DNA of 64,000 nt from contig JADANN010000006.1 in NCBI GenBank assembly GCA_018806985.1, forward strand, positions 1 to 64,000, given 5' to 3'. Both the position numbers and the translations under genes were made by a program. Under the pieces are notes generated by a model that was not told the origin of the DNA, ran no database searches, and worked only from the letters and a program-made list of their open reading frames with translations. The DNA comes from Angiostrongylus vasorum. Its lineage: Eukaryota; Nematoda; Chromadorea; Rhabditida; Metastrongylidae. Shown in pieces: positions 1 to 64,000 of the stretch (the first letter of the stretch is position 1; each line of letters begins with the position of its first letter).

Positions 1-1224
1 AACCTTCCCATTTTGGACCTCCGAGAGGACAAACAACATGAAAAATATCAATGTCCACCTGTCTCTCCATTTCAGCGTGCATAATTTAAGGCAATTACAA
101 CCTAGTAAACTCACTACCTGTGTATAAGTATCTTCCACGATGAGCAAAGGGACGTGAGGAAATTCAACCACGATTGCTAACTTTTAACATATGCTATGGT
201 GCTGAGTGGAGCTAGGTTTAGTGCATAACTTCATTCTTTTTGTGCGGTGCTTTATCTTTCTGCGTGTAGGTGCCATAACCATAATGGGACCTCGCTGTTG
301 AAAACAGGTGGAGCCATCAACATTAAATGTACGGCAATCATGTTGACAGAGTTAAATTGGTTCCACGCGGGTTTTTTCATTCATTAGAAATTATAATTTC
401 CCGAAGAACGCAGACAAGTTTTGCCTGCGCTAACATAACGCATCCGATTGGTTGGCGAAGGCTTAGGATCGAGTATCCAATCAATCCCGGTAGCCAGAAG
501 GCTAACAGTTTTCTTCAGTTTTCCTAATTTATTCCATTCTAAGATGCCCAATTTCTGAACCTATTATTCTCTTTCCACACTACAATCCCAATGATGAATG
601 ATAACTTTGAGGTTTTCGTCATCGTGCAGCAAATTGTTCCAGTTTCAGCTTTAAACAATCAAATCTCAGCCGAATATTTGTTTTGCAATAAAATTAATGG
701 GATGTTCAATCTTCGCCTGCTGATACAATATAAAAACCAGCAGGGTACATCGTTCCCTAACACCGTATGAAGGTTTATCTATTTATTAATAAAGATAAAG
801 CTCAAAAATTTTCTAGTACGCAAAAAAGTGATGATTTTCGAAGCACATATTTTGAGTAGTGAAACGAATGAGCAGGTGAGTTTCCTACGGTAGAAAGCTG
901 TGTTAATGTGCAGTTAATGTTTGTGACACTGCCTTGCTGCATTTCAGACTGTAGAAGTCTTAAACTTCCTCAATATGATTTTACAAAAAAAAAAGACAGT
1001 AACCCTTTGTAAAACAACCATAACCATGCAATGGTAGAACAAATTTTCCCATTGCAGGTCTGTCAAGCTTTCTTCCTCTCATGTATAATACTCCAGTTGC
1101 TTTTTTTTGAAATTTTGTGGAATTTTCAGCGAAGCAATATATCTTGGTGTCACACGTGCTAGAATGAGTTTGCCAATTATTAACTTTTATTTTTGATATT
1201 TTGTTATACATTTAAGCCCTAAAA
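1..1224. other. gene-free AT-rich stretch
   Basis: No open frame with splice signals, domain resemblance or poly(A) context was found. The sequence reads as unique AT-rich non-coding DNA and I see no recognisable repeat in it. Confidence 0.5.
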
Positions 1225-1227
1225 ATG

Positions 1228-1440
1228 TGTGTATTGCTACAGGTTCTCCACGTGGCTCCTGGGAGAGCTTGTATCCTCAAGGGTCTGGCAAATATTTTCC
1301 AGACTGGGGATAGCAGCACTAGCTCGATACATGGTAGGAATGCATCGCAGTCAATGTAAAAGCCAGACCTCAGATTTAATCACCTCCAAGCGATGGATAA
1401 AGTCGAATATGACGCATCCCTCAAGGGGATTGTTATCGAC
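1228..1440 (+). repeat. R2 dispersed repeat copy (tRNA-promoter family, body only)
   Basis: The body shares ordered blocks with the copies at 4,790-5,035 (+) and 34,740-35,135 (-): a TCTGG...GACT block, 'gatagcagcactagctcgat', 'atcacctccaagcgatg' and 'gacgcatccctcaagggg'. The tRNA-like head seen in the 34.7 kb copy is not clear here, so this copy is probably 5'-truncated. Recognition rests on within-window similarity; the family name R2 is mine. Confidence 0.6.
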
Positions 1441-2439
1441 AACTTTATTTTTATCGCTTAATATATGGGCTTCGTTATCATCTTCATCTAAAAGAGTGTT
1501 GCAGTACGGCCCCATTTCATGCGCAACTAAAACCTATTTCAGAACTTTCAGAAACACAATATTACCTCATATGAGCCTTCTAATAAAATACTGAAGTGCG
1601 GCAAGATATGGATTATCTGCAGAGAATTGTTAATGGACAAGAGTTAAGAAACTTTCTTTACTCAAATGTCACTCTGAATACGGTCTGCCACGGTGTTCCG
1701 ATCCACACCAGTGAATTTGCCATTTCGTCATTCTGATACCGCCAAAAAACCAAGTCGGCTGAACATCTGATTCGAATCTAACGGCTCTGAACAATACGAG
1801 AAAAGTCAAACGATGACACGGTAAGTTTTCCACGCTCGTGCAGGCTAGTAAATAATGGGATATTTGTGTGTGCAAGGAATTGGTGAAAATCGGTTTAAAG
1901 GTTATTGTTACTTCCACTTTAGCACTACGCGATGGCTCATAGCTTTGTATGGTAGTGGATATAAAGATTATACATGTAGTTCTTGCAAAGCCTGACATTA
2001 TAGGACTGAAGACTGATAAATGCCGACTGCAACTTAATTGGAGTTGAAGGTTTTTTTGCGCCCATTAGGGTTAATGTTTCAGCTTCTGTAAGTTGAACGT
2101 GGGAAGAAGAATCTTCAGAACTTACTAGCAAATACACAGGAAAACCAAATTCCAAATTGAAACAAGCTTAAAAAATGGGTTGGGGGCGGTTGCTAATAGT
2201 GAAGAGAAGTGGAAAAATATATGTGTATATATATGTAAGCTAATAATAATAACAATAATAGCCGCAGCCCATTCATGCTTCCTGAGATGAAGCAGCACAC
2301 TCACCACAGAGCAGGAGTGTATTAGGTTATTTATTCATATGGTCTTGATCTTCTTAAGCTGATACACACAGGGAGTTTGGTGTGGTCTTCACTGTCGTAT
2401 TCACTGTTGTTGTTGTTATGTTGCGGGCGTTCCACTCGA

Positions 2440-2530
2440 CATCGGCTCTGAGGAAGGCGAGAAATCCTTGAAACGGCAGCCATCGCGATGACTCATTAAC
2501 AGCAACAACAACGACGACAACAACAGCGAA
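2440..2530 (+). mobile_element. PLE 3'-end relic with hammerhead-like core and CAACRAC tail
   Basis: At 2,443-2,481 the sequence reads GGCT-CTGAGGA-...-GAAAC-...-AGCC, the order of a type I hammerhead as found in Penelope-like elements (stem I GGCT/AGCC, core CTGAGGA and GAAA). The position that should be a cleavable NUH triplet reads GGC, so the ribozyme should be dead. A CAACAACGACGAC tail follows, as in the relic at 19.3 kb and, in reverse complement, the one at 40.3 kb. The coding part of the element is not recognisable upstream. Confidence 0.45.
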
Positions 2531-2810
2531 GACCTGTACTCTTCGCATCTTAAGAAGATCAGTTTATGAAAATCGGTCTGGTTACGTGTAGTTTGGTATA
2601 TGGAAATGTCTGATTTCATTGTTTTAATTTTCCGTGTAATTTTTAAAATAAGTTTTGTTCTATTTGCTTGTATTTTGTCATCTCTTTTCTTTGCATCACC
2701 TTTTTATGTCAATATGTGTGGTTTTTAAGATTTATTATTCTAACTTCATTTTACAGTCTTTTTGTAGTATCGACGTGTCGTATTCGTGTCCTTTGATACT
2801 CAATACAAGA

Positions 2811-3569
2811 ATGGACACAATGCCGCGGCGCAGACTCAGGTAATATCATCAAGTTTGGGGTGGTGGTGTTGGTGGTGCCACGACGTGCAGCGGCGCGTGG
2901 TCCAATTGATCTGAATTTCGACCTCGAAGATAAAGTACATCCCAATGAACGACGACGACGATTAGCGGAGGAACACTAGTGGAAGCGAAAATGAAATGAG
3001 CTTCAAATAACAACGGCAATAAACATAGAATTGCTGCCAAATAACGGAAAAGGGTAAAGAAAAACTCGACAAGTGTTCACAGCCCCAGGATAATTTAAAA
3101 AATCCGGCGTTTTGAAGTGTCTTGCTCTTATTCTTCGCAGCAACCCTACAGAAGAGAAGTTCTGCGACCGGCGATGTTCAGCTCATGGGTGGATTGCGAT
3201 GACTCCATCACTTCTCTTAGCCGAAGGCCGCAAGGGTTATATGAACGACTGTTTGGTGGGTCTCTGCAGCCAGGTTGTCATCACGGCACCTGGCGATTCG
3301 AGGGCAGCGTTGCGGCGAAAAACACCAACAACCGCAAATCGACGAAATGCAACCATAACGACGGGTTAGTCAACAAGAAACGCAATCGATCCCTCCCCAA
3401 CGCCAGAAGCATTCCCGTTGCAGACCAGCACTACGAAAGTGAACTTGAACTACAAGCATATCCACGTATACAGGCGAGAAATCGCTGCATCAACCACCTT
3501 GTGACACAAAAAAGTGCCTTTAACAATTCATCACTGCAGAACTCCAAGAAGTTTATGTAACTAAATAAA
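2811..3569 (+). CDS. candidate two-exon host gene, basic protein of unknown function
   Basis: I do not recognise this protein. Proposed exon 1 is 2,811-2,839 (ATG, then a basic MDTMPRRRLR start) with donor AG|GTAATA. Proposed exon 2 is 3,152-3,560, with acceptor CCTACAG preceded by a pyrimidine-rich stretch, ending in TAA. The joined frame is exactly 146 codons (145 residues plus stop), and an AATAAA poly(A) signal sits at 3,564-3,569, only 4 nt after the stop. The product would be Arg/Asn/Ser-rich, with basic clusters and no signal peptide or membrane segment. An alternative acceptor at 3,138-3,140 (TTCGCAG) would put exon 2 in another frame. The frame consistency and poly(A) signal support a gene; the lack of recognisable homology is the main reason for doubt. 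Confidence 0.35.
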
Positions 3570-3599
3570 GCAGTTTATTCCATTTGGAAAAAGTAATGC

Positions 3600-4785
3600 C
3601 GAAAGTATTTTGATGGTTGTTTCGATTAATAAGAGTTAGTACATGAAAAGGAGTTTGTAGGTGCATTACAGTTGATAAAAGTTTACACTAAATCGAACAT
3701 TTCGTATGCTACAACGTACTTGATGTGTCAGCACGGATTGGTCAAATATCGGTATTGTTTATACACATGGTCTCGCGTTGATCTGAGGTTTGTTCTACCA
3801 CGTTGTTGGTTGTGATTTCGAATAACACGAAATTTCCCGCCGTTAGACGAAGGTAAAAGCGTCTTAAAGATCTCCCTCGCTTCTCGGTCTTCTGTGTATA
3901 TTTTTTGTGTACTTAAGAGGAAGCTGCCGGCGCGACTTGATGTCAACTCATAACGATCAGACAAGCGTTAAATAAATCCTGAATAGATACTAGGTTTCCA
4001 GTACAGATTTAGGAATGTATGACTTTGGTGTTTGGTTTTTCTCTGTATCCAGCAATAGTACAATTTTGAACTTTTTAAGCGCCAGAACGCCATAACTAAG
4101 ATTACGAGATGTGTGTTACCTTGTGCGTTTTCTTTCCTTCCTTATATGTATCCATTACTTCTGAAAGCGCCTGCTTTGCAAGTTGGATACCATGAATCAG
4201 TTAATAAATGCTTCTTTGTTTAAATATGTCGTTTAATTTATTGTGGCTTTTTATTGTTGTGGTTTTCAAACTAGGATGGACTGTAGCGCTTTTACTATGA
4301 CCTTTAATGCCTACATTTCGACGCCAGAGCATGTTGCACTGTTCTCAAACAAATATGAGTGTGATTGGTTGTCATTTGTTTGGAATTCTATTTGAAAACA
4401 AGCTTTTCTAATGAAAACGTTTACAGAGAATGTTGCAAATAAGACTTATTTTGAAAAAAGAAGACAAAAACTTCTGGTCAAGTTCAGAAGTCAGCTGTGA
4501 CACTTAACCTTTAGTACTCAGGGCGGCAAGGTTCACTCAAACTTGTCGCGCTCAGCAGTTCCTGATGTTTTGCATTCCCTTACACATTGCGAGTGTTTCT
4601 TCATCACAAGGTTGGTGAGTAAATGCATACTTAGCATCTGAGCTGTCATTATCGCTCTCTTTCAGAAAAGCTTCAGTTACGAATTTACCCAGCAAACAAA
4701 CTTTTAAGTGACCAACTACGTTACTGAGAATCGTGCGGATTTCAATACCTGTATCCTATGAAGGACGATGATAGCCTTTGCAGTG
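3600..4785. other. gene-free stretch
   Basis: AT-rich sequence without a supportable coding exon. A 78-codon open frame at 3,728-3,964 (-) begins at TTG directly after a TAA and shows no acceptor in frame, so it is not called. Confidence 0.45.
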
Positions 4786-4789
4786 ACCA

Positions 4790-5035
4790 ATATTCCACAT
4801 GTCGTTCCCTCCCCCCTCCAGCTCAGCAACCTTTCTCATCCTTCCAGAGCGACTCAGTCAGTGCCTGCAGACTTGTCGGGTGGGATATCACTGGCACGAT
4901 ATAGTGAGCCACAGGCTGAGATTCATTATAGACTGAATATACATTTGTAACCTTTACAGCGATATGAAGTGAATGGCACATCCCTTTCGGGTTGGATTAA
5001 CGCTGGAGAGTTTCTTATCTTGCATAAGTTCATTC
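4790..5035 (+). repeat. R2 dispersed repeat copy
   Basis: Ordered similarity to the R2 copy at 34.7-35.1 kb (which is on the other strand): 'gcagacttgtcggg', 'gggatatcactggcacgatata', then 'gcacatccctttcggg' and 'aacgctggagagtttc', against 'cagacttgtctggg', 'ggatagcagcactggctcgata', 'gcgcatccctcaaggg' and 'aacgctgggagctttt'. It is more diverged than the 35 kb copy. Confidence 0.5.
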
Positions 5036-5094
5036 GCTCACTGCTTGCGAACTCTAGGTGATTCTGGAGGCGATGTGAAGTTGTCGAAATTTAC

Positions 5095-5318
5095 CTCGGC
5101 GGTTTCTGAGCACTTCACGCACAGGAAGTTGTTAAGATATCTAAGAACTGATAACGGGTAAATCCGGCGGATATGGTAGTTGGGGGCAGGCACGTATCCT
5201 TCGTCTACGCACCGTGGAGTTGCGCAGCGAATTGTAAACTTCATTGGTGCAATTGCACGGCATCTGTTGTCGAAACATTCAGGAACAAGACAAAACAGTT
5301 GGCGCAACGTTAGTTTTC
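5095..5318 (-). CDS. candidate internal exon, cysteine-rich, unknown function
   Basis: On the minus strand a 224 nt open segment is bounded by a good acceptor (TTCTTGCAG, exon starting at 5,318) and a good donor (GCCGAG|GTAAAT, exon ending at 5,095). It encodes two leftover bases plus 74 codons, beginning KLTLRQLFCLVPECFDNRCR and ending CVKCSETAE. Seven cysteines are present, several as closely spaced pairs, which suggests a disulfide-rich extracellular or zinc-binding fold. I do not recognise the family. No neighbouring exon could be fixed on either side with confidence, so it may be one exon of a gene with long introns, or chance. The composition is non-repetitive, which favours real coding sequence. 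Confidence 0.35.
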
Positions 5319-5329
5319 CTGCAAGAACA

Positions 5330-7145
5330 TTGGTTTATTTCTGCCCTACAACAACTGATTCATTGCCATTAGTAATTGAAATTCGAAGACGTTCCTACAA
5401 CGTCAATTCGCGACGGTAAATTTTAAATGAACTTGCATTCTATGTTCGCTTAAATACTGGTCTATCTCGTGTGTTTCGGGTCGTTTGCAGTGAATTCCGA
5501 AGAGCTTGAATCCTTAACTGGAATCTATCGAACGTTTTCACCTCTTAATTTCTCACTTGTAAAAATCAGTCAAAGTATGTTTCAGATTAAGACAAAATCA
5601 TACACTGTGAAACTTGGGAAGCTTTCCATTGCTTTAATAACAAATGAATATCAAAAAACTTCTATAAAAGTGTAAAAGGAATCTGAGCATTAAAAAACCC
5701 TCATTAATTGAGCAATAGCATCCTAGTACATCCAAAAATTCCCACTGGCACTTCTTCTCACTAGCTGACAATAAAATCATCGCGTAATGTAGATACTTTT
5801 TGTGCAGTTGTCTAATGCTTTTGCCTAGTTAACTTAGGCAGGAGCTCAAGATTGCTTCTTATCAAAGGAATGAAAACACAACAAAAGTAAGGATTTCAGT
5901 GAAAATGTACTGTTAGTGTGATAGAGTCAAGTTTCAGATTGCATTACATTTTGTGAAGGCGTCTTCTTAGTACATGCAATTGCAGGGAGACTCCACACAG
6001 CTAAGCAGCTTTTGTTTCTGCTATCTCCACATTCCAACCACAGCGTTGGTTCTCTGGACGGATCACACGTGAGTCGGACTCTTCTTCAGTTTGTTGTATC
6101 ACTAAGATCTGTTATCAAAACTGCAGCAGATTGTGAAAAAAAATTGCTGGAACTCTTGTCTTATCGAATAGCTGTATAGTGAGATGTCACTCAATAGCGT
6201 TGCTTTTGAGAGTTGGTCAGTGTCCCGGAGATCGTTGTGTAACATTTTACCGGTGGGCAGTGGTGGTTGTGAATCAGGCGTCAGCGCCTCCGTCGGCGGA
6301 AAAACAGTCCAGGCCTGACATCGGTTATCTGCGATCGGTTTTGTCGTAGCACGTCCGCATTGTTCACGAGTACACTGTCGCTTATCATCACGGTGTTCTT
6401 CATAATGCGCCACTCAACGTGTCGAAGTTCAATCCAGCACTGTTTTCGGCGTCCATCTCTACTCTTCACATAAGCAAGTGTCGTGGTAAAAGGAATTTCA
6501 GGGAGAATGTTTATGAATCTCGAATTGTACAGCTTTCCTACACAAGACAATAACAGAAAGAACATATAAAAATCAGTACTTAATGTGCGTGTATTAAGCT
6601 GATGACTGCGTTTTTGTGCTTAAGAATTGTCTCTCATTTAAATGACCATTCTTTTCATGTAATGAAGTACTTTTTGTCAAGCAGTACGCTTGTTAAGTTT
6701 GCAGTTTTCAGGGAGTAAGGGTTACAGATATCTTGACAACTGTCGCTACCTTCATCTCGGTGGTTGGCGACATGACTGGTTCCATGAAAAACGTGTTGTT
6801 TCTAAGCAGGTGTCGCAATTTGTAAGAACGAAAGGACCTTGCGTTTGTATCAATCTTTCAAGCTATATGTCTAGCAACGATTCATTTTCTATTCCCAATC
6901 CATAAAGCGTTTTTATAAAAATAGTAGAGATAGGTAGAAAATCCTTCCTTTAACATCTGCTATACTGTGGAACTTGCAAGAAAATACGTGGGTTAAGCAT
7001 AAGAGTTCAATGATGATATGATATCAACACAGCTTTAAATTTCCTTACAAATGCTTGAGAGGACATAGCAAAACATCAATATGGAAGGTCATATCTTGGA
7101 AAGGACCCAGTCAGATGTAGAACAAAAGAAGTTCTATGGTCTCTG
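5330..7145. other. gene-free stretch with one ambiguous open frame
   Basis: Mostly AT-rich unique sequence. On the minus strand 6,251-6,537 follows an acceptor-like TTGTGTAG and stays open for about 85 codons, but that frame hits TGA before the only good donor-like site. No repeat family was recognised. Confidence 0.35.
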
Positions 7146-7149
7146 GCAT

Positions 7150-7430
7150 ATTATAATAAACAAGGTATTGCCTTGCCTTTCTCCAGGGTCTCTTCCAGTG
7201 TGTTAAACGTCATGAAAGTATTAAAAACGGCAAACAATTTTATGGTGTAATAAGGACAGAAAAGCTGTTCATTAGGGTTAAAATCACACCCTACTACTAC
7301 ATTCACATGGATCAGGTAGATACCAAAATTGCTGCAAATGCTGCATGCTTGGTCCAAAGTGTGATAACATTCCAAACGCTCATCTGTATCACCGTCCCAC
7401 ACCACACAAGCACAAGACTCTGAAGTGAAG
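7150..7430 (-). repeat. R3 dispersed repeat copy
   Basis: Similar to 20,379-20,600 on the same strand. Spurious translations of the two share an NFGIYLIHVNVV / DFGIFLIFMNVV block with matching spacing, so the underlying DNA is the same moderately diverged repeat. It has no coding role that I can support. It is probably a non-autonomous interspersed element. Confidence 0.4.
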
Positions 7431-7439
7431 TGGATTCAA

Positions 7440-8135
7440 AGAAATTCTTGTTTTAATGCTGCCAAAATATCTTAAGAAGATATCTTCCTGATCCGGTTTT
7501 GAGAGGGACTTTCTACACCTTTTAGAATCGACTATCACGTCTCCCCTTCTGACAACTCAAAAATGCAGTCAGTGCAATGTTGTCTGATGTCGGTTGATCA
7601 CCCGACGAACTCTGCCGTTGTTGAAGTCCTGAGCACCTGATTTGAAATTGGCTTCATCGATCATTCCACGTACTCAAGTGCAGTCTGCCGGACAATGTTC
7701 GCTTTGGATCTTAGGTAAGTGCTTCTCTGGGTACGCTACGTGGCGATCCACCGTTGCAACAACGTGTTGCTTCGTGTTCTCTATCGACGATAAGATGTCT
7801 GACACCTGAAATTGAGACCTCTCCTGCAGACGACTTCGTGAGTTATATACGTGAATGTGCCAAATTCTTTGCGAGAGAGAAAAACAATGAGTCGTGAAAC
7901 TGATATGTTCGAAATGTCGTGGACTCGGAGGTTTCTGTCTGAAATCGTGAGATAACAATGAGGAGAATTGGAGTGAGACACTTCGTTCAGTTCCTGAGAT
8001 GTGACGAAATAGTTCCCGGACCACCTGGCGGTTGAGCAGCTCAGGCAGTCTCTTAGGATTGATTAGAGATGAGAGCTGCGTAGCGAAAAGACAACAGAAG
8101 TTCGTCGTCACAGCGTTCTTCATACATGTACCGAT
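7440..8135 (-). other. unassigned open frame of about 149 codons
   Basis: The minus strand stays open for 7,674-8,123 (starting at a non-ATG codon near 8,123), with Ser/His/Arg-rich content. I could not match it to a family, and a second minus frame over 7,781-7,981 is also open. It could be an eroded retroelement segment or chance. No splice sites or poly(A) signal support a gene. Confidence 0.2.
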
Positions 8136-11100
8136 GGGTAGATGTGAGATAGTATATACAATGTATACATGTGTACATATACACGGATACTATAACTTAC
8201 TGCTCACGTACGGTTTAGTGAGCTGTTAGAAGACACGATCCGTAAATTGCTCAAAATCGTTGCAGTACTGGCTAGCAGATGAAGTGAGTTGGACCAACGC
8301 AGTACGCCTCGTAGCATTCGCTTGAATTCGTTCCCGCCTTTTGGACCATGCTCTGCCTTAGCACTCCCACAGAACGACTTTACCAGCCGGGAGAAAGTAG
8401 GTGCTACAAGAATGTACACGAGGCCATATCGGACTTATACGAAATTTGAGTATGAATATATGAACGGAACGCCGATAACAAAGCTTTGTCATAAGGTGAA
8501 TTTTTCCTCGTACGCAAGCCACCGTACCTAAAAAGCTGCAACAGTGGGTGTACTTTGACGATGCAAAAAATAGGGTAAGAATTAAAATTAAGGTTTCTAA
8601 GTAAGTTCTCAATGAGGAGATTTTCATGTGAGCTTTAAAAATTCGATTATGGACCGATGACACAAGCGCTTTGTAGTTTGCCTGCTACCGCCCAATAAAA
8701 TCATTGTGACACTCGATTACTGTGAAAAAGAGCTACGTTAAATACCGTAATCGAGAGATTTTTAACCATTAATAAATCAGACGAGTTTTTAGATCTTGTG
8801 CGCAATTAAATGTATGCCCACAGAAGTGACAATGGATGGAAAACGCCGATTTGCTAAGAATTATCTAACAACGAAAGAGACTTAGAGAAGTGTGCGTCTT
8901 TTAAGAAAGGCTGCGGAAATGAGTGCAGTTCAATAAACCGTTGTTTCAGCTTCATTAACAATCATTAGGTTTATTTGCTGTGTATACGTGTCACTACAGT
9001 TTCTTTCGTTTTCAAAGTAAACAGTTTTCCATTCATGCTATCTGTACTAGGCGAAAATAGTGGTAATGTAAAACACATTTAATCTACTGTATCAATGCGA
9101 GCCATAAATGGGTCAAACGTTACAGAAAACAATTAGCCCGCTTTCAAATTTCTAAAGCACACATATATCTGCCCTTATCAGATTTATTGGTTGAAACGTA
9201 ACTATCTATATAATTTCGCACGAGCTTTGGCACCGAAGAGAATCTACTTTTTGTGTCATTGAAAGTACACTGTGGTCCACAGTTGCTTTCTTTCGTATTT
9301 CCTCCTAACCTATTATCTCAAAACGACAGAAGCATTCATTTCGTTCAAAATAAAGAAATCTCTCTCTCCAAATGCAAAAAACTTATTGAGTTATTAAGCG
9401 TTCTGTTGCGGATTCCATGATCACCTTATCTTATCAATTCAAAATTTCGAACTTAACAGAGCTATCGTGAAATTGCTGACAGTCATCGAAAAAATCTTAC
9501 TCAAAGTCATTTGCTTGGATACTCTACCTAAGTTCTGAATTGAATACAAATTGTTCTCCCTCATTATCGTTTTGTAGTTCACAGCAATGGTCCAGAGCAT
9601 TGAGGATTACTATTTTTCCCAGAATGCCTTCAAATGGCTACCAAAGAGCTGGCAGCGGTCACACACAGTTGACGATAACTAATCAGTGATAGTAAGGATC
9701 ACGGTTTGAATTCTGCTGGAAACTTTCTACCCAGCCTTGCCTCTAACTACTCCATTTCTTTCACCTGAAGCCAATGTGACTATTTGAACCTGTCTTCCAT
9801 TCCAAGTTCTGGGTGTAAACAATTTTATGAATGTTCTGCCTTCAGTTGGAAAACACAGCCATCTGCCAGCTTAAAAGTTACAGCACTTTTCAATTTTTAA
9901 TATTATCATGTTATGTTTAACTTCAGCTCTCACGTGTCATCCAAGAACAGCAGGGATCGTGATCGTGTTCGCGTCTGCGGTATTAGGTTTAAACAGCATG
10001 GATTTATACGTTGTGCTGATAATGTTGGGTTAGCACTAATGTGCATTCCCATAATGGGCACTAAAAACTTGATTCTACTTGTTTAATACGCGATAAGAAC
10101 TGTTACAAAAAGTAGTATACTATATTTATACAAGAAGTAAGATGACCGCCATGAAGAGGCCATGTTGAAAGGATCTCAACTGGATGATTTATTCCCAAAT
10201 TTCAATTCATCTCAAGAAATACAATTGAAGAACAGTTGCACTTTCCACGCAACCTATTTGAATATCTGGCGCTGGTGCTACACGGTCTATGCACGTTGTT
10301 GTAGCTGGAGAAAATGTTTTTTGCTCTTGTTGACGTTATTGCACCGTCTCGATAGTGAAATTCATCGGAAAAGCTCGCCTCGTCCTCGGTCTCTCCCTGT
10401 TCTTCCGTCCGACATTCATGTTGTTGAGCGAAAACAATCTCATTTCCGCCACTCCAAAATGTTCTTCATGACACGATTAAATCTGACGAGTATGTTCTTA
10501 AGTTCTTAATGGATTTGATTGGGCAGTTCATTATTCTTGTTTGATCCAGTCCCACGCTAAGCAAATCGTGTGAGTTGTTTACTCTCGCCTTTGACGACAG
10601 GTCGACGATGCATACACATGAGGAACACATGAACACGTGAGCATTAATGCTAGCGCGACGTGGGAAGTGTCATGAAATAACTCATTTTTCACAAGTTTTG
10701 CTCTGTCATCCCCTTCATGACAAGTACATGAATTTCAAATCTTAACAACAGTTTTTGTGAAAATGGTTTTAATGGTGACACATCATACGAAGATGATTGG
10801 CAAAAAGGGCAGTAACGGCTCAATGAAGCGTGCTGGCAGAGAGTGAGATGGAGGGATATAAGCCATTGAATAGCAGATCAGTAACGCAGGAAGCAAGCCT
10901 TCAGCAGTGGGTCAGAAATAAATCGCCAGGCTGTCGGGATTGCGAGGTTTCGACAGAGAGTACTGAGAACACGGGCAGAATCACAGGAGAGGCAGACCAT
11001 GAGCCAGAAGAGAATGGCGTCGTTGGGTGAGACACGAGTACTTTCAGACGTTTAACTCGCTTCGTAACATCGACTTCTGGTGAACAAACGATCTCGCTCG

Positions 11101-11256
11101 AGAATGAGAACAGTTTCCTTCCCTCGAGTTGCTGAAAATGATAGCATAACTAACATTAAGCTATGGTGAATGGAAACCGCAGATACTTATGATGTGTTCA
11201 GTGTGTAACATTTTACACTCCCAAATGAAAATCCATCCAGAAAATAGGTCCACACA
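8136..11256. other. gene-free stretch
   Basis: Unique AT-rich sequence. The longest ATG frame (10,162-10,509, +, 115 codons) has no splice or poly(A) support and is not called. No repeats were recognised in this 3 kb. Confidence 0.4.
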
Positions 11257-12390
<1,134 letters not shown>

Positions 12391-12394
12391 TTAA

Positions 12395-12600
12395 GCGTGA
12401 ACTGACGCAGGGGGAGAGGCGGGCGGGCCAGCCCAGCTGGGCGGCCAGCACGTGCACTGCATCCCTGCCACCGGAGGCCCGACGACTCGCGAGGACACCA
12501 CTTCCTGTTCACACACACCAGCTGGTTCCCACACCTTTTCCTGTACACAGCAAAGCCAGCCTGCCCGAAGTGTAGCCACACTCACCTGGCTGAAACTCAC
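12395..12600. promoter_or_regulatory. GC-rich island of unknown role
   Basis: A sharp GC-rich patch in an otherwise AT-rich region, including 'gagaggcgggcgggcc' and 'gggcggccagcacgtgc'. GGGCGG resembles a GC box and CACGTG an E-box. Several overlapping frames on both strands are open simply because stop codons are rare in GC-rich DNA. A strong donor-like CCAG|GTGAGT lies on the minus strand just above it (12,580-12,590). It could be an exon, a promoter or a recently inserted segment; I cannot tell which. Confidence 0.3.
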
Positions 12601-12609
12601 GTCTCTGCA

Positions 12610-13429
12610 CACGATAACGCCGACCCAGGCTTAATTTACTATCACACCATGTATTGTTGTTTACGAACGGTAATGATGATTGGGGATTAATTTCAAGTAA
12701 CTTTTGGAAAAGAATAATGCAGTAATTTACTGTCCAACCATGTTTTGCTTTTTGTGGAGTCATAAATGAACCTAGATATTTGAACAGAATTCCTCGAATG
12801 AATTTGTTTGTGGTCGTTTAGGCTGTGCTCGATATAGCGCCTGAAATCATCCTTCTTCGGTACATCTGGTCAAAGGTTATGGAATGTTATGGTGTTTCGG
12901 GAACAAGGGGCCTTATATTAACAATGTCAGCATGGGCGTTTCTCCGCATGTTGTTCTCAATGACGTTCCATCTTTTAAAAAACCCCAGATTCTTGCTCGT
13001 TTTAACAAAGTAATGAACAAGAAGTAAGTGCGAAGTTGCCTCTTTCATTGAGATCCTTCCATTTATTCCCTTCCGCATTTCCGCTTTTCATTAACACGTA
13101 GAGTTAAGATGGTTCTGACATTTCGCTTTTTTCTGCCAGACAATGAACTAATACTTAGCGTCATTGTTCCCGTTTTTAATGCCATCAACATTAAAACATC
13201 ACTCCAAACAACTAACTCTCACTAGTGAGGTACAAAACAATGTAAAACGCACTGAAATAGAGATCTAAACCGTCTTAAATGGATTAAAGTCAGGAATGTG
13301 AGACGTTGTCTATCTGGACCGTGAAGTGGACGTATTATTCGATTCAACGATCCACCACGACACGTAGGTAACTAGTAACCAATCTGTCCTGCTATCCGAC
13401 TGCAATGTTTATCAGTATGGATGGAAACG

Positions 13430-13430
<1 letters not shown>
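12610..13430. other. gene-free stretch
   Basis: AT-rich unique sequence, no supported gene or repeat. Confidence 0.4.

Positions 13431-13432
<2 letters not shown>

Positions 13433-13464
<32 letters not shown>
13433..13464. repeat. (TA)n microsatellite
   Basis: About 32 bp of uninterrupted TA repeat, then TCTCTATATG. Confidence 0.95.
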
Positions 13465-13468
<4 letters not shown>

Positions 13469-14000
13469 ATATGCGATGTGTGTGCGTATTATTGCATTAT
13501 TGTGGAGGGGTGTGCGGACTTGCTCTGCAAATGGCGCTGTATGACCCCAGGACCGCTACCAGTATCACGTGCTTTCCCTCGTTATGTCGACCCGACCACG
13601 TGTGCGGGCATCTCGTCCAGTACAACCTAGCTCTCAGTGTTTACGAAGCTAATTCCATCGGCATCTACAAGCAGATGCTTTTCGCCCGCCTGCAATTCAC
13701 AATAATATCGCACCGATATTTGCGTCGCGAATGCCACGCAAGGAAAATGCCGCCGCCGATATTACTCTGTGAACAACTCAGGGACATGCCCATAACAGCA
13801 AGACGACTATTCCGCAATTTGTTATTTTCGGTGTTGTGGAGGCTTCAGCTCGATGTTCACATCATATCAAACCGTCACCCAGGAAAACAATGGTTCAGAC
13901 TACAAGTGCGATAATGTAGATCTCATGTGACAATGTGTGTCAACTGGATGGATCAATATCACCACACCATATTTCCATGCTCTAATCTCTTTTGTTCCTA

Positions 14001-14250
14001 CATATACATACATACATACATACATACATACATACATACATACATACATACATACATACATACATACATACATCACATACATACATACATACATACATAC
14101 ATACATACATACACACTACATACATACATACATACATACATACATACATACATACATACATACATACATACATACATACATACATACATACGTACATACA
14201 TACATACATACATACATACATACATACATACACATACATACATACATACA

Positions 14251-14282
<32 letters not shown>

Positions 14283-14981
14283 CATACATACATACACTAC
14301 ATACATACATACATACATACACTACATACATACATACATACATACATACATACATACATACATACATACATACTACATACATACATACATACATACATAC
14401 ATACATACATACTACACATACATACATACATACATGTACATACATACATACATACATACATACATACATACATACATACATACACACATACATACATACA
14501 TACATACATACACTACATACATACATACATACATACATACATACATACATACATACATACTACATACATACATGCATACATACATACATACATACATACA
14601 TACATACACACATACATCACATACATACATACATACATACATACATACATACATACATACATACATACATACATACATACATACATACATACATACATAC
14701 ATACATACATACATACATACATACATACATACATACATACATACATGCATACATGCATACATACATACATACATACATACATACGTACATACATACATAC
14801 ATACATACATACATACATACATACATACATACATACATACATACATACATACATACATACATACATACATACATACATACATACATACATACATACATAC
14901 ATACATACATACATACATACATACATACATACATACATACATACATACATACATACATACATACATACATACATACATACA

Positions 14982-15013
<32 letters not shown>

Positions 15014-15283
15014 CATACATACATACATACATACATACATACATACATACATACATACATACATACATACATACATACATACATACATACATACATACAT
15101 ACATACATACATACATACATACATACATACATACATACATACATACATACATACATACATACATACATACATGTACATACATTACATACATACATACATA
15201 CATACATGTACATACATACATACATACATACATATACATACATACATACATACATACATACATACATACATACATACATACAT
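14001..15283. repeat. (TACA)n tetranucleotide microsatellite, about 1.28 kb
   Basis: Nearly continuous CATA/TACA repeats with rare variants (CATCACATAC, CACTAC, CGTA, CATGCATA, TACATGTACA). Because the 4 bp unit read in triplets gives a 12 bp cycle without stop codons on either strand, all three plus-strand frames stay open for about 440-470 codons of HTYI repeats, and the minus strand gives MYVC repeats. None is a gene. The middle (about 14,640-15,150) is the purest part, and interruptions concentrate toward both edges. Confidence 0.98.
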
Positions 15284-15289
15284 GCTCAG

Positions 15290-18200
15290 CGAGCCGAGAA
15301 ACAGACAAACATAAATACATAAAATACATATAAAATGCAATATATGGGTAATGCTCCTTAAGATAACTCTTTCCACACTACCAGTTGCTCGCCTATTCTG
15401 TAGTTGTAACACATTGTTGCAATTCACTCACCCTGTGTACTTCCAACTGTGTGACCTCTCGGCTGCTTGAGCATTTCCTCGTTGTGTAAAAAAGAGTCAC
15501 TTGAAGGTTGTTTGAGTCGATGCTTCCTGGAGTCCCATCTTGCTGTAGAAGGTTGACCTTACATACAACGCTTACATGTCTATCAGTAGTGTTCTATAGA
15601 TCTGCGCTTCCTGAATGCAATTGAACTTTGGACTAATGAAAACCACCAAGGCGCGAATTCAACTTCGTCTGTCGATCGCATCAATTGTCATGAAACTGAG
15701 TGCATATGCGGTGGAAATTTGGAATATTACTTTCATTGTGTTATAAGTAGCGACCTTACGTCAAAGTTGACATGTTAATCCCTCGCCGCCAGAACATTGG
15801 CAGGCTCAGTTAGCTATTTGGCGTGAAAGGGTGAAGCAATGGCAAGCACTATTTTCGTTTGACCATGCTTTTGATAAAGCTGGTCAGACAGAATACATTT
15901 TTGGACACGACCCAACTTGTGGAGAGGACCTCACATCGTTTGAGCCTTGAAAATATGGTACGTAACAAACGAATTTGTTTTCCACCCATTACTCCACTGA
16001 AGCAGACATATTTTAGTGCCCGATGTGTGCATCTGACCTAGGCCGGGAACAAGCATGACTTTCTGGTGACGAGGAGCAGCTGAAAAAATGTTGCAGAAGT
16101 AAAAGAGATTATAAAGAAAAGGTACAGTCACCAGTGCTACTGTAGCTGTTTGTTCCTTAATACTCTAAGAGAGAGAGAGAGAAGTGGACACCGTGGGCCT
16201 TTGAAATGGGTGATGACTGCCTATGGGCCAAGAATTTTATGGATGAGTTATTATCACACTGGAAAATCAAGGGACCAACGACTGACAATAGGACCTAAGA
16301 CGTTTCATCGTCACGAAATGGAAAATCAGTTGGACTGTGATTCTTAGCGATGAAAGCGGGCACGAAGTTAGCTGAACACCGCAGAACGTCAACAGCGATA
16401 AGATGACGCCAACCAGGCTGGTCAAGTTTCTCACGGTACTCAGCAGCAGTTTAGTGCTTTCAAGCCCTTCAAGTATGTTGGATCTATTAGATAGTCTAGT
16501 ACGTGACATAGACAAAATCGAGGCTACGCTAACGTTGGCTGCAATCACTCAGCAACCATCAGAGCAGATAGCTTAGAATTTTATAATTACACTACATAAT
16601 TCTTCATTCTCATAAACTTAGAGAGCATTCAGGTGGTGAATAAGTAAGAGACAGATGTCAATGGCTGAAATGGAGTTACTATCGCATAGATACTTGTCAA
16701 ACGCTGACATTATTACACCACTAGATTCACACTAGGACCAACATTTTTTCACTTCCAGAAAGCTGTAGAGGTTGCTTGATGCGGTAGCTAACACTCAATT
16801 AGCTCTTCTAATCATAATTGTTGAAATTCCGCGTTAATAGGTACCAAGGAAACACTGAAGATTTCAACCGTGTATCTTTAACGTGTTCACTTCGGTACAA
16901 ACTTCTAGTGAGGGTGTAGATTACACCTTTCTGCCAAAAAAGAGTAGTTACTTTAACTATGGTTATTATTCAGATTCAATGTTTTTAAGAACAGTCAAGC
17001 TGATCCCGATAACTTTATCGATTCACCTCGAAGAAACTCGAAGGAAAACATGTTCTATGTACTCGAGAACATAAAGTTTGTGTATGGACTCGTGATTTGT
17101 GAGTAAAAGTCTGCAAATTCTGGTTTTCTCACAGTTGACGAAGTTCACTATGAGTTTAGAATGGTTCATTTGATTCTTTCTTTGATAAGCTTACACGAGG
17201 TGTGTTTTTTATCGGCTAATGTTTCTACGTCTTCGTCCTCTTCAGATCCGATGACCTAACCCGATGGTCCACGGTTCCTCTTCTCGATGTGGCGTCTTCG
17301 TAGTCGTACCGAGACCAGATCTTTCAAGGCACCGCTTGAATGAGGCAAGCTCACGGCAGCGCTCCCGTTGTTACCGATACGGCTATCCTTGATAATATTT
17401 TTCCAACGAATAATCCATCCTGCAGTCGGTATTTTGCTAACATACTAATAGCACATTGACTCGGATCGTCGACTCTGATGGAGATAACGTTGCCGATAGA
17501 ACTTTATAACATCCGCTGTATAACGTTAACAATCAGAACGTATTCATTGTTAAATCGAAGTTGGTCGGTTTGAAAATCATTGTGTTCTATTCTCTGCGTG
17601 CTAGTAACATATCTCAACAGAGGAGCATCTCAATGATGTTTCTTCTATCGAAGAAGAGAAACTCCACTGAAAGGATTGTAAGTATTACCAGAGATGGAAA
17701 TCAAGATCGGTCCGCACGAGCTTGCGGCACATTCAGTTATTTCGTTTAAAACGAGAACATCCAATTGCCAATCCTTTACTTGCTTATTAAAACACACAAG
17801 CAACTTACTTCAGCTGATGGTAATCTTCTATCATTTTAAAGTTAGACCTATCATCAGTTGTATAGGCAGATGAAAATGAATGAAAAAACTGTGGTTCCTA
17901 AACCTCGACCCACTTGCTAGAAAATCATTCCAACCCAATCTACCAAACACCAATTTTTCTAAAATAATTCTAATTGTGAACCATCTACGGTGCGCTCAAT
18001 GAAACTGCATGTAATGGAGTCATTCGTGTTACTTCACTTTATACCAGCGTCGATGACTTGATACGAAGCGCCATTCTCAGTGCACTGTCACTGGAAAAAA
18101 AAAAAAAATGCAAAAATGTACGCTTTAAATATTGCTCAACTAATGAATTTCTTAAACAGTGTAGTTGATTTAATCTTCTGGTGGTCTGGAAATTTTGCAC

Positions 18201-18680
18201 AAATTGAGAGTTGTCATACAGTTCACTTGCCTTTATCTTTCATATTACAAGATTGGAAGCTCAGTTCTGTCTGTTAATGCGTGACTGCACTTCGTCTGTT
18301 CAGAACAGATGGATGAAGGTACAGTGTTAAACGTGGATTAGGGATGCGTTTCAGCGCAGAAACTATAACAAAAGAAATTTCTTAACATCCAAATGGCCTA
18401 AATTATTTATATAACAAAATGGTATCGTAAGAAATATGAGTGTGGAACTATCTGCACATTTTACACTATCAAAAACGTAACAATAATGCACCAGTAAAAA
18501 TGTGTGCGGGAGAGAGGGGAAGGGGAATCGCAAAACCTGGCACGAAAAATTGCCATTTCAATGACTTCTGACGCTGAAGCCACTCCGGGTTGAGACAAAA
18601 AACGACCAGGGTAGCTCCAAAATAATGCTTTCGGACGTAAACGTGAGATCTTTAAGCTACCTTCATCTCAAATGAGTAAG
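15290..18680. other. gene-free stretch
   Basis: Unique AT-rich sequence with a short GA run near 16,169. The 20-mer ending GAGCATTTCCT around 15,461-15,479 recurs near 25,531, which hints at a faint dispersed repeat. No gene could be supported. Confidence 0.4.
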
Positions 18681-18689
18681 GGACTGCCA

Positions 18690-19400
18690 TCGTAAAGAGA
18701 TGCTTAAGAAAAGTGGTCTTGAAAATTCTTGCAACGATTGATTGACATCCACCATACCTACGCGTCAGTGGTTCTGCAACCGTCTCTGTGATCCGTTTGT
18801 GTGTCAAGCTCAAACTGTGTGCGAATCTGTCCTAACGGGAGGAGCAGGGGTTACCGCCAGGTTCCGGGTATAATACGCTTGGTCTCATGCAACGCATGCA
18901 ACGAGGAATCCTATTGAGGGAAAGCAAGGTGAACCACTGTGTCATAAGAGTATCTTGATGGGAAAGTTAAAATTCGTCTTTCTTTTTTCAACTTTGTATA
19001 TGTGGCTGTGCGCGTGGAGCACGCAAGCGCGCAACGCATGATGATTTTGTGTGCGAAAACATCCGCGCAAGGCTTCCGAGCGTTTTGGATAACCTTTCAT
19101 GATCAAGATGGTGCCGGGCAGATAGCACTCTACTATCACACCCTATTTCGGGGAAGTGATATTTTGGTGATGACCTCGGGGTGTGTCGTTCGACCCCAAG
19201 TGTGTGTGAACAACGCGTGGGCCAGTCCCCATCTCATGGCGCATCCTAACCTACCATCTATTCAAGTACGATCTTCTCATTAATACTTTACAGCCTTTTC
19301 CGCAAGTATTCTATTGTCTATACGTCCAGGAGCTCTGGGAAGGCGAAATCGCCGAGGGAAACGTCGGCAAATCGCCAACAACTACAACAACTGACATGCA
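18690..19400 (+). mobile_element. eroded PLE 3' half (linker, GIY-YIG region, hammerhead-like end)
   Basis: The plus strand translates to KKSGLENSCND followed by NRLCDPFVCQ, matching the linker of the intact-looking PLE copy (RRAGLENSVN... NRLYDRLC). Further DNA blocks match the GIY-YIG coding part (TCTCATGTAACGC-type block near 18,880; GCGCAAGGCTTCCGAGCGTT at about 19,064-19,083 against the GCGCAAAACTCTCGAGGCGTT block of the 50-51 kb copy). A degenerate hammerhead core (CTGGGAAGGCGAAATCGCC ... GAAACGTC) at 19,327-19,368 lies about 630 bp downstream of the linker, as in the copy at 50.8-51.5 kb. Stops and indels throughout mark an old, dead copy. Confidence 0.6.
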
Positions 19401-20298
19401 ACGACAACGAAGACTGCCAACATCCCGGCCCAAAGAGATCAGTTTAAAATAAATAAACCTGTACCGACTGCTGCGGGATGGTTGATTGTTGGAGTATTAC
19501 ATGGTCTTATCAACAACAATTAACCTGTATAAAGAGCGCGCTGCCGAGCTATCTCTTTCGAGCAATGCTCACGATTCATCTCGACACGACTAGTCCCAGA
19601 CCAACTGGATACCGACGTTGAATAAATTTACGAGCACTAGGTAGCCAAATGGCACAATCGAAAAAAGGTAAGGGCAGTTACAGAAAGAAATAATTCGTTG
19701 AAGCAACTGAATAAGCGGTTTTAAATTGCTCGGCCTCTCTCACCAGGTTGATAAAGAACTTCATTCTGCTAATGTTTCCACGCATCGCCATCCCCCTTGG
19801 TGATCTGGTTGATTGCCCACAGTTGTTCTTTTTACAAACGATGGGTTTCGTGATGGCATCAAGTAAGTAACGGCCAACTTCTCGCTGGACGCAGTGGCAC
19901 TGGCCAAAGCGTTATTCTAGCATGCTCAAGCTGGTGGTGATTCACTATGTCAAGGCGACATCTACGTCGAAAGTACAGTGACGGGGTAATCACAATTCAG
20001 GTTACTGGGCAGCACCGTCATGTGATGAAACTTATTGTAATACGAATACACGGTTGTGACAATGAGATCGAAAAATGCAAGGAAGTAGATGACTAAGTTG
20101 ATATGGCCGCGACAGTCCTCAACAACATATTTAGATTATGTTCAATTTACTCTATTTGATCATGCTTAATCATCCACAGTGCGCATGCGATTATCATCAA
20201 ATTTACCACAAGATTTGACGGAATTCAGCATTACACCATGGGAGCACAGTTATTCAAAACCGCCTTAATAACTTTGCACTTTCTCCTCCTCTCCCAGG

Positions 20299-20372
20299 TT
20301 GGTGGTGGGATTAGCGAAGTGGTTAATGGTCGTCGATCGGAAGATCACTAGTTTGACCCACTCTTCGATTCT
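20299..20372 (+). repeat. tRNA-like A/B-box block, probable SINE head
   Basis: GGATTAGCGAAGTGG resembles a Pol III A box and AGTTTGACCCAC a B box, about 40-45 nt apart as in a tRNA. No acceptor stem pairs convincingly, so it is more likely a tRNA-derived SINE head than a tRNA gene. Confidence 0.3.
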
Positions 20373-20378
20373 CTCTAT

Positions 20379-20600
20379 TCACGTCGGAATTTTGCGGTTA
20401 TTACCAAAATGAGGACATTCGAGTTGACCGTTTACAACATTCATAAAAATGAGAAAAATCCCGAAGTCCTTTATGCAACTCAAGCAATACGCAACGGCTT
20501 TCCCGGGCAACGAATGAGGCGAAGCAGAATCAGCTTTGGGATCCACCCTGGTGTGGAGATCAAAATGATCATTAATGTAAGATGAAAGCAAATTTAATTT
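20379..20600 (-). repeat. R3 dispersed repeat copy
   Basis: Partner of 7,150-7,430 (same strand). The similarity is visible over about 150 bp, centred on the segment that translates spuriously to CIKDFGIFLIFMNVV. Confidence 0.4.
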
Positions 20601-21825
20601 AGAATGTTTCAGCAGTTGCTAGCTAGCGAAAGCTTCTCAGTGCAGGTACTGCTTTCCAGGGCGAAATGTGGGGGAACTGATGTTGTGTAATCTATCTTTA
20701 CGTGATTGGATTGGTACTTGAACGCCGTTGCTATCTACTCCTACGAAATTTCAGCCGCCTACAAACAGCGCTAGAACAGCAGTCATCGCTCCTGTTCAAT
20801 ACAATGGTGGACAAATCATGTAACTACAACTTTGATCATGTGATGAAGAAAGAGAAAAAATGTAAGTAGTACTCTCAGAAGTCATCTTCAAGATAATTAG
20901 AATTGGCTGTCAGAAAAGCGAAATAATTTTCAAGGATGTGGTCCGAAATAAGCTTAAATGGTGAAGTTTTCGAGGACCAATGGGGAAGTAAATCACCGTC
21001 TCATAAACATCTATACCAACAGTGGCTGCTGGGGTTTATCCTCGATTGCAGGTTGGGGAGATCTGGAGGAGCCCCAATTTGACTGGGGCTTAAAAAGATA
21101 ATAATTCTGGGATTAATGTGTGTACAGTCAGTTATGGAATTGAAATTTGTGGATCATCACTTTTGTTGGGAAAAAAGTCTTGCGTCATGCATAGGGGAAT
21201 GGGGTAAACAAATTCAAGTGAGCAGCTGAAGTTTCCGTAAATGTTTACTGTATTCAGTGTTACATTAGTCAAATTATAATGTAATATACTTTGCACTGTG
21301 ATGACTGCTGAACATGAGCTTGCGCGTACCACTGATGACGTTGGCGCGAAGCAGCGGGCGCCACAAACACTTTTCATTACATGGTCGCGAACAAATATTC
21401 ATCGCCATGGTGGTTTTGCCTGGTTCTCCGGTGGTCGCTGAAGAGCAAGAGTTCGACATTATAACAGTTGTGAATCGAAGTTTGTCACATTCACGGTCTA
21501 TAAAACATCTGGGATTTGCGACATGGTTAGTTGTCCGAAATATCCCGAAGTTATGGGTTATGTTAAACTGCAAGAGCATCAGGATTGCAGTAGCTGTCAC
21601 TCCCTCTGAGAAGTAAGGACAACTCCAGTGGTGGTTATTCTATATTTGACGTGTTGTCTGTGTAAATAGTACAGGAAAGTTACCGAAGATAAATGGCTTT
21701 TCGATGTAATTCGACAGTTAGCTTATTACAAGGTTACTTTTAGTCATGGAGCTGCACTTTTCTCTACAGTCGGAAACTTTTATTACATTGATGATAAGGA
21801 GTGTCGATGTTCTGGTTGTTGATCA
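20600..21825. other. gene-free stretch
   Basis: Unique sequence. Overlapping open frames exist on both strands over 21,270-21,616 (about 100 codons each) without splice or poly(A) support, so neither is called. Confidence 0.35.
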
Positions 21826-21830
21826 TGCAG

Positions 21831-22346
21831 GGCCATTGTTTATGCATTCGTTTACCTCTCTATCATTCACTTCCACTCTTTTGAAGTCATGGCGTCCCCT
21901 GAGAATTGTTCAACACCGATCATGTCTTTTAGCTTTTTATCTGTACCAACACCAACCGATTTACATCCGTCTACTTATTTTAACCACATTATAGAAATTA
22001 TTCAAAAACTGAAATGTCAATGGTCTTGCACCAGTAAAAATAGGCGCACAAATTCTGTCCTGACCAACTCCACAGTCACGAGCTCAGTCGACGATAATCA
22101 AACAACTGGTGGTGGTCGGCTTGCTGATGTTGGCTTGCAAGGCTGTCTGGCAGAAATAGTCGGTTTGGTATCGAAAAACACCTCTCATGCTTTCGATTTT
22201 TATGAAATATTCACAACTCATATATTAGAGCACTCTGTCACTAGGTTGCAAGAAGGGACAGTTTGTGGGTCTGGTAGGAGGTATGCACAACAGGTTGATG
22301 ATTTATGCTATTTAGAAGATGAATGATATAGAAAATGATAAATAAA
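21831..22346 (+). CDS. candidate terminal exon, unknown protein
   Basis: An open frame runs from an acceptor-like site (GATCATGCAG, exon from 21,831) to a TGA at 22,324-22,326, and an AATAAA poly(A) signal lies at 22,341-22,346, 15 nt past the stop. Counting from the first ATG (21,889) gives 145 residues starting MASPENCSTP and ending DDLCYLEDE. The composition is ordinary, with no membrane segment or low complexity. I do not recognise a domain. It could equally be a single-exon gene starting at 21,889. The poly(A) signal is the best evidence, and no upstream exon was identified. Confidence 0.35.
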
Positions 22347-22349
22347 AGT

Positions 22350-23115
22350 AGGTTGCATTAGAAGCGGTTCAATGAAAGAAGACAAGCTATGGGTGGTGCG
22401 CATGCCATCATCCACCACGGCGATCTTTCTTGGTTGTTATGTGTGGTATGGCGATCTCCATGTCGGAAGAGAGCGCGATGCGGTGCACAATTGAGCTGTA
22501 AGAGTTCCTGGCCGAGAAATGAGCCGTGTATGACTGGAAGGGCGTCTAGGAGAGGGAACAATATACAACAAACAGGAAGGGTTTGTGTCACTGTCCCTCC
22601 TTGGAAACAAGTATAAGTAATCCTGATTTGTTTCACCTCTCTCTTTGAAGACCTATGGTTTACCATGGTTTGGGTGTGGTCTCGCCCCCAATTTTGTCAT
22701 AGAAATATTTGAAGAAGCACCAGGTATTACTGCAATTACTGCAGTATGTCTGTAAGAGTGTCTACTGGAAAATTTGGGGATTTTTGATATGCATGGGTCT
22801 ACAAGTGACATCCCTCATCCACTTGTCATGTTCTGTGGAGGGACGTAATGTCAAGGAAGTAAAGTTTCATTGGTTTCATAGGAGATTATTACATTGTATC
22901 TTCTGAAAGTATTGCGAGCCCAATACGATAAGAAGGGGATGCTGGTAATGACTATATTTTCAAATACAATAGATAAATCCCTATGCTGGGGAAAAGGTTT
23001 GGAGGGAAGCGTTCAAATTCAATGCAAAAATGTTCGAACATTGCTGGAGCTAATGCAAATTGCTTAATTGTAGACGTTGTGCAAAAATATTCGGTGAACT
23101 ACTGAAAGAAGATGA
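22350..23115. other. gene-free stretch
   Basis: Unique sequence leading into the trinucleotide tract. No supported gene. Confidence 0.35.
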
Positions 23116-23118
23116 GTT

Positions 23119-23146
23119 GAAAACAACAACGACAACAGCAACAACG

Positions 23147-23178
<32 letters not shown>

Positions 23179-23212
23179 AACAACAACAACAACGACAACA
23201 CCAACAGCAACG

Positions 23213-23253
<41 letters not shown>

Positions 23254-23347
23254 AACAACAACAACAACGACAACAACAACAACGACAACAACAACAACGA
23301 CAACAACAACAACGACAACAACAACAACAAGCAACAACAACGACAAC

Positions 23348-23400
<53 letters not shown>

Positions 23401-23560
23401 CGACAACAGCAACAACGACAAACAACAACGACGACAACAACAACGACAACAACCACAACGACGACAACAACAACGACAACAACAACAACAGCGACAGCAA
23501 CAACAACGACAGCAACAGCAACGACGGCAACAACAACGAGAACAACAGCAACAACACTAA
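23119..23560. repeat. CAA/CGACAA trinucleotide tract, about 440 bp
   Basis: Imperfect (CAA)n with regular CGA and occasional GCA variants, often as AACAACGAC. Six-frame translations give poly-Thr, Asn-Asp, Gln-Arg, Val, Leu or Cys runs and are not genes. A CTGAAAGAAGATGAG...GAAAAC block directly upstream (23,102-23,124) faintly resembles the hammerhead-like cores that precede CAACRAC tails elsewhere in the window. Confidence 0.95.
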
Positions 23561-23881
23561 ATGCTGTAGTCACATTATTCCTGCTATCGAGGTTAAATGA
23601 TCAGTCGGTTTGAAAACTGTTTCTGTTGTTTGTTTTAGTGCTAGCTTAACATAATGCCCTTAATGCACGGACTGTTGCAGTGATGGATATCCGTTGAAAA
23701 ACAAATTATCATCAGCGGATAGTCTCTAGTCAGCCACCGCAACCCTATACAGAAACGTCACTGCCGGGTGTGCTTGGCCCATTCGCGTCGCGTTCACTGA
23801 AGAAGAACCTGTCTCGGTACACGACAACGAGGACGCCACTCCGAGATAACGAGCAGCTGTGACCATCGACCTGACCATATC

Positions 23882-23975
23882 GGCTCTGATTGAGAGACGA
23901 AGCCGTCGAAACGTTTCGCGAAATAAACAAACTATTCGTACCCCGTGTAAGCTCAACAACAATCTAATAAATGCT
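23882..23975 (+). mobile_element. PLE 3'-end relic with hammerhead-like core
   Basis: GGCTCTGATTGAGAGACGAAGCC is followed by GTCGAAACGTTTCGCG and then CCCCGTGTAAGCTCAACAACAATC. The same order (hammerhead-like core, about 40-50 bp, then a CTCGTGTTTGCTCAACAAGAAT-type end) is seen at the 3' ends of the PLE copies at 41.9 and 51.5 kb. Stem II (GACG/CGTC) is good, but the CTGANGA core has one extra base and stem I does not pair. No coding part remains. Confidence 0.5.
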
Positions 23976-24115
23976 CATTTTGTTTGCGCATAAAGGTTTC
24001 TGCTGCAGCGAATTATGGACACAGTTACAAAAAATCTCCTATATGATTTCTCATCTTTTATTGACGATCAAATTTCCAAAAGCTCTGTTCTTCAGTGTGA
24101 TGCGGCACCAGCTGA

Positions 24116-24275
24116 TGTGACAGCAAGACCGTTCAGGAGGCGCGATTTTCCCAACGTACTGTGCGTGATATAATCACCCAGCTTGGTCGTGTAAAAACTT
24201 ACTGTGTTCCGATGGGCCAACGATTGACTACAAGAAGTATGCTAAAAGACCTACGCGGCAAAAAATGGTGAAATG
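24116..24275 (+). mobile_element. probable mariner-type transposase relic
   Basis: A short open segment reads KTVQEARFSQRTVRDIITQ followed by LGRVKTYCVPMGQRLT. This resembles the second helix-turn-helix of mariner (DD34D) transposases, where a serine/threonine-rich recognition helix is followed by a 'GKVKKL...WVPHELT' block. A stop follows after about 18 more codons. No terminal inverted repeats or catalytic Asp residues were found, so this is a fragment at most. Confidence 0.3.
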
Positions 24276-24334
24276 AGTGCGCATCGAGATCCAGATGCAC
24301 AGCCCGAGTGTCCGTACATATTCGTATCGACGCG

Positions 24335-26040
24335 CATGGTCCTCTGAAAGTGTTAATAACCGAGTGAAGGTAACAATGCACTTATGGCAATATGAATGAC
24401 CAGTAATGTACGAAGTGATTCGATGATGAAGTGAAGCTTGGGAAAAAGGTACAAACGCATAGAGTAATGGTTGAGTATGAAATCTCAGTGGCCAGTGAAG
24501 GATATGATGAGATGAGAAAAGGAACAAATCGGCAACTTAGCTGATCCATCATACATTCTGTAGAGTGAGTGCGGAGAGCTGGGACGACGCCACCGATAAG
24601 CTAAAACAGTTCAATGCACAGTGTGGCGAACTACTCATGGGGTGCTCATTGCGGGATATGGATGATCGACCACTTCATCCGATAACTAAAGACTACATTG
24701 CGAGTAACATTAGGCGTTACGTATGGATGGTGTGGAAAAGACAGTGAACGTCTTTACACCGCAAAGAATATTCTCTGTTGATTACTTGTAAGGAAGAGAC
24801 AGAACAATCGGATTTGAATCAAGAAGGAAAAGCGTCTTTGTAAACCACTGTTTCAGTTCTCATTGAAGGAACAATGTTCTTTCAGTTCCACGGTCTCCAG
24901 TGCGATTTGTATCGAGGAAGAAGCTTCCAGGTTACATGTGAGTGTACGCGGAGCATGTTCAGTAGAGCTTGGGACCTTACATGTTTCAATACATGTCAAT
25001 CATTTTTAGTTCAAGATAAGCGCTTCAGGAAAGCCACTTGCAGGCTGCCATATCTTAGGATTTCGGTTTATCTCAAAACCCATTTTGTTCAAGTAGTACA
25101 GCTCCTGCTAATGGTAACTGATTTTCTGTGAGTATTTTGCCGTCACTGAGGGTGACGCATAACGTTAGCTCACAGCATTTTCACGTACGTTTATGCGCAC
25201 ATTGCCTTTCAGGAGATACATGAGGAAAGTACATGCCGTACAGGTTTGTCACACTCTACATATGTGCATTTGTCATCGCAGGGGTTTGACTCTTTAGGGA
25301 AACTTGAGGAATGATCGTAATAAAGGAATACTGCATTAACTTACGACAAGTCAAACAAGAGAAACTTAACTGGAGCTTGCGAGGCTAGAAAGCTCGACGA
25401 GTTTTCATAACCCGTCACTTCCACGCTATGCTGTCAAGGAATCCCAGCAAAATCTTGCGTGTGATTATTTTCCTTGAATTTCTCTCACCTCAGTGGTTTT
25501 TCGAGCTATTTCGCTTGTTGACACTTGCAAGGCTGCTTGAGCATTTCCTGACTTTTTATCCAATGTAGCCGGATGATAGTACCCGCCATTCTCTATCCAT
25601 TCATGGAGATAGCCATGTGCGAAGGCTCTCCACATGGCTTACAGAAGGAGTTGGGAGGCACCCGAACTAGGGCATTTGCTTCTTGATCGACTGCGTAACT
25701 AACCACTGTCGCTGCTGCTAGTCCGTATGAGTTGCTGCTTTGAAAGGCTAGAAAGCCACCCGATTCGGTACGTGAGACGCGCAAATCCATACAATAACAG
25801 AATTTGTTGAAACCAGTACATGTGTGAACTATCATTGTGAGGGAACAAGAGACAATTCTGCCTCACTCTGATCATCTTAAACAAACCTTTGATTCTATCC
25901 GATTAGGAAGCAGTTAATGCTAGCTAAAGACCTCCGTGCTCTTGTAAACTTATTTTCCTTCGTGGGCCTTGTGAAAGCCTTTGCTCACAAACAGAGATAC
26001 TAACATCTGTAAAAAGAGGTGTCAGCAGTGCGATGCATTA
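24335..26040. other. gene-free stretch
   Basis: Unique sequence. A tRNA-like block may exist on the minus strand near 25,640-25,735 (GTGGTTAGTTACGCAGTCG... TAGTTCGGGTGCC), which could be another SINE head. No coding support. Confidence 0.35.
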
Positions 26041-26044
26041 AGTT

Positions 26045-27525
26045 ACTTAGCGATGCTTGAGATCTGCTCTTTGTTCGCTGGGCGGACCACAGCGTTGTCG
26101 TCGTTTCTCTCTGTCCTCGACAAAATCAGTCGTCTGGTGAGCAGCTGATGACTCGACCATGGTGGCTCAAACAAAGGCTCATACCGATCTACAGACCAAT
26201 GCGGCTGACGAGTACATCCACTAACGAAATTGGTTGCGAAAACAAATTCCGCATAGTGTGTAGCGTGGTCGACACTCATTGAAATCACTGGTAATTCTCG
26301 TGAGTTCGTGCGCGGTTTCATTTCGTCCATATGTCGTCCGCGTTTTCACGACCATGTTGACCGGCCCATCTAGTCTTCGCTTTATCGATGGGAGCTCTTG
26401 ATCTCGAAGATGCGACAGATTTCGGAGGTCAGGGCTTTGCGTCAACTTGCGGCTCAGATATCGCGAATACCGGTTATGCGTCGGAACACCTCGCTCACGC
26501 TCTGTGAGCAGCACGGGAATATTCTTGACTTTGGACTGGAGAAGTATCAACTCGAGATCAAGCGAGAAGAGAGCAGCTGAGGACTGTTGGATCTAAAATG
26601 TGAATTGGAAGGATTCACGGGTCGTTAGAATCGTCAGTGGCCTTCTTTCAGCTGAGAGGCCCGAATGCGGCAAGCTCTTTCTCGTTCCTCCGTCTCAATT
26701 CACCTCCCTTCATGTATTTGCTTTCCATGTCGTGTCCTCGCACAGGGTATACGGGTACGTGCTCTGCAAAATCAGACAGCCTGCATCCAGTTCAATTTGT
26801 TCTCCTCTGCACCATGGGTGTTTCATGCACTGGGCCTGATTTATGCGCAGTCCGATCTTTTTCGCTTCGTTGAGCTCGCCGATCATTGTCTCTGATGCGC
26901 TGGTACTTTGCACGAAGATTACTATGCTAGGCGAAACTAATGTTTCGATAGAAAGCGTCCGAGCGATATGAATGCCTTTCTCATCCCAATCGAGTGAACC
27001 TGCTTTGTGTGCGTATCCACTTGAAGCGGCGGCATTACGTTTTGGCAGTGTGTCGCCCTCTCGAACATGGATATGAAGTCGAGGTCAGACTGTGGAGCTG
27101 CATTTACCGTAGTGGAGTTTCCACAACGGTCAGACAGAGTTCTTGTAGCATGTTCTTATGGTCCACTCTTTGCCCGGACGGGAAAGCGATACGATTGCAT
27201 TCGACTCGACACTGCTGCCAAACGCTTTTTCACTTAGTCAACAAAGGGCTAGGACTAGAGGGAGGTAGTATTCCTAACAAACTTCACTAACCCTGGACAC
27301 AGTTTGGATGTGAGTGCCAGTACAGCAAAAAATTTTTCGAAATCCTGCTCCTTCCACTGATTGCGCCTCATCAAGTGGTTTTGACATGCAGCGAAAAGTA
27401 AAATGCTAAGTAATAATAAGATAACCTTCGTGAAGAGCTTGTAAAGTGCAATCACCAAGCACATCGGACGATAGTTACGAGGCGAATCCTTTGTCATCTT
27501 TCTTGAGCAGGTTGATGACAAATGG
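26045..27525 (-). pseudogene. eroded RTE-clade LINE, reverse transcriptase part
   Basis: Minus-strand fragments appear in the order expected for an RTE-clade reverse transcriptase. NYRPMCLVIALYKLFTKVIL (near 27,480) is the finger/palm entry. SLDWDEKGIHI (near 26,990), then a block ending ASETMIGELNEAKKIGLRIN (near 26,880-26,820), is the thumb-side region. LRNLSHLRDQELPSIKRRL (near 26,400) and a C-terminal ERND segment (near 26,100) complete it. The catalytic FADD motif expected between SLDWDEKG and the ELNEAKKIGL block is gone (the sequence reads about PSIVIF). Frameshifts and stops abound. This is an old dead copy, perhaps the 3' part of the same element as 28.2-29.4 kb. Confidence 0.7.
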
Positions 27526-28199
27526 CAACGCGACTACTTTTCATTCTTTCTATAGCAACTCGAACCTCCAATGGAAGATTCCAGGTGGTCTCCAGATGGG
27601 AGTTTTTGAGGGTACGGTGGTGGGAGGTGGGGGTATTGTGAAACGGTGAAGGTTGTGTAGAACGTTTCTGTTATTAATTCCATATATGACGTGAAAATTT
27701 CTGCAAAGTCATCAAGATATTTTTTCAGACTGCTTCTTTTCTTTGATGGTTCCAGTGGTCTCTTCTGGATCTATGCCGATGTAGATCTTCCTGCAACACT
27801 CCTGCGAAAAGTTGGTATTTATTGATGAGACGTACATGACAACGTGTTGCAGTAAAATCAAGCCTCAGTTCACAATTCGATACTCATCTCACTAAAAATT
27901 GTTTGCTGCCACGCTCGAGAACGTCAGTGAAAACATGGAATGGGACGACATGGCTGTGACAATCGATGGTCAGCAACACACCATCTCGCTTTGTTGGTCG
28001 ACATCGTTATTATAACACCAAGCAATGGCTATGTGGAAACGAATGCTTGCTGATTTTTGACAGCGTCAGTGGTAAGTTGGTCGTCAATTTAATCAACTAA
28101 AAACGGTGCTAAAGATGAACGGACATTTTTTCGATTCCCCATTCACGGTCAAAAGCAAGAACATTTCAAAAATTTTCTCCAGAAACGTCTATCTAGGTC

Positions 28200-28745
28200 G
28201 GGAAAATCAACATGATTAACGACTTAGCTTCAGAGTTGAGCAGGAGGAAGCGATCGACATGGAGATCTTTCATGAATATCGAGGATGTAGCGAAGAGGAC
28301 GAAGGGACACCCAACACCGTGCCCACCGTTTCGATTCCACTGTTCTTCCTACCGCAACGTACGTGTCGGAAACCCGGTCGCTACGTAAACATTATGAAAG
28401 ATCTCGCAGCGACTCTTCGGTCGTCGCATCTTCCGAGGAACAATTTATCTTTGATTTCATAAACGGTGTTAAGTGGTAGCGTGTTTTTCGTCGTAGCTTT
28501 AGTCCAAGAACGTCACGCCTTGTCTTTCCTTTGCCTGCATGAACGGGACCCTCTATCGCAGGTCTCAGATTCAAGTGAGCATGCGTGTAAGTGCAGATCG
28601 TCACCTTAGTTCTTCGAGATTTAGGCAACCTAGAATAGTCCTGGAATTCTAGTGCCCGTCCGTACTGTCCCGCCTCAACTCTCCCGGATAGAAGCTGTTT
28701 CGAATAAGAGGAACAAGTTCCCAGGATCGACTTTCTATTAACCTC
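28200..28745 (-). pseudogene. eroded RTE-clade LINE, endonuclease N-terminal part
   Basis: Minus-strand SRLPKSRRTKVTICTY (near 28,620) matches KLPGSRRTKVAICTY of the RTE copy at 56.5 kb, followed by RPAIE and RRDVLGL segments typical of the start of the apurinic-type endonuclease. A frameshifted GVGG...NTS-like region continues to about 28,200. It lies downstream of the nested PLE piece at 28,746-28,985 and shares strand and order with the RTE 5' region above it. Confidence 0.65.
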
Positions 28746-28985
28746 GACATTGAAATATGAATGCGTCGTTTTCTTATTCAGCAATCGCGAGGTTGTTAAA
28801 CAGCATACATTTACTCATAGAAAAACACAATGCAATACAACAGTAGTTGACGTTTCGGCAGTATCGCCTCTTCAGGGCCGCTTTTTTACGTGACTTCCAA
28901 TGAAGAAGATGATGGAGTTTGAACTGATTATAGTCGCATGTGTGTTGATGACTGCCATTCATAAGAGGAATAAGGTCCACTTATT
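28746..28985 (-). mobile_element. PLE 3'-end fragment nested in an RTE relic, hammerhead-like core
   Basis: The minus strand carries CTGAAGAGGCGATACTGCC followed by GAAACGTC (28,849-28,875). All invariant hammerhead core positions (CTGANGA, GAAA, GUC) are present and stem II pairs (GGC/GCC), but stem I does not pair well. The flank 'cgaggttaatagaaagtcg' (28,731-28,749) also occurs beside the PLE at 41.85 kb. The fragment separates the RTE endonuclease (28,200-28,745) from the RTE 5' region (28,990-29,370), so it inserted into an existing RTE copy. Confidence 0.5.
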
Positions 28986-28989
28986 TTTG

Positions 28990-29370
28990 TTGGGCACATT
29001 CGTGGGCAGCTTACCACTTTTTCCCAGAGTAGAAAAAGGAGTTTATTTGTTGGAGGCGAATCCCAACTACTTGTCGCATAGTTTCCAGTCACTTCACTGC
29101 AGAATTTTGGCTAGCGTTGACTCGGTGGATACAATACGCACAAACCAGCACACACCGTTGCACGTATGCATGAATAGTTTCTCGCAGATATAGAACGTAT
29201 GTTCCCAATTGAAAGTGCAAGCAAGAGAAGTGTGTCATCCTTTTGTCAAACTTGCGTTGCAGAGAAACACAACGTCGCTTTTGATCCGCAATTAACCTCA
29301 ATTCTTCATCTCCAAACGCGCTGGCTTGCCTGGCTATCCTCAGACATTGCAGCAGCACCTTCCAAACTTT
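28990..29370 (-). mobile_element. RTE 5' region relic
   Basis: Colinear with the 5' part of the RTE copy at 56,730-57,090 on the same strand. Shared blocks include TTTATTTGTTGGAGGCGAAT..CCCAACT, ACTCG.TGGATACAATACGCA and CAAACGCGCTGGCTTG against the corresponding 56.8-57.1 kb sequence. The plus-strand open frame of 130 codons at 29,199-29,591 is antisense to it and not a gene. Confidence 0.6.
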
Positions 29371-29379
29371 GCCACCTCT

Positions 29380-30195
29380 CGTCGTGCTACCATTTTTGCT
29401 CACCTAAGAAAAATATTTTTCTCGGGTCGTTTCTATATGCGGAACTGCTACGATATCCTGTTTATCTGAAGGCGCATAAATCTTTACTGAAAGGTAGCAT
29501 ATGTAAGCCCGTTCGATACATGACTCCGTTCCTGCAAATGCGTATCTATAAAGCAGGAGCCAGATTGGTACTCGGACAGTCTTTTCGTTAAGCTTTTGAA
29601 AGGAACATCGTCCGTGCGGATGTGGTCCACTATGTGTGAAACAATCCCACACATAAGCATTGGGCGTTGTTGGTGTACACGCTACGATCAATGCACGTCA
29701 CCTTTCCCAGCGATGATGGCTTGTATCATATCCTGCAATAGTGCTCTCATCTTATTAGCTGCTGCCTTGTGATTCGTCTTCTTCGGTAAGTTTGTTCTGC
29801 TCCTCTTTAGTGTTATTTTGGTCTTCTGTTTGACTATCCGAGAAAAAATAATGGTCTCCCTATCTTCAACATTGCGTATTTTAGCTCAGAAGGACTTAGT
29901 AGACCGAAATAACCCCATTAAATTACTATCTTGTTAATGTGGAAATACGTCTTGCTAGGCATTGCGACTTAATTAAACAGAGAAAAAGTGTGTCAAATGT
30001 GCCTGGCATAACATGTAGTACTCACTGCATTAGAAAAAGTGAAGAGCCGTGCAAAGTTCCAGCAAAAACAGAGAGCACAATGAAAAGCTGAAGAGCAGGA
30101 ATTTGATTCAAGTTAGTGATAAAACACTCCCAACTGCAAAAAGAAAGTCTTGAATTCACATCAATTCAGTGGTCATTATGTTTAAGATGTGGCAA
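29380..30195. other. gene-free stretch
   Basis: No supported gene. It may include a little more RTE 5' flank at the left edge. Confidence 0.35.
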
Positions 30196-30204
30196 TATTT
30201 TTTT

Positions 30205-30410
30205 AATTTTTCATGGCAGGAAATTGTGTGGAATGCAAACCACAAAGCGATACCGAGATAGAAGCAAAAGTCAAAACCTCAGTTGGTCTCCCACGCGACT
30301 TACCTTTCACCTCCTGGGCACAAGAAGAAAAACTGAAAACCTCAGTTGATCTCCTCACACGCGACCTGGGCTCTCCCCTGGGCACAAGCATTATCCATTG
30401 CACCACCGAG
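30205..30410 (-). repeat. R1 tRNA-promoter repeat, internally duplicated
   Basis: Reverse-complement copy of the R1 family. The 3' end lies at about 30,205 (TTTTTCATGGCAGG on the plus strand) and the tRNA-like head near 30,390-30,410 (CCATTGCACCACCGAG). The segment with CAAAACCTCAGTTGGTCTCC is repeated as TGAAAACCTCAGTTGATCTCC about 50 bp on, so this copy carries a short internal tandem duplication. Confidence 0.6.
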
Positions 30411-30735
30411 ACGCTTTATTTTGCCTTTTCGCAATTTCAATTAAATCATAAACAATTAAAACTGTGCTTCCATAGTGCCTACCACGTGAAGTACAATCTC
30501 TGGCAAACTATTGGTCTACATACATTTGGTAAAAAACCCTCAATTAAGATTCAAACCCTCCAACGTGTTGTGCTTTCTATCCCTGAAGTAGCTGTGCAAG
30601 ACAGGTCGTCTAAATAACGGGTGAATAAATATGGTTATATCTGAGAGCAATCAGAACTACGACGATATTGATGATGGAGACTGATGGCGCACGTTAGGTA
30701 GAAAAAGCTAGGTGGTAGAACGACAAAGCAAAAGA

Positions 30736-30890
30736 GGCCACAATGGTGTAGTGTGTAACATGGAGACCTCGAAAAGGCAATCCTAGTTGGATATGCAGGG
30801 GATCCATGGTTTTCAAAATATCTCAGCATCATTGTGGTTGTATTTCACATCACACCCTGCCGTGAAAAAATTGTAGTAAGCAACAAATAA
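30736..30890 (+). repeat. R1 tRNA-promoter repeat
   Basis: Head CCACAATGGTGTAGTGTG (A-box like), then the body ATATCTCAGCATCATTGTGG, TTTCACATCACACCCTGCC and the AT-rich tail AACAAATAAAGAAAG. Colinear with the copies at 38.5 and 41.2 kb. Confidence 0.7.
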
Positions 30891-30899
30891 AGAAAGTTG

Positions 30900-31595
30900 A
30901 ACATTGCGACGATATTGTTGATGACAGATGCCTTCAAGATAAGCTACTCATTGGAAGTCGGATGATCACCAGTGGGCTTAGCGAAGAGACCCTAGGGAAA
31001 TCCTGGACATAAATCCTTATCCTGCACGTAGCCTCCTTTCTAAGAGCATCATCGTAAAGCCACTAATTGGGAACCAACGATTCAAGAAACCACTGTCAAT
31101 TAAGAATTGGTGGAATGGGCAGTTGCTGCTGGTGGAGAGATTGGCTTGACATGGTCCCTGCAACTCACTATATATAAAGTAGCTGCAGAATATTTCCCAC
31201 TTGTCAGGAAAGTGAGTAACTAAAACAAAAAGATTGTTTTATGCTACACCAACAACAAACTTTCTCTACTGCTGCCTAAAACTCCCAGTCCTTGTCAGCT
31301 TTATGGAGGGAAGATGACTACACGAACTATGTCGTGTGCCAAAGGAGAGCCACCAAGTAGTGGATGTCGAAACACCATACGATATCCGATGCAAACAGGA
31401 CAGGCTATTGGATCTCACTGTAGAGGTGCTTGTGAAAAATAATTGTTCTGTGCACAGTATTTGGAAGACGAGCTTCGGTTCTATTACGTCAAATGTTAAA
31501 AAACAGCCTTAAGAAAAGTGTTCCGAAATATACTGAACAAGTCGTATAATTAGCTTCAATAAAACAAAGAAATGTCGTATAAGAAAGTCGGATTA
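30900..31595. other. gene-free stretch
   Basis: Unique AT-rich sequence with no supported feature. Confidence 0.35.
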
Positions 31596-31619
31596 GAAAA
31601 AAAGGGTTCATAACGTGCC

Positions 31620-32171
31620 AGAAAGTCGACCATCACCGTGTTAGGAGGCATGACTTTCCCTGATAGAGCACGTTCGCTATTAGAATTGGAGCTAAGTTTC
31701 CTACTCAGCACGGAATATTTCTAAGGAAATCTTGCATGGTTTCGTATGAAGTCTGTACAGGTTTGAAGATAAACTCCGCAACAAGGCTGGAGTCGAAAGA
31801 TTAAGTAGGAACGAACAGCAAGAAGTGTGGGAATTACCACCACCTTCTTCTCTCTCGCGTTGCTCTGACAGCAAGATTCGAGCGGCGAAATGAGCGTTAA
31901 GTATCGAGTATTTCCTGGCGAAGCTGCTGAAATCCTTCAAGATTATCCCGAAATAAAGTGTATTTCCAACTCTCAAAAACTACTGGATTGGATTAGCGAT
32001 ATAGATGAAGAGTTCTTAGTAATTCGACGTCAATTAGATGTTGAGGTAGCGGAGAAATATCGTAAAGAAGCCACCGTTTATCACCCATCTTCTGAAAAGG
32101 GTTTCAAAAGTCAACACCAAAAATTGGCCACGAAATGCGCCAAAGTGCCAAGCACGGTGCACTTTTATTAA
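31620..32171 (+). pseudogene. PLE N-terminal region relic
   Basis: The plus strand gives VLGGMTFP and RARSLLELELSF (about 31,640-31,700), matching VLGGMTLPDGARSLLELV of the best PLE copy. After frameshifts comes LVIRRQLDVEVAEKYRKEA followed by HPSSEKGFKSQHQKLA (to about 32,130), matching FVVIPHQLDVEITKKHLED and RPSSEKEFKSKYQK. It stops before the reverse transcriptase and abuts, 3' end first, an oppositely oriented PLE 3' half at 32,180. Confidence 0.75.
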
Positions 32172-32179
32172 GCCAGGGT

Positions 32180-33320
32180 AACCATAATCAATATTCTTTA
32201 TATTACTGTTTAGCAAACACGAAGTGTTATTATTTCTTTATTTACGCACAAGCTGACGTCTCGACGAACTTCGCCTCTCCCCAGAGCCCTGGAGCGGTCA
32301 AGTTGACCGCAATCTACCAAGCCAAACACTTCCGTAACCAAAGAGAGAAAATGCTAAACCAAGATTTCAATCACATTGAACACAGTAGCTTCTTTGCTTA
32401 CTCATCACTTTCTGTGAGTCTTCCACTGAATATGTCACGTGGAGACAAACCACACGGCGATCACATGTAGAATAGTGTGCCCTCCTATCAAATTAGCAGG
32501 GTTTTAAATACTATCCAGTATCAGGCGTGATCATGAGGAATTCCTTCATGCGGTTCATTTTTCGGATTCTTGGAATTAATCCAGAGCGCCTCGAGAGTTT
32601 TGCGCGCTTGTGTTTTCGATTCCTGCGCGAGGATCGTAACCCCCTACTTCAAAATCTTCCCCGTTATGTCTCTGTGTCCTATGCGTGCCTAGTGGAGAAT
32701 TTGGCTTAAGTTTACCGACTAGGTGTTCTTGTTTACGGATGGAAAGTGGTCTATCCATTTCAGCAATGTATTCCACCCCCATACACTTTACAGGAGATCA
32801 GGTAAACAAAGTGTACCCGAACTCGTGCAATCACAGTCTCCACCGTTAGGGGCAAATTACGCAATTTTTCGTTGCACATAGACGGTTATACAGGCGGTTG
32901 CGAACTAGTTGGCTTTTTAGAGTGCTCGGTGTTATTTCGATTATTCTCGTCGGATTCTCTAGACCGGCCCTTCTTAGAGCAAAGTTTCATAGCTGGACTT
33001 ACTTCATTTGAAAATGAAGGGCAGGATAAAGGAACCCTACTGTCGCTAGAGTTGTCGTTTGGGGGCTGAGATTTTCCTCCACACCTACCGAGCTACAGTT
33101 TCGTAGCCGTTAGAAATGGCTATTTGCCGCGTCAAGTTCGGGGACTCCTGTGCTCTCTTCCTATGCACACCCTGGTTGCTGTTCGAAACATCTGTTTCTT
33201 ATAAGCGCCTTTTTGTGTGTGAAGCGTGAGAGGAGAGGTAATGGAGCATATTTTACTACTTGGCTTTCGGTACCAATTCTTAATGCAGGCGGCAGGCGTT
33301 TTCTGATAGATTGATTTATA
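32180..33320 (-). pseudogene. PLE 3' half relic (linker, GIY-YIG endonuclease, 3' end)
   Basis: Minus strand. 33,320-32,800 matches the end of the reverse transcriptase and the linker. 32,782-32,576 encodes GVEYIAEMDRPLSIRKQEH then LGTHRTQRHNGEDFEV, the GIY-YIG second half (EYIGETGRPLCVRIKEH in the best copy). The invariant YIGETG is degraded to YIAEMD. At 32,250-32,290 the hammerhead-like core is mutated (CTGGGGA for CTGANGA, GAGA for GAAA). The element ends near 32,185 with a GTTTGCTAAACAG version of the common PLE terminus. Confidence 0.8.
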
Positions 33321-33824
33321 TTAATCGATATTATTTGACATTATTAAGCTGATACGAGTCTATTGTAAGAATTTCATTTCGATCAACTCTTCAGCTCCTT
33401 CTGTTTTCTCGGAGCCTCCTAGGGCCGGCGGTCAACGGTCCGCAGCTGGCCGCAAAGCGCTGCTCATGGATTTGGAGTAATAGTAACCCTACTACTCTCG
33501 CAAGAATCCAAAGAATCAATACTATAAAACTCACTTTTAAGCGTTTTGGATAAATTACAAAAACTCAAAAGTTTACAGCGAGGAGGGATTGTCTTTATCA
33601 TCACTTCGTGTCCTTACGCCACACCTCAAGGTGAATTTTTGACCCGAGCCCAGGCATATTTTTCACTCACGTAAAAACTCTGCGCTGCCGGTCTTCACCG
33701 AAATAACTCTAAGACTTATAAAGAGCGAAATGGCGAGTGTTTGAAGGAAACTGTGCATATGCAGACTAAGTTTATTTATTGAATTTTTTTCTGCCCGCGT
33801 TATGGAAATTTTCGGCTGAGCTGA

Positions 33825-33950
33825 TGGTGCATCAAGTTGACCTTTATCGGTTTTGAAAAAAGGCGAGAGCGTCGAAACGCCAACTAGTGTTGGATAAACC
33901 TTGTTATTAGCAGCCTTGTTGTTTGCTCAAGAAGAAAACACTGAGTTTTT
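33825..33950 (+). mobile_element. PLE 3'-end relic
   Basis: CATCAAGTTGACCTTTATCGG, a decayed hammerhead-like block (GGCGAGAGCGTCGAAACGCC) and TTGTTTGCTCAAGAAG follow in the same order and spacing as the 3' end of the copy at 51.4-51.55 kb (GTCAAC/GTTGACC, hammerhead block, GTTTGCTCAACAAG). The CTGANGA half of the core is lost. Confidence 0.5.
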
Positions 33951-33954
33951 TGCG

Positions 33955-34735
33955 CTTGTAATTCAAACTGCAAAGCGATTTGAGAAGTGAGTTCTGCGAT
34001 GTACCGTCGACGTTTGTGGTTGCAGCACCTGATTTCAGACTTTAAGTTTCGAACTCGTCCTCCAGTTCTTGGAATTTTAAATTTTAGGTGGAATTTTTCG
34101 TTTAGCTTGTTATCAAGCTTTTTCTTTAGTCGACTACCACTCTTTCAAGATCCTTGACGGCTAGAAAAAGTCTTCGAAAAACAAATAGCAACTAGAAATG
34201 TTTTCGAAGAATTCTTCGCTTGAAGAACTTCAGAATCCAGTCTCAAAACAACGTGCCGATTTGAAAAGGCTCATAAAGCGAATCCTTGATTCCGAGTTAT
34301 AGCATTTCAGAGTTGTCGTTGAAAACAGACCATTATATTTGATTCATCCTCACGAAAACGACTACCGCCCTAGGAACGATCCAACAGAGTGAAATCAGAA
34401 TCCTCTAGAACCTTCCATTCAGAAAGAAAGTTGGCAGCTTTGCCAAGATGATGCTAGGCAATTAAAAAATGGATACCGATTCTAAAAGTTTCACATTAAG
34501 AAAAATGTCAGAGCACAAATAAAGAAGAGAAATAGTTGCCCGACGGCTTCAAGAATACTCATTACAAGTGGACGACTGCGAGCGATCTTCATATCTGATA
34601 AAGACTGCTTATAGGTGTAGTTCTACCGACAAGCCTCACACAAGGTGTTCACAATTTTTGGTACTGATGGCATTTCGGTGATATCGCTGTCTGCGATGGC
34701 GCTGTGATTCAAGTCGAGTGTTCACGGCAGTTCTT
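33955..34735. other. gene-free stretch
   Basis: No supported gene. Unique sequence. Confidence 0.35.
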
Positions 34736-34739
34736 TCTT

Positions 34740-35135
34740 CCTGCGATGTGAGTTATCATCGGAGCCATATTGAGTCGAATCGAGTAGAGTGGGCCTACTG
34801 GGCGAATGAAGTTGCGTCGCACGGTAATGCTCCCTTTGTACAGCACCACACAAAAGAGAAAAGCTCCCAGCGTTGATCACTCCCTTGAGGGATGCGCCAG
34901 GCATTCGACCTCATTAAGCATCGTTTGGAGGTGATCGAATGCATATCTGACCTTTACAATGAGTTGCGGTGGCCTACCGATGTATCGAGCCAGTGCTGCT
35001 ATCCTCCCAGACAAGTCTGGTACCAATTTGCCGACCCCGGACGGATGGAAAGCTTGGTGGACCATGGATGCGGTATCGATTCCACTTTGGGTGTTGCAGT
35101 GCGCCTCCGACCACTGCGCCACAGCACTCCCAACC
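34740..35135 (-). repeat. R2 repeat with tRNA-like Pol III promoter
   Basis: Minus strand. The A box TGGCGCAGTGG lies at 35,111-35,121 and the B box GGAATCGATACC at 35,072-35,083, 38 nt apart as in a tRNA. A body follows with TGTCTGGGAGGATAGCAGC, GATCACCTCCAAACGATG and GCGCATCCCTCAAGGGAG. This is the best copy of the family also seen at 1.23 and 4.79 kb. The arrangement fits a tRNA-derived SINE. The overlapping open frames on both strands are not genes. Confidence 0.65.
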
Positions 35136-35194
35136 GGACTGAAATGGCTAGACTTTACCGAGCATTTCCCCATATATAGGACAGTGCTTATATT

Positions 35195-35275
35195 TCAAAT
35201 CACTCCAACGTGGTTATATTTCACATCACACCTTTTCATGGGAAAGAAGAATAGGCAGCCCTGTAGAGAATAGGT
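35195..35275 (+). repeat. R1 repeat, 3' end only
   Basis: GTGGTTATATTTCACATCACAC followed by TTTTCATGGGAAAGAAGAATAGGCAG matches the R1 body and tail; the head is missing. Confidence 0.55.
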
Positions 35276-35279
35276 AGAA

Positions 35280-36200
35280 TATGAATAAAAGCTAAAATGT
35301 TTTGATTTGAGTGCAGTTGGAGCTCTAATTGGTTTCAACGATGACTTCTGCTCACTGTTTCAATCTTGTCGAGGAGCGATTGTTGATAGTAGCGCCCTAA
35401 GATAAAAGAGAATGTATCTGTGAGCACCTGAACTCCAGAATGTAATCGTGGATTCGAAGTCCCTTCCAATCTGAAATTTACGCCTTTGGTGTCCACTTGT
35501 TTAACAGTATACTGTATTCAAGTGAATTACCCAGAATGTGTTCATATTTTCTAGAAGCAGTCATTCAGATTGAAAATTGTGGCGAATTCCAGAAGCGAAT
35601 TACAAAGAAAAGTTCTTGAAACAGTGATCCTCTCGGAGAAAACCCAGTTGTGCTTCAAATGTTTCAAATGTAATGGCTTTTCGAAGTAGAAGATCCTTCA
35701 GTAATAGTTGTTGTACAAGGACTTCTTATTTGTCTTCAAAACGAAGCGTCGACAGTGTCGTACTATTATCGCCCTGTAGTGATTGCCGTCATCGCCTTCT
35801 TTTACGTAAAGTCCGAAGATACTGCAAATAGTCTTCCTATAGGATGAGAAAAAGGTAAAGCTGCGTATGAATATTAGCTTTCATTTGTTACTAATGGACC
35901 TTCACATCTCAAGAACTATGGATCCAGTCTGCAGTCCAAGAAGATTTTAATAAAGATTTTAGTTGCCTTAATAACTTCTGGAGAAAAGATTATAGATGGT
36001 CACCCTAATGTCGCATTCCTGACAAATGTAAACACCAAAAATCCACTAAGATAAAATGGAACGTTGGTTGCCGAAAAGCTTTCATGGGCATAGCAAATGT
36101 CTACAGTCAGTCTTATGTGATAGAACAGAAACATTTGTGTGTAGCGACAACCTTATCTTTAAAATGTTTTGCTCTTGTTAATGACATTTATTCTCTCATT
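35280..36200. other. gene-free stretch
   Basis: Unique AT-rich sequence, no supported feature. Confidence 0.35.
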
Positions 36201-36202
36201 GC

Positions 36203-36385
36203 AGTGTATTATGTGAAGTACAACCACAACGATGATGAGATATGAGGAAAACCCGAAACCTCAGGTGACTTTCGAATCGGCGATTAACCATTCCAAGGGT
36301 ACATGTATATACAGGGCATTACCTTTGTCTCAGCCAGTGTTTGCCCAAACAGTGCCATCGGCAATCACCCGTCAACGAGAATGGA
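36203..36385 (-). repeat. R1 repeat copy
   Basis: Reverse complement of R1: GTATTATGTGAAGTACAACC, GATGATGAGATATG, CCTCAGGTG, CCATTCCAAGGGTACATG, then the upstream flank block GCCATCGGCAATCACCCGTCAACG, which is shared with 45.35 kb. Confidence 0.6.
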
Positions 36386-36429
36386 CTGACGAGCAAAACC
36401 ATCGTTCAACTCAGTTACGCATGAGGTTA

Positions 36430-36512
36430 CAGAGTTTTGCTCGTGTCTCTGCATCATTATGGTTGCATTCTAACTAATACCGTGCCATGAAAAACAGTAG
36501 ACAGTAAATAAA
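36430..36512 (+). repeat. R1 repeat, 3' end only
   Basis: GCATCATTATGGTTGCATT, ACCGTGCCATGAAAAACAGTAG and ACAGTAAATAAAAT match the R1 body and tail. Confidence 0.55.
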
Positions 36513-36525
36513 ATTTAAACACCGT

Positions 36526-36700
36526 AATGCTGATTGTAGCTTTAGCTGAACTGGGCACAGTACCTATTTGTGCTTCCCAAATCTTTCCCTTTGGCGGGTG
36601 ATTGCAAAAATACCACTATGGCACTGCTGAGAGAAAGCCCAAAGTAAGGGTCTCAGTGATGTAGTGGGTAACACGTGAGCAATAGGAGAGACTAATTTTT
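36526..36700 (+). repeat. R1 repeat, 5' part
   Basis: It has the upstream block (TTTAGCTGAACTGGGCACAG ... TTTGTGCTTCCCAAATC) and the A-box region CAGTGATGTAGTGGGTAACACGTGAGC, then diverges. It shows that sequence upstream of the tRNA-like head belongs to the repeat unit. Confidence 0.5.
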
Positions 36701-37070
36701 TTTTCGATTTACTGAAAACGTCGCTTTCCCGAATATCAGTGTTCAGATAGGAATCACATTTAGATGACTTTGCAAATCTCGTAAACAAGCAATGTTGCAA
36801 ACTAAGTGGCCGTAAATATCGTTAATGACGAAAACCACATACTACATAATTCTCAGGGTTTATTTAGATTATACAGTTAAACCTCATCGGAAACAACTTC
36901 TACACAAGGCAAAAAGCTGTGACACTTCTCCGGATTACTAAGAATGAACATTGACGGACGACTGACTAGCAGAATATCTGAATGCCCTTAGAAATTTAAA
37001 AGTTTTGCCGAAGGATCACACATTGTTTAACTTTTATCTCCTAGCCGTTATTTTTTGTTTGGCAACACCC

Positions 37071-37315
37071 TCAGCTTAGCCGAGTTCAACTGCAGATTTG
37101 TGGTCGCTGAACATTCCTGTTGAGGGATGATTGCTGGTAGAACCGTTAGGTAAAGAATTGCCTGAAAGAAAGGCAAGGAGTGGGCCTCGGTGGTGCAGTG
37201 GATAACATGTAAGCACCCGGAAAGGGTAATGAAAGGTTTGAATTTGGACCAATGCCCAAGTTTTCGTAACATCTCAGGACCGTTGTGTTACAAGTACACG
37301 GTGTTATGACAACTC
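37071..37315 (+). repeat. R1 repeat, long copy
   Basis: Upstream block CAGCTTAGCCGAGTTCAACTG, TTCCTGTTGAGGGATGATTGC, then the head GGTGGTGCAGTGGATAACATG with B-box-like GGTTTGAATTTGGACC and a degraded body. Colinear with 41,132-41,372. Confidence 0.65.
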
Positions 37316-37319
37316 TTTT

Positions 37320-38485
37320 GTTAAACAAATACTTTTCTCTACAATATTACTATGTATCTTTGGAATATCATGGCCTTATCGATCGCATTTAAGGTCAAAG
37401 ACTGCGAAGCTCGACGTCTCATTGAGTGCTAGTTGTCGAACAGAAAACCAAAACTACCGATAAACCCTCGGTTACATGAATTTAATAAACTGATTGCTTT
37501 AAACCCGCCACGCTTCCACTTTGACACTCTCCTTGTTTAGTTTTAACGCTGACTTTTTGTAAGGTGAAGGGTTTACAAGGTGAAACCATCTCGCCAAAAT
37601 TGTTTACTAGTACCTCGAAGAGCAATCGCGCTAAAATTAAAACGGAGCAAAATCGGGGCTAAGATCGATGATGCTTGTAGTAGTCGAAGTAGTGGATGAA
37701 GTGTGGGAAATTTCCATGGAGCAGTTTTCTGAAAGGTGTAGAATTTTCGTAATGAGAAAAATATCGAAAAGAATAGACCCGAAGTTCAGCTATTGCTCAC
37801 CAATTTTTTCAGTGGAGGAAAGGCTTGTTGTAGAATTCTGCAATCGTTCGGTGACATATTCTTCATGTCACCTTGAAGACTGAATAAAATGAATAGATAA
37901 AGTAGATGGTATAGGTAAGTGTTAATATCTGGGGAAATTTAATGAATTTCTCTTGACGCTTTCAGGGCGGCACTGTTTTGTAGTATTCCCTTATGTAGGA
38001 GACCGAAGTAGTGAAAAAGCTGAAGTTTTCGACACTGGTTAGGTTTTCTTAAGAACAACGACAGAATTGCTCTCACATTAATAATGAATTCCTTTCCTCT
38101 CTGAGTGAGCTGCGCTGTTGCCGATTGGAAGTCGATAATCTTTTGATAAAGAGGTCGATTTTTGTTGAATAGGTAGAGACCTCTAGACATCTAATGTGTT
38201 ATTGTTGATTTTCGTAATCCATATTATCATTTCAGTACCATTTCGACAAGCTACCCTTAAAAAACAACTAATTCTATTTCCACTCCTGTCATTCGATGAA
38301 TAGCGAGAGCGTTAAGGAGATACTAGCGACTTCATTGCTAATAACCCATTCATTGAAAGTAGAGAGAGAAGAAATCAGATTATTAAAGCTGAGTAAAAGC
38401 AACGAAGCAAATAACTTTAGTTTCATCATCATTCACTGTTTCTTCTTATTGTGAACAGAATGTAAACACGACTGAGAGAAAGACA
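37320..38485. other. gene-free stretch
   Basis: No supported gene or known repeat. Short open frames only. Confidence 0.35.
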
Positions 38486-38490
38486 TAACA

Positions 38491-38660
38491 GGACTCGTAT
38501 AGTGTGGTGGTGAACGTGCTAGCACTTGGGAAGGGTAAAACTGTTCGATCTACACCCCAGACACCTCCGGTCCGAAGTTTTGCAGATATCTCAGCAACAT
38601 TGGGGTCATATTTCACGTCATTCACTGCCATGAAAAAATAATAGGCAGTAAATAAAAGTG
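38491..38660 (+). repeat. R1 tRNA-promoter repeat with intact tail hairpin
   Basis: Head ATAGTGTGGTGGTGAACG, B-box-like CTGTTCGATCTACACC, body GCAGATATCTCAGCAACATTG and tail CTGCCATGAAAAAATAATAGGCAG followed by TAAATAAAA. CTGCC and GGCAG can pair as a small stem just before the A-rich end. Confidence 0.75.
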
Positions 38661-39321
38661 GGCACAACAAAAAAAATTTTTTTCGAGGTGCTTCTTGTGT
38701 TGTGTACAGGAGAATTTGAGCAAAAAGCAAGGCAAAAATTGATGTTTTCCGTTTGTTTGTTTCACCTTCAATTCTAGTCATTTTTATCTTTCTTAGTGCA
38801 AAATCTAGATATATATGCTTACTTTTTTTCGATCGAAGGAATTGTAAAATTAGTCTTCTACCAGAGACGCTTCATTTGTGTATCCTTGCTTGTATAAATT
38901 CACCAGCAGATTTACATCGTCGTTCGTGTATCTCGAAATCTCGGTAACCACAAAACCGACATCTTGTGGCACCACCTCCATTATGACCGCGCAGAGAACA
39001 AAGGTCCCAGGCAAAAGTCGCATTGCAGGTTGAATAAAGAGCAAACAGATTGCTGTTGTTGTTCAAAATGGAAGAATTGATTTGAAAACAGTCGCAAGGG
39101 CCTTCGTTTAAAATTGAAGGCACTCGTCAGCCGAGACAGCTTCATTTCTTTTCCAATGATTCATCTTCTTATCTACTTTCGCCGATATTTCTGTCGAAAT
39201 GTTTAGAAAACATAGCACAATTACGGCCACCAACTTCCATGCAATCATTTGAATACGTTATTGACGCCGGTTTTCACTGCAAGAAATTTTTTGTGAAAGA
39301 ACATCTTAGATATTGCACTTA

Positions 39322-39322
<1 letters not shown>

Positions 39323-39366
<44 letters not shown>

Positions 39367-39382
39367 CATATATATATATATA
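39323..39382. repeat. (TA)n microsatellite
   Basis: About 60 bp of TA repeat with TTTATATATATACAT interruptions. Confidence 0.95.
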
Positions 39383-39414
39383 TGTATGGTCATATCGTTT
39401 TGTTCTTCACAATA

Positions 39415-39862
39415 CTTCCAGTTATTCTTGAGAATCAGCCGCACAAAGTCCCAAATGGGTGTGGAAAGTGCATAGGTCAGGTCAAAAAGTCAGCTCTAAA
39501 GTATGAGACGGGGTCGCACGTGATCAAGAAGCACTCTGCTGCTGGGGTCCATTCTTGGAATTTTAGAGTTTATCCAAAGGGCTTCAAGACGTGCGCTCTG
39601 ATGTTTTTGTACTCTGGCTTAAGGTTTGAGAAGTTCTACTTCGAAATCTTCCGCGTTGTTTCATCGTGTCCAATGTTTGCTTATTGGGGGTGTTCTGTTT
39701 GACTTGCCCCCTCCCCAACTAGACGCTCTTGTACTTGAACGCCGAGAGGTCTATCCATTTCGCCAACGTATTCGTGCTTATACCTTTTAAAGAAGGCAGA
39801 TACACTCAGGCGAGCTCATTCAATCAGCGTCTCTGTTAGGGTAAATTGTGCAGTTGCGCTTT
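39415..39862 (-). pseudogene. PLE GIY-YIG region relic
   Basis: Reverse complement matches the best PLE copy over the GIY-YIG endonuclease and linker. On the plus strand, GAGAGGTCTATCCATTTCGCCAACGTATTCGTGCTTATACC corresponds in blocks to 42,424-42,455, and TTCTTGGAATTTTAGAGTTTATCC to the CTGGAATTAATCC region near 42,257. Heavy divergence and indels. It is followed directly by an R1 fragment. Confidence 0.65.
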
Positions 39863-39865
39863 CGG

Positions 39866-40010
39866 AATGGTACGAACGCGCTATTATCCCTTTCCGGAGG
39901 TTAACGAGTTCACGCAGTACACCATACGAGTTCTTCGTTTCGTATACCACTCACCAAGTTTTCCTGTCTGCCAGCGCCAACAGCAATCACCTATTGATGG
40001 GGTTGCTCTT
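39866..40010 (-). repeat. R1 repeat, head and upstream block
   Basis: On the plus strand, GCGCTATTATCCCTTTCCGG, GTACACCATACGAG, CAACAGCAATCACCTATTGATGGGG and GGGAGCGCAAATC are in the same order as 45,255-45,395. The body is missing, truncated at the PLE junction. Confidence 0.55.
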
Positions 40011-40066
40011 GGGAGCGCAAATCAGCATGGAACCTACTTAAGCTGGCGCCGTAGTTGGAATTACAA

Positions 40067-40150
40067 TGTTGACTTTTTATTTGCTGCCTACTACAATTTT
40101 TCACGGCAGGGTATTATGTTAAATACAGCCATAATGAAGCAGAGACAATT
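40067..40150 (-). repeat. R1 repeat, 3' end only
   Basis: Reverse complement of the R1 tail: TATTTGCTGCCTACTACAATT, TTTCACGGCAGGGTATTATG on the plus strand. The CTGCC/GGCAG stem is conserved. Confidence 0.6.
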
Positions 40151-40239
40151 TTAAAAACCGATTTTTTATAACCCTCGACATAAATAGCTGATATTTTTTT
40201 TCGTGTGATCTTATAAACTAACCTGGTTGAGGTGATGCG

Positions 40240-40925
40240 AGGTTGGTATAGGTTTTCGCAGTCGTAGTCGTTGTTGTTGGTGTTGCTGGTCGATGGCTGG
40301 CATTTCGGCGACTTCGTCTTCCTCAGAGCCTGGATGCATTTTGTGTAACAATAGCCTTATATTCGGCAAAAATATCTATAGTATTAATGAAGATCAAACG
40401 TATAAATAAACGCCATATTAACCAAAAAAAACTACTCACCGTGCTGCTGTGAGTGGGGCTGCCCACGAGTTACTCACGTGGGATGGGGGAGAGAGACCTA
40501 CGGCGGTCAAGAAGTCATTTTGAAATAAGGTGTCAGATTACGAGTGATAGTGAGGCATTCGCCTTTCCGGTTCATCCTGGGATTTTTGAAATTTGTGAAA
40601 AACGCCTCAAAAGTCTTGCGCGTTGCTGTTTTCGATTCCTGCGCTAGGATCCGGACAGCCACTTCAGAATCATCGCTATTGCGCTTTTTGTGCCCATTGT
40701 GTACTTAGAGGAGTGCTTTGACGAATTTTAAGTTTCCCATCTAGATGTTCTTTTGTGCTGAAATATAGCGACTTATCAGTTTCACCAATGTAGTCCTCAC
40801 CGCTGGCTTTAGCGCTAGATCAAGTATATTGTACCTGAACTCATGCAAATCCCGTCCTTCCCGTAGGACAGATCACACAGTTTTCTGAGCTGCATAAACA
40901 CGGATAAATCACGGAGGTGATTGTG
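40240..40925 (-). pseudogene. PLE 3' half relic with hammerhead-like end
   Basis: Minus strand. 40,925-40,535 matches the linker and GIY-YIG region of the best copy, indel-rich; on the plus strand, 'tttcaccaatgtagtcctc', 'gtacctgaactcatgcaa', and 'cttgcgcgttgctgttttcgattcctgcgc'. At 40,293-40,333 is a hammerhead-like block CAGGCTCTGAGGAAGACG ... GCCGAAATGCCAGCC with stem I GGCT/AGCC but no cleavable NUH triplet in the right place. A CAACACCAACAACAACGACTACGAC tail follows. Confidence 0.7.
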
Positions 40926-41131
40926 GCCTAATTGAAGGCGTAGCGTATTGTGTGGGTGTTCAATGACCGCCATCTAACTTTCTATTACTTTTAACTTTGA
41001 AAGCAATTTTCAAATTATGTGAAACACAACCTCAGTAATACTGAGAAATTCGCAAAAACTTGGACCCCAGGCCCAAAAAAAAATTCAGCGGCATTAAATA
41101 AAAATGTTAAATATTGAGATTTCGACTATAG

Positions 41132-41372
41132 CCTCAGCTTAACCGAATTCAATGTCGATTTGTGCTCCCTAGATCATTTGCGTAGGGTAAAAAAAAGTGG
41201 TTGAGAAAAAGGCAAAGCAAGGACACGGTGGTGTAGTGGTTAGCAGGTGATCCCTGGAAAGGGTAATTGTGTGTTCAAAGCCGATCTGGTATTCTGAATC
41301 TTGCAATCGCCATTGTGGTCGTATTTGAATAAGCTGCCGTGGGAAAATAATAGTCAGTGGACAAAAAAACGT
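41132..41372 (+). repeat. R1 repeat, long copy with good A and B boxes
   Basis: Upstream block CAGCTTAACCGAATTCAATG from 41,132. A box TGGTGTAGTGG at 41,229-41,239 and B box GTTCAAAGCC at 41,273-41,282, 44 nt apart as in a tRNA. The body GCAATCGCCATTGTGGTCGTA and tail CTGCCGTGGGAAAATAATAGTCAG follow. It is the clearest Pol III promoter of the family. Confidence 0.7.
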
Positions 41373-41877
41373 AAACAATGTTTAGCTTTACGAGATTCCC
41401 CACCGAAAGCGCTGCAGCCGCAAGACCAGCGCTACACTAGCGGACGGCCCCACGTGTGGTTAGACGAGATGAGCCTTGACATAAAAATGAAAAAAATACG
41501 TCTTTTGCGATCCCGAATATCAGAGTTCTACTGTGGTGGAACAACAGAACTTGATCTTAATTGTTGACGATTACACAATTAACAGTTTCTGTTTGAATTA
41601 AGTTCACCGTTCAGTAGTTTGGTGGGAGAATGTCCCGAAAGAAAGAAATGACACTCAACGACTCTTTAGAACGAGCAGAAACCACTGGGGGTAATTTCGC
41701 GCGCAGCAAAGAGAAATACGAGGTATTCTGACGGGCGCTTGAGCCACTCGATGATCGAGGCGACTATAGACGATGCAGGTGATAACTTAGAAGAAAACAG
41801 CTTTTTTGGTAGAGTTTGGCCGCCAATAAAAAAATGTGTAACTCCCACGTCCGACTTTCTATTAACCTCGGAAATGA

Positions 41878-44730
41878 TCAAGTAATTCTTCGTATTCTTG
41901 TTGAGCAAACACGAGGTGTTATTTTTATTCTTTAATCACGAACAAGCTGACGTTTCGGCGGATTTCGCCTTCCTCAGAGCCTGGAAAGGTCAAGTTGACA
42001 GCAATCTATTCGGCCAAACACCTCCATAACCAAACAGAGAAAACGCTGAACCAAGATTTCAATCACATTGAACACAGCTCTGCACACTCACCGCTTTCTA
42101 TGAGGCTTCTACTGAGTATGTCGCGTGAAGACCAACCGCACAGAGTTCGCATGGAAGCGTAATATGCCCCTCCCATCAAAATAACAGCCTTATATACTGC
42201 CCAATATCACGCGTGATAATGAGGCATTCTTCCAGGCGGTTCATTTTCGGATTTCTGGAATTAATCCAGAACGCCTCGAGAGTTTTGCGCGCTTGTGTTC
42301 TCGATTCCTGCGCGAGGATCGTGACACGTACTTTCCTCCCCGCTATGTCTCTGGGTCCTATGCGTGCCTAGTGGGGTATTTGGTTTACGTTTGCCGACTA
42401 GGTGTTCTTTTATGCGGACACAGAGGGGTCTGCCCGTTTCGCCAATGTATTCGTCTCCGCACGTCTTACAGGAGATCAGATAAACTGTACCCGAGCTCAT
42501 GCAATCATCGTCTCTACCATTAGGGCAAACTATGCAATTTTGCGTTGCACATAGACGGTCATATAGGCGGTTACGAACTAGTTGGCGCCTAAGATTACTC
42601 GGTGGCATTTCAACTACGTTTACCGAATTCTCTAGACCCGCCCTTCTTAAGCAGCGTTTTATAGCTGCACTTACATCATTTGAGATGAAGGGTAGGATAA
42701 ACGGGACCATTTTATCGCTAGAGTTGTCGTTTGGAGGCCTAGGATTTCCTCTACACCTGTCCCGAGCTACAGTTTCGTAGCCATTAGAAATGGCTATTTT
42801 CCGCGCCAAGTTCCGGGACTCCTCCCTCTGCTCTCTTCCCGTGCACACGTTGGTTGCTGTTCGAAACATGTTTCTTACCAGCGCCCTTTTCGTGTGAGAG
42901 GGGTTAGAGGAGAGGTAATGAACCAAGATGTTTTTATTACTTGGCTTTCGGTACCACTTCGTAATGTAGCCATTTTCTGACAGGCTAATTTGGACGTTCA
43001 GGAACGGAAGCCAGTTTTCTTTCGGTTTCTCTCGGGTGAACTTGATATACTCTGACTGTTCATTCAACAACTCGAAACATTTGTCCATTTCCTCCTGTGT
43101 TGAGCAAAGGACAAAACAGTCATCTATATATCTACAGTAGAGTAGCGGCCCGAGATCGATCACCGGTGCTTCCATCTTAGACATAAACGCAATGGCCAGG
43201 CTTGGTGCCAGTCGTTGTCCCATTGCCAACCCTCTTATTTGAGCGTAGTACTTTCCGGGCCATCTGAAGATTGAGCAGCTCAAGCATTCTTTTAAGAGTG
43301 CCATCAACTTTCGTGTCGCATCAGGAGTTCGAATATGGCTTGCATTGCGGAGTCATTCGACACGTTTGTATAGAGGGCGGTAACGTCGAACGACTCCATC
43401 ACGTACGCGCTGCTGGGCTGCGCAGTACGTAGACGATCCAGAAACATCTGGGTATTCGTAAGATGGGCTGGAATGTGTTTCAACAACTGGTTAAATAATA
43501 GGGTTAAAGACCATGTTATCCTATCCGTTGGCCCGTCTACACAGCTAATGATTGGTCTAACCTTAAACAATGATGGATCGGTAGACGCAATATCATCGCT
43601 GGATACTAGCTTATGAGTTTTTTATAAGCATGTACAAGACGGGACATGTTGGTAACTCAACTTTTAGTTGAGAGATAACTGATGGTTTTAAACCAGCAGC
43701 CCTTGCCATTTTGGCCCATTCGTGGTTCAATTTTTTGGTATTTACTTTTAAACTCCTTCTCAGATGATGGACGATAAAGCGAAGCATCTTCAAGATGCTT
43801 TTTCGTTATTTCAACATCTAACTGATGGGGAATTACGACAAACTCTCCACCCTTATCACTAACGGATAGTCTTCGGTTTTTTAACCTTATCAGCTCTCGT
43901 ACCTCTCGCATACCACGTTTTTGCACTGCAGTGAGGTTTGAGCTGTGTCTTTTCGCGCGATAGTGATTAAGGACTTTGAAAGTTTCACTCGTAAACATCC
44001 GAAATTTAACATCAACTTCATTATTGGGCTCTTGTTGTCTAAAGAACGGCTGAGGAAATGGTGCTATTGGTAAGGCCCTCACTTTTTGTTCGCGCCCATT
44101 TTGCGCTTCATCTCTAGCTTTTTTGCGGAGTCTATCTTGAAGTTCACGTAAATTGCGTGCGACCCTACGCAAGGTTATCTTAGAAATGGGTCCAGATGGT
44201 GAGAAACTCGGTACCAATTCTAATAACGAGCGCGCACCGTCAGGGAGAGTCATGCCTCCTAACACGGTTAGCCTTGGATTTTCTTGCACATTATTTTTTC
44301 CTACTGTGGCCTGTTTGATGTTCGTTAGCGGTATTTCTGTGCGCTCTTGAGGCCGTGTTATGCGATTTACTCAAAAGTCTTTGAATTTTCTCCGCACCTT
44401 AGCATTAGACGTAATAGAGTTGCAAACAACTCTGACCCACCCACTATTCTCCTCCTGAAGCGGTCCTCAATATGCTGAGCACAATACTTTTCCTTCGTCT
44501 CGCACTTCTTCCACTTGGCGAACATCTCGTTTTGTCGGCTTCGTAGACAGGTGCGTAGTATTCGCAATTCGATGTCCAGTACTTGGTGACGTCCTCTGGT
44601 AGTCCGCATACATCGTGTAGTCGCCTTCGTTTGATGAAGTTCGGGACGACTCGGTGTTTTAGACAGCCGCGGAGAAAGTGTGTTCACTGTCGAGCTAAGA
44701 CGATTTTTTTGTCTTAGTGACAGCACCTCT
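41878..44730 (-). pseudogene. near-full-length Penelope-like element (PLE), best copy in the window
   Basis: Minus strand, about 2.85 kb. Coding blocks run in order. N-terminal extension 44,726-44,367. N-terminal region 44,289-43,657, with PFPQPFFRQQEP, VDVKFRMFTSE and VSDKGGEFVVIPHQLDVE. Reverse transcriptase start 43,793-43,304, with RPIISCVDGPTDRITW and motif A SFDVTALYTNV. RT core, linker and GIY-YIG 43,307-42,261. Within that last 348-codon frame, GLAMGQRLAPSLA is at residues 27-39, the catalytic YIDD at 60-63, a Cys-rich linker at 253-269 (CATQNCIVCPNGRDDDC), and the GIY-YIG core at about 275-302 (VYLISCKTCGDEYIGETG ... RIKEH). Frameshifts near 44,360, 43,700, 43,620, 43,305 and 42,330 make it inactive. 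Known PLEs retrotranspose with a TERT-like RT and GIY-YIG endonuclease; this architecture fits the endonuclease-containing PLEs. A 3' UTR with a hammerhead-like motif follows. Confidence 0.9.
41943..41983 (-). ncRNA. hammerhead-ribozyme-like motif of the PLE 3' region, core intact
   Basis: Minus strand reads CAGGCT-CTGAGGA-A-GGCG-AAATC-CGCC-GAAA-C-GTC-AGCTTG. Stem I is 6 bp (CAGGCT with AGCTTG, one G-U pair). The invariant CTGANGA and GAAA are present. Stem II is 4 bp (GGCG/CGCC) with loop AAATC and one bulged A. Cleavage would be expected after GTC. The near-absent stem III matches the minimal type I hammerheads described from Penelope-like elements. The short stem III suggests weak activity as a monomer. 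Confidence 0.6.
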
Positions 44731-44734
44731 TTTG

Positions 44735-45060
44735 CAAGTCGGAAGTATCGTCCTGGTACGCTTCGTAATAAAGCCGTTCCGATTAGTTATCGACTAAAGA
44801 GATAGCAGGTGAAACAGTAGTAAGATGTGCAAGCTTACCACACTTGCAATGATCTCAATGAATTTAATGAGTTTAACAAAACTGAAGGAAGAAAATTGAA
44901 CGATTCTTTGTTGAGCAATAGATAGTTTGTCCAACATGAATATAAGTCATGAACATCGAGCAAAACAAGTTTCTGTCGGGAAGACACTTATCATAGCGAT
45001 CATTGCTGAATTCAAAGTTATTTGTTGCATGCAAAGCTCGTTCAATTGGATGTTGCGAGA
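44735..45060. other. gene-free stretch upstream of the PLE
   Basis: AT-rich, no supported feature. Confidence 0.35.
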
Positions 45061-45067
45061 AAAACAG

Positions 45068-45200
45068 TCACAGTTGAATTGAAAATTGTAAAAACAAAAC
45101 GAAATAAAACGAAAAATACGTGGCTAAATTAGTCGTTTCGAGATGATTCGGCCCTCATAGTATCCTCAAACACATCTCGTAATTCAATTCAATTTCAACG
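45068..45200 (+). repeat. short dispersed repeat also present once in each inverted-repeat arm
   Basis: CACAGTTGAATTGAAAATTG, AAAAATACGTGGCTAAA and CACATCTCGTAATTCAAT match 63,467-63,590 (+) and, in reverse complement, 46,083-46,210. In the arms this repeat directly abuts the 3' end of the A-type PLE, so it is a separate repeat into or beside which the PLE inserted. Confidence 0.6.
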
Positions 45201-45202
45201 AA

Positions 45203-45395
45203 GCTGAGATATTTGCAAAACTCCAGACCGCAAGTGTCTGAGATGGGAAAAGAACGCGCTATTGTCCTTTCCGGGGAGTAACGCGTTCACCACCACACCA
45301 TGCGGGTCCTTCGTTTCTCCTGTCTCTCAGCTAGTTCCATCGATCTTTTTGCCATCAGCAATCACCCGTCAACGGGATTGATCTGGGGAGCCCAC
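45203..45395 (-). repeat. R1 repeat copy
   Basis: Plus-strand reading: GAAGCTGAGATATTTGCAAAAC, CGCGCTATTGTCCTTTCCGG, CACCACACCATGCGG, then the upstream flank GCCATCAGCAATCACCCGTCAACGGG and CTGGGGAGCCCACG. Reverse complement of the 37.1 and 41.2 kb copies. Confidence 0.6.
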
Positions 45396-45866
45396 GTTTT
45401 CATACAGCTTGCACTTCTTATAAACAATATCCACCTTTCGTGCCCACTGCCGAAACATTGTAAGCAGAAGCGCCTCCCACCTCGGTGGCATTTAGTGCAA
45501 ATTTGTAAAAAACGTTTTATAGCAGAACAGTAGTAGTAGTGATTTACTAAGCTTTTGTAGAAGAACACAACGTCTTCATTCCATTGGCACTCGACCGGAT
45601 CTGTTCTAAGAAATGACGATTCCATGGCAAAAAAAACACAGTCAACATAACAAACATATGAGTATTTTAAATCAATTTATCATATAGTAGGTCTCAAGAC
45701 CGAATTCCTGTTATTTTCGGCATTGAATGAATCAGAAATGTCCACGGGCCAACGTGCATATACTTATACATATGTTGGAGTTCATGGTCAAGCCCGTTTG
45801 GGATACGAAGCAGTCGAAGTGGGCAATGGCCAGGGATCACGTTTATGCGTGTGTTGAGGGATAGCG

Positions 45867-46229
45867 GTGTACGCTAGCTCACCACACCTGGCCATAGCGT
45901 ACCATGTCATTGTCTACATCTCAACGGAATTGGGCCGTTACCTGGGGAAACGCGAGAGCGGTCCCCAGCGGCCAACCATCGGTGGGCTTTTGGCCATGAC
46001 CAACGAAAAGGAGTTGGTCGGCAAGAAGGTCGGTCCAGGAAGAGGACCATGCGCTATACGTAGTAAGAATATGAAACTTTCAGCCTGCATTGAATTACAA
46101 GATGTATTTGAAGATACCAGGAAGGCCGCAGTATCTCTATACGACTGGTTTAGCCACGTTTTTTCGTTTTTTTTTCTTTTTTGTTTTTACAATTTTCAAT
46201 TCAACTGTGACTCTCGATATTCTGGTTGA
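45867..46229 (+). other. 120-codon open frame in the left arm, unassigned
   Basis: Starts ATG with MYASSPHLAIAYHVIVYI and runs to 46,229. It overlaps the short dispersed repeat at its end. The equivalent right-arm sequence (63,807-63,445, -) differs by single-base homopolymer indels and is split into two frames. The sequence around ACCATCGGTGGGC ... GGAGTTGGTCGGCAAGAAGG is GC-richer than its surroundings and may be part of another element or an old coding sequence. I do not recognise it. Coding status is doubtful because one arm breaks the frame. Confidence 0.25.
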
Positions 46230-47890
46230 GCAAACACGAGGTGTTTACTTGTCGCAACCACATGATCAACAGCTTCTCGAAAAAAACCTACCGTTTATTA
46301 CGTGCCTTCCACTGAGGAAGAACTGCTGATCAGAGTCGCATATGGTTGATAAATGCACCACCCCATATCAAAAAGTCGATGCGAAGGTACGGGGCCAGAT
46401 CACGTGTGATCTCCAGGCATTCCTCCCTGCTGTTCATTCTAGGCTTCCTGGTATTTATACAAAATGCCTCTAGAAGTTTCCGCGTTGGTGTTTTGGCATC
46501 CTGTGCGAGGATATTGACTTTAATATCAAAATCGTCTCCGCTATGTCTTTGTATCCTGTGCGTGCCTAGTGGCGTGCCTTGTTTTGATTTTCGTATGCCA
46601 TCTAATGTTCTTTTTATGCGGATACTTAAAGCTCTTCCCGTTTCGCCAATATATTCCTCTCCGCAAGTACTACAAGAGATCAGGTATATCGTACCTGAAC
46701 TCATGCAGTCACCGTCCTTGCCATAAGGGCAAATTACGTAGCCTTGTGTTTCGCATAGACGGTCATATAGTCGGTCACGAACTAATTGACGACGAAGGGA
46801 ATCGGGTGGTATTTCAACTATCGCTAGCGATTCCTCTAGAGCTGTCCTTCTTAAGCATCGTTTTATAGCTACCACTTACTTCATCACTGTTGAGGGGCAA
46901 TATAAACGAGGTTTTGTCTTGGCCACGTTTTTTCCTTTCGGGGCATCGCTGCCATTCCTCTTTTAGTTCCCTCTTCGTGCACACAGAGGTGACTGTTCGA
47001 GACATGTTTCCTACAAGCGCCCTCCTTGTGTGTGAAGGGTGGGAGGAGAGGAAATGAACGATGATGTTCTTGTTACTTGGATTTCGGTACCATTTTGTCA
47101 TGTAACCGTTATCCGATAAGTTGATCTGAACGTTAAGAAATGGAAGCCAGTATTCTTTTGGTTTTTCACGGTTAATGTTGATGTACTCAGACTACCCATT
47201 CAACAATTCAAAGCATTTGTCCACTTCGTCCTGAGTAGAGAAGATGACAAAACAGTCATCTATACATCTACAGTAGAGTGCCGGCCAGAGATCAATAACT
47301 GGGGGCTTCTATTTTAGACATAAATGCATTGGCAAGACTTGGCGCCAGTCGCTGTCCCATTGCCAGCCCTCTAATTTGTGCGTAATAATTCCCAGACCAT
47401 CTGATAATCCAGCAGTTTAGGCACTCTTTTAAGAGAGCCATAAGCTGCTGAATAGGCATACACGTGTATTCCTCCTTCATGTTCAACAAGAAGTTAGCGG
47501 GTGGCTTGCATTGCGGAGTCATTCGAAACGTTGGTGTACAAGGCGGAAATGTTAAAGGACTTCATCACGTATGCGTTATTAGGAGACGCGCTACGTAGGC
47601 GTTCTAGGAATATCTGGGTGTTCGTAAGGTGAGCCGGAATATGTTTAAGCAACTGCGAAAGTATTAGGCTTAAAAACCAGGTTATTCTATCCGTTGGCCC
47701 ATCTAAACAACTGATGATGGATCTAACCTTGAAGGGTGTTCGGTTGGTCGACGCAAGACCATCAGCTGATACCAACTTATGTGTTTTAATAAGTAGGTAT
47801 AAGACGGGACATGTTGGTCTATTTCTATAAAGTTGATTTTAAAGTGCGAAATAATCGATGGTTTCTATGCCTTCGACGCTTGCCTCATGG
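46215..47890 (-). pseudogene. A-type PLE copy, left arm, 5'-truncated and broken
   Basis: Minus strand. RT fragments: 47,775-47,494 (VRSIISCLDGPTDRITW, SFNISALYTNV) and 47,522-47,292 (IRGLAMGQRLAPSLANAF). The catalytic segment lies near 47,285-47,230, then linker 47,101-46,814. GIY-YIG 46,875-46,330: DRLCETQGYVICPYGKDGDC, YLISCSTCGEEYIGETGRAL. Frame breaks include a TAG inside the segment equivalent to NGQSEY (near 47,193) and several 1-nt shifts. It starts at about 47,890, inside the reverse transcriptase, so the N-terminal region is lost. The 3' end is GTTTGCTCAACCAGAATATCGAG near 46,215-46,240. No hammerhead core is evident at this 3' end, unlike the B type. Confidence 0.9.
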
Positions 47891-48054
47891 ATATAGGTGC
47901 ACATTTTTTTCACTTTAGTTGTTTAATGGACTCATCACACTCTTTATTTTCCACTTCATCTACCGTCCCCCCGCATCCTCGCCGCGCGACCTAGGTGGTG
48001 CACCGCCCTGTCTGACCCATATATATTACCTGCCATTTCCGAAAAACCAACGAG

Positions 48055-48249
48055 ATGGCGCTAGTGCGATGGCCGGGCTGTTATGCAACGTATATTTGCG
48101 CGGGATTGCTTCCCAACTGTTGCTTCGCTATATTATTCAGTAGGTCCGCAAATGCACGCATCAATCAAAAACTGCCGCGTGGGATCGGCCGGCTCTTCAG
48201 TACCCTGCCGTATTGGCTTATCCGACTTGAAACGCGCAGATTTTGTTGA
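48055..48249 (+). other. small open frame, left-arm version, frameshifted relative to right arm
   Basis: ATG at 48,055 gives MALVRWPGCYATYICAGLLP and ends at 48,249 after 64 codons. The right-arm counterpart (61,620-61,390, -) is 76 codons, because left CAGTACCCTGCC has one C more than right CAGTACCTGCC. I do not recognise the product. A TATA-like ATATATATT lies about 30 bp upstream of the ATG. Probably not a gene, but it is the only non-retroelement frame shared by both arms. Confidence 0.2.
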
Positions 48250-48974
48250 ATATTTGAAGGGAGAATTTACTAATAATACGCATTAATTGATATTTTTGCG
48301 ATAGATTTAGGTTTCCACGCTTATTGAACGGCATCTCCACCATTGCGCTATGCGTGCTCTTTTCAGCATGTTAATATAGTAAATTTTTCCGAGTCGTGAA
48401 AAACGAAGTTTTTGAACACTAACGAACACTAGCGTTAGAAATCTTTTAAACTATTTGAAAACAAACGAAGTTTTCGACAGTGTCAAGAAGATGGAGAAAT
48501 ACTATTGAGCAAGCCTTTCTAACTGAAAACGACTCGACGAAAGAACTGTTTTGTTATTGTGTTCTCAAAAGGAAATTAGTGCAACAACAACCGTCAGTTA
48601 GTGTTCGTAGGTATGACGACTCTACTCTTTGGTGAACGAATACAGATAGGATGTCTTTTGTTTAAACGCTTTTCAACGTCTTTTCCTATTCGATAGAAGT
48701 TAGGACGAAATGCACATGTCAGTGATACTCCGCTGTAGGTTTCTTTCCTTTTCGTTCATTTCCATGACTCGACTTCATAAATTGTGTTGATCTCGATGCT
48801 CCGATTGCCTCACCTTAAAAGTGCGTTTTTTTAACTTGTATAGTGCTCATGTACAACACGACTACAACATAACGATAATTGGCCAGTATTGGACGATGAT
48901 ATCACCTTGAGAGCCGAAACAACCCCTTCTTGTTTAATCAATACCACAAGAATTGTCTGTTTTAGCAGAGGTCC

Positions 48975-49065
48975 CAGCGTCAGAGGTTTGCAAATACCTC
49001 AGCGTACAGGTTATATTTTGCAACATACCCTGCCATTAAAAAAGAATAGGCAGTAAATAAAAAGG
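48975..49065 (+). repeat. R1 repeat, 3' end only (left arm)
   Basis: GCAAATACCTCAGCGTACAGG, CATACCCTGCCATTAAAAAAG and AATAGGCAGTAAATAAAAAGG. The CTGCC/GGCAG tail stem is intact. The right-arm copy is at 60,610-60,703. Confidence 0.7.
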
Positions 49066-49374
49066 TTACGATTGTGCTGTTCTTCCCAAATAGATATTTT
49101 GGACGAGATAATGAAGATTTTTGTGTAATATTTTGTGGATATACGGAATAATAGGAGAATAGAAGAACGAAAAATAGGTGATAACGGTCCTGAAAAACTG
49201 CCGCTCCACAGAAATCGATGCTGTAGAAGAAATCACCTGTTTATATTAACCGTGATGAAATAGGCACACTTGAAATGCTGAGTTTAAAGATTTGTTTGAT
49301 TACTGTGCACTTTGTGGAATTGATCTGACTTTTGAGCTTGATATGACAACCGCTTACTTGGTTCACGTTTTTTT

Positions 49375-51552
49375 AGACAGCAGTACCCTAACGATGGAGT
49401 TGACATAAAATTCCGCATGTTTTCGGACGGCGTTCTCAAGACCCTTAATCATTACCGCGATAGAAAGTTTATCTCTAACCTTACAGCCGCACAAAAAATG
49501 TGGCATGCGAGAAATTAGAGAATTAATAAACTCAAAAAACAATAAGATTTGAAAAGGTGGAGAGTTCGTAGTTATTTCTCGCCAGCTGGATGTTGAGATA
49601 ACAGAGGAACATCTTAGTGATGCTACCCTCTATCGCCCATCCTCTGAAAAACGAATACAAAAGTCAATACCGAAAGCTAAACAATCAATAGGTCAGTGTG
49701 GCAAGGGCTGCAGGCATAAAACCATTGGTTATTTCGCACTTTAAAATCAATAGACCAACATGTTCCGTCTTATACCTACTTATTAAAACATATAAGTTGG
49801 TATCAGCTGATGATCTTGCGTCAACCAACCGAACACCCTTCAAGGTTAGATCCATCGTCATTTGTGTAGATGGGCCAACGGATAGAATAACCTGGTTTTT
49901 AAGCCTAATACTTTACCAGCTGCTCAAACATATTCCAGCTCACCTTACGAACACCCAGATATTCCTAGAACATCTACGTAACGCGTCTCCTAGTAACGCA
50001 TACGTGATGAAGTCCTTTGACATTTCCGCCTTGTACACCAACGTTTCGAATGACTCCGCAATGCAAGCCACCCGCTAACTTCTTGTTGAACATGAAGGAG
50101 GAATACACGTGTATGCCTATTCAGCAGCTTATGGCTCTCTTAAAAGAGTGCCTAAACTGCTCGATTTTCAGATGGTCTGGGAATTATTACGCACAAATTA
50201 GAGGGCTGGCAATGGGACAGCGACTGGCGCCAAGTCTTGCCAATGCATTTATGTCTAAAATAGAAGCCCCAGTTATTGATCTCTGGCCGGCACTCTACTG
50301 TAGATGTATAGATGACTGTTTTGTCATCTTCTCTACTCAGGACGAAGTGGACAAATGCTTTGAATTGTTGAATGGGCAGTCTGAGTACATCAACATTAAC
50401 CGTGAAAAACCAAAAGAATACTGGCTTCCATTTCTTAACGTTCAGATCAACTTATCGGATAACGGTTACATGACAAAATGGTACCGAAAGCCAAGTAATA
50501 AAAACATCTTGGTTCATTACCTCTCCTCTCACCCCTCTCACACGAAAAGAGCGCTGGTAAGAAACATGTTTCGAACAGCAACCAACGTGTGCACGGGAAG
50601 ATAGCAGAGGGGAGGAGACCCGGAACTTGGCGTGGAAAATAGCCATTTCTAATGGCTACGAAACTGTAGCTCGGGACAGGTGTAGAGGAAATCCTGGGCC
50701 TCCAAACGACAACTCTAGCGATAAAATGGTCCCTGTTTATCCTACCCATCATCTCAAATGATGTAAGTGCAGCTATTAAACGCTGCTTAAGAAGGGCGGG
50801 TCTAGAGAATTCGGTAAATGTAGTTGAAATGCCGCCGAGTATTCTTAGGCGCCAGCTAGTTCGTAAACCGCCTAAATGACCGTCTATGTGCAACGCAAAA
50901 ATTGCATAGTTTGCCCTAATGGTAGAGACGGTGATTGCATGAGCTCGGGTACAGTTTATCTGATCTCCTGTAAGACGTGCGGAGACGAATACATTGGCGA
51001 AACGGGCAGACCCCTCTGCGTCCGCATAAAAGAACACCTAGTCGGCAAACGTAAACCAAATACCCCACTAGGCACGCATAGGACCCAGAGACATAGCGGG
51101 GAGGACTTTGAAGTACGTGTCACGATCCTCGCGCAGGAATCGAGAACACAAGCGCGCAAAACTCTCGAGGCGTTCTGGATTAATTCCAGAAATCCGAAAA
51201 TGAACCGCACGGAAGAATGCCTCATTATCACGCGTGATATTGGGCAGTATATAAGGCTGTTATTTTGATGGGAGGGGCATATTACGCTTCCATGCGAACT
51301 CTGTGCGGTTGGTCTTCACGCGACATACTCAGTAGAAGCCTCATAGAAAGCGGTGAGTGTGCAGAGCTGTGTTCAATGTGATTGAAATCTTGGTTCAGCG
51401 TTTTCTCTGTTTGGTTATGGAGGTGTTTGGCCGAATAGATTGCTGTCAACTTGACCTTCCAGGCTCTGAGAAAGGCGAAATCCGCCGAAACCTTATCTTG
51501 TTCGTGTTTAAAGAATAAAAATAACACCTCGTGTTTGCTCAACAAGAATACG
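49375..51552 (+). pseudogene. chimeric PLE copy spanning the inner edge of the left arm
   Basis: Plus strand. 49,382-49,690: N-terminal region, frameshifted (FFRQQYPNDGVDIKFRMF). 49,698-50,078: RT entry and motif A (SFDISALYTNV). 50,017-50,604: RT core with GLAMGQRLAPSLANAFMS and CIDDCF; the YxDD motif reads CIDD here. 50,876-51,268: linker and GIY-YIG (YLISCKTCGDEYIGETG) to a natural C-terminus ending GQYIRLLF. Up to about 50,480 the sequence follows the A type, and beyond the TGGTACCGAA at 50,479-50,488 it follows the type of the 41.9-44.7 kb copy. The hammerhead block at 51,459-51,500 is broken: CTGAGAA for CTGAGGA, and GAAACCTTATC for GAAACGTCAGC. The 3' end CTCAACAAGAATACGAAG is near 51,537-51,554. 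Confidence 0.9.
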
Positions 51553-51559
51553 AAGAAAA

Positions 51560-52880
51560 AATGTGTCATGCATTCTGTTGTTCGTGAAGAATAACGTGAA
51601 ATGACGCCGCTCTGCTTCGACGTTTCACTAAGAGCCGAAGGTGGGGTTTTTTGGAAACAGAAATTACAAACAGAGTGATTACTTTGCATTCAGTTTCCAT
51701 TTGATTAATTGCAACCGCACTATTTATGAGAACTTCAGTCCTTTTCGAGCCAATATTGATGCAATTAAATAACTAAAGTCTTCTGGATTTGCAGCACAAA
51801 TCAGTGTGACATGTTTTGTAGAGTGTCTGTAGCAGTGATATTTGATGGAATTCCTGGTGACCCGCCAATGCAGTATGTCCATTTGGTGAGGCTAGACCAC
51901 CCTCTTCCAGTACATGGGTACTTGACGACGTAGACTACGAATAATTCGGGGTTCATTCAAACGAACTTGAATGCTTTTTTCCATTTGCTGCTACATATTA
52001 TGCGCATATATACGTCTATATATATGTATGTGTATCTATATATAAAGGTTCATAGGAAAACGCTGGAAAGAAAATAGAAGATTGCTCCAATTAGTCGACC
52101 GACCAATCGAGAACAATGCAATAAGCAGAATAGCCGATAACGAGAGTCCCGGAGTGTGAACTCGAGAGCTTATAAGAGCGATTTTCAGTAGCAATGGTTA
52201 ATTATTCCCTCGTTGTTTTTTCGGAATGGTTAGCCCCAGTGGACATCGAGGAGGAACTCACAGAAACGGAGGTGGACGTTCCTATGTACTCGTGCGACAC
52301 AGAGATATCATGCCCTCGGGAAAGGCCTGGGCACTCCACTTATTCACAACGACATAGTTTCCAAGCAGAAGAGATGCGTAACATCTCATCAAATTTTCGG
52401 GTTTCCTGCTATCCGTGGAACCTTGTTTGCGGTATTCGTGGCACCGAGTCGCGTCTGATGAAGCGGAACATCGTAAAAATAAAGCGCCCTCACCGATTAT
52501 GTCCTTTTATAAAGGACAGTTCTTTGCTTATAAGCCCTCAGTTGTCATCCGTTTCTGTGAAAACAACCCATCATGCAGCGTTCGCAGTCACAGTATTTTT
52601 TAAAAAATTCCATATCTGGTATGCATTGCATACTTAAATAATTGTTCAGATTACGTTCACGAGACTTCATCATACTTTACATTTGTAAAGTTCTATAACA
52701 ACCGCAGTATATAGCGATTGCTCGTTTACCACACGAGAGGTTACATGAGAGCTCTAGTCGAGCCGACATACATGGACACCCACACTGATTGGGCCTTTGG
52801 CTGGCGCTGGTTGTTGTCGAGGATCAAGTAGACTTTGCATTCCATTTTTTATATGTGATTCTTCTGAAAATTGCCATATA
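51560..52880. other. gene-free stretch in the inverted-repeat spacer
   Basis: A 147-codon frame (52,194-52,637, +; ATG start) lies here with no recognisable domain, splice site or poly(A) signal. A short TA/TATG-rich patch is at 52,005-52,050. Otherwise unremarkable. Confidence 0.35.
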
Positions 52881-52889
52881 CTATCATAG

Positions 52890-53745
52890 AAGAACGTAAA
52901 AGCGTTTTCGTCAGCACGAGTTTGGCCATGAACATCGATTCATTCTGAACAACTAACAGCACGAATCGGACATTTACCGTTGAAGCGATGAGGATCAATA
53001 CTGGCTTTGACAATCTTCGTTGTCTGTGCATCGACATCTCGCTATGACGAAGAAGAAGTCGATGCGTTCTATATGGGTTGTAGAAGTTTTACAGTGAAGA
53101 TCATACATTCCTTAATGTTATCTTTGGAGATTTTAAGGCGAAGACTGGAGCCGGAAGAACGGTTGAAGAACGTCACATTGGGACTCATAGATTAGAATGG
53201 AACGAACAGAGTCAGCGGTTATCTGAGTTTATCATGGCCACCAAAACCATCCATGGTGACTCGTAATTCTAGAGGCCCCACCCTCATCACTGGACGTGGG
53301 AGTCGCCCAAAGGAGAGTACCATAACAAAATATACCACATCATAGTAAATAAAAGCTTTTGCTCACCGATGTCGCTGTTGTCCCAAAATTCTACACAGGA
53401 TCCGACCATCGCCTCCTTCGTGCGAGATTCCATTTCTCGCACAAAGGAGAAAAAGCTACTAAATTCAAAAAACGAAGTCCCAAAACCACCATAAACGGGA
53501 CTTATTCAATTCATTAGTCGGCTGTTGGGGAAGATACCGTTGTCGACAACATCGAGCAGGAATACGATCGGCTCATACAACATCTTCACGTTAGCACTGT
53601 GTTAGCCCAGTGTTCGAAAGTCACCAAGAGACGTCTGTCTCCTGGAACACACGAACTGATACGCCAGCGTGGAATCGCACGAGCTGCAGGCAGTCGCGGA
53701 CTAACATCCGAGCTTGCAAAACAGTACAAAAATCCATATTCCCCT
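52890..53745 (+). pseudogene. RTE-clade LINE fragment, endonuclease part, inverted relative to its neighbour
   Basis: The plus strand gives VFVSTSLAMNIDSF (52,897-52,940), EQLTARIGHLPLKR, ALTIFVVCASTSRYDEEEVD (52,998-53,060), then frameshifted pieces: GTHRLEW-like, TGSDHRLLRARFHFS (53,400-53,445), KSPKTTINGTYS (53,475-53,505), QEYDRLIQHLH (53,558-53,590) and RRLSPGTHELIRQRGIARAA (53,632-53,690). It ends SELAKQYKNPYSP near 53,745. This is the endonuclease plus the start of the RT-linker, 5'- and 3'-truncated, and full of frameshifts. It ends within 10 bp of the 3' end of the opposite-strand RTE. Confidence 0.85.
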
Positions 53746-53754
53746 TAAACGTCG

Positions 53755-56700
53755 AGTGACTCGAGGCGCCAGTAAATATTCCATTTTTCCTCGTCGAGTT
53801 AAAGGGTAGCCTAGTGGGTTCTGTTCGCTCTAGGAACACGTCCGACATCATATCTTTCTTCTAGGCTTTTCGTAAAGGACTCTCGCTATCGGGTCGGTGG
53901 TCTTCCTGCAGTGCGTGCTTCGACATCCCGAGGAATCCATTCACTAACGGCCGTTGTCCATCGGTTGTCAATCATAAGCATTACGTGTTCGGCCCATCTT
54001 ATCTTTGACTGTTTGGCGTACAGAACGACATCTTTGATTTTTGATCGATGACGCAGGTTAGAGCTTCGGATCCCTTCCCTAATATGTGAAACAGGATACT
54101 TCTAGCATCGTCCTTTCGACTGCGCGTTCGATAACGCTGAGTGATCCTTCATCCTGCTTATGCAGCGACCAGGTTTCGCACCCATACGTTAGGGCAGGAA
54201 GTACCCCTCAGTCGAATAGGTGGGCACGGAGTCGGGTGTTCTTAGTTCTCTTCACTACATCCTCCATGCTCTCGAAAGCTCCCCCAAGCCGCTCGTTTCC
54301 TTCTGCTCAGCTGTGGAGCTAAGTCGTTCATCATGTTTATTTCCCGACCTAGATAGACATAACTGGAGCATTCCGAGATATTCATTCCGTTGAGCATGAG
54401 TGGGGGCATGCGAAACCAATCCGTTCCTCATGAACATCGTATTCATGGGATTTAGTCGAAGACCAATCTTTCCACAGGCTCTATCAAAGCTGGCATGCAT
54501 ACGTTCCACTTGGCTAATGTTTGATGCTATAAGGACGATGTCATCGGCAAAGCCAAGATGGTATAACTGCCGACCATCGATTTTCACAACCGTATTACCC
54601 CATTCCAATGCTCGCATGATGTTCTGGAGAGTGGCCGTAAACAATTTTGGCAAGATGGTGTCGCCTTGCCTAACTCCTCTTTTGACATCGATGTTAATAT
54701 CGTTGTAGAATGGTTGTATCTTGGTTGGAAAAATTTTTGTAAGGCTCACGAAGAAACACCATGTACTGAGTAGCGGCTCCTTGATTATCAAGGGTTTCCA
54801 TGACTGCTTCTATCTGAATTGAGTCAAAGGCCTTCTTTAAATCCATAGAAGTGAGACAGAGCGGTTTTTTGTGCTCTCGCGATACTTCAATGAATCTCGT
54901 TATCGTGTAAATGTGGTCCATCTTACTAAATCCTTTTCGAAACCCTGCTCGCACACATGGCTGTCCTTCCTCCAGTGTTCTGTCAGTCCTGTTTAGGACG
55001 ACTCGAGTGAAAAGTTTGTAGACGACAGACAGCAAACACATTGGACGATAGTTGCCGATATCGGGTAGGTCACCCTTCTTGCACCATAACACGGTCTTAC
55101 TGGTCTTCCACTTCCACCTTGTAAAGAGCCGAGCCAGTGTGTCTACCTAGACTGTTTGAAGGTTTTTCAGGTGTTCTGATCTTCTCCTGTCCGCACCTGG
55201 TGCTGTTCGGTTTTTCACCGACGAAATGGCATAAAGGATTTTAGAAGGGAAAACCGGTGGTACAACATACCTATCCTCCTTTATTTCATAGGTCGGAAGG
55301 TGGACGTGGTTATTGAAGAGATCTGAGCAGTATTTATAAACGATTTTCTTCATTGCCTTTCTGAACACTGTAACTATTCCGTCTGGGCGTTGGAGTGCAA
55401 TCATGTTGTTCTTGCAAGTGGCGAAGCTTAGGTGGACTTTGCGAATGCTTTTCCTAGCCTCTGCAGCTTCGACCATTACTGCTGCTCTACTCTCTTTAAG
55501 ATCTTCTTTTATCGTCTCTCCGTATTGTTTTGCAAGTTCGGACGATAGTTCGCGGTTGCCTGCAGCTCGTGCGATTCCACGCTGGGGGTGTCAGTTCGTG
55601 TGTTTCTGATATCTCTTGGTGACTTTCGAACTCTGGGTTTACATAGTGCTAACGTGAAGGTGCTGTATGAAGCGATCGTATTTCTCGTCCATGTTATCGA
55701 CAACGAGCATCTTCCCAAAAGCCGACTAATGGATTCAATAAGACCCAGTTTATGGTGGTTCTGGGAACTCGGTTTTTGAATTTAGCGGCTTGTTCTCCTT
55801 TCCGAGAGAAATGGAATTTTGCGCGAAGGAGGCTATGGTCGGATCCCCCTGTTGAATTTTGGGACAACAGCGACATCGGTTAGGAAAACCTTCTATTTAC
55901 TATGATGTGGTCTATTTCTGTTATGGTACTCTCCACTGGGAGACTCCAACGTCGTGCGTTGAGGGCGGAGCTTTTGGAATTGTGAGTTACCACGGGACTT
56001 GTCTTGGTCGCCATGATAAACTCAGACAGCCGCTCACCCTGTTCGTTGCATTCTAATCCGTGGGTCCCTAATGTGACGTTCGTCAGCCGTTCTTCTTGGT
56101 CCAATCTTAACGTTGAAATCTCCAATGATGACCTTGAAGAATGTGTGGTCTTCTCTGTAGAACTTCTCCAAGTTCATATAGAATGCTTCAACTTCTTCTT
56201 CGTCATAGTTTGATGTTGGCGCGTAAACGACGAAGGTTGTCAAAGCTGGTATTGGTCCACATCTTTTTAATCGTAAACGTCACATTCGGGCTGTTAGTTG
56301 TTCGAATGGATCAATGTTCGTGGACAAACTCGTGTTGACGAAACGCCGACGCCGCCGACTCCTCTGTTGTCCCATGTTCCGAAGAATAGTTCTTCTCCGG
56401 TGTCATAGACATTGTTGAAAGGTCTCGTCTCGGCCAGGCCGATGACGTTATACCTTGTCCTTCTTGCTTGCATGAGTAAGTCTTCTATTGATTACTCGGA
56501 TACTAGTGTACGTGCATTGTAGGTACAGATCGCCACCTTAGTTCTTCGTGATCCAGGCAGCTTCCATTGGCCCTGAGATTTTAGCAGCCTCTCCTTACTC
56601 ACCCCTAGCCAACGCTGCTGTATTGGGAGCTCTTTGCGGTTCAAGGGAATGAGGCCCGTTTCTTTTACTCTTTTTAGCTTTTTGATACCCACGTATAGCT

Positions 56701-57110
56701 TGCTGGGCTCTGAACGTGGGGGCTGCGTATACTGACGGGTAGCTTGCCAGGCTCTCCCAGAGTGGACACGGAGCTTATTTGTTGGAGGCGACTCCCAACC
56801 GCCTCCCCATATACTCCCCGGCACTTGATTGCAGGCATTTGGCCGAATTGACTCGTAGAATACAATCCGCATAAACTAGGAACGCATCCACACACATACA
56901 TACAGACACATGAATACGCCTCGCAGATACAGAAAGTATGTGCCAAATCGGCGCAGCAGAAACAGCGAGTCCATCCCTTGATCCACCTGCTTCTCAGGGA
57001 AGCAAAGGTCGCTTTTCGTCCGCGGTTAACCCCCCTATCCGCCACCTGGGACGCGCCAAGTAGCCTCACGACTAGCTGCTCGAGATCCCTCATATGAGGG
57101 AGATCCGTGG
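53755..57110 (-). pseudogene. nearly full-length RTE-clade LINE, inactivated
   Basis: Minus strand, about 3.3 kb, the usual RTE length. 5' region 57,093-56,500. Endonuclease start KLPGSRRTKVAICTYNARTL (56,565-56,506), interrupted by a TAA at 56,492. FVVYAPTSNYDEEEVEAFY and the catalytic-region VIIGDFNVKIG (56,231-56,100). EIDHIIVN then a frameshift near 55,840. VKNRTAPGADRRRSEHLKNL (55,215-55,160). A short internal deletion at 55,147-55,110 has lost about ten codons. GNYRPMCLLSVVYKLFTRVV (55,065-55,005). KAFDS motif A. KRGVRQGDTILPKLFTATLQ. Catalytic FADD at 54,551-54,540. C-terminal block RPPTR ... EEKWNIYWRLESLDV to 53,755. Several stops and frameshifts. RTE elements mobilise by target-primed reverse transcription with these two domains; this copy cannot do so. 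Confidence 0.92.
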
Positions 57111-57119
57111 ATACAGATA

Positions 57120-57940
57120 CCCATAAATATGTATATATTAATTACAAATAATTTGGCATCGATGGGTATTTATATGGACAATATCAAAATAACGATATTT
57201 TTGTAGTAATGTTGAATTTAAAACAGAAAAGTTCTGCCCTGACCTCTTCCGTTCCGCAGTCCTCTTCTCGGACACTAAAATCCCCCGCTTTAAAAACACC
57301 ACCTGGAATTCTTTCCTCTGGGGTTCGATTTGCAATAGGAAATATGAAGAAAGGCACGCCAATAGATCCCATAAAAATCACCGTCAGCATTCTTTGAGCT
57401 GGAGGCCCCAATCTACATGTACTTATTGCAACCCACATTAAACCTTCGTTAAAAAAGGCAAAAATCCCAGAATAGTGGATGACAGCGCGCCCTCTCATCC
57501 TGCTTGAAAAATGTGGCCGAAGGAGTCTTTCGCAAGTATCGTTCGATATGCTTGTTTATTGCAATTTATAAGCTCAGGACGTAGATTATTGTGTCGCGTA
57601 TATCAAGGACACTGGATGAGGCATAACCACATGGGCAAGCAAGAATTCGGCAAGGATTTTGCTGCACAAACCACCTCCATACCGTGCCTAGGGTAGGAGA
57701 AGTTTGTCAGGAATGTCATTTGCTCCGAATCCTGATTTTTTTTTGAGCATGAAAGGGCATTCGGCAGAATCGAAACGGGAAGCAATCTTGTGAGAGCTCG
57801 CTAACAAAAAGACAGAAAACCTCCTGCACAAGAACTCTCTCCGACTGTTATCAGGACTCCACTACTAAAATAGAGTTTGTCCAATCAGTTAGAAATCGTC
57901 GTTCATTTTACTCGCAACTGATGCTGCTATATATCGTGGG
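57120..57940. other. gene-free stretch in the spacer
   Basis: Open frames of 60-105 codons on both strands overlap each other and lack splice or domain support. AT-rich. Confidence 0.35.
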
Positions 57941-58033
57941 ATACTCAGTCCATTCACCATTCAAGCGGTGCTGCACTCAAGAAGACTCGACTCTGTACGA
58001 CTACAAAGACCAACAACACGAATACGCAAATCA

Positions 58034-58116
58034 TCGGCTCTAAAAAAGACGATTATATCGAAACATTAGGCTAATAAGGGTTATATAACAATCTCGTGTA
58101 AGTTTGACAATCTGAA
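58034..58116 (+). mobile_element. PLE 3'-end relic with decayed hammerhead-like block
   Basis: CGGCTCTAAAAAAGACG, ATATCGAAACATTAGGCT, then ATAACAATCTCGTGTAAGTTTGACAATC match in order the PLE 3' end (GGCTCTGAGGAAGGCG, CCGAAACGTCAGCTTG, ATAACACCTCGTGTTTGCTCAACAAG). The core bases are lost (CTAAAAA). Confidence 0.45.
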
Positions 58117-58139
58117 CTAATGCAAATTTAAGTCGGAGT

Positions 58140-58870
58140 TAAGTGAAAGTCGGTTTAGTGAAGCTTCAGAAGACATTTTGCGGTTTGGTCGATGTCTCGG
58201 TATAGCACTAAGAAGCTGGGATAGCATGATATCTATGATCTATAAGACCTTACGCGTTTACGCTTTTGTGCTGGTAATGGTGTTCAACAACCGATAATGG
58301 ATCGGTATAGGCAAAACCTGCAGCTGCAGATTCTTATGTGTCTCAATAAGCAAGTGTAGAACGATACATGCCAAAAAGTTATCTCAAGACGGAAAACATT
58401 TGTTGGTTTTAAACGTGTTGTGGTTGTCACTATGTGCTTAATGCTTGATATTGATTATTTTTACATCTTTCAAGATGCACGTTCTAAGAAGCTATTCTAA
58501 AGACGTCTCTCCGTTATTGTGACATCCAATCGAATAGGAATTCGCAAATTTTGCTGCTAGTTGCTGTATTCGCACTATATTGCTTAAGAGCTTATGAACG
58601 TACGTACCTTTCTTGAACAACAATATAGTTTCTGTCTAAGATTCTTGTTGAAGATAATATGGCGATATCTAGTATTTATCATTGAGAACTTCGCGTTTTG
58701 AGTTGAGAATTAAGAACAGATGGAAGCTTACGTCAATAGCGTCGTTTGTTACCCTTTTTCTAAATAACTTTTTTGGAAAAATGTTAATTGTCCAAAGGGT
58801 CTGAAATTTGTTAGCTACTTTAGTACAGCAGCCCATTGTTGTATTCACTGGACCCGTAGACCCGTACACT
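58140..58870 (-). pseudogene. old PLE copy, N-terminal region to RT entry
   Basis: Minus strand. INIFPKKLFRKRVTNDAIDV then SFHLF (58,790-58,720) matches PFPQPFFRQQEPNNEVDVKFRMF of the best copy. After frameshifts, RIPIRLDVTITERRL (58,545-58,500) matches VVIPHQLDVEITKKHL. CIVLHLLIETHK (58,362-58,327) matches CPVLYMLIKTHK, and TRKVL.IIDIMLSQLLSAIP (about 58,240-58,180) matches the DRITW..LLF.QLLKHIPAH block. It is clearly homologous but older than the other copies. Confidence 0.65.
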
Positions 58871-58984
58871 AACAGTGTGAGCTCTCACCAAGCAAGCAAA
58901 AACTTCTGTCGAAAATCGCTCAGAGAGCGCCCCTTTATCCTGGAGAGCTCTTGGGTGAATAGGGTACTAATAAAAGGCCCGCCC

Positions 58985-59072
58985 ATAGGAGCTGCCTAAG
59001 AAAAGGTGGTCTTGAAAATTATATAACGATTGTTGACCTCCAGCCCAACACCATTCGCCGTCAACTTTTAGT
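58985..59072 (+). pseudogene. PLE linker fragment at the edge of the right arm
   Basis: The plus strand reads LRKGGLENYITIVDLQ and NTIRRQLL, matching LRRAGLENSVNVVEMPPSNL and RRQLVR of other copies. It stops at the AACTTTTAG near 59,063-59,071, where an oppositely oriented PLE begins. Confidence 0.65.
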
Positions 59073-60305
59073 TCCCTCTTCGTGCACACGTTGGTTGCTG
59101 TTCGAAACATGTTTCTTACCAGCGCTCTTTTCGTGTGAGAGGGGTGAGAGGAGAGGTAATGAACCAAGATGTTTTTATTACTTGGCTTTCGGTACCATTT
59201 TGTCATGTAACCGTTATCCGATAAGTTGATCTGAACGTTAAGAAATGGAAGCCAGTATTCTTTTGGTTTTTCACGGTTAATGTTGATGTACTCAGACTGC
59301 CCATTCAACAATTCAAAGCATTTGTCCACTTCGTCCTGAGTAGAGAAGATGACAAAACAGTCATCTATACATCTACAGTAGAGTGCCGGCCAGAGATCAA
59401 TAACTGGGGCTTCTATTTTAGACATAAATGCATTGGCAAGACTTGGCGCCAGTCGCTGTCCCATTGCCAGCCCCTCTAATTTGTGCGTAATAATTCCCAG
59501 ACCATCTGAAAATCGAGCAGTTTAGGCACTCTTTTTAAGAGAGCCATAAGCTGCTGAATAGGCATACACGTGTATTCCTCCTTCATGTTCAACAAGAAGT
59601 TAGCGGGTGGCTTGCATTGCGGAGTCATTCGAAACGTTGGTGTACAAGGCGGAAATGTCAAAGGACTTCATCACGTATGCGTTACTAGGAGACGCGTTAC
59701 GTAGATGTTCTAGGAATATCTGGGTGTTCGTAAGGTGAGCTGGAATATGTTTGAGCAGCTGGTAAAGTATTAGGCTTAAAAACCAGGTTATTCTATCCGT
59801 TGGCCCATCTACACAAATGACGATGGATCTAACCTTGAAGGGTGTTCGGTTGGTTGACGCAAGATCATCAGCTGATACCAACTTATATGTTTTAATAAGT
59901 AGGTATAAGACGGAACATGTTGGTCTATTGATTTTAAAGTGCGAAATAACCAATGGTTTTATGCCTGCAGCCCTTGCCACACTGACCTATTGATTGTTTA
60001 GCTTTCGGTATTGACTTTTGTATTCGTTTTTCAGAGGATGGGCGATAGAGGGTAGCATCACTAAGATGTTCCTCTGTTATCTCAACATCCAGCTGGCGAG
60101 AAATAACTACGAACTCTCCACCTTTTCAAATCTTATTGTTTTTGAGTTTATTAATTCTCTAATTTCTCGCATGCCACATTTTTTGTGCGGCTGTAAGGTT
60201 AGAGATAAACTTTCTATCGCGGTAATGATTAAGGGTCTTGAGAACGCCGTCCGAAAACATGCGGAATTTTTATGTCAACTCCATCGTTAGGGTACTGCTG
60301 TCTAA
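59062..60305 (-). pseudogene. chimeric PLE copy, right arm
   Basis: Minus-strand counterpart of 49,375-50,595. 60,300-59,990: frameshifted N-terminal region. 59,980-59,600: RT entry and motif A, identical in translation to the left-arm copy. 59,661-59,476 and 59,464-59,080: RT core with GLAMGQRLAPSLANAF and CIDDCF. It follows the A type down to 59,197, the B type for about 100 bp (59,188-59,089), then A-type sequence again for about 24 bp (CTTTTAGTTCCCTCTTCG..., 59,065-59,088), and then breaks off. The linker and endonuclease are missing. Confidence 0.9.
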
Positions 60306-60609
60306 AAAAACGTGAACCAAGTAAGCGGTTGTCATATCAAGCTCAAAAGTCAGATCAATTCCACAAAGTGCACAGTAGTCAAACAAATCTTTAAACTCAG
60401 CATTTCAAGTGTGCCTATTTCATCACGGTTAATATAAACAGGTGATTTCTTCTACAGCATCGATTTCTGTGGAGCGGCAGTTTTTCAGGACCGTTATCAC
60501 CTATTTTTCGTTCTTCTATTCTCCTATTATTCCGTATATCCACAAAATATTACACAAAAATCTTCATTATCTCGTCCAAAATATCTATTTGGGAAGAACA
60601 GCACAATCG

Positions 60610-60703
60610 TAACCTTTTTATTTACTGCCTATTCTTTTTAATGGCAGGGTATGTTGCAAAAATATAACCTGTACGCTGAGGTATTTGCAAACCTCTGACG
60701 CTG
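60610..60703 (-). repeat. R1 repeat, 3' end only (right arm)
   Basis: Plus strand CCTTTTTATTTACTGCCTATTC, TTTTTAATGGCAGGGTATG. Counterpart of 48,975-49,065; one T-run differs by a base. Confidence 0.7.
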
Positions 60704-61389
60704 GGACCTCTGCTAAAACAGACAATTCTTGTGGTATTGATTAAACAAGAAGGGGTTGTTTCGGCTCTCAAGGTGATATCATCGTCCAATACTGGCCAAT
60801 TATCGTTATGTTGTAGTCGTGTTGTACATGAGCACTATACAAGTTAAAAAACGCACTTTTAAGGTGAGGCAATCGGAGCATCGAGATCAACACAATTTAT
60901 GAAGTCGAGTCATGGAAATGAACGAAAAGGAAAGAAACCTACAGCGGAGTATCACTGACATGTGCATTTCGTCCTAACTTCTATCGAATAGGAAAAGACG
61001 TTGAAAAGCGTTTAAACAAAAGACATCCTATCTCTATTCGTTCACCAAAGAGTAGAGTCGTCATACCTACGAACACTAACTGACGGTTGTTGTTGCACTA
61101 ATTTCCTTTTGAGAACACAATAACAAAACAGTTCTTTCGTCGAGTCGTTTTCAGTTAGAAAGGCTTGCTCAATAGTATTTCTCCATCTTCTTGACACTGT
61201 CGAAAACTTCGTTTGTTTTCAAATAGTTTAAAAGATTTCTAACGCTAGTGTTCGTTAGTGTTCAAAAACTTCGTTTTTCACGACTCGGAAAATTTACTAT
61301 ATTAACATGCTGAAAAGAGCACGCATGGCGCAATGGTGGAGATGCCGTTCAATAAGCGTGGAAACCTAAATCTATCGCAAAAATATCAA

Positions 61390-61620
61390 TTAATGCGTAT
61401 TATTAGTAAATTCTCCCTTCAAATATTCAACAAAATCTGCGCGTTTCAAGTCGGATAAGCCAATACGGCAGGTACTGAAGAGCCGGCCGATCCCACGCGG
61501 CAGTTTTTGATTGATGCGTGCATTTGCGGACCTACTGAATAATATAGCGAAGCAACAGTTGGGAAGCAATCCCGCGCAAATATACGTTGCATAACAGCCC
61601 GGCAATCGCACTAGCGCCAT
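61390..61620 (-). other. small open frame, right-arm version (76 codons)
   Basis: Minus strand, ATG at 61,620, MALVRLPGCYATYICAGLLP to YLKGEFTNNTH. A longer and apparently undisturbed version of the left-arm frame at 48,055. Unknown function. It may be an exon fragment or chance. Confidence 0.25.
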
Positions 61621-61789
61621 CTCGTTGGTTTTTCGGAAATGGCAGGTAATATATATGGGTCAGACAGGGCGGTGCACCACCTAGGTCGCGCGGCGAGGAT
61701 GTGGGGGGCGGTAGATGAAGTGGAAAATAAAGAGTGTGATGAGTCCATTAAACAACTAAAGTGAAAAAAAATGTGCACCTATATCCATG

Positions 61790-63450
61790 AGGCAAGCGTC
61801 GAAGGCATAGAACCATCGATTATTTCGCACTTTAAAATCAACTTTATAGAAATAGACCAACATGTCCCGTCTTATACCTACTTATTAAAACACATAAGTT
61901 GGTATCAGCTGATGGTCTTGCGTCGACCAACCGAACACCCTTCAAGGTTAGATCCATCATCAGTTGTTTAGATGGGCCAACGGATAGAATAACCTGGTTT
62001 TTAAGCCTAATACTTTCGCAGTTGCTTAAACATATTCCGGCTCACCTTACGAACACCCAGATATTCCTAGAACGCCTACGTAGCGCGTCTCCTAATAACG
62101 CATACGTGATGAAGTCCTTTAACATTTCCGCCTTGTACACCAACGTTTCGAATGACTCCGCAATGCAAGCCACCCGCTAACTTCTTGTTGAACATGAAGG
62201 AGGAATACACGTGTGATGCCTATTCAGCAGCTTATGGCTCTCTTAAAAGAGTGCCTAAACTGCTGGATTATCAGATGGTCTGGGAATTATTACGCACAAA
62301 TTAGAGGGCTGGCAATGGGACAGCGACTGGCGCCAAGTCTTGCCAATGCATTTATGTCTAAAATAGAAGCCCCCAGTTATTGATCTCTGGCCGGCACTCT
62401 ACTGTAGATGTATAGATGACTGTTTTGTCATCTTCTCTACTCAGGACGAAGTGGACAAATGCTTTGAATTGTTGAATGGGTAGTCTGAGTACATCAACAT
62501 TAACCGTGAAAAACCAAAAGAATACTGGCTTCCATTTCTTAACGTTCAGATCAACTTATCGGATAACGGTTACATGACAAAATGGTACCGAAATCCAAGT
62601 AACAAGAACATCATCGTTCATTTCCCTCTCCTCCCACCCTTCACACACAAGGAGGGCGCTTGTAGGAAACATGTCTCGAACAGTCACCTCTGTGTGCACG
62701 AAGAGGGAACTAAAAGAGGAATGGCAGCGATGCCCCGAAAGGAAAAACGTGGCCAAGACAAAACCTCGTTTATATTGCCCCTCAACAGTGATGAAGTAAG
62801 TGGTAGCTATAAAACGATGCTTAAGAAGGACAGCTCTAGAGGAATCGCTAGCGATAGTTGAAATACCACCCGATTCCCTTCGTCGTCAATTAGTTCGTGA
62901 CCGACTATATGACCGTCTATGCGAAACACAAGGCTACGTAATTTGCCCTTATGGCAAGGACGGTGACTGCATGAGTTCAGGTACGATATACCTGATCTCT
63001 TGTAGTACTTGCGGAGAGGAATATATTGGCGAAACGGGAAGAGCTTTAAGTATCCGCATAAAAAGAACATTAGATGGCATACGAAAATCAAAACAAGGCA
63101 CGCCACTAGGCACGCACAGGATACAAAGACATAGCGGAGACGATTTTGATATTAAAGTCAATATCCTCGCACAGGATGCCAAAACACCAACGCGGAAACT
63201 TCTAGAGGCATTTTGTATAAATACCAGGAAGCCTAGAATGAACAGCAGGGAGGAATGCCTGGAGATCACACGTGATCTGGCCCCGTACCTTCGCATCGAC
63301 TTTTTGATATGGGGTGGTGCATTTATCAACCATATGCGACTCTGATCAGCAGTTCTTCCTCAGTGGAAGGCACGTAATAAACGGTAGGTTTTTTTCGAGA
63401 AGCTGTTGATCATGTGGTTGCGACAAGTAAACACCTCGTGTTTGCTCAAC
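61790..63450 (+). pseudogene. A-type PLE copy, right arm, 5'-truncated and broken
   Basis: Plus-strand counterpart of 46,215-47,890. RT entry at 61,899-62,180 (VRSIISCLDGPTDRITW, SFNISALYTNV). RT core 62,170-62,560, with frame breaks including the TAG near 62,480 that the left arm shares. Linker 62,574-62,861. GIY-YIG 62,800-63,345, with 181 codons identical in translation to the left arm. Relative to the left arm it has extra 1-nt changes near 62,214 (GTGTGATG for GTGTATG) and 62,625 (CATTTCCC for CATTTCC). The shared disabling stop shows the copy was already dead when the arm was duplicated. Confidence 0.9.
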
Positions 63451-64000
63451 CAGAATATCGAGAGTCACAGTTGAATTGAAAATTGTAAAAACAAAAAAAG
63501 AAAAAAAAACGAAAAAACGTGGCTAAACCAGTCGTATAGAGATACTGCGGCCTTCCTGGTATCTTCAAATACATCTTGTAATTCAATGCAGGCTGAAAGT
63601 TTCATATTCTTACTACGTATAGCGCATGGTCCTCTTCCTGGACCGACCTTCTTGCCGACCAACTCCTTTTCGTTGGTCATGGCCAAAGCCCACCGATGGT
63701 TGGCCGCTGGGGACCGCTCTCGCGTTTCCCCAGGTAACGCCCAATTCCGTTGAGATGTAGACAATGACATGGTACGCTATGGCCAGGTGTGGTGAGCTAG
63801 CGTACACCGCTATCCCTCAACACACGCATAAACGTGATCCCTGGCCATTGCCCACTTCGACTGCTTCGTATCCCAAACGGGCTTGACCATGAACTCCAAC
63901 ATATGTATAAGTATATGCACGTTGGCCCGTGGACATTTCTGATTCATTCAATGCCGAAAATAACAGGAATTCGGTCTTGAGACCTACTATATGATAAATT

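Follow-up and report, generated by a model that had tools for sequence, protein, structure and literature searches.

The large inverted repeat on contig JADANN010000006.1 (hereafter C6) of the Angiostrongylus vasorum assembly is, with a probability of roughly 0.87, an artefact of long-read assembly, and probably not a biological structure. This judgement draws on sequence comparisons within C6 and with other contigs. The outer arms of the repeat most likely represent a single uncorrected read that was placed twice, once in each direction, and its inner edges, which fall in copies of Penelope-like elements (PLEs), are the likely site of a false joint. C6 comprises 109,731 bases in an assembly of 279.9 Mb and 468 contigs; the window analysed here is its first 64,000 bases (C6:1-64000).

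Extent of the mirror

When the window was compared with itself by blastn, positions 45,674-50,595 aligned with 64,000-59,081 of the minus strand over 4,930 columns at 99.53% identity (E=0), with 5 mismatches and 18 one-base gaps, many of which lie in or next to homopolymer runs; a separate repeat finder recovered the same arms (45,674-50,595 and 59,081-64,000), albeit in pieces. The arms with few differences, the coordinate sum of 109,674-109,678 and the spacer of ~8.5 kb (8,485 bases as measured) are therefore as the original prediction described them, and the right arm, which had been expected to continue past 64,000, could be followed to the last base of C6, 109,731. The predicted size of ~18.3 kb, with arms of 4.9 kb, holds as a minimum, since the apparent arm start at 45,674 is a limit imposed by the window end at 64,000, and the true arm measures 50,595 bases, from base 1 onward.

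With the rest of the contig included, the whole of C6 forms one mirror. The left arm (arm A, 1-50,595, plus strand) is mirrored, as its reverse complement, by the right or mirror arm (arm B, 109,731-59,081), of which 59,081-64,000 (minus strand) lies within the window and 64,001-109,731 outside it, and the spacer (50,596-59,080) is present once. The arms reach both contig ends, and the outermost 7,338 bases of C6 are identical to those of its reverse complement. Scans of the 64-kb window for tRNA genes and Rfam families returned nothing.

The divergence of truly duplicated DNA is led by substitutions. In the full comparison of the two arms of C6, gaps and not substitutions dominate (392 mismatches, 572 gap events), and their distribution is uneven: the first 7,334 bases hold no difference at all, clusters of differences then alternate with stretches of 4.8, 3.3 and 4.3 kb in which the arms are identical, and the accumulation is densest over 27.0-33.3 kb, with 198 mismatches and 307 gap events, after which differences become few. 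The arms thus lack the even-age, substitution-led divergence expected of a segmental inverted duplication, and haplotype divergence was likewise rejected as the main source of their differences, because these are gap-rich and mostly one-sided against contig C294.

Error-like discordances in the outer arms

The minus strand of C294 carries the locus of the outer arms in the same order, with short breaks. The two contigs were matched over C6 positions 1-2567, about 3058-5000, 16,678-18,213 and 18,496-33,263, to which the comparison is confined, and the match ends at 33,263, within a PLE copy. From this point toward the contig end, arm A becomes less and less like C294: the identity is 98-99% between 31.1 and 33.1 kb, 93-96% between 27.6 and 31.1 kb, 80-91% between 23.1 and 27.6 kb, and 67-84% farther out than 23 kb. 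Arm B is poorer than arm A over 27-33 kb (82-96%; 92-96% at 31.1-33.1 kb), and at 18.5-19.0 kb it reaches 82% against 79% for arm A. The left arm is consequently better corrected than its mirror in the transition at 27,001-33,263 (plus strand), while the outer arm proper (1-27,000, plus strand), in which the long runs of identical letters lie, appears read-like and uncorrected where it was compared.

Among the 38 windows compared with C294, 17 lie outward of 23 kb and wholly within the C294 stretch used; an eighteenth (20996-21496) overran that stretch and was excluded. In 15 of the 17 there is not a single difference between the arms, yet 2,078 columns are discordant with C294 (67-84% identity); in the other two, 48 and 37 columns differ between the arms. 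Over 23.7-32.7 kb, agreement with C294 is found in arm A alone in 714 columns, in arm B alone in 148 and in neither in 72, and both arms jointly disagree with it in a further 888, a pattern that fits the uneven correction of one starting sequence.

Which of the two contigs is damaged can be judged from a transposon at 18.5-19.45 kb, the one repeat used in this way, with five family members as reference. These agree with one another at 91-94% over long matches, and the C294 copy is 90-92% identical to all five, with 0.08-0.14 gap events per mismatch. The copy in arm A of C6, by contrast, is 69-78% identical to the family, with 0.58-0.69 gap events per mismatch, and that in arm B 69-79%, with 0.43-0.54. 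Since the C294 copy is close to the family and those of C6 are far off and dense in indels, the damage at this site sits in C6 and appears to be of the type seen when long reads are left uncorrected; for the same stretch of 18.5-19.45 kb, the family comparison argues against C294 being an old paralogue. The remaining outer parts compared display the same pattern as the transposon site and look uncorrected too.

Errors would be expected to arise independently in two copies within the genome, and equally in two passes over a single molecule. Independent copies would not share errors of the kind found in the outer arms, as judged from C294 and one transposon family, and this points to one read placed twice. 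The original prediction had taken disabling mutations shared by the PLE copies as a sign that the segment was duplicated as a block after the elements had died. This argument fails, because the outer arms share even the error-like discordances, so that sharing between the arms demonstrates a common source sequence and not an event in the genome.

The contig ends complete this picture. Read in either direction, C6 terminates at the same base, which, like the shared error-like discordances, is expected of a mirror contig made by an assembler. With its first 1,200 bases as query (C6:1-1200), matches were confined to C6 itself, twice, and C294 at 78%, and this end query found no high-identity continuation in another contig. 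Unique flanks beyond both arms, as expected of a segmental inverted duplication, are absent, the arms filling the contig to its ends.

Penelope-like elements and the inner edges

PLE copies are abundant in the genome, and both inner edges of the mirror (50,595 and 59,081) fall within such copies. Four were delimited in the window: one at 41,885-44,046 (minus strand; "42k"), with a match to RVT_1, the reverse transcriptase domain; one at 46,395-49,378 (minus strand; "46k"), 97.8% identical to C404:113376-116356, a match that begins at the start of the C404 stretch retrieved; a mosaic copy at 49,369-51,557 (plus strand), which spans the left inner edge with unbroken homology; and one at 59,065-60,309 (minus strand) at the right inner edge, which departs from the arm sequence at 59,081. 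The 42k and 50k open reading frames (ORFs) match RVT_1 with scores over the cut-off and the 59k ORF with one under it; RVT_1 was not found in the two further PLE ORFs given. As to the GIY-YIG endonuclease, the ORF at 46333-46875 had no Pfam match, and PF01541, labelled GIY-YIG in some cases, occurs in many of the listed relatives of the 42k ORF. Among the 120 of 234 relatives of the PLE protein that were listed, the highest identities in named species are those to Angiostrongylus costaricensis, which reach 90% over half of the protein, and to A. cantonensis, which reach 81%, and longer matches of 51-63% occur in Ancylostoma, Haemonchus and Necator, a pattern that by itself makes a strongylid near Angiostrongylus the likely source.

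At the left edge, 37 of the 40 scored matches to a 601-base query across 50,595 lie on other contigs, at 89-91% identity, and cover positions 1-601 of the query, or 3-601 in one case. The mosaic copy that spans this edge is 46k-like from about 49.7 kb to about 50,468 (~50.5 kb) and 42k-like beyond, in both arms, and the switch may reflect recombination of PLE subtypes in nature or may have been produced during assembly. Within 46395-51557, two PLE copies are arranged head to head and meet at about 49,370; the C404 copy that the left one resembles at 97.8% has a different other side.

At the right edge, the arm sequence yields to a stretch common to the 46k copy. With at most 2 mismatches allowed, a 25-base word taken there has 122 occurrences genome-wide, three of which are exact and lie in C6 (control: 0), and the edge is also bridged over about 60 bases by two loci, one on C99 (95%) and one on C464 (93%). 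The element itself stops near 59,065, adjoining a short repeat (58974-59063) present at many loci with 82-87% identity. Two distinct PLE copies appear to have been merged here over their common part, and we infer that the assembler, not the worm, merged them.

The mirror could then have been built as follows. At raw-read error rates, diverged PLE copies would be indistinguishable to the assembler, which may have used PLE homology to connect the spacer's right end to the left arm in reverse; alternatively, a chimeric or foldback read at that point may have seeded the false joint. Both sides would have been extended with the same terminal read until that read was exhausted, and polishing would then have corrected the inner sequence, and the outer sequence only in patches.

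Comparable difficulties have been described elsewhere. In rotifers, PLEs are reported to be arranged most commonly head to head, and long tandem or inverted structures prevented the assembly of whole Pen3 and Pen4 elements (PMC3846280). The oppositely oriented PLE copies at both inner edges of C6 resemble that account; what distinguishes C6 from it is that the whole contig is mirrored.

Alternative explanations

The artefact reading has to contend with the inner part of the mirror. The inner arm (38,963-50,595, plus strand) is corrected in both arms, which over 11.6 kb differ by 14 mismatches and 49 gap events, 47 of them single-base, and has a corrected appearance where it was compared with C404 and C20 (44.0-49.4 kb). 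An uncorrected spacer likewise found no support in the one part tested, at about 57,215-57,884, where 643-681 columns against each of seven family members contain 6-16 gap openings and 150-180 mismatches. The corrected look of both counts against an artefact, as do the only two gaps between the arms that exceed 9 bases, which are situated in opposite arms: 57 bases at 38,019 (38019-38077) are present in the left arm alone, and 51 bases at left-arm position 38,962 in the right arm alone. Neither is a simple repeat or a one-base error.

These observations favour a real inverted repeat with arms of at most ~17 kb (33.3-50.6 kb), bounded by PLEs, in which case only the outer arms would be false, both sides having been given the same outer read by the assembler. 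The divergence of C6 and C294 at 33,263, inside a PLE, and the inverted, mostly head-to-head structures reported for rotifer PLEs (PMC3846280) point the same way. We nevertheless consider this unlikely, as 40,000-47,900 (7,901 bases), where a single mismatch between the arms stands against 21 gap events, all but one of them single-base, looks like one sequence with consensus errors, and a second outer flank was not seen with queries 1-1200 and 35,900-38,000. The latter segment has full-length matches only in C6, and the same is true of the other arm and spacer parts searched, except 47,900-49,350, a multi-copy PLE segment; in the spacer, 51,560-52,900 and 57,884-58,900 have at-length matches only in C6 (in one spacer search among the best 40 of 1095 candidates), and the rest includes multi-copy repeats. 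Five mismatches between the arms cluster at 47.9-49.35 kb, a segment 96-99% similar to C20 and C404, and at position 48,643 arm A and arm B each match a different outside copy; cross-mapped correction with reads from C404 or C20 could explain this cluster as well as real divergence. It is in our estimation improbable that the core is a real, very recent inverted duplication (arms of at most 17 kb, PLE copies at the edges) that arose through a template switch from one PLE copy to another and subsequently led the assembler astray. The spacer also contains an 81% inverted repeat pair of its own (52906-53727 and 55522-56343), whose family is present in many copies genome-wide and which is nearly concentric with the large mirror (coordinate sums of 109,249 and 109,676).

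A single foldback (strand-switch) read or amplification chimera could also have produced the mirror by itself. Foldback reads are reported to make up about 0.55-0.6% of genomic ONT reads, one example having ~2 kb between its segments (PMC12870357), and artificial palindromes that arise during amplification are reported to lead to false inverted duplications in assemblies (PMC6218980). C6 resembles the artefacts described in these two papers in that a sequence is followed by its own reverse complement, sometimes around an unpaired spacer, and differs in that its outer arms share error-like discordances and its joint lies in a repeat. Two passes over opposite strands should err independently, yet the arms show no difference in the first 7,334 bases or in 15 of the 17 outer windows. 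The edge, moreover, sits where two PLE sequences share letters, for which repeat homology is the better explanation. We therefore hold such an origin to be quite improbable for the mirror as a whole, although a foldback or chimeric read could have seeded the joint; the shared discordances indicate that the copying was most likely done by the assembler.

C6 further resembles a segmental inverted duplication or palindrome in its two long, near-identical inverted arms around a spacer, and differs in its missing outer flanks, its shared error-like discordances and the gap-rich differences between its arms. Gene conversion can yield perfect runs of several kb with divergent patches between them. 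It is nonetheless scarcely credible that the entire palindrome, with its 50-kb arms, is real and homogenised in this way, C294 being an old paralogue: identical multi-kb runs interrupted by divergent patches are indeed present, but indel damage to the transposon copy in C6 far exceeds that in the C294 copy and in each of the five family members compared, the identity of arm A to C294 drops from 98-99% to less than 85% within about 10 kb, and the arms differ chiefly by gaps. Of the three readings offered originally, namely segmental duplication, substrate of an inversion polymorphism and assembly artefact, it is the last that fits the evidence.

Other contigs and implications

Mirrored ends were found in none of 20 other contigs (C1-C24 without C4, C6, C13 and C18; 400-base ends), a sample of the 467 others by a test that detects fully mirrored contigs only. 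By this test the assembly does not suffer from such mirrors in general, which counts against the artefact reading. Both ends of C14 (loci L054 and L074) share a repeat, in direct orientation only. The PLE word was also encountered in opposite orientation, ~15-17 kb apart, at C410:179028/193875 and C88:53250/70303. Within each pair the two copies carry identical mismatches, and these pairs may be further inverted PLE structures or mirrors; as centred whole-contig mirrors, C88 (139,916 bases) and C410 (244,555 bases) were rejected, since the centres of the pairs do not fit.

The assembler-made mirror that we propose for C6 bears on what can be read from such sequences. The ATAC array at 14,004-15,283 and the AAC array at 23,122-23,556 lie within 1-27,000, which appears uncorrected where it was compared, and their lengths are not to be trusted. 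As much of this region is apparently uncorrected, reading frames, indels and divergences observed there may not be those of the genome. The mirror thus warns against inferring duplication, gene conversion or the age of elements from C6, and mirrored ends in combination with shared read-like errors provide a cheap flag for contigs of this kind.
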